Counted from the stretch's first letter, positions 1-36,519 are shown. The stretch: DNA of 36,519 bases from Myxococcales bacterium (GCA_002721815.1 PBLQ01000009.1:33074-69592), one strand, 5' to 3'. A program made the numbers and translations. The notes: generated by a model from the sequence alone, not told the origin.

Positions 1-1041
1 GGTGAAAAACGTTCTAAGATTCTCGTTCCCGAAAGTGCCCATGGAACCAACCCCGCCACGGCGGCATTTAATGGTTTCGAAGTGGTATCCATCGATGCGG
101 CCGAAGACGGTTGTTTGGACGTGGCCGAAATCGAGCGGCTCATGGATTCAGACACCGCGGGCATCATGATCACCAATCCGAACACCCTCGGCATGTTCGA
201 ACGCGACATCAAAAAAATCTGCGATGTGGTCCACGAAAGAGGTGGCTATGTCTACGGTGACGGTGCCAACATGAACGCCATTTTGGGCATCGCTCGCCCA
301 GGCGACTTGGGCATTGATGTCATGCACTACAACCTCCACAAAACCTTCACCACCCCCCATGGCGGCGGTGGGCCAGGTTGTGGTGCGGTGGGTGTGAGTG
401 CCGCTTTAGAACCCTTCTTGCCCACCCCTTTGGTGAAAAAGAACGACGATGGCTCTTATAATTTCGACTATGACCGTCCAAAAAGCGTGGGTCGCATTCG
501 TTCCTTTTACGGAAACTTTGGAATGAATCTGCGCGCTTGGACTTACATCCGCGAGATGGGTGCTGAAGGCCTCAAAAAGCTCAGTGAAATGGCTGTACTC
601 AACGCCAACTACGCCCGAGCTCGCTTGGATGGCCATTTTCATTTGCCGTTCAAAACCGCCGTACTTCATGAGGTGGTCTTCACCGATAAAATCCAAGAAG
701 AAAATGGTGTGAGCACCATGGACATGGCCAAACGTTTGATCGACTACGGTTTTCACCCACCCACGGTCTATTTTCCATTGGTGGTGCACGGGGCCTTGAT
801 GATTGAGCCCACAGAAACGGAGCCGAAGGAAGCGGTGGACCAGCTGTGCGATGCCCTCATCGAAATAGCGAAGGATGCCCAAGAAAACCCTGAATTGCTC
901 AAGAGTGCCCCGCATGCCACGGCTTACGCGCGGTTCGACGAAGCGTTCGCTGCAAGATGTCCAATTTTGCGTTTCATGGAAGGCATGCCCGAAGGCGGTG
1001 ACGAATATAAAGCGTGGGCGAAAGCAAACGCACAGAGGTAG
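1..1041 (+). CDS. gcvPB: Glycine dehydrogenase (decarboxylating) subunit 2, 3' part
   Basis: This is the C-terminal 346 residues of the P-protein beta subunit of the cytosolic glycine cleavage system. It decarboxylates glycine using PLP and passes the aminomethyl group to the lipoyl H-protein. The frame is open from base 1, so the gene begins left of the window; bacterial subunit 2 is usually about 480-500 residues. Visible family signatures are ESAHGTNPATAA at the very start of the window, GDGANMNAILGIARPGDLG, and the PLP-lysine motif HYNLHKTF followed by TTPHGGGGPG, with the Schiff-base Lys at 340-342. The C-terminus (HPPTVYFPL, then EPTETEPKEAVD) is typical and intact. The split-subunit form is inferred from the usual sequence class; a single-chain GcvP cannot be fully excluded without the upstream gene. 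The transporter gene starts 3 nt after the stop. Confidence 0.95.
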   Translation, partial: GEKRSKILVPESAHGTNPATAAFNGFEVVSIDAAEDGCLDVAEIERLMDSDTAGIMITNPNTLGMFERDIKKICDVVHERGGYVYGDGANMNAILGIARPGDLGIDVMHYNLHKTFTTPHGGGGPGCGAVGVSAALEPFLPTPLVKKNDDGSYNFDYDRPKSVGRIRSFYGNFGMNLRAWTYIREMGAEGLKKLSEMAVLNANYARARLDGHFHLPFKTAVLHEVVFTDKIQEENGVSTMDMAKRLIDYGFHPPTVYFPLVVHGALMIEPTETEPKEAVDQLCDALIEIAKDAQENPELLKSAPHATAYARFDEAFAARCPILRFMEGMPEGGDEYKAWAKANAQR

Positions 1042-1044
1042 CCT

Positions 1045-1944
1045 GTGGCCCCCGTGGGTATGAAACGCCCGGTCTTTTTAGCCACTGCGGGGGTTCTGGC
1101 CATCGCCAGTTCTGCAATTTTGATTCGATTGGCATTTGCTGAAGCAGGGCGCGCCGACCCTTTCTTCGCCTTGGCCATTGCAGCAGCGCGCATCTTGGTG
1201 GCCACCCTTTTGCTGCTGCCTTTTTCGGCTCTCAAAAAAATAAAGCCATCGGACCTGCCTGCAATTCGGTTCGCCCTTTTGTCGGGCCTTATTTTAGCCA
1301 TTCATTTTGGCACTTGGTTCTCTTCGCTGGCTTATACGTCGGTGGTGATTAGCACCACTTTAGTGACCACCAACCCCATTTGGGTGGCTTTGTTGTCCTT
1401 AATTTTTCTCAAAGAGTTTCCACCAGCGAAGGCATGGCCAGGTATCATTATCGCCATTGTGGGTTCTTTTTGGATGAGTCTGCAAGAAGCGCAGGCCCTC
1501 GAAAGCACGGAGGTTGAGTTACTCGGCCCTCTCCTCGCACTCATGGGCGCCATCTGCGCGTCTTGTTATCTTTTATTGGGACAAGCTGCCCAACGACGCG
1601 GCCTCAGCGTCTTACAGTACAGTGTCATCGCCTATGGCACCGCTGGCAGTGCTTTGGCCATGGGTGTCACTTTGTTCGGCAGTTGGCCCACGTGGTCTCC
1701 GGTACTCCTGCTCATCGTGGCTGCAATGGCATTGGGTCCTCAAATTTTTGGGCATACGAGTATCAATGGCCTGCTGCGTGTGTGGAAACCGGCCTCTGTG
1801 GCAACCCTTATCTTGTTAGAGCCTGTAGGTGCGGGCGTTTTCGCTGGGTTGTTTTTGGACGAGTGGCCGAGCACTTCTGTTTTTATGGGCGCAGCGATCG
1901 TTCTTGGCGGGGTCTTATGGACCATTCGCATTCAAGAAACCTAA
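1045..1944 (+). CDS. EamA/DMT-family permease
   Basis: A 299-residue inner-membrane protein of the drug/metabolite transporter superfamily. It has about ten hydrophobic segments arranged as two EamA halves. Visible hallmarks are the conserved first-half stretch GTWFSSLAYTSVVISTTLV followed by NPIWVALLSLIFLKE, and the matching second-half stretch LLEPVGAGVFAGLFLDEWPS. Such proteins export or import small metabolites; the substrate cannot be read from the sequence. I chose the GTG start at 1045 because AGAGG lies 6 nt upstream; an ATG at 1060 is the alternative and would remove five residues. It follows gcvPB by 3 nt and is probably co-transcribed and translationally coupled with it. Its stop overlaps the stop of the convergent lipoprotein gene (1941-1944), so there is no room for an intergenic terminator. 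Confidence 0.92.
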   Translation: MAPVGMKRPVFLATAGVLAIASSAILIRLAFAEAGRADPFFALAIAAARILVATLLLLPFSALKKIKPSDLPAIRFALLSGLILAIHFGTWFSSLAYTSVVISTTLVTTNPIWVALLSLIFLKEFPPAKAWPGIIIAIVGSFWMSLQEAQALESTEVELLGPLLALMGAICASCYLLLGQAAQRRGLSVLQYSVIAYGTAGSALAMGVTLFGSWPTWSPVLLLIVAAMALGPQIFGHTSINGLLRVWKPASVATLILLEPVGAGVFAGLFLDEWPSTSVFMGAAIVLGGVLWTIRIQET

Positions 1945-4900
1945 AAACACCCACCTGAGACCAAGCATTGGCTGCAACGCACGCCTCCCCAATTAGGTTG
2001 GCAGACATCACAACTGACACCGCTGGCTTGAGGAAAAGTGCATTGGTCACAGCCGGCGCCTGTAAACCCAAAGTCACAATTGTATATCTGATTGGGATAC
2101 CAAACCACCCGGTTCCCGGTTGCGCCAGCAGTGAGAATATCGACATCACCATCTGCATCCATATCCACCGCAAAGACATCGCGCGCACTCCCCACTTGGG
2201 TTGAGATAACATTGGTTGCAAAATTAAGGTTTCCATCATTGTAATAAACCCTAATTTGATTGTTTTCTCTTGAGGCAGCAACGATATCTAAATCGGTATC
2301 ACCATCGATATCCACGATAATTACCGCTTGGGCACCATCCGCTTCATTGTCGATTTCGCGGCCTGTGAACTGCCCGGTTCCATCGTTATCAAGCCACACA
2401 ATGGTGTCATCATAGTATGAGGCGACCAAAATATCCACATCACCATCTTTATCCAAATCGGCCACGGCCAAAGCCTGCGCCCCTCTGGCCCCTTGGGTGA
2501 TGACATGAAACTCAAAATCTTCGTTGTTGACGTTTTCGAACCAAGCCACCTGATCGTCATTATTGGAGGCCGAAACAATGTCTATATCACCATCACCATC
2601 GATATCCGCACCCACCGCATGGGAAGCCCCATCCACATTGCCATTGATTCCAGCGTTACCGTCTACATCTGCATTGTTGATGACCACTGGCGTAAATGAT
2701 GGACTCTCACCGCCGTTGTGGCGGTACCAAGTCACTTTGTCGTCGTTAAAAGACGCCACCAGAAGGTCCATATTGCCATCACCATTCACGTCAATGGGGA
2801 AAACACTCCGAGCGCCATCGGCATCACCATTAGTTGAATTCGCAGAATTACCATCTTCATCTGCGCTGTTCACTGGACGACGCATAAAACTTGGGGTACC
2901 GGCACCATCGTTTTCATACCAGGACACACGATCGTCTTTTTGCGAAACAGCGAGCACATCCAAAGCACCATCAGCATTGATGTCTGCAATCTGAACATCG
3001 TAGGCCCCGTCCGCAAAGACATTCTCAATTACGTGCGCAACAAATGCTGATGCATCACCATTGGTATTCTCGTACCAAATGATATTGTCGTTGTTGGCTG
3101 AGGCCACCACTAAGTCTTGATCACCATCGGCATCCAAATCTCCAGCCACCACTCCCTGATTGGGATGGCCTTCTTCTGTGACCACTTGTTCGTCACCGAA
3201 GGAAGAAACAAACCATTGTCGTGTTTGTATGTCGGTCACATAACCGCCTTCGGTGATTCCCCTGACCCGAAAGACATGATCACCAAATTCTACATTATAG
3301 GTTACAGGCGATGTGCACGCCGTAAAATCAGCACCGTCAATGGTACACTCATAGGTCACATCATCATTGCTGCTAAATTCGAATTCGGCCGTTTGTGCGA
3401 TGGTGACCACGATGGGCTGGGCTTCGATGGTCACCTCTATACGAATGGAACATTTGGCCCCCGTCCATCCCTCAAAACATTCGCCACATTCTGCGCCCGC
3501 CGCTTGTGGCAGGGTGCAAGTCTGGCAATCATCGCCAGTGAAGCCCGCTGGGCAGTCATAACGTTGATTGACCTCTACAAAAATTCGATGATCGTTGGCT
3601 GCGCCCGAAATCAAATCCTGATCACCATCTAAATCGATATCCGCTAGATGAATCGCAAGTGTGAGCGGACTTGCGGCGTTAAAAGAATAAGAATTAAAGC
3701 TCATGGCGTCATCACCCAGATTGTCAAACCAATAAAAAGTAGCATCTTCATCGGTACCAGCCATCAAATCGACATCACCATCATCATCCATATCAGCGGC
3801 GATCACCTTACTGACGCCCGGCAGTGCCTCAGCGACGATTCGTGGGGTAAAGCCGCCCTCTCCATCATTTTCGTGCACCAACACGTTTTCGGCCACTGAA
3901 GCCGCCGAGACCAAATCCGTGTCGCCATCATTATCGATGTCTATGACCACCACACTTCGGACATTCAGAATGTTGTTGGCCACTTCTTGAGGCGTTAAAT
4001 TGTCTGGGTGCCAATCATCTCCAGCTTCGTGCTGGTTGTAAAGGATGGTCACGCGGTTCCCCTCAGCGAGCGCCATGACCACGTCTTGATCACCGTCGGC
4101 ATCTATATCGGCCACCGCGATATCCGAAATACCGTCCGCGGCGGAAAAAAGCACCGTTCGTTCGAACTTCGGCACGTAATTCCCATCATGCTCATAAAGA
4201 ACTAACTGATCAGTCTCAGCTGCTCCCACTAAGATGTCTTCATCACCATCACCATCTACATCATAAACCTTCAACACCGAAACACCTGTTTCATCTTCGG
4301 ACAACACCACTGGTTCAAAATTTTCACGACCATCGTTTTGATACCACGTGATTTTTTTCTGTTGCGTAGACACAGTCACCACGTCTGAATCACCATCGCC
4401 ATCTACATCTGCGATGGCAACATCGACCACCCCCAGGTCCTCTTCACTGATGACGTGGTCTTCAAAATTTTCATTTCCATCATTGGCATGCCATTTCACC
4501 GCTGCGCGTTCAGTGGCAACGGAGACCACATCGCGATCACCATCATTGTCCAGATCCGCGGAATCCAATCTAACCACACCACCGGAGTCATCATCGACCA
4601 CGATGGGGTTGTCACCAAACAACAAGCCCACCCGCCATAAATGCTTGGCCTCATCACTGCTGTTACCAGCGGTATCTACCGCGACCACGGTAAACGTGTG
4701 TAAACCGGGGGGCACGTCGGAATAAGTCACAGGCGAGCTACAAATGGTGTTCGCGCCCTCGTCTAAAGCACACTGAAAAGAAACCGATTCCGGAGATTCG
4801 AAAGCGAATGTTGCTGAGGTATCATAAGCAACCACCGGGGGCGCTTGCGTGATAACCACAATGGGCGCTTGCGTGTCCACCGTCCATCCAAACCGAGCCG

Positions 4901-5249
4901 GTGTGGGGTCAGTGTTGCCCGCCGGGTCGGTGGCTCTCGCGTACATCTCGTGGGGTCCCTCATTTAAATCTTCAATCACATGAAGCGAAGAACAAGGTTC
5001 ATAGGGTTGTTCGTCTAATTGGCATTCAAACGTACAATCCGCTTCAGAGGCCTCAAGCTCTAAAGCGATGCGGTTCTCTTTCAGAACGGTCAGCAAAGAG
5101 TTCCATATGATGGCGGTGTCAGGAGGTTCGTTGTCCGACGGGTCGTTTTTCTCATCTGAGGATGGTTCACAACTGCCACACGACACCAACAGACCCAAGC
5201 CAACCAGCCCCACCCATCTCAGACACTGCTTTCGCGAAATGACGCCCAT
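1941..5249 (-). CDS. Lipoprotein with two FG-GAP/VCBS propellers, Ig-like and EGF-like modules
   Basis: A 1102-residue predicted outer-membrane lipoprotein. The leader ends in lipobox LVSC with lipidated Cys24 and Gly at +2. Domain order: two Ig-like modules (about 50-205) with the pattern F-C-LD then C, ending in W-x-V; propeller 1 (about 208-560) with seven Asp-rich loops of the type DxDxDGDxD; an EGF-like Cys segment (about 563-600); a third Ig-like module (about 607-675); propeller 2 (about 680-1050), again with seven Asp-rich loops; and a second EGF-like Cys tail ending at Cys1101-Phe. The Asp loops match the calcium-binding loops of FG-GAP/VCBS repeats. The internal layout is a duplicated Ig-propeller-EGF unit. 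A surface binding or adhesive role is inferred and no catalytic site is seen. The ATG start has no obvious ribosome-binding site. It lies 76 bp downstream of the TonB-family gene on the same strand. Confidence 0.9.
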   Translation of the reverse strand: MGVISRKQCLRWVGLVGLGLLVSCGSCEPSSDEKNDPSDNEPPDTAIIWNSLLTVLKENRIALELEASEADCTFECQLDEQPYEPCSSLHVIEDLNEGPHEMYARATDPAGNTDPTPARFGWTVDTQAPIVVITQAPPVVAYDTSATFAFESPESVSFQCALDEGANTICSSPVTYSDVPPGLHTFTVVAVDTAGNSSDEAKHLWRVGLLFGDNPIVVDDDSGGVVRLDSADLDNDGDRDVVSVATERAAVKWHANDGNENFEDHVISEEDLGVVDVAIADVDGDGDSDVVTVSTQQKKITWYQNDGRENFEPVVLSEDETGVSVLKVYDVDGDGDEDILVGAAETDQLVLYEHDGNYVPKFERTVLFSAADGISDIAVADIDADGDQDVVMALAEGNRVTILYNQHEAGDDWHPDNLTPQEVANNILNVRSVVVIDIDNDGDTDLVSAASVAENVLVHENDGEGGFTPRIVAEALPGVSKVIAADMDDDGDVDLMAGTDEDATFYWFDNLGDDAMSFNSYSFNAASPLTLAIHLADIDLDGDQDLISGAANDHRIFVEVNQRYDCPAGFTGDDCQTCTLPQAAGAECGECFEGWTGAKCSIRIEVTIEAQPIVVTIAQTAEFEFSSNDDVTYECTIDGADFTACTSPVTYNVEFGDHVFRVRGITEGGYVTDIQTRQWFVSSFGDEQVVTEEGHPNQGVVAGDLDADGDQDLVVASANNDNIIWYENTNGDASAFVAHVIENVFADGAYDVQIADINADGALDVLAVSQKDDRVSWYENDGAGTPSFMRRPVNSADEDGNSANSTNGDADGARSVFPIDVNGDGNMDLLVASFNDDKVTWYRHNGGESPSFTPVVINNADVDGNAGINGNVDGASHAVGADIDGDGDIDIVSASNNDDQVAWFENVNNEDFEFHVITQGARGAQALAVADLDKDGDVDILVASYYDDTIVWLDNDGTGQFTGREIDNEADGAQAVIIVDIDGDTDLDIVAASRENNQIRVYYNDGNLNFATNVISTQVGSARDVFAVDMDADGDVDILTAGATGNRVVWYPNQIYNCDFGFTGAGCDQCTFPQASGVSCDVCQPNWGGVRCSQCLVSGGCF

Positions 5250-5301
5250 GCTGTAGATTTAGAACATCGTGCCTTTGAACGCAAAAGGTTGGCCTTATGA
5301 T

Positions 5302-5326
5302 GGGTCGTTTTTCGTCGAGACGACCC
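5302..5326 (-). terminator. Stem-loop after the TonB-family gene (weak terminator or processing site)
   Basis: A perfect 7-bp stem, GGGTCGT (5302-5308) pairing with ACGACCC (5320-5326), encloses an 11-nt loop. It begins at the stop codon of the TonB-family gene and precedes the propeller lipoprotein gene. There is no run of U after the stem on the minus strand, so it is not a classic Rho-independent terminator. It could attenuate or stabilise transcript between the two genes. Confidence 0.4.
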
Positions 5327-6648
5327 TATTTGTAGGGCTGCCAGTCCATGTCCAACTTCCAGGGCTTTTGGTAGTCCACGTTGAACCCAAAATTGAAGGT
5401 AAAGGTTTCCTCTTTCCCGAACAAACCCTTGGGTGGGTTGGGGAAAGGTGCCGCCGTTTTGAAGGCACGGACCGCTTCATGATCTAAAAATTCAGCGCCG
5501 CTGGCCGAAAAAACATCCACCACTCTGATGCTGCCTTCACGATCGATGGTCACAGACAAGACGGTATTGCGCGCTTGTGAGCCGTACACCTGAAACTGGG
5601 GGTCGTGTCGCCGAATGGCAAATCCCGGTTTCCACGTTCTGCGGACGCCATTGGCGATTCGGTTGAAGAAAGGCGCATGCAGAAACTGCCATGTGTTGAG
5701 ACGCGTGGCATCTTCCGTTTCCACCTCTGGTAAATAATCGTTTTGGGGCGCACCGGTCCACTCTTTGAGCTCCACAAAGCTGGGGACCAGGTTTGCAATG
5801 CTTCCTTGCTCAGCGTTTCCTCCTTCTCCCAAGCCCTCACCACTCAGAGGGGTCCTGCCGCCCGTGCCCTGACCCATTTGAAAGCGATCCACTTGGCCGT
5901 TGCCTTCGGTGGCCTTTTGAAACTCCTGGTTGGTCACCCGCCCATTCAAATCCAACTCCAGTTGCAATGCTTGTCGTGCCTGCCGTTGTGCCAACGCCAT
6001 GAGCAAGGGGGAGGATGCTGCCACTTGGTCCGACGAATTCTTGGACTCGGCACCTTTTTTCTTTTGGGTGGTATCCCCGTCGCCCAACTGAAATTTCTCA
6101 TCTTCACCTGGTTGGGTTTTCTGAGCCTCCACCCCCATTTGCAATTCATGGGATGGCGCTTGGTCGGGTTGCGCTGAGGCGAACCGTGAACGTGACTCAT
6201 GTTCAACTTTGTGATGGGTTTCGCTCAAATAATCTGCATGGTCTGGGCGTGACGAATTGTCATCGGGGGGCAAAGCCACCACTTGGCCTTTTGGCAGCTC
6301 ATCTTTTTCTTCGGTTTTCGCCGCGGGTGTTTCTTCTTCCTTTTCTTTTTCGAGGTTCAAATTGGATTGCTCTGTTAAAAACACCACTGGCAAAGCACCA
6401 CCCGCCATTTGTGAAGATTCAACGCTGCTGCGTTCAGGTAAAATGGTGACCCCTGACAACAAGAGAACATGACAGACCATGGCCACCACGAAAGCTTTGA
6501 AAATGCGATGACGCGTTTGTTGAGCGGTCTGACGCTCACTGTCAGAATCCATCTTTTTAAAACGCCGCTCAGTGAGCACACTGGGGTTGTCAGCTTGTTT
6601 AAGCTGCTCCGAAGCCCGTATCTTGGTTTCTATCCAGCGCCGTTTCAT
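5326..6648 (-). CDS. TonB-family energy-transducer-like protein
   Basis: A 440-residue protein with TonB architecture. The order is a basic cytoplasmic N-terminus, one membrane helix (about 50-70, FKAFVVAMVCHVLLLSG), a long polar, acid/Gln-rich periplasmic region, and a C-terminal TonB domain (about 315-430). The domain is recognisable from FFNRIANGVRRTWKP, VLSVTIDREGSIRVVDVFSA and LDHEAVRAFKTAAPFPNPP. The family transmits inner-membrane proton-motive force to outer-membrane partners. No exbB/exbD and no TonB-dependent receptor lie in the window. The ATG at 6648 is preferred: AGGA lies about 9 nt upstream, and the longer TTG start at 6702 falls inside the predicted -35 box. A further ATG at 6552 is possible. 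The cytoplasmic N-terminal extension of about 48 residues is longer than in E. coli TonB. It may be an operon with the downstream propeller lipoprotein. Confidence 0.88.
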   Translation of the reverse strand: MKRRWIETKIRASEQLKQADNPSVLTERRFKKMDSDSERQTAQQTRHRIFKAFVVAMVCHVLLLSGVTILPERSSVESSQMAGGALPVVFLTEQSNLNLEKEKEEETPAAKTEEKDELPKGQVVALPPDDNSSRPDHADYLSETHHKVEHESRSRFASAQPDQAPSHELQMGVEAQKTQPGEDEKFQLGDGDTTQKKKGAESKNSSDQVAASSPLLMALAQRQARQALQLELDLNGRVTNQEFQKATEGNGQVDRFQMGQGTGGRTPLSGEGLGEGGNAEQGSIANLVPSFVELKEWTGAPQNDYLPEVETEDATRLNTWQFLHAPFFNRIANGVRRTWKPGFAIRRHDPQFQVYGSQARNTVLSVTIDREGSIRVVDVFSASGAEFLDHEAVRAFKTAAPFPNPPKGLFGKEETFTFNFGFNVDYQKPWKLDMDWQPYK

Positions 6649-6673
6649 TTCTTGGGATCCTTCACGCCTTTCT

Positions 6674-6702
6674 ATTATAAGAGGGAGACCTCCTCGCAGC
6701 AA
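6674..6702 (-). promoter_or_regulatory. Predicted sigma70-type promoter of the TonB-family gene
   Basis: On the minus strand there is a consensus -10 box TATAAT (6674-6679), a 17-nt spacer and a partial -35 box TTGCTG (6697-6702). Transcription would begin near 6667, giving a leader of about 19 nt before the ATG at 6648. The placement independently supports that start codon. Confidence 0.6.
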
Positions 6703-6714
6703 TTCTCAATCGGA

Positions 6715-6734
6715 TTGCGATCTCGAGATCGCAA
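6715..6734. promoter_or_regulatory. 20-bp perfect palindrome, candidate operator
   Basis: TTGCGATCTCGAGATCGCAA is a perfect inverted repeat with no spacer. It lies in the 234-bp divergent region between the TonB-family gene and the Beta_propel gene, 12 bp upstream of the predicted -35 box of the former. Its symmetry and position fit a site for a dimeric transcription regulator acting on one or both directions. No regulator gene is present nearby. Confidence 0.55.
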
Positions 6735-6737
6735 AAG

Positions 6738-6765
6738 GCCCCGGTGGCCACGACCGGCCTGGGGC
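6738..6765. other. GC-rich imperfect stem-loop in divergent promoter region
   Basis: GCCCC (6738-6742) and GGCC (6746-6749) pair with GGCC (6756-6759) and GGGGC (6761-6765), giving nine base pairs interrupted by a 3x1 internal loop with a 6-nt apical loop. It sits beside the palindrome. No U-tract follows it in either direction, so its role is unknown. Confidence 0.3.
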
Positions 6766-6819
6766 AGCAAAAACCTATTTCTATCGATAAATCAACAGCT
6801 TACAGCCCACCTCCTCATA

Positions 6820-6848
6820 TTTATGGTTTGGCATGCTTTTTTCATAAT
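6820..6848 (+). promoter_or_regulatory. Possible promoter of the Beta_propel gene cluster
   Basis: CATAAT (6843-6848) is a 5/6 match to a -10 box and lies 17 nt after a weak -35 candidate TTTATG (6820-6825). Transcription would start near 6855, upstream of the ATG candidates at 6871 and 6883. The -35 is poor, so this is tentative. Confidence 0.35.
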
Positions 6849-6882
6849 TTTTAGGGTGCTAACCTCTGCCATGGAGCATTTT

Positions 6883-9111
6883 ATGACCAACACCCCTATT
6901 CTACCGCGACTCAAAGTCGGCCTTTCGGTCATTTTCTTACTGGGGCTGAGCGTCCGCTGTGAACCCGCAACGCCAGTGGAACGCATCCATCAATTCGATG
7001 ATTGCGCAAAACTCGAATCATTCTTAAAGGAACGGTACCTCGACCCTCAAAACCGGACCGTGGCGAGTAGTGGTGCGGGCGTTTTGTGGGGATGTGCGTC
7101 CTCCGAATCAATGATGTCCGCCCCCGAATCCAGCATGAACGACGCTGCCGGCGCAGAGCGCAGTGCCAGCGACATGGAAATGAGCGACAGTGTCACGGAC
7201 CTGGGTGGCGATGGTAACAGCAACGGCAGTGGGGTAGACAGTACGCCCCGCGATTTCACCAGCACCAATACCCAAGAAAAGGACGTAGATGAACCCGATA
7301 TGGTCAAAAACGACGGCGATCACATTTATGTGATTCGTGATGGACAACTCATTATTCTCGACGCATGGCCCGCCGAGGATACCAGTATTTTGAGCAGCAG
7401 CCCCCTGCCCGGCAGACCTCGATCCATGTTTCTGACGAACAACACCTTGGTGGTCATTGCGACCTCCCAGGTGGATTTGGTCACCGAGGAACAAACCAGC
7501 GATGATGTTTGGGAATGGGGCTGGCAGCCCACCACCGCTACCGCCACCGAAATATCCTGGATCGACATTTCAGATAAATCCAACCCCTTTTTCGTGCATA
7601 CAAAAAAATCCATCGGTGATTATTTGAGCGCCAGACGTGTGAACGATGAGATACTTCTCGCCACCCAATCCTCGCTCAATTGGCCCCGACAAGGCCTCCA
7701 GCGAAACGGGCTGTTTCAATACGACGAAAACATGGCGGCCCTGGCTGACTACACCATTAATGACATGTTGCCTGCAACCACAGCGACCTCCTTTCACAGT
7801 GAGGACAGCCCAGAAGCAGTGACCAACGGCACGCATCTGGGTGTGACAAAGAGTGTACAAGCGGCGCAATGTGAGAACATTTATGCATCGGATAAAAGCG
7901 ATGCCGACACCATTACTTTCTTTCAAGTCTATTCTGTGGACGAACCCGCCAAAGACACCAAGTCCACGGGCATTGTCAGTGGCTGGACGCATCTTTATTC
8001 ATCCACCGAAAACGCCTACATGGTGGTGACCGAATGGTACGACGGTGGGTATTACACACCTGGCTACAACGTCAGCAAAGTACACCAATTCTCAGCCTTT
8101 CAAGGAGATGGGGCGGTGGAATATGTGGCCTCCGGCATTTTCGACGGGCAGGTTCACAATCAGTTTTCCATGAGCGAGCGTGATGGCTTGTTCCGGGTGG
8201 TGGTGACCGAAAATCCTGGCACCGCCGGCAACAGCTGGGGTGGCTGGAACAGCGGCCAAGGCAATCTTACTTCTTTAATGGTCATGGAAAAAGAAGGTGC
8301 GGACCTCCTCGAAGTGGCCCGAGTGGAAAACATCGGCAATGATGAAGTCGTTCAGTCCGTTCGGTTCATTGGTGACCGGGCTTATGTGGTCACCTATCCT
8401 TTTGGCAGCGCGTGGAATTTCAGGCGAAACACCCAAGGGCCCATCATCGACCCTCTGTTCGTTATCGATTTGGAAGACCCAAGAAACCCCAAATTACGTG
8501 GTGAGTTAAAAGTGCCAGGTTATTCCACTTATATCCATCCATTGGGCACCGACCACTTGCTCACCGTGGGCGTCAACAGCGATGAAGACAACATGTACCA
8601 GGGCATGTCCATCAGCATTTTTGACGTCAAAGACCCCGACGCGCCATCGTTGGCACACCGTTTGGACTTTGGCTCAGAGGGCAGTGATTCTGATGCATTG
8701 AGTGACCACCACGCTTTCACTTTCTTCGCTGCTCAGGGGATTCTTGGTATCCCCATTCATACCACAGAACAAGGCTGGCCCGAATTCGACGGGGTCGAAC
8801 TCACCGAAAGTTCATTACGTCTCTTCAAGATCGACGTTGATTCCGACGATGGCATTCGCGAACTGGGTGCGTTAAGCCAGATGGGGCTTTGGGAGGATGA
8901 TCCCATGGTAGCGGAAAACACGTGGTTGCGAAGCTGCTATCCCGTGCGACGTTCCGTGATGATCAGCGATGATGAAGGCGTCTTCGCTTATGCCCTTTCT
9001 CACATGGGTGCCACGGTAGGCCGAATCACTGAAGATAACGTTGAAACTGTAACATCTTTATCCTTTGGGCAAGTGGCCCACGAGTGGTGTAATACCGAAG
9101 GCGGTCTGTAA
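6883..9111 (+). CDS. Secreted Beta_propel-domain protein (COG4880 type)
   Basis: A 742-residue exported protein. A signal peptide covers about residues 1-25 and ends in GLSVRC; the Arg before Cys makes a lipobox non-canonical, so lipidation is uncertain. After a Ser/Gly/Asp-rich linker, the hallmark of the Beta_propel family (PF09826) appears from about residue 128: TNTQEKDVDEPDMVKNDGDH, then IYVIRDGQLIILDAW. The rest is repeated beta-strand blades up to the C-terminus. The family is widespread in archaea and some bacteria and its biochemical role is not established. I chose ATG 6883 because TGGAG sits 6 nt upstream; ATG 6871 is in frame and gives four more residues. The open frame continues upstream to 6469 but crosses the divergent promoter region. 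Its TAA overlaps the next ATG (TAATG), indicating coupling. Confidence 0.88.
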   Translation: MTNTPILPRLKVGLSVIFLLGLSVRCEPATPVERIHQFDDCAKLESFLKERYLDPQNRTVASSGAGVLWGCASSESMMSAPESSMNDAAGAERSASDMEMSDSVTDLGGDGNSNGSGVDSTPRDFTSTNTQEKDVDEPDMVKNDGDHIYVIRDGQLIILDAWPAEDTSILSSSPLPGRPRSMFLTNNTLVVIATSQVDLVTEEQTSDDVWEWGWQPTTATATEISWIDISDKSNPFFVHTKKSIGDYLSARRVNDEILLATQSSLNWPRQGLQRNGLFQYDENMAALADYTINDMLPATTATSFHSEDSPEAVTNGTHLGVTKSVQAAQCENIYASDKSDADTITFFQVYSVDEPAKDTKSTGIVSGWTHLYSSTENAYMVVTEWYDGGYYTPGYNVSKVHQFSAFQGDGAVEYVASGIFDGQVHNQFSMSERDGLFRVVVTENPGTAGNSWGGWNSGQGNLTSLMVMEKEGADLLEVARVENIGNDEVVQSVRFIGDRAYVVTYPFGSAWNFRRNTQGPIIDPLFVIDLEDPRNPKLRGELKVPGYSTYIHPLGTDHLLTVGVNSDEDNMYQGMSISIFDVKDPDAPSLAHRLDFGSEGSDSDALSDHHAFTFFAAQGILGIPIHTTEQGWPEFDGVELTESSLRLFKIDVDSDDGIRELGALSQMGLWEDDPMVAENTWLRSCYPVRRSVMISDDEGVFAYALSHMGATVGRITEDNVETVTSLSFGQVAHEWCNTEGGL

Positions 9112-10286
9112 TGCGACGGTGCTGGCATATTTTTTTGATGTGCGTCATGGGCGTAATGGTGTGTCCCACTTTGCATGCCCAAGACCTCACGAGCCAAGAA
9201 GTTTATGACTTGGCGCTTTGTCGCGAAGCTGTTCACACCAGTGGAACCTCACAAGCGCTCAAATGCGTCCGCACTCTTAAAAAACAAAAAGACATCTCGC
9301 CGCAGATGAAAAACACGCTCGAGCAACTGGAAAACAAGCTGGCCCCCAAACGACAGTCATTCAAGTTCCAATCGCCGTTGGCCAACCAAAACTTTAACGC
9401 AGAGCTGATCATCAACACCGGACTTTGGGGCGCGGTGTCCGCCTTTCAGCTCACCGGCGCGGTTCTTTCAGCGACCCGCCTAGAAACAGCCGATTCATTG
9501 CCTTGGGTTCTGACCATGCCACCTCTGGGTGCCATCGGTGGCCTAGCGCTGGGTGCAGGCTTACAAAAATGGTTAAACCCGAGTTCGGGCACCATTGCCT
9601 GGGCCACCTCCAGCACCTGGTGGGGGTTTGTATGGGGCCAGGCCATGGGATTGATGGCATTGGAAGATAACACTGACGTAAAGAACATTCCCCTAGGGTT
9701 CGCGATTCCCTGGGTGAGCATGACCGTCCTGCCGGCCAGTGCCTATTTGACAGGAGAAATTTGGTCCGTTGACGAAGGCGATGTGCGCTTGGCAAACAGT
9801 GCCGCTTTCTTACTCCCCGCACTCTCATTGCCTATTTTGGCTATGGAAGCACCGGACGTTTCTGCCACCGGTGCATTTGTGGGCTTATCCATGCTGGGAC
9901 ACGTGGGCATGCTCAGTGCCGCTCCTTTCATCAATGTCTCCTACGGTTCTACCTGGCTGCTGGAGCTCGGCGGCGCGGTGGGCCTATTGACCAGTTTGGC
10001 CTCATTGCCCTTTTTGTATTCCGTCAGCGAAGATGAAAGGGGACGTTCGACGCTCTCAGATAATTTTGTGATTTACTATTTGACTGGGTTTTCAGCAGCT
10101 GGGGTTGCTGTGGGCGCCACCCTCATGGCATTGACCCACAATCTACCGGCAGGCGTTGCCAAGGTACAACATCAAAAGAAATCGCACCTCGCCCAGTGGA
10201 TGCCGCAACTCAGCCCACTCGTGGTGAATCACGCTAATTCCAATCGCCCCTCCCTCTCGGGCATTTTAGCCGCGTGGCGATTTTAG
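9111..10286 (+). CDS. Exported hydrophobic protein, unknown function (possible paralog of the next gene)
   Basis: A 391-residue protein that I do not recognise. It has a clear signal peptide with likely cleavage after LHA (residues about 1-24), then a short charged region with two Cys (to about residue 85). A long Gly/Ala/Leu-rich section follows with roughly eight hydrophobic stretches, up to about residue 350. The C-terminus (WMPQLSPLVV, then SGILAAWRF) ends in Phe, as many outer-membrane beta-signals do, but the central hydrophobic stretches look more helical. Its ATG overlaps the stop of the Beta_propel gene by one base, and the next ATG follows 8 nt after its stop, so all three are very likely one operon. 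Similar length, layout and terminal pattern suggest it is a diverged duplicate of the next gene. Confidence 0.82.
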   Translation: MRRCWHIFLMCVMGVMVCPTLHAQDLTSQEVYDLALCREAVHTSGTSQALKCVRTLKKQKDISPQMKNTLEQLENKLAPKRQSFKFQSPLANQNFNAELIINTGLWGAVSAFQLTGAVLSATRLETADSLPWVLTMPPLGAIGGLALGAGLQKWLNPSSGTIAWATSSTWWGFVWGQAMGLMALEDNTDVKNIPLGFAIPWVSMTVLPASAYLTGEIWSVDEGDVRLANSAAFLLPALSLPILAMEAPDVSATGAFVGLSMLGHVGMLSAAPFINVSYGSTWLLELGGAVGLLTSLASLPFLYSVSEDERGRSTLSDNFVIYYLTGFSAAGVAVGATLMALTHNLPAGVAKVQHQKKSHLAQWMPQLSPLVVNHANSNRPSLSGILAAWRF

Positions 10287-10294
10287 GGGCACCC

Positions 10295-11377
10295 ATGAAT
10301 CGACTCAGTCTATTTTTGACATTACTCTTCTTTTTAACCGCTTCTGTGAGTTGGGCAGAGGAGTCCAAAACTCCGCAATCTCCATCTAAGCCCCCCTCTC
10401 ATCAAAGTCTCGATTCCCACACGCCCGACTTTGAGTTGCAACTTTGGGACAAGAGCATCGACAAAGAAAAAGCGGACAAACGCAACTGGGCCAAAGAACT
10501 CTTTAACAGCGAGATTACCGAAACGGTGGGTTTGGCCTTTGGTGAAGGCGTCTTCACGACGATCATGGCCGAGGTTGCATTTACCCTGATTGCACCCCCA
10601 GATCTTCCTTCAATCGTCATTGGGCCCCTGCTTTTGCTTTCGCCAGTGGTCGGCGGGATCGTCTGGGCGGGTGGTGCCTTTGTCGGGCTGCAAACCTTTG
10701 ATGATTTTCGTGGTGGTCAACTGGATCTGTTGCGAAGCAGCTTTGTTCTAGGTGCAGCCAACAGCCTGTTCACCACCTTTTACATCTCTGAGTTCGGACG
10801 CTACACGGAAAGCAACACAAGCAATTCTGCCATTACTCCCTTGCTCATTGCATTCGGTTCGGTGGCCACAGTGGGTGCCGGTCTGGGCGCGGCCATCCTC
10901 TCGCCCATCTCCAACCCAGCCACTGGCGCGGTGGCCCTGAGTACTGGCATGACACTGGCCGCTCTGGTTCCCATCTTGGCGGCCATCGACTCCGAGACAG
11001 ATGATAACGATGTGATGACCGGTATAGGTATCGCTGCCAACTTAGGGTATGTGGGGGGGGCCGTCTTGGCCCAATACGTGCCCATTCGTCGACTGGACAC
11101 TTGGTTTTGGGATTTTGGGGCTGCCGTTGGCGCCTACACCGCCTTTTCTTTGGCTGTGACCAACAATGCGCCCAACCCGACCATTGGTTTTGGGTCCACC
11201 GCCTTCGGTCTACTGGCTGGTGGCGCCATAGGCTGCGGTCTGTCGAGATGGCTATTTAAAGATGTTGAGGTCCGTGAGGCGGGTCTTTTAAACCGTCTCA
11301 ACTGGACCCCGCTGGTGCTCAACGGCTACCAAACGCAAAAACCGGTGGGTGGCATCCAGTTACAGTTTGCTTTTTGA
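10295..11377 (+). CDS. Exported hydrophobic protein, unknown function
   Basis: A 360-residue protein of unknown family. The signal peptide (residues about 1-21) is followed by cleavage near SWA-EE. A charged Pro/Ser/Lys-rich linker runs to about residue 70, followed by repeated Gly/Ala-rich hydrophobic stretches. The C-terminus, NWTPLVLNGYQ then GGIQLQFAF, alternates polar and hydrophobic residues and ends in Phe, resembling an outer-membrane beta-signal. I chose ATG 10295 because AGGGG lies 5 nt upstream; the upstream in-frame GTG at 10274 would overlap the previous gene and displace the signal peptide. It shares length, signal peptide, hydrophobic core and the terminal W-P-V-G-F pattern with its upstream neighbour. 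Helical membrane protein versus outer-membrane protein cannot be settled by eye. Confidence 0.82.
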   Translation: MNRLSLFLTLLFFLTASVSWAEESKTPQSPSKPPSHQSLDSHTPDFELQLWDKSIDKEKADKRNWAKELFNSEITETVGLAFGEGVFTTIMAEVAFTLIAPPDLPSIVIGPLLLLSPVVGGIVWAGGAFVGLQTFDDFRGGQLDLLRSSFVLGAANSLFTTFYISEFGRYTESNTSNSAITPLLIAFGSVATVGAGLGAAILSPISNPATGAVALSTGMTLAALVPILAAIDSETDDNDVMTGIGIAANLGYVGGAVLAQYVPIRRLDTWFWDFGAAVGAYTAFSLAVTNNAPNPTIGFGSTAFGLLAGGAIGCGLSRWLFKDVEVREAGLLNRLNWTPLVLNGYQTQKPVGGIQLQFAF

Positions 11378-11426
11378 ACCCGCTCTGTGGTTTGATCGTC
11401 AATCAGTTTTGAAAGAGAGGGCTTTT

Positions 11427-12449
11427 ATGGGCTTGGGCGCAAATTACGACAAACGACTTCCCGAATACCTCATCGACTTGCACATCCACGCAGGGGGTTC
11501 GGTGGCGCCACACATCCTTTACGGGATTGCCATGCAACAGGGGTTTAAGTTGCCCACCAAGGACTACTGGGAATTCGTGGAGCTCATCACTGTTAAACCC
11601 GAAAAAGTCAAAAACTTAGATGATTATCTGGCCATCATGCACCAGTGGACCGAAAAGATTCAAAGCTCCCCCGCTGCCATGGAACGCTCCATTTACGAAA
11701 TCATTGGTAAAGAGTACCGCTCCAGCCGGGTGAACCAAATCGAGATTCGCTTCAATCCCATGAAACGCAACCTCCACGGGGAGCGCGACATGGACCACAT
11801 TATTGTGGCGGCCCTGCGCGGTATGGAAATGGCCTGCATGGAATACGGCGTGCGTGCGTGCTTCATTTTTTGCTTGGCCCGTGAGTTCACTTTCGAGCAA
11901 AACCAAGTGATTCTCGATAAAGCCATTAAGTACCAAAACCGTGGTGTGTTGGGGATTGACTTGGCCGGCCCCGAAAAAATGAACCTCGAACTGCGGCTCA
12001 ACGAAGCCCGGCGCTACGAACGGCTCTTCGATCGCGCCCGTGCTGCAGGCTTAAAAACCACGGTGCACACTGGTGAAACCTCGCACACATCAGGTGAAGG
12101 CGTTTTGGCCACCTTACAATTTTTAAAACCCCATCGCATTGGCCACGGCATTCGCGCCGCCTACAACGACGAAGCCCTCAAGCGCTTGGCCGACAGTGGC
12201 GTGGTGCTCGAATTTTGTCCTTCGTCGAACTTAGACACCCATGCCATCAAAGATTTAGACGAGATGCGTTTTATTTTGGGCAAGTTTAAAGAGGCCAAGG
12301 TCCCCTTCACCATCAATACCGATGGCACCTATTTGCTCAACACCCACCTGCAACATGAGGCCACCTTGCTCATGGACAATGACATCCTCACTCCCCAAGA
12401 GGTGGCGGAATGTTTTCGGGTGGCCCGCGAAGCCTCGTTCATTCACTAG
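11427..12449 (+). CDS. Adenosine-deaminase-fold metal hydrolase with altered substrate pocket
   Basis: A 340-residue cytosolic TIM-barrel enzyme of the adenosine/AMP deaminase family (usual length about 330-350). The zinc and catalytic set is visible: HIH at His19/His21, HTGE at His214/Glu217, IGHG with His240, the structural motif EFCPSSN, and the final zinc ligand Asp299 in NTDG. Two positions that contact the nucleoside in classical ADA differ. The Asp two residues after HxH (Asp19 of mouse ADA) is Gly23, and the Asp after the zinc Asp (Asp296) is Gly300. Hydrolytic deamination therefore seems preserved, but the substrate is probably not plain adenosine. I chose ATG 11427 because GAGAGG lies 6 nt upstream; the open frame extends into the preceding gene without a better start. 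It lies 49 nt after the exported-protein pair and could share their transcript. Confidence 0.9.
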   Translation: MGLGANYDKRLPEYLIDLHIHAGGSVAPHILYGIAMQQGFKLPTKDYWEFVELITVKPEKVKNLDDYLAIMHQWTEKIQSSPAAMERSIYEIIGKEYRSSRVNQIEIRFNPMKRNLHGERDMDHIIVAALRGMEMACMEYGVRACFIFCLAREFTFEQNQVILDKAIKYQNRGVLGIDLAGPEKMNLELRLNEARRYERLFDRARAAGLKTTVHTGETSHTSGEGVLATLQFLKPHRIGHGIRAAYNDEALKRLADSGVVLEFCPSSNLDTHAIKDLDEMRFILGKFKEAKVPFTINTDGTYLLNTHLQHEATLLMDNDILTPQEVAECFRVAREASFIH

Positions 12450-12468
12450 CTCCATCAAAGGGTTACCC

Positions 12469-12693
12469 ATGAAAAGCATGATTCTCTGCCTTCCCTTCCT
12501 TCTCGCGCTATCCCAGGCCTGTGGTGATCTTGAGCCGGCGCCGGCATGTGCCGCCCAAGATATGGTCTGTGAAGAAGACCAAGTGGCCTGTGAAGAAGAT
12601 GAAATCGGTGAGGATTTTTGCTTGGAGTACACCTCTGGCGAAAATGAATGTGAAATGGTGATTTACTGTAAATCAACACTCATTGAAGACTAA
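12469..12693 (+). CDS. Small Cys-rich acidic probable lipoprotein
   Basis: A 74-residue protein with a signal peptide ending LSQAC, where Cys18 is a plausible, though non-canonical, lipidation site. The mature part is very acidic and has six further Cys (27, 34, 41, 51, 61, 67), enough for three disulfides. Two CEED segments repeat at a seven-residue spacing. I do not recognise the family; small Cys-rich lipoproteins of this look are common in Myxococcota. It starts 19 nt after the deaminase stop on the same strand and ends 15 nt before the stop of the convergent giant lipoprotein gene. Confidence 0.72.
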   Translation: MKSMILCLPFLLALSQACGDLEPAPACAAQDMVCEEDQVACEEDEIGEDFCLEYTSGENECEMVIYCKSTLIED

Positions 12694-12708
12694 GTCGCAC
12701 TCCAATCT

Positions 12709-15700
12709 TTACGGCAACTCATAAAACTCTATACTTAACAGCGTGAAATCATCGGTGACTTTGGGGTAAAAATACAACGTGTCACGGCTGCAGGAGTTCC
12801 CACCACAACTCTCATAGGACCATTGTTCATTATCTGTGAGGTCGCCGAGGTAGGTTTGGAGGTTATACGCTGCATCGTAAACGGCTGACCACTCAAAAGT
12901 TAACGGCGTCGAATTGGGCTGGACAGAACCGGCACTACTACTTTTTGCCCATTTGAGCTCCGGCGCGGCACTCGTATCGCCACTCATGCGAAGTCGTACG
13001 CCTTTACAATGACCGATTTTGCGCATGAGGCCGCCGTCTTTTGAAAAATGGTAATCTAACCGATGGTTGTCATTACAATCGTTGCATTGCACTGACACAC
13101 CCACAGTGTTTGGATTTTCATTTTCTATCAGGTAATCGCCATGATTAAGAGGCGGCACAAAGGGCCACAACTCATCATCAAACCACCAGCCCTCGCAGAT
13201 TTTCACGTCACTGACCCGCCACTCAAAAGTAGATGGCGATGCCACAGACGCCCCATCGTTGCTCAGCGCTTGTACTTCAAGACGATGCAATCCCACTTCC
13301 AAATTAGTAAGCGTCAGTTGACCGTCGCAGGCAATGGGTTCTGCATCTAAAGTGCAAGCGAAATCACAAGCTGTGGTGCGGCACTGAAAATCAAAGTGTG
13401 CGGTGGTGTCCTGTGTGGCGCGCCCCGGCCCTAAAAACGGTTTTGTATCAAAAATCAGTTCACTGGCATACCAACCGTGGGGGTCGTCGGGCCAAATAAA
13501 ATCGCCGGGTTCGTCCACGACCTCCACATCGTATTCGGTTTTTGCCGTTTGGCCCGAACTGTCGGTGGCCCATAATTCGAAGGTGTGCATGCCCACGGCC
13601 AAGCCACTCACAAGAACGCTTTCACCGGACAGACCAGACTCTACATCGCCATTCACCACCCAGAAAAAAGCAGTGCCACTCAATGCACCATCTTCAGGAT
13701 CCACAGCGCTGGCCGTCATTTCAAAGCCCGTCAGGCCCCGAGCAGCAGAAACCACCGCTGGGCCAAACACTTTGGGCAATGGGTAGGCATTAGGTGCCCA
13801 AGGGCCGTAGTTGCTGCGCGCCATCAAACCATCTTCGCGATAATCGTAAATGAGAGGGTGATCCACCAAATCGTCTAACGGTTCTGTTATGCCGCTGTCA
13901 TCCAGCATTTCCGTGACGTTATACCCCCAAAAGGTATCGGTCACATCCAAAACGCCTTCGTCAAATTCTGAGACATTCAACAAAAACGACTGTTCTGATA
14001 TCGCCATGTCTGCCGCAGTATCGTCGGTGAGGACACTGTTGTGTCGAAAAGTGCTCAACGCCGTTAGGTCAGTAAAGACGCCCGTCACATCACCCAACAG
14101 ATGATTATAAAGCATTCCGTGGGTCCCATAATGTTCCATGCGGTCAGCCTCACCATACCGCTCAAATACAGAGGCCTGAAAAAAAGTATCTTCACTTTGT
14201 ATGGCATACAGCTCCGACGAAAAGACCTCTAAGGTACCGCTTACGTTTTTCAAATGGGTGTTCCAACTTTGGAAATAACCATATTCGCTCCCGTAGTATG
14301 GTGCCCAGGTTCGAGTTCGGCTTGGGTTGAGGCTCACATCGAACATGCGCACCACGCCACGACTTTTCAAATCATTATCGGTGCGACTATGGTTGCGGTC
14401 GGAGTTACTGTGGTACCATCTCAATACGCCATTATCAGACACCGAAATGCCTCCCGCTTGATTTATGGTCGACTTGGGTCCAAAGTTTTGTTTTAAGTCA
14501 ACGTGGCTCATCGTCAAACTTCCGTGCTGATCAATCTTAATAACACCAGAATTGGAGATGGAATTGCCGCTGCGCCCCGAAGCGCTATTGCGACTAAAAA
14601 CGACGTTGGAGAGGAAAGCCTTGGTGCCTTTCGTTTCTAAGACCGGCATATTTCCAGTACAACAGCCATCGCGCCCATCGCCATTACCCAAAAAATGGGT
14701 TTCTGTAGCGTAAAAGACACCCTCGTCAGCGACCTCGACGGTTCGCTCTTTATTGGCTTGAAAGCGTGACCCCATGGCCAAGAGTGGCACCGTGGTTTTG
14801 ATGCCCCCATCGCAATGCGCCATCACCGATCGAATCATTGCAAGCGTGCCGCCCTCCACGCGGAGGGTAATATGGGACGGGTCTGCACTGCTCGGTGCCC
14901 CATCCAAATCTGCCGCGTTGACCATTTTGGTGCGGTAAAGGATATGGCCTCGTAAATATTCTCCCTTAAAACCGCGCAAGGCGCCGGGCAAACTGTCTTC
15001 ATGCAAATGGATGCCACCCCAACGGCTGTCTTCGGTGGCGTGAGAATGGTTAAAGGTCACCATGTTATTATCGTTTTCGAGCCAGGCTTCCTCATAGCCA
15101 AAATGAAAGCCGTCGCCGCGCTCGCCGTAGACCGCTAAGCGCCCTCGAACGGTTAAGGTCCAATAGGTATCATCAGGCCCATCGTTAAAAATAATTTGTG
15201 TGCCCGGCGCAATGGCGAGCATACCGTTTTCTGGCACGGTGATGTTTTGGTCCACGTAAATGGGACTGTGACTCGACGTCCACACGGTCATCAACGGCAG
15301 GCCGCCGCCCACGTAAGTTGGGCCCGAATTGGCCGCAGGCAACGCGTCTAGCACCTCGGGCTGCTCCGCCTGTGGGTCAGCACTTACTTCATAAAGGCTT
15401 TCGACTTCCTGGTCGTCCACCGTGCTCACGATGTATTTGTAAGCGGTTCCATTGGTAACGTCCGTATCGGTGAAGAGCAACGCTTCGTGCCTATAAGGCC
15501 CATCGTTGTTTAACAACACGTAGTCGCCCACCTCACCCGTCTCTGACACTGTGGCACGCCGAATGTTGTAGCCGGCAATATTGTCTTGTTCGGGGGCTTC
15601 CCAACGAATGTCCACCCGACCATCGCCCGCCATGGCCACGGGCAAATATGGTACCAAAGGTCGCACCGAAAAAACTTGGTTGGTGGTTTCAGAGGCATTA

Positions 15701-18700
15701 CCGTTGCCGTCGGTGGCCTCAATGGCAAAATGGTATACAGTGGACTGTGACAGCGGTGTGGACTCACCCAGCAGTACTTCATGCGACGTTGCGGACGCAT
15801 CCATAACAACTTCGTTACCGTACAGCGCATCCAATCCCCATTTAAGAACACCGGTGGTTGGCTCATCGGTCTCCCAAGAGACAGTGGCCTGCCCCAGGCT
15901 CACATTCACATCAACCGATACGGTAATGGTCTGGGGCTCGGCCTGTAAAGCAAAAGCAGCGGTGAAAGGCGTGCTCGCTGTACCATAAGCATCAGTAAAT
16001 ATCGCAACTGCCACGCCCTGCGCCACGTCCACAGGACCCTCAATGGTATAATCCAACTCATAGATACCGTCGTCAGCCACCGCATCCCCAGCTGTCCCAT
16101 CGTCGTGTAACACCAATTCCGTGGCATAGGCCACCTCATAATAATTATTGTCTTCATCTGGATAAGTCACTACGGGATCTTGAACACCCAAGGTCACAAC
16201 GACACCACCATCACTTTCGCCGGCCGCATCCACCCGAAAGTGTATCACATCGCCGCGCTCCCAATCAGCGCTTGGTGTTACCGTGAAGTCGGCAACCGTG
16301 GCCGTGGCATCAACCACGATACTCGCTTGCAACACCGCGGTCAGCTCTGCGGTGTCCGTTTTAAATTGGGCGTAAACGGTTTTTGCGCCATCGCCCGTAC
16401 TTAAATCCCACATCACAGTATTGCTCACATAAGCCTGCCAGCCGGTGAGTTCATCAGTAAACTCAGAATTAGACAAACGATACTCAGCGGCATCAGTGGC
16501 CCCCAATCGCACGGTGACCGTATTGGCCGTTGCCACCGGGGCATTGTCGTTAATCACCAAATAAAACTCGCGCAACTCAGCGGGCAGCAGCTCAACGGGC
16601 AAGCCCGCCCCAATACTGACGCCTCGTGTCACAGGTTCGCGATTCGGGTCCGCATCGTAGGTATAAGACACATCGTAGTCACCCAATACAATCGTATCGA
16701 AATCAAAGTTACCACTAGCGTCAGTGTCAGCGCTTTGGCTTTCGCCTTCGGTGTCAGTGCCTGGTCGCCCCATAAAGCGAACCGTAATGCCATCGTGCGG
16801 GCCCAAAGGCAGGTCAGCCAAAGTCGCCACGCCTGACACCGAGTTGCTCACGCCTTCAAGCATGAGGGTGGCATCTGCATTGGCCACCCCAAAATCCGTG
16901 ACCGTGATGGTGCCCGTTAACGTGGTGGTGGCATAATGCGTCTTTTCGGCACGGATGCCATTGTAGTTGCCCACCGGCACGGAAAAGACATACGCCCCAT
17001 CAGGGCCACTGGTGGTTTGAAACGTTTCATTCAGCGCGGGTAAATCACTCAGTAAAGTTAAAGTCACACCCGCATGGGCAGTCATGCCCTCCAAAAATAC
17101 CATACCGGTCACCGTGCCGCGTTTGCGTGTCATCACAATGCCTTGCAATTCGATGTTTTGGCCGGCGCCCACATAAACGGCATAAGAAGGCCCAAAATAG
17201 CCTTCGTATTCAGCAAAGACATTATAGAAGCCAGGTTTTAAATCCGGAAAATCCCAAGACCCGTCTTCGAGGGTCACCGCAACGCCATCAGCGCCACTAA
17301 AATAGACTTTAATGCCAGTGTGGTCTTCACTGTCGTCGAGCTGCGCGATGCCATAAGCACTCCCGCGGTAAATGGCCAGTTCCACTGTGCCCACGTCGGT
17401 GTCTTCGTTGGCATTGATGGTCAGGGTTGGCACAGTGTGGGTGACGAAATCGTTTTTTTCTAAAGTGAGTTGGTAATCTCCGGTGGGAATGCCCGATAAA
17501 TCAAAGGCCCCCAGCCCATTGCTCACCGCTTGAAATTGGTGTTCGCTGTTTGAAAGCGACACACTCACCCCACTGTGGTTGTTTTCGTCTTCTAAAGTCA
17601 CCAAGCCCACCAGGTTGCCCCGCGCGCGATTGAGAGTCACAGACGGCAATGACAAGGTTTGTCCACCCAAAATGGTGATGGGTTGGTCATGCGCCGTGTA
17701 ATCGCCGGTGGTACTTTCTAAATGCAATGTATGATTGCCAGGCACCAAATCAGTCACTTCAAAAGAACCTTCTTCGCTCACACTCTGGATGGGAACGCCG
17801 GGTACCGAGACTTGAATGGTGGTGACATCCCCCCCACCTTCGAGAAAAACTTCACCGGCCACGGTGCCACGAATGAGCTGTAGTTTGTCTTCACCCACCC
17901 GCTCGATAACGGTGTCTTGTTGATGGCTGATGGAGACATTCGAAAGGGTCTGCGACAAATAACCAGGTTTTGCCACCCGCACCGTGTAGTCACCGGCAAT
18001 CAAGCCTGACACCGCAAAAGCGCCCGTTTCCGTCGTAATGGCAACTTGTCCTGCATCTAAGACTTCCACCGAAACACCACTATAATCGGTGCTGTCATCC
18101 AGTGTTTCCACCTCGAGGGTACCAGTGAGATTGCCTCGAGCAAGTTCAACGTAAAGATTGGGCAGCGAAGAAGTTTGGGTTGCTTCCACCGCAACCCCAT
18201 ATTGGGTGGGTACGTACGTCTCAGCCTCTGTGGGGACGGTGACCTGTACCGTATAGACACCCGCAGGCACGTTGCTCATCGTATATTGACCATCAGTGCT
18301 GGGCGTCGTGGTGATATTCGTCCCGAGTAAGCTTACCAGTGCCACAGAAGCATCTGCTTTTTCTTCCACCACAATCAAACCGGTAATAGAACCCGTGGTG
18401 TCCAAGGTGGCCGTGGCGATGATTTCATCGGTTTCGTTGCCGGCAGCGTCTTTGAACTTGGCATAGAGGCTTTTGAGACCATCCTCTTGTGAAAATGTCA
18501 CAGTGGTATGGGCATCAAAAGGCACCCAGACTGACCCCGCCAAGCCCGAGGCCTTACCCGTTTTCATGTGACTGGCGCCGTCAGCCGCCAGTGTAACGTT
18601 CACCTGTGGGGTGACGATTTGACCGGAACCATCGCCAATGGTGACGGAGGGGTTTTGTGGCGCAATGGAATCATAAACCACGTCTTGGCTAAAAATCGCT

Positions 18701-19932
18701 GTGGCATTGTTGGAACTGTCTTTGACTTGCACCGCCACTGCATAGCGTCCCTGAGTCTCCCCCAATGTGAGATTGGTGAGCGGGGTCCAATCGACCCAAA
18801 CTGGATTATTCTCGTCGATGGCCACACAATCCACAGTGTCTTCGTGACAAACGCCCCATTGCATTTGGATGGGCGGTGACAACGCATCAAAGGCTTCAAT
18901 GGCCAAGGGGACCACATTGTTTTGGGTGTAACCGTGATCGAAATTCAGCCGAATCTGGGTTTGTGGCGGTGTGGTATCACGCACCAAGGTGAGTGTATTG
19001 ATGTCGCTTTCGTAATCGCAATGGTCTTTAAACTTAAAAAAGACCTCTGTTTCGCCCTCGGGAATCTCTTCAATCACCTGGGTTGTTTGAAAGCTTTCGT
19101 AGTTTTCTGGCTCCTCTTCGCCTTGCAACCACATTTTTTGTTCTTTAGCGAACGATGCCAACACATTGATGGTGATGCCCTCGCCACTAAGCAACCAACG
19201 ACTCGAGGTGTCGTTCCCAATAATCTGATCGGTGCCAGCGCTAAAACGTACTGCTGTACTTTTGACATTAAAACTCGGTGCCTCCCGAAGCTCTAAATGC
19301 TGCAACACTTGCACCACTTCCAAACAAGCCCCCTCGCCGTTGCTGCTGGACACCCCAGGTCCGGTGATGGTGAGCGTATAAGAACCCACCTGTACATCCT
19401 CCACCGTGAACGAGCCCTCATCATCAACGGATTCGGAATAGGCAGCTTCGCCCACGCGACGAACGGCTTTATCATTGTCTTCAATGCGCTCTAAGTTCAC
19501 CGTTACCGTGTCAGGGTCAACGCCGACCTCTAAATCCAAAGTGCCCGAAACCGTGCCAAGGCCGAGCTCTAAAGCCACATCGCCGATATCGGCTGCGCCA
19601 CCTTCCTGCAGCAACACACGACGATTAAATTCTTGGTAAGCACTTTCTGAGGCATCGGCGGTGAGGCCCCCCGAATAGATGACTCGAACCTCATAAACAT
19701 CGGGTTCAAGGTCAGACAGCTGAAACACCCCATCTTCATCGGGAATGGTGCTGCCTTCGCCTTGCCCAAGCTCCACAGTGACCCGGCTGAGGTCATTGAG
19801 GCCATTTTCATCCACCAAAACCACGCGGCCTGAGATCGCAGCCCGGACATCGGCCCGCGTGCCTTGTGTGACCGGCTGGCAGCCAAACAAGAAAACCAAT
19901 AAAAACAGTATCTTAAGATATTTTGCCAGCAT
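12709..19932 (-). CDS. Giant modular lipoprotein with carboxypeptidase-regulatory-like, FN3 and beta-helix domains
   Basis: A 2407-residue predicted surface lipoprotein with leader MLAKYLKILFLLVFLFGC and Cys18 lipidated. Approximate domain order: two carboxypeptidase-regulatory-like beta-sandwich modules (35-185); Ig/HYR-like segments introduced by DTTPPQT (300-505); a ladder of about eight more carboxypeptidase-regulatory-like modules (510-1110), each with a G-x-F/Y-x-(F/L)-x-x-(L/I/V)-x-x-G-x-Y core; a sandwich region (1118-1330); two FN3-like domains (1331-1525); a right-handed beta-helix-like region (1535-2050) with PENGMLAIAPGTQIIF and WGGIHLHEDS; an Ig-like domain (2055-2130); an Ig-like Cys module (2174-2235) matching those of the propeller lipoprotein at 1941-5249; and an unassigned Cys-containing tail. 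Adhesion or polysaccharide binding is inferred; no catalytic motif was seen. I chose ATG 19932 because AGGGG is 7 nt upstream; the longer TTG start at 19959 is less likely. It lies downstream of the metalloprotease gene on the same strand. Confidence 0.9.
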   Translation of the reverse strand: MLAKYLKILFLLVFLFGCQPVTQGTRADVRAAISGRVVLVDENGLNDLSRVTVELGQGEGSTIPDEDGVFQLSDLEPDVYEVRVIYSGGLTADASESAYQEFNRRVLLQEGGAADIGDVALELGLGTVSGTLDLEVGVDPDTVTVNLERIEDNDKAVRRVGEAAYSESVDDEGSFTVEDVQVGSYTLTITGPGVSSSNGEGACLEVVQVLQHLELREAPSFNVKSTAVRFSAGTDQIIGNDTSSRWLLSGEGITINVLASFAKEQKMWLQGEEEPENYESFQTTQVIEEIPEGETEVFFKFKDHCDYESDINTLTLVRDTTPPQTQIRLNFDHGYTQNNVVPLAIEAFDALSPPIQMQWGVCHEDTVDCVAIDENNPVWVDWTPLTNLTLGETQGRYAVAVQVKDSSNNATAIFSQDVVYDSIAPQNPSVTIGDGSGQIVTPQVNVTLAADGASHMKTGKASGLAGSVWVPFDAHTTVTFSQEDGLKSLYAKFKDAAGNETDEIIATATLDTTGSITGLIVVEEKADASVALVSLLGTNITTTPSTDGQYTMSNVPAGVYTVQVTVPTEAETYVPTQYGVAVEATQTSSLPNLYVELARGNLTGTLEVETLDDSTDYSGVSVEVLDAGQVAITTETGAFAVSGLIAGDYTVRVAKPGYLSQTLSNVSISHQQDTVIERVGEDKLQLIRGTVAGEVFLEGGGDVTTIQVSVPGVPIQSVSEEGSFEVTDLVPGNHTLHLESTTGDYTAHDQPITILGGQTLSLPSVTLNRARGNLVGLVTLEDENNHSGVSVSLSNSEHQFQAVSNGLGAFDLSGIPTGDYQLTLEKNDFVTHTVPTLTINANEDTDVGTVELAIYRGSAYGIAQLDDSEDHTGIKVYFSGADGVAVTLEDGSWDFPDLKPGFYNVFAEYEGYFGPSYAVYVGAGQNIELQGIVMTRKRGTVTGMVFLEGMTAHAGVTLTLLSDLPALNETFQTTSGPDGAYVFSVPVGNYNGIRAEKTHYATTTLTGTITVTDFGVANADATLMLEGVSNSVSGVATLADLPLGPHDGITVRFMGRPGTDTEGESQSADTDASGNFDFDTIVLGDYDVSYTYDADPNREPVTRGVSIGAGLPVELLPAELREFYLVINDNAPVATANTVTVRLGATDAAEYRLSNSEFTDELTGWQAYVSNTVMWDLSTGDGAKTVYAQFKTDTAELTAVLQASIVVDATATVADFTVTPSADWERGDVIHFRVDAAGESDGGVVVTLGVQDPVVTYPDEDNNYYEVAYATELVLHDDGTAGDAVADDGIYELDYTIEGPVDVAQGVAVAIFTDAYGTASTPFTAAFALQAEPQTITVSVDVNVSLGQATVSWETDEPTTGVLKWGLDALYGNEVVMDASATSHEVLLGESTPLSQSTVYHFAIEATDGNGNASETTNQVFSVRPLVPYLPVAMAGDGRVDIRWEAPEQDNIAGYNIRRATVSETGEVGDYVLLNNDGPYRHEALLFTDTDVTNGTAYKYIVSTVDDQEVESLYEVSADPQAEQPEVLDALPAANSGPTYVGGGLPLMTVWTSSHSPIYVDQNITVPENGMLAIAPGTQIIFNDGPDDTYWTLTVRGRLAVYGERGDGFHFGYEEAWLENDNNMVTFNHSHATEDSRWGGIHLHEDSLPGALRGFKGEYLRGHILYRTKMVNAADLDGAPSSADPSHITLRVEGGTLAMIRSVMAHCDGGIKTTVPLLAMGSRFQANKERTVEVADEGVFYATETHFLGNGDGRDGCCTGNMPVLETKGTKAFLSNVVFSRNSASGRSGNSISNSGVIKIDQHGSLTMSHVDLKQNFGPKSTINQAGGISVSDNGVLRWYHSNSDRNHSRTDNDLKSRGVVRMFDVSLNPSRTRTWAPYYGSEYGYFQSWNTHLKNVSGTLEVFSSELYAIQSEDTFFQASVFERYGEADRMEHYGTHGMLYNHLLGDVTGVFTDLTALSTFRHNSVLTDDTAADMAISEQSFLLNVSEFDEGVLDVTDTFWGYNVTEMLDDSGITEPLDDLVDHPLIYDYREDGLMARSNYGPWAPNAYPLPKVFGPAVVSAARGLTGFEMTASAVDPEDGALSGTAFFWVVNGDVESGLSGESVLVSGLAVGMHTFELWATDSSGQTAKTEYDVEVVDEPGDFIWPDDPHGWYASELIFDTKPFLGPGRATQDTTAHFDFQCRTTACDFACTLDAEPIACDGQLTLTNLEVGLHRLEVQALSNDGASVASPSTFEWRVSDVKICEGWWFDDELWPFVPPLNHGDYLIENENPNTVGVSVQCNDCNDNHRLDYHFSKDGGLMRKIGHCKGVRLRMSGDTSAAPELKWAKSSSAGSVQPNSTPLTFEWSAVYDAAYNLQTYLGDLTDNEQWSYESCGGNSCSRDTLYFYPKVTDDFTLLSIEFYELP

Positions 19933-19961
19933 CCTCGATCCCCTGTCCGACACCTTCAAAG

Positions 19962-19990
19962 ATTAGCGTCAATCGGCATGTGGGTGCAAA
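19962..19990 (-). promoter_or_regulatory. Weak candidate promoter of the giant lipoprotein gene
   Basis: On the minus strand, TTTGCA (19985-19990) and GCTAAT (19962-19967) are separated by 17 nt; each matches 4/6 of the sigma70 consensus. Transcription would begin near 19955, about 23 nt upstream of the ATG. The rest of the 178-bp gap (19933-20110) holds only a short hairpin at 20019-20032. Confidence 0.25.
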
Positions 19991-20018
19991 GATGTCGTGG
20001 TGCTCAGGGCCAAATTAG

Positions 20019-20032
20019 GCCCGATTTCGGGC
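20019..20032. other. Short inverted repeat between the two minus-strand lipoprotein genes
   Basis: GCCCGATTTCGGGC forms a 5-6 bp hairpin about 80 bp downstream of the metalloprotease stop. No U-tract follows it on the minus strand, so a terminator role is doubtful. Confidence 0.3.
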
Positions 20033-20110
20033 AAAACTCCGTTGATGCCCTCACGCTGACGCCAAGGGTGCCGCGGGGTTTTCTGGTTTTTTCGCTAACA
20101 GCAAGGACCC

Positions 20111-23100
20111 TTACGGCAACGGATACGCACTGACACCATCAATGGGCACCGCTGGGGAATGCGGGTCGGTATTGGTGTCATCATTGGCGAAATAGATTTT
20201 AGGGGCGGCATCATATCCAAAGTCTGCAACCTGGGTACTGGCTGTATCAGAATAGGTAATGCCCCACATTTCAAAGAAATCGCGTTGGTCTTTTTGCGTG
20301 ATGTAAGAAACGGCCACCAGCATAAAGTCATTGCCATCCATATCATTGGGTGCATCTGCGTAAGTCCCAAACCCTAAGGCCGCTTTTTGGGCATCCCAAT
20401 CCGACTCATTCTTGATGGCATTCCCGAAAAGACGTTCTTGAAGATAGAGCAAGGTATACAGGTCCCAACCACTGCTCAAATAATCCAACGCATCGCTGGT
20501 ATGGATGAGTTGCACATAAAAATTCATGCGCTCGCCATTGTTGGCCGCATAGCTTTCATTGGACCAAATGGCGTCGTAAACGTATTGGGACGGGTCGTTT
20601 TCAGACACTGAAGCTTGCAAAATATTGAAGGTGTTTGAATACGCAACTCTATCCGCACTCAAGCTTTCGTCGGTGTCTTGTTGATAAACGTAATGCTTGT
20701 GTAGTGGGAAAATCTGATTGGAGACTTCGGTGGATTGACCCCCATGGATTTTGAGTCGGCCCGGTTGCAGGTTGTGACCGATTTCATGTGTTTCACCCCA
20801 TCCCAATGGCCCTAAAGGCCAAACTTGATCGTACGGATTCCCAGAGCACCCCCCGCCACAATGGGCATAGGTGTCAACATTGATGTGCTGGGTGCTGGGA
20901 CTGGCATGGATGGTTTCTGACGTACAATCCCATCCTTTGTCTGTGCAATAAGCTGCGACCGACGCGTTCAAACTTAAGCCTGCCCCAGCATATCCTGCGA
21001 GATTGTAAGTGTCCTTAATCATATAATGGTCAAGGTGCGTAAAGAAGAAATCAAGATCGCCGTTATACGGGTCAGCGTTAATCGCCTCGAGCATTTTGTC
21101 TGCTTTGGAATGGATCTCAACCCCACCCATTTTTAGTTCGGTGATGGGATACGGGCTGTTTTGCAGGGCGGCCAAATAAGCGTCTGCATCGGCAATATCA
21201 GTGAGCACAGGATGCTCACCCACGAGTGTTAAGCGCAAGGTAATGGTAGGAGCCGTTTCGGTGGCGTCACTGATCACTTGGAGTACCCCACCATAGGGCG
21301 ACGTGTAAGTAATGGGCGCCCCCGTTTCAATGGGCATCTCAGGACTTTGGAGAAACTTGGGTCGGTCGTATTTGTTATCGTTCCATTCACGCGTTGACCC
21401 GATACGCTGGGTATTAATTTTGAAGTGAAGATCGAGATCCTCTTCATCGAGTCGTTCGATGGTAAAAGGTTGTCCCGGCAACACATAAGCACCCATCGCA
21501 GTAAAGCCACCATAAATAGACAATTCGATGGTTTTTTCGGTGGTCACGAGGGCCACACTGTCCATATCAAAGGGGTCCGAAAACGACCCCAAGTCGGGCT
21601 GACTCATTTGACCGCTGCGGCTGTAATGCACCACGTGGTCCGCGAAATAGGCTTTCATGAATGGCATGATATCGGTGTCGGTTTTGCTCATGGGATATGC
21701 AATGTCTTGCCGTAATCGGTCCGTATAAAGCAAAAGGGCTCTCCAAAACCGCTTGCCATCCATATCGAACAACCGCTGCCCCGTTTCGTCTAAATGTTTA
21801 AAGAAGTTCTTGGCTTTTTGGGCGCCTGCTAAAAATGAGTTTTGCAGCCCTTCCACATCGTCACAGGACACCTTACCCACGTAGTTGGTGCAAACACTAA
21901 AATCAAAAGCCAAATCGTTATTTTGCAAATGGGCCAACGTGACCGCGATACTGTCCAAAGGACCGTCCGCCGCGAGTAGATCTTCGATAGAAGCCCATTG
22001 CGCTTGATCCGCAGCCCAGAAGTTGCCGCCGTAAGGACCAATGGACATGCTCATGCCCGCCAAGGCGCTGTTACCATAATCACTCTCGTCCCACCCCTTC
22101 GTATGAAGATACAGGACGGGCGTCCCATCGTACAGCGCTTGGTCCACCAGATATTCAATGTCTTCAGCATCCGCGTTGTCCCCATTCGCACCCACCACCA
22201 ACAAATCGAGGTTGGACACACAAGCAGTCGCGGAATTAATATCGTTGCAATGGGTCAATGTTGTCACTGGGTAGGCATCATCAAACCAATTATACACTTT
22301 GTTGTACTGCCCACCCAAGCCCATCAAACCGACTTCTTTAGAGGCCATCACTGCTTCATCGTGGTTGTCTGCATCCCCTTCCACGAGCCATGCCAACAAA
22401 CGTCGAAAAGCGGGTTCGAAAGCATCTTGCTCATTTCCGTCCATAAACCGTTTCACCACATTCTCTCCGAAAGCCGCACAAGGAGTATCGTGATGCACGC
22501 CGGCCACCGCGAGACTGTTGCCCTGCTCGCCCAAGACCAAGGTGAACTTGTTCTGGTAATCGGAAGTTTCAATCCACTGGCTGTAGTTGCTTGGTGTGTA
22601 GATGAGGGACGCATCGCCATAAATGTTACTCAAAGCCGATTCCGCATGGGTGGTCATTCCTGCCAAATACTCCAAAGCAAAGGCCAAAGGCACATCGCTA
22701 CTGGCCAACCCCGAAGCGTCCCCAGTGACAAGTGCCGTCTCAAATACGCATCCTGGGTCAATGGATTGGTGGGTGGAATGTGAATTGATGTCGTTGCAGT
22801 CCACGTCGTTATCGTAACCATCGTCATCCATATCAACATCCACACAGGTGACGCCATCGCCGTCATAACCCGCATCGCAGGCACAAACGCGGTCACTGGT
22901 TTCGGTGGGCGCTTGGGTTTCAGTGGCATTTTCATGGCAAATGGTGGTGTCAGTGCAGACACGATCGCTGGTGGCCGTGGACGGAACACTGATGTAATCA
23001 TCGGGCGCGCAAACCGTTAAGCCGGTACAAACCCGATTGGTGGTGGCATCGGGCGCCGTTGATTCATATTCATCGCTGGTGCAAACGGCCCATTCCGTAC

Positions 23101-24304
23101 AGCTTTGGCCATCACCATAAAAACCAGAAACGCATGTGCAGAGGGCCGCGTCCCCCGCAACGACCGCATTTTGGCAAGTGGCATTATCGTCACACCCCCC
23201 ATTATTGGTTTGACATTCATCAAAATCGCTACAGGTGGCGCCACTGCCCACATAGCCCGTGTTGCATACGCAAACCCGATCCGCAGTGGCCGTGGGTGAT
23301 TGCGCTTCCGTGGCGTTGCCATCACACACCGTTAAAGCGGTGCAGACGCGATCGCTGGTGGCCGTGGCTTGGGTGCTCGCATATTCGTCAGAGTTACACA
23401 GGGTCAGAGGTGTACACCCACGGTCGCTCGCGGCGGTGGGTCCGGTGCTCTCGTATTCTGCATTGGTACACACGGTCAAAGGCGTACACCCGCGGTCGCT
23501 GGTGGCCGTGGGTTCGGTGGTTTCGTATTCTGCATTGGTACACACGGTCAGAGGCGTACACCCACGGTCGCTGATGGGAGTGGGTTCGGTGGTTTCGTAT
23601 TCTGTAGTAGCACAGACGGAGACAGGCACACAGACACGGTCACTGATGGCCGTAGCTGCAGTACTTTCGTATTCAGTCGCCGTACAAATGGTTAGAGGCG
23701 CACATCTGCGATCGCTGGTGGCCGTGGGTTCGCTGGTTTCGTATTCTGCATTGGTACACTCGGTCAGAGGCGTACACCCACGGTCGCTGGTGGCCGTGGG
23801 TTCGGTGGTTTCAAATTCCGCAGAGGTACAAACTGTCAAGGGCATACAGACACGGTCGCTGGTGGGCGTGGCCGCCGTACTTTCATATTCAGCAGCAACG
23901 CAAACGGTTAATGCCGCACACGTACGGTCCGTAGTGGTCGTGGGTGCTGTGGATTCATATTCATCAACCTCACAGGCGGTCCAAGCGTTGCATTTCAGCC
24001 CATCCCCAAAATATCCACTTTCGCACGTACAAGATGGTGCATCGCCCGAGGTAGCAGCGTTTTCACAGGCGGCATTTTCATCGCAGCCTCCATTGTCTGT
24101 GGCACATTCATCAATATCAGTGCAGGAACAATCCGTGTCATCCAGCGCCATTCCTGTGGTGCAAGGATCGCAGACTGCATCTGTCCCTGCATCGTTGCTT
24201 TGTGTGGGTGGTAGCGGGTCATTGGGATCGGGATCCACCGGCGCGGTGGGACAAGCGCTCAGCAGGCTCAAAAAGGTCACAAGAGACAAAAGGCGAACGA
24301 ACAT
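20111..24304 (-). CDS. ImpA/M60-type metalloprotease lipoprotein with EGF-like and Cys-rich repeats
   Basis: A 1397-residue lipoprotein (leader ends LLSAC, Cys18). Order: Asp/Pro linker; EGF-like module (about 64-103, DIDECATDNGGC); ten tandem 24-residue Cys-rich units (about 108-345, consensus C-x3-EYE-T-x-PTATSDR-x-C); a second EGF-like module (about 359-400); three more units (401-475); a MopE-like Asp-rich calcium motif DMDDDGYDNDVDCND (about 487-503); and a C-terminal catalytic part of about 890 residues. The active site is GETHEIGHNLQ with His1173, Glu1174 and His1177, and Glu1193 in QSTEVSN as the likely third zinc ligand. This fits the M60/ImpA gluzincin pattern. ImpA-type enzymes cleave O-glycosylated proteins, so a glycoprotein or mucin-like target is inferred. 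I chose ATG 24304 because CGGAG lies 6 nt upstream; an upstream in-frame start at 24358 would bury the leader. It is divergent from the lipoprotein at 24537. Confidence 0.88.
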   Translation of the reverse strand: MFVRLLSLVTFLSLLSACPTAPVDPDPNDPLPPTQSNDAGTDAVCDPCTTGMALDDTDCSCTDIDECATDNGGCDENAACENAATSGDAPSCTCESGYFGDGLKCNAWTACEVDEYESTAPTTTTDRTCAALTVCVAAEYESTAATPTSDRVCMPLTVCTSAEFETTEPTATSDRGCTPLTECTNAEYETSEPTATSDRRCAPLTICTATEYESTAATAISDRVCVPVSVCATTEYETTEPTPISDRGCTPLTVCTNAEYETTEPTATSDRGCTPLTVCTNAEYESTGPTAASDRGCTPLTLCNSDEYASTQATATSDRVCTALTVCDGNATEAQSPTATADRVCVCNTGYVGSGATCSDFDECQTNNGGCDDNATCQNAVVAGDAALCTCVSGFYGDGQSCTEWAVCTSDEYESTAPDATTNRVCTGLTVCAPDDYISVPSTATSDRVCTDTTICHENATETQAPTETSDRVCACDAGYDGDGVTCVDVDMDDDGYDNDVDCNDINSHSTHQSIDPGCVFETALVTGDASGLASSDVPLAFALEYLAGMTTHAESALSNIYGDASLIYTPSNYSQWIETSDYQNKFTLVLGEQGNSLAVAGVHHDTPCAAFGENVVKRFMDGNEQDAFEPAFRRLLAWLVEGDADNHDEAVMASKEVGLMGLGGQYNKVYNWFDDAYPVTTLTHCNDINSATACVSNLDLLVVGANGDNADAEDIEYLVDQALYDGTPVLYLHTKGWDESDYGNSALAGMSMSIGPYGGNFWAADQAQWASIEDLLAADGPLDSIAVTLAHLQNNDLAFDFSVCTNYVGKVSCDDVEGLQNSFLAGAQKAKNFFKHLDETGQRLFDMDGKRFWRALLLYTDRLRQDIAYPMSKTDTDIMPFMKAYFADHVVHYSRSGQMSQPDLGSFSDPFDMDSVALVTTEKTIELSIYGGFTAMGAYVLPGQPFTIERLDEEDLDLHFKINTQRIGSTREWNDNKYDRPKFLQSPEMPIETGAPITYTSPYGGVLQVISDATETAPTITLRLTLVGEHPVLTDIADADAYLAALQNSPYPITELKMGGVEIHSKADKMLEAINADPYNGDLDFFFTHLDHYMIKDTYNLAGYAGAGLSLNASVAAYCTDKGWDCTSETIHASPSTQHINVDTYAHCGGGCSGNPYDQVWPLGPLGWGETHEIGHNLQPGRLKIHGGQSTEVSNQIFPLHKHYVYQQDTDESLSADRVAYSNTFNILQASVSENDPSQYVYDAIWSNESYAANNGERMNFYVQLIHTSDALDYLSSGWDLYTLLYLQERLFGNAIKNESDWDAQKAALGFGTYADAPNDMDGNDFMLVAVSYITQKDQRDFFEMWGITYSDTASTQVADFGYDAAPKIYFANDDTNTDPHSPAVPIDGVSAYPLP
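23270..23983 (-). repeat. 72-bp in-frame tandem repeat array (10 units)
   Basis: Ten consecutive 72-bp units, each encoding 24 residues with two Cys, lie within the metalloprotease gene. Several neighbouring units are nearly identical at DNA level, for example those ending SDRGCTPL. Three more diverged units lie at about 22866-23092 after an EGF-like module. The period keeps the reading frame, so gain or loss of units would change spacer length without frameshift. Confidence 0.85.
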
Positions 24305-24536
24305 GTAGCACTCCGATGCATGAAATGGTTCTGAAAGCCTAAAACGACCGGGCATCACAGTTCAAGGCGGGTTTTCAATGTTCATTTTCAGGGGTTTAAG
24401 CATTGTTCTGACACGGTTGATACCCACCCCAAAAGGTATCTTCGGTGAGATTCGTAGGCTGCGGGTTTTAAAATCCGGTCAGCTTTTACAAGCATGCGCT
24501 TTTTGTTAGTGTTCTTAGGCTTTTCAGGAGGCAAAT
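24305..24536. promoter_or_regulatory. Divergent intergenic region between metalloprotease and lipoprotein operon
   Basis: The 232 bp between two divergent starts must hold both promoters. No convincing -35/-10 pair was found on either strand. A similar motif, GTT(C)TTAGGCTTT(T)CAG, occurs on the minus strand at 24331-24345 and on the plus strand at 24511-24527, each upstream of its own gene but at different distances. The plus-strand gene has a strong ribosome-binding site, AGGAGG, at 24525-24530. Confidence 0.45.
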
Positions 24537-27122
24537 ATGAATCTTAGAACCGGCTTTTCATCTCTGTTCGCAATTTTAGGTTTGGCCCTCATTGGGTGTC
24601 CGGCAGGCGTGCAAGATCCAGAGGGCGGCTCTACCGCCGCTGATGGAGGTTCCATCGATGAAAGCATCGAAAACCCCGAAAGCCCCATTTTTTACGACAT
24701 CGATCTCGAAACCACCGTGAACCCCAAAAACCAGGCCTCGGGCGATGATGATGTGGAGACCATTCGCCCCTACCTCCGACTGAAGATGAATACCGCCGGC
24801 ACCATCGAAACTTCAGATCCCATCACCTGGGAAAACTGCCGTTTGCTCTTTTTACTGGGGCCCGAGGAGATGCCCGAAGAAGGTGCGGAACTCAGCTATG
24901 ACGCCGTGGTCGCCAGTTATACCTTGCCGACGCTCGAGGAAGCCAGCGAGACCATCACCTTGGATGAGAGCACCACAGGCATCATCACTCACGATATCGA
25001 ACCAGGTCGCTATAACATTTGGCACAAGGTGGAATGTGGCGTGGGAGTCACCGTCCACGAAGAAGATGACGAACAAGAAGATGCTGATGAGGATGCTGAA
25101 CCGGAAACCTTTCTGGCCGAAAACGCCTCCATCAGCGACACCACTGTGGAGGTGACCGAACCGTCTGAAGCCATGATCTTCGAAGAGTTCCACTTGTCCA
25201 CTGAGGTGCTGGTGGTGAATCTGCTGCGCAACGAAGCGGTGATGGCCCACCCCGACAATCCGGAACAACGCATCTACCAACCCCCTCACGCCAGACGTCC
25301 CATTTTGGACAAACCTTTGATTTCGATATCCACCGCCGTGACCCAAGCCGGTATCAAACCTGATATGGATGCACCCGCATTGCCAGAGGGTCATCACCTC
25401 GATTGGAACTTCACCCTTGAATTAGTAGACGAGCACCGACCTGAAGGCCTTCCGGGCCCAGTGAAGTTTCAGCTGTCTTGCAAAGACCGCGCACTTTCCG
25501 AAAATGGCAACCGCGTGGATGGCCGGGTCACCTTTCCAGCCGTGAGCTTCCCGCATCAAGGCGGAACTGCACATTACCATTGCGATGCCCAGGTGGCCCC
25601 ACCTGCTATCTTGCCGGCCGACGCCCCCATCGACCCCTTGGCCGATTTTGCCAATGTTCATTCAGATCTTTTCGATCTCAACGCCCAAATGGATTACGAA
25701 TATCCCGACGACAATCGCCGCAATGGCTGGTGGGCGGTCTCGGTGTGCATGGAGCACTGGGAAAACATCGGCACCCCTGAAAACCCTGAGAAACAATTTT
25801 TTCGTAAACGCTGCGCCAAAAAACGACTCTACGTCACCAAAAGTGACAACTTTAGAGTCCGAGGCGATGCCGAAGGCCCCAGAGAGAACGGGCCTGGTGA
25901 CCGCCCCAACCCTGACGACACCTCCGATGACGGTCAAGACGAGCGTCAGGAACAGCCCATCGATGAAGACCTTTTTAAAAGCACGTCCACCCTTTTTGGC
26001 GTGAGCGAAACATTCGCCGACCCCAGCAGCGGTGACAACCAACTCAAGGCTGATTTCGAAGCCGGCGTCCAAGCCGTCGATGACGATGACATGCAGGGCT
26101 TCCGCATCGGCGCGGGTGGTGAAGCTTATCTCGACCTACTGGATGGAGCTCTAGAGGTCAGCCTGGTGGCGGGGAGTCTTTGGGCGGGCTACGATGTGGA
26201 TGACGAGAGTGGCTATTACGAAGCAGGTTTAGAGGTTTTTGAATCAGACGTGTTTGATGAATCTTCAAGCAACGATATCGAATTGAGCATCGAAGAATCC
26301 GCCTCCTACAGTTACACCTACAGCCTCTCCTACGGTATTTTAGGCATCATCACCATCAACTTTGATATGGGCTTTGGGGCCAGCGCTGGGTTTGAAGCCG
26401 GTATCACCCTCGAAGTTGACAGCGATGTGGACAGTGCAGATGCCAATTGCATGCCGGGTGAAGATGAGGTTACCGTGATCGGTCGCGCAGGCCCAGTGGC
26501 CGGCATGTCGGCCTCTATTGGGGTTTCGGTGACCGTGCTTTTCTGGCAAGGCGGGGTTGAAGCGACGCTCAACATTATCGAAGCCTACGTAGGACCAGAA
26601 CTTGATGTGGGCGCTTGTCTCATCACCGAAAATAACACGGTGGAGGGCTTTTACCTCTTTTCAGGGGTCTGGTTCGGCGTCGAAATCGAGGTGCTCTCCG
26701 GCGATATCGAAGCATACGTGAAGTGGGTCTGGTGGTGTGGCGGGGGTACCATCTGGTCGGGTACATTATATGAGTTCGACGGTATCACCTTTACCTACGA
26801 TTTGCTCGATGAAGAGTTTGATCTGAATGGCACCAGCACCTGTGGCAACCAACTCGACGTATTTAACGATGATGCGCGCGGCTATGCCTTTATGAAAGGC
26901 GTCAAGTGCAGCTCTTTGTCGGGTGCTGGATCGCTCATCACGAACACGTCTATTTCGGACATGCTTGAAACCTGTGAGGCCGACAGCGATTGCGTGGGCT
27001 TTAACTTCAACCACACCAACAACAAAGGCAAAACCTTCACCGGTTGCAGCAGTTCCAGTAACTCCTCCAACCACATCACCGTGATGGCCACCGATTCTTG
27101 CAGCGCTTCGGTTTTCGATTGA
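24537..27122 (+). CDS. Large lipoprotein with C-terminal PAN/Apple-like Cys segment
   Basis: An 861-residue predicted lipoprotein with leader lipobox LIGC (Cys21, Pro at +2). AGGAGG is placed 6 nt before the ATG, the strongest ribosome-binding site in the window. Residues about 25-240 are acidic and beta-rich. Residues about 250-460 contain paired Cys and end in a cluster of Arg, Asp and Glu. Residues about 485-745 are Gly/aromatic-rich alternating beta sequence (for example ITINFDMGFGASAGFEAGI). The last about 85 residues have the spacing ETCEADSDCVGFNF seen in PAN/Apple-like modules. I do not recognise the central part. It is the first gene of a tight three-gene set: the next start is 19 nt after its stop, followed by an Omp85 gene. 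A role as surface cargo or partner of that module is inferred from context only. Confidence 0.85.
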   Translation: MNLRTGFSSLFAILGLALIGCPAGVQDPEGGSTAADGGSIDESIENPESPIFYDIDLETTVNPKNQASGDDDVETIRPYLRLKMNTAGTIETSDPITWENCRLLFLLGPEEMPEEGAELSYDAVVASYTLPTLEEASETITLDESTTGIITHDIEPGRYNIWHKVECGVGVTVHEEDDEQEDADEDAEPETFLAENASISDTTVEVTEPSEAMIFEEFHLSTEVLVVNLLRNEAVMAHPDNPEQRIYQPPHARRPILDKPLISISTAVTQAGIKPDMDAPALPEGHHLDWNFTLELVDEHRPEGLPGPVKFQLSCKDRALSENGNRVDGRVTFPAVSFPHQGGTAHYHCDAQVAPPAILPADAPIDPLADFANVHSDLFDLNAQMDYEYPDDNRRNGWWAVSVCMEHWENIGTPENPEKQFFRKRCAKKRLYVTKSDNFRVRGDAEGPRENGPGDRPNPDDTSDDGQDERQEQPIDEDLFKSTSTLFGVSETFADPSSGDNQLKADFEAGVQAVDDDDMQGFRIGAGGEAYLDLLDGALEVSLVAGSLWAGYDVDDESGYYEAGLEVFESDVFDESSSNDIELSIEESASYSYTYSLSYGILGIITINFDMGFGASAGFEAGITLEVDSDVDSADANCMPGEDEVTVIGRAGPVAGMSASIGVSVTVLFWQGGVEATLNIIEAYVGPELDVGACLITENNTVEGFYLFSGVWFGVEIEVLSGDIEAYVKWVWWCGGGTIWSGTLYEFDGITFTYDLLDEEFDLNGTSTCGNQLDVFNDDARGYAFMKGVKCSSLSGAGSLITNTSISDMLETCEADSDCVGFNFNHTNNKGKTFTGCSSSSNSSNHITVMATDSCSASVFD

Positions 27123-27141
27123 TAACGACGGAGCGTTTGAC

Positions 27142-29037
27142 TTGAACAAAAAAATGCTAGGAGCCCTGGCCCTTTTGGGCCTCATTGGGGTCGCGGTTTA
27201 TTTGGCGCAAACCACGGCTCCAACGCCCTTACCCCAAAACACCTCAGGCTGTCAGTTTGACGCCCAAGATGCCCTGCTGTTCTCGTTTTCGCAAAAAGGA
27301 GAAACCCGGCAAAACCAACAAGCCTTGGGGCAAAAGAGTGGCTTTCCAACCCCTTCCGGCACCACACAGAACGACGTGCAACTTCAGGGTCAGATGTTGT
27401 GGGAAGTGACCCAGCCACAGGGTAAGGGGTGGCGCATCCATGCACAAATGCAAAATTTCACCCTGACCCACAGCGGTGATGGCCAAGCCCAAGACCTCGA
27501 AACACAAAAACGCATGCTGCAAGAACCCTTTGCTTTAGACATGGACCGCCGTTGCCGTTTTGTGCAGTTTGGTTTTCAAACCTCGGTCACAACAGAGGTC
27601 CGACAAATGCTCCGTGGTCTTTTACAAAACATGGAATTTGTTTTGCCCCAAAAAAAGCCAGTCCCGGCTCAATGGCGCGTGAAGCAAAACCATGCCTTGG
27701 GACAATACGTGGGCGTCTATCAATCCAATAATGGCGGTTTAAATTTGGAGCGCGCCAAAGAACTGGCCCCATCGGCCCACGAAAAAACGGCGCTCCGCAA
27801 ACTTCAACTCAAACCCCAACTCAATAAAACGCAAATGACAGTGGCGCGAGATGCCAATGGCAAGTGGGCCCAAAGCATCAAGGGCCTTGAAGAGATGCAG
27901 TTGTTTATGGGCAGCACCGAAATGGCCCATATGCGATACGAGTACGAACTCATACGAGAAAAAATCTATAAGCACCAAAACAGCATCGACTTTAAACGCA
28001 GCGTACAATGGCTCAACGCCAAACAAGGACAAGCCGTACAAAACAAACCAATGGACCTGAGCGCCCTCACCGCGCGGGTGCCCAAAATGCCCTATGAGGC
28101 CCTGCTCACGCGCGTCCAACAGCTCATCGACCAAAAAGACTACAATGCCGTGTGGCAGTTCTTAGCGCTTTATTTCAAAGCCCATCCCGAGGTGATTGCC
28201 ACTTTCATGGCCGACATCAAAGCAGGTAAATTGGCCGATGCCTTAGAAAGCTGGGCCATCATGGCCATGGGCAAAGCAGATGTGCCCGAAGGCTACCAAG
28301 CGTTGCGTACGTTACTGCAAGACGACACCTATCCCCACCGGTCGCGCTATCGGGGCGTGGTGGCCCATTTGAACATGGAAAACATCAAGCAAAAAAACCT
28401 CGAGGCGCTGATGACACTCTCCAATGGCTGGACCGAGGCCGGTCAAGGCAAACCGCAGGTGCTCGCAAGTTCGGCACGGCACATGATTGGCAATCAACTT
28501 TCGGTGATGAACAAAAGCGGGGATGCCCGCAACGGCGATATGGCCGAAGCCCTCGAAGGCTGGCTCGACGAGGCCCAGCCAGGTTTTGAACAACGGGTCA
28601 GCATGAAGTCGGTGGGCAACAGCGGCGATGCCCAATTTTTTGAGAAGCTCAAAGACATCAACACCTCAGCCGACGACCGCACCCGCGAGGTGTCTTACCA
28701 TGCCATGCGCTTTATGGACACGCCCGAAAGCCACGCTTATTTTCTAGAACGCATCAAGGCGGAACCCAACGCAGAGGCGTTTAAAGAACTCAGCCAAACG
28801 GTGGCCGGTCAAAGTTTCAACGATGAGCGCGCGCAACTCATTCAAATGGTGGGCGAGCGCCTGTTGCGTGAACCCAACGCTGACATTCGGATTTACCTCA
28901 TCAACATCTTGGCCAGTGTCATTGAGCAAGCGCCTGAGGCCAAAACCTATTTGCAACAACAGCTGCGCCAAGAACGCGTGGTCAAAGTGGTGCAGCGCTT
29001 GGGTGAAGTGATGGCGATGGCTAACGCGGACAACTAA
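27142..29037 (+). CDS. Membrane-anchored protein with possible lipid-transfer-protein (vitellogenin/MTP-like) layout
   Basis: A 631-residue protein with one N-terminal hydrophobic anchor (about 6-22) after basic residues NKK, then a periplasmic body. Residues about 37-180 look like a beta-sheet domain containing the only two Cys, Cys37 and Cys138, a likely disulfide. It ends in FQTSVTTEVRQMLRGLLQNM, reminiscent of the RG-x-L-x-x-L-Q step in the N-sheet of large lipid-transfer proteins. From about residue 305 to the end the sequence is an amphipathic, HEAT-like helical array, including ALESWAIMAMGKADVPEGYQ. The two-part layout suggests, but does not prove, a vitellogenin/MTP-like fold; a generic HEAT-repeat protein is the alternative. 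The TTG start at 27142 is preferred because GGAG lies 8 nt upstream and the basic N-terminus is kept; ATG 27154 is the alternative. Its stop overlaps a downstream ATG in the Omp85 frame. Confidence 0.8.
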   Translation: MNKKMLGALALLGLIGVAVYLAQTTAPTPLPQNTSGCQFDAQDALLFSFSQKGETRQNQQALGQKSGFPTPSGTTQNDVQLQGQMLWEVTQPQGKGWRIHAQMQNFTLTHSGDGQAQDLETQKRMLQEPFALDMDRRCRFVQFGFQTSVTTEVRQMLRGLLQNMEFVLPQKKPVPAQWRVKQNHALGQYVGVYQSNNGGLNLERAKELAPSAHEKTALRKLQLKPQLNKTQMTVARDANGKWAQSIKGLEEMQLFMGSTEMAHMRYEYELIREKIYKHQNSIDFKRSVQWLNAKQGQAVQNKPMDLSALTARVPKMPYEALLTRVQQLIDQKDYNAVWQFLALYFKAHPEVIATFMADIKAGKLADALESWAIMAMGKADVPEGYQALRTLLQDDTYPHRSRYRGVVAHLNMENIKQKNLEALMTLSNGWTEAGQGKPQVLASSARHMIGNQLSVMNKSGDARNGDMAEALEGWLDEAQPGFEQRVSMKSVGNSGDAQFFEKLKDINTSADDRTREVSYHAMRFMDTPESHAYFLERIKAEPNAEAFKELSQTVAGQSFNDERAQLIQMVGERLLREPNADIRIYLINILASVIEQAPEAKTYLQQQLRQERVVKVVQRLGEVMAMANADN

Positions 29038-29114
29038 TGTGGAACCAAAAGTTCTTTTTTAGTTTTCTCATTCCGTTAGAGTGTTCTTTTCCTCCACCGA
29101 GGTTTCCGTTTCTT

Positions 29115-30485
29115 ATGAGTTGCCGTTTAAGCCTCAAAACCCTCACTCTGCTGCTGGCCACCCTGTGGTTCATGGCCCCCACCCTGGGCTGGGCCACCGA
29201 CTGCCCCTTTCGCCCGCTCGAAGGCCAAAAGGTCGCGCAAATAAACTTTGAGGGTTTGGTTCACACGCACCCCCTGGTGGTGCGGCGATCGTTGCTGCAC
29301 CGCAAGGGCGCTGTTTTATCCTGTAACCACTGGCAAGAGGAGCAAAGGGCCCTGCTGGGTCTCGATCTGTTTTCTAAAGTGAATGTGGTGGCCACCTCGC
29401 AAGACGAGGATGTGCACCTGACGTATGACTTTTTGGAGTTGCGTCAGTACGTGTTGTTCCCCGCCATGAAGTCCACCGATCTCAACGGGTTCATGCTGGG
29501 CGGTGGCGGCGCGGCGCTCAATCTTTTTGGGCAAGATATTCGACTGGACGGTTATGGCCGGACCAGCTTGGCCCCATTGTTCAACGCCACCGAATACATG
29601 CTCTGGGCCACCTCCCCTTGGTTGGGCCCTTGGCCGTTGGGCTGGGAAATGTTGCTCACCGGGGTGGATGCCATCAATCCTGGAAAATCATTTTATGAGC
29701 GGTCTTACGCGTTCGAGTTGGATATCTACCAAAAATCATTTCATCCCTTTAACTTTCTGTTCACGGCTGATGTCATTGCGCTACTTCACGACCCCAACAA
29801 CCAATTTTTTACCCCAGATGCCAACACCGCCATTCCCCTTTTTCTCTCAGACACGGGCTGGGATGTGGTGCCTAAAGTTGGCTTTGCCCTCATTTGGGAT
29901 GGCCGCGACCGCATGGTCAATCCCATTTCCGGACAATACTTAGAACTGCGCTGGTCCCAGTTTGGCGGTTTTTTGGGTGGCCCCGCCGATTATCAAGAAT
30001 ACCTTTTAGACTATCGTGGGTATTTCCAGTTGGACCCGGTCCATTATTTACAATTTACCTCGCTGGGCCAATACCGACCGGGCACCATGGGGGCTTACGA
30101 TTTGTATCATGTGGGTGGCACCAACAGCGTGCGCGCCTATGTGATGACTCCCATCAACTACGCTCAGCACGAATGGATCAACACCTTGGAGTACCGTTTC
30201 GCGGCCATTCCGCAACAAGACTTCACTTTTTGGGATGACAATTTTTATTCCGGCCTGCACCTGGTGGCGGGTTTGGATGCGGCGTGGCTGTGGCGTACGG
30301 ATACGGGAGACCCCTACCTCATGTCCACCGCTTATGTAGGCGCGCACATTCTGTTCCCCTACGTGGAGCGTGTTCGGGTGGAGTTTGGCGTGGGTGAACT
30401 GGCGGCGGGCCCAGACAGGTTTATCTGGGGCGTCACCGTGGGACTCTTTGAGAAAGCTTTTATGCAACGAGAGCGAATTCGGTAA
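29115..30485 (+). CDS. Omp85/BamA-family outer-membrane protein with one POTRA
   Basis: A 456-residue outer-membrane protein. It has a signal peptide (about 1-27, cleavage near GWA-TD), one POTRA domain (about 35-115, VAQINFEGLVHTHPLVVRRS through LGLDLFSKVNVV), and a barrel of about 340 residues. The Omp85 loop-6 signature is visible at 333-342 as VGGTNSVRAY; the usual VRGY/VRGF Gly is Ala341. The final strand GVTVGLFEKAF is followed by seven extra polar residues, so the aromatic does not end the chain. Family members insert or translocate proteins, or move lipids, across the outer membrane. With only one POTRA this is not a housekeeping BamA (usually five) and is a dedicated homolog. I chose ATG 29115 for its clean signal peptide; ATG 29037 overlaps the upstream stop (TAATG), adds 26 residues and remains possible. 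The stop lies 1 nt from the convergent AcpH stop. Confidence 0.9.
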   Translation: MSCRLSLKTLTLLLATLWFMAPTLGWATDCPFRPLEGQKVAQINFEGLVHTHPLVVRRSLLHRKGAVLSCNHWQEEQRALLGLDLFSKVNVVATSQDEDVHLTYDFLELRQYVLFPAMKSTDLNGFMLGGGGAALNLFGQDIRLDGYGRTSLAPLFNATEYMLWATSPWLGPWPLGWEMLLTGVDAINPGKSFYERSYAFELDIYQKSFHPFNFLFTADVIALLHDPNNQFFTPDANTAIPLFLSDTGWDVVPKVGFALIWDGRDRMVNPISGQYLELRWSQFGGFLGGPADYQEYLLDYRGYFQLDPVHYLQFTSLGQYRPGTMGAYDLYHVGGTNSVRAYVMTPINYAQHEWINTLEYRFAAIPQQDFTFWDDNFYSGLHLVAGLDAAWLWRTDTGDPYLMSTAYVGAHILFPYVERVRVEFGVGELAAGPDRFIWGVTVGLFEKAFMQRERIR

Positions 30486-30486
30486 C

Positions 30487-31077
30487 TCAGGCGAACCCCG
30501 CGGCCACCCACTCTCGGCTTTGCACCACCAAGTGGGGGTAAAATTCTTCGAACATCTTTTCCAAAGCAGGTCCATGTGACGCTAGGCCAGGAATGCAATC
30601 CGCCACCGGCGCCAAGGCAGGCCGTCGCCGTGACAGACCTTGAAGTGCACGGGTCAAACCGTCCACGTGGGCATAGCTGTTGAGCCAATCATAGGTCATC
30701 ATAAAGTAGGACACGCGTTCAAAATGAGGATTGTCGGCTTGTGTGTCTGCTTGGAGCGTCCCATAAATTTCATGCACAAAGTCCGCCAAAGGTACGGCAT
30801 CGTACGCCGCAAAGTTTTTGGCCAAGCAGTGGTCCCAGAACACGTCCAGTGCAATACCCGCAAACCGCCTTACATTGGGGTCGAACATCTTCTTGGCATC
30901 GCGAATCAAGGGGCTATCTTCGGTGTAGGCATCAATGCGTCGATGGAGCCGAATGGCTGTCTGAAGGTCGGGGGCATAGTCTTTGTAGCGGCTGCCCTTC
31001 ACAAAATCGCCCAGCATGGCCCCCACCAAGGACGTTTGTGTTTCGCGCGCGATGTGAAAATGGGCCAAATAGTTCAT
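30487..31077 (-). CDS. acpH: Acyl carrier protein phosphodiesterase
   Basis: A 196-residue cytosolic hydrolase of the AcpH/DUF479 family (E. coli AcpH is 193 residues). It removes the 4'-phosphopantetheine arm from holo-ACP, regenerating apo-ACP. Family features are the N-terminus MNYLAHFHIA, the metal-site region GAMLGDFVKG, AIRLHRRIDAYTEDSPL, and the DVFWDHCLAKNF segment. I chose ATG 31077 because it gives the canonical N-terminus and overlaps the stop of the lipase-like gene (ATGA); no good ribosome-binding site is visible, consistent with translational coupling. An upstream extension to 31152 would add 25 uncharacteristic residues. Its position after two secreted lipoproteins is unusual for a housekeeping enzyme. 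Confidence 0.92.
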   Translation of the reverse strand: MNYLAHFHIARETQTSLVGAMLGDFVKGSRYKDYAPDLQTAIRLHRRIDAYTEDSPLIRDAKKMFDPNVRRFAGIALDVFWDHCLAKNFAAYDAVPLADFVHEIYGTLQADTQADNPHFERVSYFMMTYDWLNSYAHVDGLTRALQGLSRRRPALAPVADCIPGLASHGPALEKMFEEFYPHLVVQSREWVAAGFA

Positions 31078-32360
31078 GGTGATAGGATGTCGTCCAACCA
31101 AGCAAAACACAAGGGATTGCCTGTTTGCACGTAACCCAACATGCCAAAACAAGTATCGGCGTGCGTGCCCCCTTCTACCACCACCAGGTCGATATCGGTT
31201 CCCGCGGCCTGCAGATCGGTGACGAGCTGATCGGATGCCGATAAAGGAACAAGTTCATCGAGCGTGCCTTGAAAGACTTTGAGCGAAGCATTGGATTCAA
31301 ACCCCACCAAGCGATTGTCTTCAAAGCCTTGGCGAAAAGCCGGAAACTCTGACAAGTCATCCTGCGTGAAAGCGTCGATGAGTTCTTGGGAAAAAATTTC
31401 TGTGGGCACCATTGGTAACACGTCATAAAGACCATTGCCTTCCATATCAAAAAGGCAATGGTTGTTGAGCAAGGCCACCATTTCATCTCGTTTGCCCTCT
31501 GCCCAACTGTCCGTATCGTCGATATTATAATGTTGATGCCAAGCGTAATTCACCAACGCATTGAATACCATATGGGGGCCTTCGTATTGCAAATATGGCG
31601 TCCACTGCTCTCGATACAGGCTAGAAGGTGCCACGGCCCCAAAGCCCATAATGGGCAGTTCTGGCGCGTAGGTGGCATGGAGTTCTGCCGCGGCCAAAGT
31701 GGCGTGCCCACCTTGGCTGAGGCCCACAATGGCATCTTTATCTTTGAGCGGAATGTCCAACAGTGCCATTAAGTGACGCGTGGCTCGTAACCCATCCAAA
31801 CTGGCCTTCCCTTCAGATTCTTTGACCAAATAAGGATGAACCCCATCGCTGCCCAATCCAGGGTAATCCACGGCCGCGCCCACATAACCGCGCGCCCCGA
31901 AGGTACCCGCGAGGCCTGTCCCGTAGGCTGAAAATCCCGGCGCACAATGCCAAGCCACGCCTACCGTGCCCGGATTGTTCACCACCACAGAAAAACCGTC
32001 AGGATCTCGCGGTTCCACATCGGGCACCGTAACTGTCACCCGCGCATATCGGTTTTGCGTGGCGTAATACGCTTGCCAAACGCTGTATCCATTATCAATG
32101 GTTTGATTGTTTTCTTCGTAGGCCTGCAGCTCAGTCAGGCCCCAAGCGCCCAAAAAAGTAACCGAACGCAAACATCCGTCGGTTTCGCAATCAAGATTGA
32201 CATGTTCAGCAAACTGCGCAACCACGTCGCCTGCTTCGTTTGAGGATGGGCTCTCAGAGGGTTTGGTGGATTGGGACGCGTCCCCCACTCCGGTCTGACA
32301 CGCAGCCGTTAGGCTCGCCACAAAAAGGCTGAAGGCAAAAAGCGCACCGGCCTTATTCAC
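31074..32360 (-). CDS. Secreted alpha/beta-hydrolase (secretory-lipase-like) lipoprotein
   Basis: A 428-residue predicted lipoprotein with leader MNKAGALFAFSLFVASLTAAC (Cys21). It carries an alpha/beta-hydrolase fold of the secretory lipase (LIP) type. The catalytic triad can be read as Ser215 in GLSQGGH, Asp368 in TLDELVP and His400 in EGGTHADTC. The AVDYPGLGSDG strand-turn and APGFSAYGTG region are typical of the family. It probably cleaves esters at the cell surface; the substrate is unknown. The start is uncertain. GTG 32360 gives the best signal peptide and overlaps the upstream stop (GTGAATAA), suggesting coupling. GTG 32396 has AGGGAG 4 nt upstream but a neutral N-terminus. TTG 32414 is the longest option. 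It ends overlapping the AcpH start. Confidence 0.87.
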   Translation of the reverse strand: MNKAGALFAFSLFVASLTAACQTGVGDASQSTKPSESPSSNEAGDVVAQFAEHVNLDCETDGCLRSVTFLGAWGLTELQAYEENNQTIDNGYSVWQAYYATQNRYARVTVTVPDVEPRDPDGFSVVVNNPGTVGVAWHCAPGFSAYGTGLAGTFGARGYVGAAVDYPGLGSDGVHPYLVKESEGKASLDGLRATRHLMALLDIPLKDKDAIVGLSQGGHATLAAAELHATYAPELPIMGFGAVAPSSLYREQWTPYLQYEGPHMVFNALVNYAWHQHYNIDDTDSWAEGKRDEMVALLNNHCLFDMEGNGLYDVLPMVPTEIFSQELIDAFTQDDLSEFPAFRQGFEDNRLVGFESNASLKVFQGTLDELVPLSASDQLVTDLQAAGTDIDLVVVEGGTHADTCFGMLGYVQTGNPLCFAWLDDILSP

Positions 32361-35300
32361 AGACACGACTGCTGCCACCGACCATGAAGGAGACACCTTG
32401 CTCCCTCGCACCAATGTCTCTGAACTGACCGCTGACTGCGGAAACCCATTCCTGGATCACATCGGGGTAGTCAATGGTGGTGCCCTTGTCGACCCAATAA
32501 AAGTTGTTGCTGCCTTCGACACACCCGTAGCTATCTATCCCATTCAGCTCTGGGAAGGCACTGGTGCAGCCTGCAGAAAAGCCACCATTATTGGAGTAGC
32601 AATAGTCCTGGCAACAGTTGTCAAAACCATTTCGGCAAGTACCATCTTCGTAATTCTGACAAACATCGCCCAGATCGCAACTAAACCCTGAACAGAAGCC
32701 GTCATCGATGCCCACGTAGTTATTTTGCAAAGGGCTGCCTAACGCGCTTTCAAACATGTTACGCAGATAAAAAGCCAAATCAAATTCGCCTTTGTAAATA
32801 AGGTTATTGCGAACGTAGGTGGACATGCCAGAGGCCCAAATCGCGTCTTGATAGCCACTCACATTCAAGTGAATGGTGTTGTTATCGATGGCAGTGGTAA
32901 AGTCACAGTCATCCGTATTGCCATCGACATTCAACAGGATGGCGGGCTGAAAGTTGCCTTGCAGAAAATTGAAGCCCACAAACGAACAGTCACCGAAGAG
33001 GTAAATCCCCTGAGCTTGGCCCTGGAAATCGTCGGCAGGTGCACGGATGGTGTTGTTCACGGCAATCACGTTGGCCCGGCCGTCATCACCAAGGATGCCA
33101 TATTCAAACTCATCGCCATTGCCCTGGGAGTTGTAACTGCCTTCAATCAACAAATCGGTGATGACCACATAGTTTTCGTTGTTACTGTCGGATTCAATTT
33201 TCACCCCTTGCCGGGTTTCTTCAAGGACAAGATTTTTGAGCACCACGGGCCCTTCCAGGTTCGTATCATCGATCCGGAAAGCGGGGCCGTTGTTGGGCGC
33301 CTTCATGCGCACAGGTGAATCAGCATCTGCCGAAGTGATCACCAATCCATTTTCGCGCTCAACGTCAATGGTGGAATTGAGTTCCCAGCGTCCTTCATCC
33401 GTGTACAGGTTTTCAGCTGGAATGAGTTCCCAATCTGGCACGCCCATGGAGGGTGCATTCCACCACAGCTGCAAGGCAAGCCCGCCTGCTCTTTGGTAAT
33501 ACTCGATCTCAATGGGATACATATCCCCGCCTTGGGCGTTATCGAGTTCAATATTATCCTGTTCGGCGCCATGATCAGTCCAATTGTTGATCACAGTGTT
33601 CAACCCGTCTCCGGTATCCAACCTGACGCGGATGCCATCGTCAGAAACCGTGGCGATGGTGAGGTCCGAAATATTACCAGTGCCCGGGAGCTTGATCATG
33701 CCGGTCGCCACCACGTAAAAAGAAATCGTTCGACTGATACGGTCTTGAGCCACATCCCTGTCGATGTACACCGGGCCCATGGTTTCTTCGTAAATAACCC
33801 CGCCGGCGCCTTCCGGTGAATCAGCATTTTGACTAAAATTGTAAAATGCCACATTCAAACCACCCGATTGAGGTTCGGGGGAAGGAATCACGATAATCTG
33901 ATTGACCTCTTTGTTCACTTCGGCCTGTAACCGGTTGGCAAAGTTGTTTGGATTTGAAGGAATAATGCTCCCATTGCAATCGCTGGTATCAACAGAACAC
34001 GAACTGGTGCAATTCAAAGACGTGGACGTGCCGTTGTTATCTCGCAAGCCATAGGTGGCACAGCTCAAACCGCCAAATTCGTCGCCATCGCAGACTTCTT
34101 CGCCTTCGAGGATGCCGTTGCCACACTGATTGTAAGAGCACTGAGCCGAACAAAAGCCGTCTTCGGCTTGGCCACCATTCGGGCCTTCATCGCACTCCTC
34201 AGCCCCAGCGGCGATACCGTCACCACAGTCGGTAAAACAATCCGAAGGCTCGCCTTCGCAGTACCACCCCGTTTGAATCTGGCAGGTATCGTTGGTGCAA
34301 CCGTCCTGTTCGTTATTATTGGGGAGCGTGTCTGGAGACATATTAATGTTGTCGCATTCCTCGGTCCCCGCAATGATGCCGTCTCCACACTGCGTGTTAC
34401 AATCGGAGGGTTGTCCTTGGCACAGCCAACCGGTTTCAGTTTGGCAAATGCTTGAACAACCATCGTTACTGTCGTCGTTTGCATCGTCACAGGTTTCGTC
34501 GCCCTTCGTCGACCCATCGCCACACACCGCCGCACAGGTGGAAGGTTCACCTGCACAGGCCCAACCAGCTTCCAGTTCGCAAGTGTTCGAACATCCGTCG
34601 CCATCGGCAACATTGGTATCGTCACAGGCTTCGTCGCCTACAATGAGACCATCGCCACATTCCGCTTTACAGACCGTGGCACCGGTGGTTGTCGATACGG
34701 AACAGCTCCACCCTTGTTCAACGGTGCAGGTCGCAGAGCAACCATCGCCTGAGTTGGTATCACCATCATCGCAAGGTTCATCGGCTGCAGGAATTCCATC
34801 CCCACAAACGGAAGTACAGACCGAGGGAGAACCGGAACACGTGTAGCCGGTTTCGGCTTCGCAGGTTGCAGAACAACCATCTAAATCATCGTCATTACCG
34901 TCATCACAGGATTCGCTGGTCAACACCACGCCATCACCACAGATCACCGAACAGACAGAGGGTTCCCCTTCACATTGCCAACCCGCGCCAACGCCGCATG
35001 CGGCACTACAGCCATCGCCATTTTCCGTGTTCCCGTCATCACAGGCTTCATCGCCTCGTCGCAACCCGTCCCCGCAAATGGCCGCACAGGCAGAAGGAGA
35101 ACCGTCGCAGGTCCAGCCCGGTTCGGTATTGCACCCAGAATTACACCCGTCTTGGTCATTCAAATCGCCATCATCACAAGACTCGGCACCGGCCACGACA
35201 TTGTCACCACAAGTGGTGGCGCAGATAGAAGGTTCACCATTACAGGACCAGTCTGCTTCGACCGCACAGAAAGCACAGCCATCGGCTTCGGCGGGATTGC

Positions 35301-36261
35301 CATCATCACAGGTTTCATCGCCTGCGATCACACCATCACCGCAGCCAGCCTCGCATATGGACGGGCTTCCAATGCAAGACCAACCTTCTTCGATGGCACA
35401 GAGATTGGTACACCCATCATTTAACGCGTCGTTCCCATCATCACACTGCTCTCCGGTGTCCACGACACCATCTCCACAGGCCAGGACGCAAACGTTGGAT
35501 GTATCTGCCTTAAACCCCGTGTCGCAAACACAGGTAAGCGTCGCGAGGTCGCAGGAAGCATTCTCGCCACAAGGTTCACAGGTGGGGGGCTCTACCGTGC
35601 CCGCGTCGGACTGAGGTGGTTCAAGTGTCCCCGCATCTTCAGCAGGAGGTTGTGGCATTCCAGCATCATCGACGGGAGATACCCCAGGACCTGCATCTTC
35701 GGTCGGCTCAACCCCAGTACCAGCATCGCTGTCCACCGGCGCTACGACGGTTCCTGCATCTGCACTTGGCTCAAGAGAGGTACCGGCATCGGTACCAGGA
35801 TCAGGCGTTGTGCCTGCGTCAGCATTATAAACGGGGCCAGCGTCAGCATCGGACACGGGGCCGGCGTCCACATCGTAACCGGGGGGCAATAAATCTAAGA
35901 CCACTTCGGTTTGACTGCCGCGTGTGAGTTCAAAAGTGACTTCGCCCATCAAGATGCGCTCGCCGTTGCGCATGCCATTCGCCTTGAACCGGAGTTCCAC
36001 CCCCACCCAATCGGGACTCACTTTCAGGTTCACCGACTCCTGTCCCGTATCTGAAAACAAACGCGGCATTTGCGGCAAATTGAATGAACTCAAGTTGTCA
36101 TCATTTTCAGTGAGCACTTGGATTTGCACTTGGTCAGGCAGCTGATCTGTTGGGTAGGTCATAAATAGAAAGACCTCTGTGGGCCCCAAAGGGGTCGTCA
36201 TCAAACTACACCCAGTGAGCAGCAAGGAACCAAAGAGAGCCAAAAGAGAACGCAAGAACAT
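32353..36261 (-). CDS. Lipoprotein with DUF4215 Cys-rich ladder, PA14 domain and beta-helix
   Basis: A 1302-residue predicted surface lipoprotein; the leader ends LLTGC with Cys18 lipidated. Order: a beta domain (about 20-125); an Asp-Ala-Gly/Pro linker with ten DAG triplets (about 128-225); an EGF-like Cys stretch; 11 Myxococcus-type Cys-rich repeats (DUF4215/TIGR02232-like, about 262-762), consensus CGDG-x5-E-x-CDDGN-x4-DGCS-x2-C with G-x-PS-x-C at the end, the last two diverged; a PA14-like domain (about 800-954, IATVSDDGIRVRLDTGDG, then ENLYTDE); a right-handed beta-helix-like segment (955-1200); and a Cys-rich tail with 14 or so Cys. PA14 domains usually bind carbohydrate, so glycan recognition is inferred. 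I chose ATG 36261 because AGGTGG is 4 nt upstream and it lies downstream of a good promoter; the open frame extends to 36363. Its stop overlaps the lipase-like start. Confidence 0.92.
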   Translation of the reverse strand: MFLRSLLALFGSLLLTGCSLMTTPLGPTEVFLFMTYPTDQLPDQVQIQVLTENDDNLSSFNLPQMPRLFSDTGQESVNLKVSPDWVGVELRFKANGMRNGERILMGEVTFELTRGSQTEVVLDLLPPGYDVDAGPVSDADAGPVYNADAGTTPDPGTDAGTSLEPSADAGTVVAPVDSDAGTGVEPTEDAGPGVSPVDDAGMPQPPAEDAGTLEPPQSDAGTVEPPTCEPCGENASCDLATLTCVCDTGFKADTSNVCVLACGDGVVDTGEQCDDGNDALNDGCTNLCAIEEGWSCIGSPSICEAGCGDGVIAGDETCDDGNPAEADGCAFCAVEADWSCNGEPSICATTCGDNVVAGAESCDDGDLNDQDGCNSGCNTEPGWTCDGSPSACAAICGDGLRRGDEACDDGNTENGDGCSAACGVGAGWQCEGEPSVCSVICGDGVVLTSESCDDGNDDDLDGCSATCEAETGYTCSGSPSVCTSVCGDGIPAADEPCDDGDTNSGDGCSATCTVEQGWSCSVSTTTGATVCKAECGDGLIVGDEACDDTNVADGDGCSNTCELEAGWACAGEPSTCAAVCGDGSTKGDETCDDANDDSNDGCSSICQTETGWLCQGQPSDCNTQCGDGIIAGTEECDNINMSPDTLPNNNEQDGCTNDTCQIQTGWYCEGEPSDCFTDCGDGIAAGAEECDEGPNGGQAEDGFCSAQCSYNQCGNGILEGEEVCDGDEFGGLSCATYGLRDNNGTSTSLNCTSSCSVDTSDCNGSIIPSNPNNFANRLQAEVNKEVNQIIVIPSPEPQSGGLNVAFYNFSQNADSPEGAGGVIYEETMGPVYIDRDVAQDRISRTISFYVVATGMIKLPGTGNISDLTIATVSDDGIRVRLDTGDGLNTVINNWTDHGAEQDNIELDNAQGGDMYPIEIEYYQRAGGLALQLWWNAPSMGVPDWELIPAENLYTDEGRWELNSTIDVERENGLVITSADADSPVRMKAPNNGPAFRIDDTNLEGPVVLKNLVLEETRQGVKIESDSNNENYVVITDLLIEGSYNSQGNGDEFEYGILGDDGRANVIAVNNTIRAPADDFQGQAQGIYLFGDCSFVGFNFLQGNFQPAILLNVDGNTDDCDFTTAIDNNTIHLNVSGYQDAIWASGMSTYVRNNLIYKGEFDLAFYLRNMFESALGSPLQNNYVGIDDGFCSGFSCDLGDVCQNYEDGTCRNGFDNCCQDYCYSNNGGFSAGCTSAFPELNGIDSYGCVEGSNNFYWVDKGTTIDYPDVIQEWVSAVSGQFRDIGAREQGVSFMVGGSSRVCE
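33976..35478 (-). repeat. Eleven DUF4215-type Cys-rich repeats
   Basis: Eleven in-frame units of about 45 residues each begin CGDG/CGDN/CGNG. Nine are regular; unit 9 carries a 12-residue-scale insertion, and units 10-11 have lost the GW-x-C half. Unit-to-unit DNA identity is lower than in the 72-bp array, so this looks like an older duplication. Confidence 0.85.
35585..35877 (-). repeat. Asp-Ala-Gly/Pro low-complexity linker
   Basis: About 98 residues with ten DAG triplets spaced by Pro, Thr, Glu and Val. It lies between the N-terminal domain and the Cys-rich ladder of the lipoprotein at 32353-36261, and would be a flexible acidic spacer on the cell surface. Confidence 0.8.
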
Positions 36262-36294
36262 GTAACCACCTAAAAGTGTCGAAGATTCATGGGG

Positions 36295-36322
36295 ATTGTA
36301 TAGCATATATAGCGTTGGCCAA
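36295..36322 (-). promoter_or_regulatory. Predicted sigma70-type promoter of the DUF4215 lipoprotein operon
   Basis: On the minus strand, TTGGCC (36317-36322, 4/6) and TACAAT (36295-36300, 5/6) are separated by 16 nt. Transcription would start near 36288, 27 nt before the ATG at 36261. It likely drives the three-gene set down to AcpH. Confidence 0.55.
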
Positions 36323-36413
36323 GGGTCGGATCTTTGCCGGGCGCCATGCAGATGTACGAACACTAAAACCTCTTATTTTCAAGCACTTATGAAAACGCCG
36401 TCCTCCCTAACTG

Positions 36414-36450
36414 AAAAAAAACGCGGCCTCGGCTCCAAGGCGGCTTTTTT
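36414..36450. terminator. Terminator-like hairpin with A-tract and T-tract
   Basis: Eight A (36414-36421) precede GCGGCCT (36423-36429), which pairs with AGGCGGC (36438-36444) with one G-G mismatch, followed by six T (36445-36450). The A/T flanks make it look bidirectional. No plus-strand gene ends here within the window; it may insulate the minus-strand operon from the next plus-strand promoter. Confidence 0.5.
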
Positions 36451-36452
36451 GT

Positions 36453-36481
36453 TTGAACGGACGGATGGCCTGGGGCCTAAT
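36453..36481 (+). promoter_or_regulatory. Candidate promoter for a gene just right of the window
   Basis: TTGAAC (36453-36458, 4/6) and CCTAAT (36476-36481, 4/6) are separated by 17 nt. Transcription would start near 36488. A strong ribosome-binding site, AAGGAG (36507-36512), follows, so a plus-strand start codon is expected within a few bases after 36519. Confidence 0.45.
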
Positions 36482-36519
36482 TTTTGCCGGGTTCTGAGGT
36501 GCTTTCAAGGAGCGATAAA

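Follow-up and report, generated by a model that had tools for sequence, protein, structure and literature searches.

Does a compact three-gene locus in a Myxococcales bacterium encode a lipid carrier of the kind described in animals? Lipids and lipoproteins are moved between the two bacterial membranes by the Lol and Mla/AsmA systems, and a task in the same space was suggested for this locus by a first-pass annotation, which had read three tightly packed plus-strand genes as encoding a large lipoprotein (gene A), a membrane-anchored periplasmic protein with a sheet-plus-superhelix layout like that of vitellogenin/MTP (gene B) and an Omp85 barrel with one POTRA (gene C), possibly forming one export or lipid-trafficking module. 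The genes lie in a stretch of 36,519 nucleotides (GCA_002721815.1 PBLQ01000009.1:33074-69592), here called the window, and positions are counted from its first letter. Their layout is as described: the open reading frames span 24537-27122 (861 aa), 27142-29037 (631 aa) and 29037-30485 (482 aa from the longer ATG), with a gap of 19 nt between genes A and B and a TAATG overlap between genes B and C if the longer gene C start is used. Gene B starts with TTG. For gene C the internal ATG at 29115 is the likelier start, since the longer reading places 26 extra residues before an ordinary signal peptide, and with this start the A-B-C spacing becomes 19 nt and then about 77 nt. In Pfam scans of the window genes, A had no match, B matched HEAT_2 and C matched Omp85 and POTRA; an Rfam scan of the window returned no RNA family. 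The features discussed below are:

24526..24531, + strand: Shine-Dalgarno of gene A (AGGAGG), read directly from the sequence ahead of its ATG
24537..27122, + strand: gene A, large lipoprotein of 861 aa bearing the conserved beta domain (open reading frame; adjacent to B at every locus with the domain)
24537..24599, + strand: lipoprotein signal peptide of gene A with lipobox LALIG-C (C21), from the sequence
25923..26861, + strand: conserved amphipathic beta domain of gene A, residues 463-775, a proposed lipid-cavity sheet (profile, model, Foldseek, amphipathicity)
26862..27119, + strand: Cys-rich C-terminal tail of gene A, outside the conserved domain (translation)
27142..29037, + strand: gene B, membrane-anchored protein of 631 aa resembling the vitellogenin/MTP N-module (open reading frame, model, Foldseek, profiles)
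27157..27210, + strand: N-terminal membrane anchor of gene B, residues 6-23 (predicted helix; mean hydropathy 2.4)
27250..27252, + strand: Cys37 of gene B, half of a probable disulfide (Cys-pair pattern in relatives)
27268..28017, + strand: beta-barrel (N-sheet-like) domain of gene B, residues 43-292 (predicted model)
27553..27555, + strand: Cys138 of gene B, probable partner of Cys37 (Cys-pair pattern in relatives)
27592..27630, + strand: single helix within the barrel of gene B, residues 151-163, QMLRGLLQNM (predicted model)
28057..29022, + strand: helical superhelix of gene B, residues 306-627 (model; profile match to lipovitellin 1lsh)
28618..28620, + strand: near-invariant Asn493 of gene B in an LGN/GN motif, aligned to human MTP Asn479 (family alignment, profile)
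29037..30485, + strand: gene C, Omp85 protein (likely start 29115), a lineage-specific neighbour (Pfam Omp85)
29229..29432, + strand: probable single POTRA domain of gene C (Pfam POTRA; BamA model positions 323-394)

A likeness to the large lipid transfer proteins of animals (LLTPs: vitellogenin, MTP, apoB) is seen in the predicted fold of gene B, in which the hydrophobic N-terminal helix, the beta domain with exactly two cysteines, the QMLRGLLQNM segment and the helical array noticed earlier are all present. An AlphaFold2 model made on eight sequences (pLDDT 76.8, pTM 0.51) contains an N-terminal membrane helix, a beta barrel with one helix at residues 151-163 and then about 20 antiparallel helices. 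When this model was compared with the PDB by Foldseek, the top eight matches, spanning the whole of B, were all to MTP, lipovitellin, apoB100 or vitellogenin, led by MTP 6i7s (1.2e-15) and lipovitellin 1lsh (2.2e-15) and followed by MTP 8eoj, apoB100 (twice) and honeybee vitellogenin (twice). The model thus supports a resemblance of B to the vitellogenin/MTP N-module, that is, a sheet followed by a superhelix. TM-scores are low (0.37), in line with the uncertain angle between the two domains of the model. It might be argued that B is an ordinary HEAT-repeat solenoid joined to an unrelated beta domain, that the beta domain of A is likewise unrelated, a structure of outer-membrane or pore-like type, and that the likeness of both to LLTPs arose by convergence. 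Generic solenoids do follow in the Foldseek list, but at 2e-5, so that the best LLTP match is ten orders of magnitude ahead of the best of them, and the weakest of the eight is also ahead.

Sequence comparisons bear on the same question from another side. Single-sequence searches with the window's B found no relative in GTDB contigs, plasmids or the PDB, and 15 genomes from the window's own order likewise yielded none; its kinship is revealed by the family profile only. This profile finds distant relatives in other Myxococcota families (e.g. in Citreicoccus, Corallococcus and Myxococcus records), and many Myxococcaceae genomes have several matches, up to six, the weak ones including ordinary HEAT proteins. 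The family alignment comprises 48 members, and four weak matches resembling generic HEAT proteins (L088, L090, L091 and the second of L073) were not counted as B. The expected match to Pfam Vitellogenin_N (PF01347, LPD_N) was borne out for the family, with 43 of the 48 members matching (best 1.4e-18) over profile positions 302-586, all within the helical half; it failed for the window's B itself, which has no match to PF01347 even at E 10 and only HEAT_2 in Pfam. As an unrelated HEAT protein of the window's own genome (C28) also passes the PF01347 cut-off, such a match is insufficient by itself, and we set it aside as sole proof of kinship. Both this HEAT cross-matching and the fact that designed alpha-repeat proteins score above lipovitellin in the B sequence-profile search are what convergence would lead one to expect. 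Against it, a profile of the first helices of B matches lipovitellin 1lsh at residues 313-477 (E 6.9e-10) in one unbroken block of about 160 residues, at an equal distance from the N-terminus and with LLTP landmarks, and matches MTP at residues 331-489 (E 1.7e-5), both alignments ending in the ALGNAG motif. Counted back from these end coordinates rather than read from a printed MTP alignment, the near-invariant Asn493 of B falls on Asn479 of the full-length MTP chain, a helix-10 residue through which the helical domain is bonded to the C-sheet (PMC7444587). The barrel alone has no LLTP match by sequence profile, which convergence would also account for, and its kinship therefore rests on predicted structure and domain order. 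Of 48 relatives, 47 have either both or neither of its two cysteines, C37 and C138, a pattern that suggests a disulfide between them.

The chain of B ends after the helices and lacks the lipid-cavity C- and A-sheets (DUF1943/PF09172), whereas in known LLTPs barrel, helical cradle and cavity sheets are on one chain (PMC8727950, PMC9219001, PMC7444587). A partner that could supply such sheets is suggested by the gene neighbourhood. In a survey of B loci, an exported protein is encoded beside B: in 33 of 43 pairs its gene lies immediately upstream in the same orientation, and in the remaining pairs it is divergent or downstream. Most of these A proteins have an export signal or lipobox and differ in their remaining parts, which include C-type lectin or EGF domains. 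An iterative profile identified one domain of about 310 residues common to them; when built without the window's A, this profile still recovers it, with 1.2e-13 in the first iteration and 5.7e-24 once converged. Every match to the domain among 541 proteins (42 of 42) adjoins a B gene. Since these proteins all came from B loci, a whole-genome search is the fairer test, and in 15 whole genomes 33 copies were found, all 33 beside a B gene (by coordinate comparison with the B matches and by reading six further regions). The pairs occur in eight family-level groups. Distances among A proteins correlate with those among B proteins (rho 0.66; best of 1000 permutations 0.26), in part through shared species history; free of that effect is the comparison of paralogues, in which each A of a two-pair genome tracks its own B (for example, 95% and 90% for L074/L077, compared with 15% and 21% to the second pair in that genome). 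Some other B paralogues adjoin dnaA and have no neighbouring A.

The conserved unit is thus the pair of A and B, and the third gene varies by lineage. Gene C is indeed an Omp85 protein (PF01103, E 1.5e-11, 44.9 bits, cut-off 24) with one probable POTRA, the latter just below its Pfam cut-off (E 0.0016, 19.5 bits against 21.3) and also aligned by the BamA model at 323-394. Gene C directly follows B on the same strand and is the only gene before a convergent one, as would be expected if lipoprotein, B and Omp85 made up a single machine of three parts, for export or lipid trafficking, with an outer-membrane channel of its own. However, no Omp85 relative was found beside the other A-B pairs examined, which in other lineages are followed by unrelated genes or by a lipoprotein of metalloprotease-like or laminin-G type. 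We therefore reject the Omp85 gene as a conserved member of the module and hold a three-part machine to be very improbable; judged by position, gene C may serve A in this species. In sum, the first-pass reading withstood the refutation checks set with it: the sheet-plus-superhelix layout, the PF01347 match at the family level and a neighbourhood kept across Myxococcota, now as recurring A-B pairs, were all found. The proposed three-gene unit with its own channel was not.

What, then, does A contribute? It is a large lipoprotein, as had been stated, with an AGGAGG ahead of its ATG and a signal peptide ending in the lipobox LALIG-C at residue 21, and its conserved beta domain makes it more than the mere surface partner it had been taken for. 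The model of this domain, of moderate quality (pLDDT 64.9), is all-beta with longest strands of 22-31 residues, and the strands are strongly amphipathic (z 4.6 for the window's A, mean z 4.1 over 42 domains, against -1.3 for a helix-angle control). In a Foldseek comparison with the PDB, the top two matches are MTP chains (3.6e-4 and 1.5e-3, probability 1.00 and 0.99), with low TM-scores (0.24) and the aligned part of MTP not given by Foldseek; the remaining matches have probabilities of 0.35 or less, with MACPF, aerolysin and porin folds behind MTP. The match to MTP may reflect long amphipathic sheets in general, and the pore-like folds that follow it would suit a convergent origin. Two independent parts of the pair, A and B, nevertheless both point first to MTP, and together with the unbroken lipovitellin alignment this leaves convergence, in our view, improbable. 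By sequence, the A profile has no match in the PDB. The vitellogenin open beta sheet family PF09172 reached sub-threshold scores in two A domains, the best being 0.053 over all Pfam, a value that is a small chance for one pre-named family, the hypothesis here having been recorded after the match was seen; a search for PF09172 in 146 genomes gave no match at 1e-3, a weak negative as control genomes were also without matches. The A model lacks the helix that, in known LLTPs, connects the C- and A-sheets of the cavity (PMC9219001). The beta domain of A is the best candidate for the lipid-cavity sheets missing from B.

The simplest account of these observations is that A and B form a bacterial lipid carrier with the construction of an animal LLTP, divided between two neighbouring genes, a reading to which we give slightly better than even chances. 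In the proposed model, B would be tethered to the inner membrane and supply the N-terminal barrel and the helical cradle, and A would be exported, in this window as a lipoprotein, so that its amphipathic beta domain could dock into the cradle and close a lipid-holding cavity. B would then either load A with lipid, in the way that apoB is loaded by MTP, or pass lipid across the periplasm with A; from the pairing and the predicted folds we infer this contact, the cavity, the transfer and the direction of movement. The Omp85 protein might, as a guess, be the exit or receiving end for A in this species. The main alternative is a chaperone role: B, tethered to the inner membrane, would be dedicated to accompanying A through the periplasm to the surface and would recognise the A domain, which would serve in sorting, secretion or anchoring. 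No lipid would then be carried, and the likeness to LLTPs would reflect a common means of handling amphipathic beta sheets. A pairing that is tight, one-to-one and co-varying would fit such an escort, as would A proteins that combine an export signal or lipobox and variable lectin or EGF parts with a common handling domain, in the manner of displayed cargo, and MTP itself is reported to act as a chaperone for apoB (PMC3337244). Nonetheless, the A domain resembles lipid-binding MTP itself rather than known secretion domains, and B retains the Asn by which MTP docks its lipid sheet, and we regard a chaperone without lipid as rather unlikely. For the split carrier, our claim is that the pair would work like an LLTP; membership of the LLTP superfamily is not claimed, because B has no cavity sheets and those proposed for A are unproven.

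Among known systems, the large subunit of MTP is closest: it is the best fold match of both B and A, has a barrel and helical module in the same order and of similar size as B, and has a helix-10 Asn contacting the C-sheet whose position is conserved in B. In MTP, barrel, helices and C/A sheets are on one chain, which has a PDI partner in the ER, whereas in the bacterial pair a second protein carries the beta sheet, B is membrane-anchored and no PDI was seen. Vitellogenin and lipovitellin (lamprey 1lsh, honeybee 9ens) share the domain order of B and the first-helices profile match including ALGNAG; in contrast to them, B is bacterial, membrane-tethered and about a third of their size, with no DUF1943, DUF1944 or vWD on its chain. 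The N-terminal module of apoB100 has a fold like that of B, and A might stand to B as apoB stands to MTP, as the partner that becomes lipidated, but A is without the apoB N-module and differs in size and companions. No Lol or Mla/AsmA family was found in Pfam or NCBIfam scans of A or B.

In a literature search that covered few subscription papers and no preprints, no bacterial vitellogenin or LLTP was found, and as far as that search shows the LLTP design has been described only in animals. It is conceivable, though on balance we doubt it, that animal LLTPs have bacterial relatives in the form of a two-gene system of inner-membrane cradle and exported lipid sheet, present as several pairs per Myxococcota genome, assembling lipid-loaded proteins in the periplasm in the manner of MTP and apoB in the ER, and perhaps sharing descent with the animal proteins. 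If the split carrier is real, it would show how a lipid cavity can be put together from parts, make a lipid-loading mechanism with relevance to human lipoprotein disease accessible in a small and tractable system, reveal a new path for lipids between bacterial membranes and shed light on the origin of animal lipoproteins.

Gene A, which encodes the 861-aa lipoprotein, is divergent from the gene of a second lipoprotein, a 1415-aa M60 metallopeptidase, and a still larger lipoprotein gene lies on the same minus strand. At the far end of the window, a secretory-lipase-family gene overlaps that of a 1336-aa DUF4215/PA14 protein.

12709-19959, minus strand: 2416-aa lipoprotein
20111-24358, minus strand: 1415-aa lipoprotein, EGF/TNFR-like repeats and IMPa-type M60 metallopeptidase (Pfam, 2e-46 for M60)
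31074-32414: secretory-lipase-family lipoprotein (Pfam)
32353-36363, minus strand: 1336-aa protein, 11 DUF4215 repeats and PA14 domain (Pfam)

Among the surveyed loci, Myxococcus-group genomes (L066-L070) have a paralogue of gene B, the vitellogenin/MTP N-module-like gene, directly downstream of dnaA, the latter identified from its sequence alone. Immediately upstream of dnaA in genome G059 (L068) is an A-B pair, and in G057 such a pair is found at a chromosome end (contig C1, L094). An A-B pair of Myxococcaceae type is also present in a record titled Comamonas sp. KCTC 72670 (L021), which looks misnamed.

In one lineage (L009, L010 and L087), B is followed by the gene of a conserved lipoprotein, which carries an HExGHxxGxxH motif like that of metalloproteases.

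L009 7827-9089, minus strand: HExGHxxGxxH lipoprotein
L010 7483-8418, minus strand: HExGHxxGxxH lipoprotein

In another Myxococcaceae subtype (L079, L085, L086, L093, L095 and L097), a conserved exported protein of ~590 aa (AD.VDDV.RGTN...) is always encoded next after B, and may be the subtype's third member.
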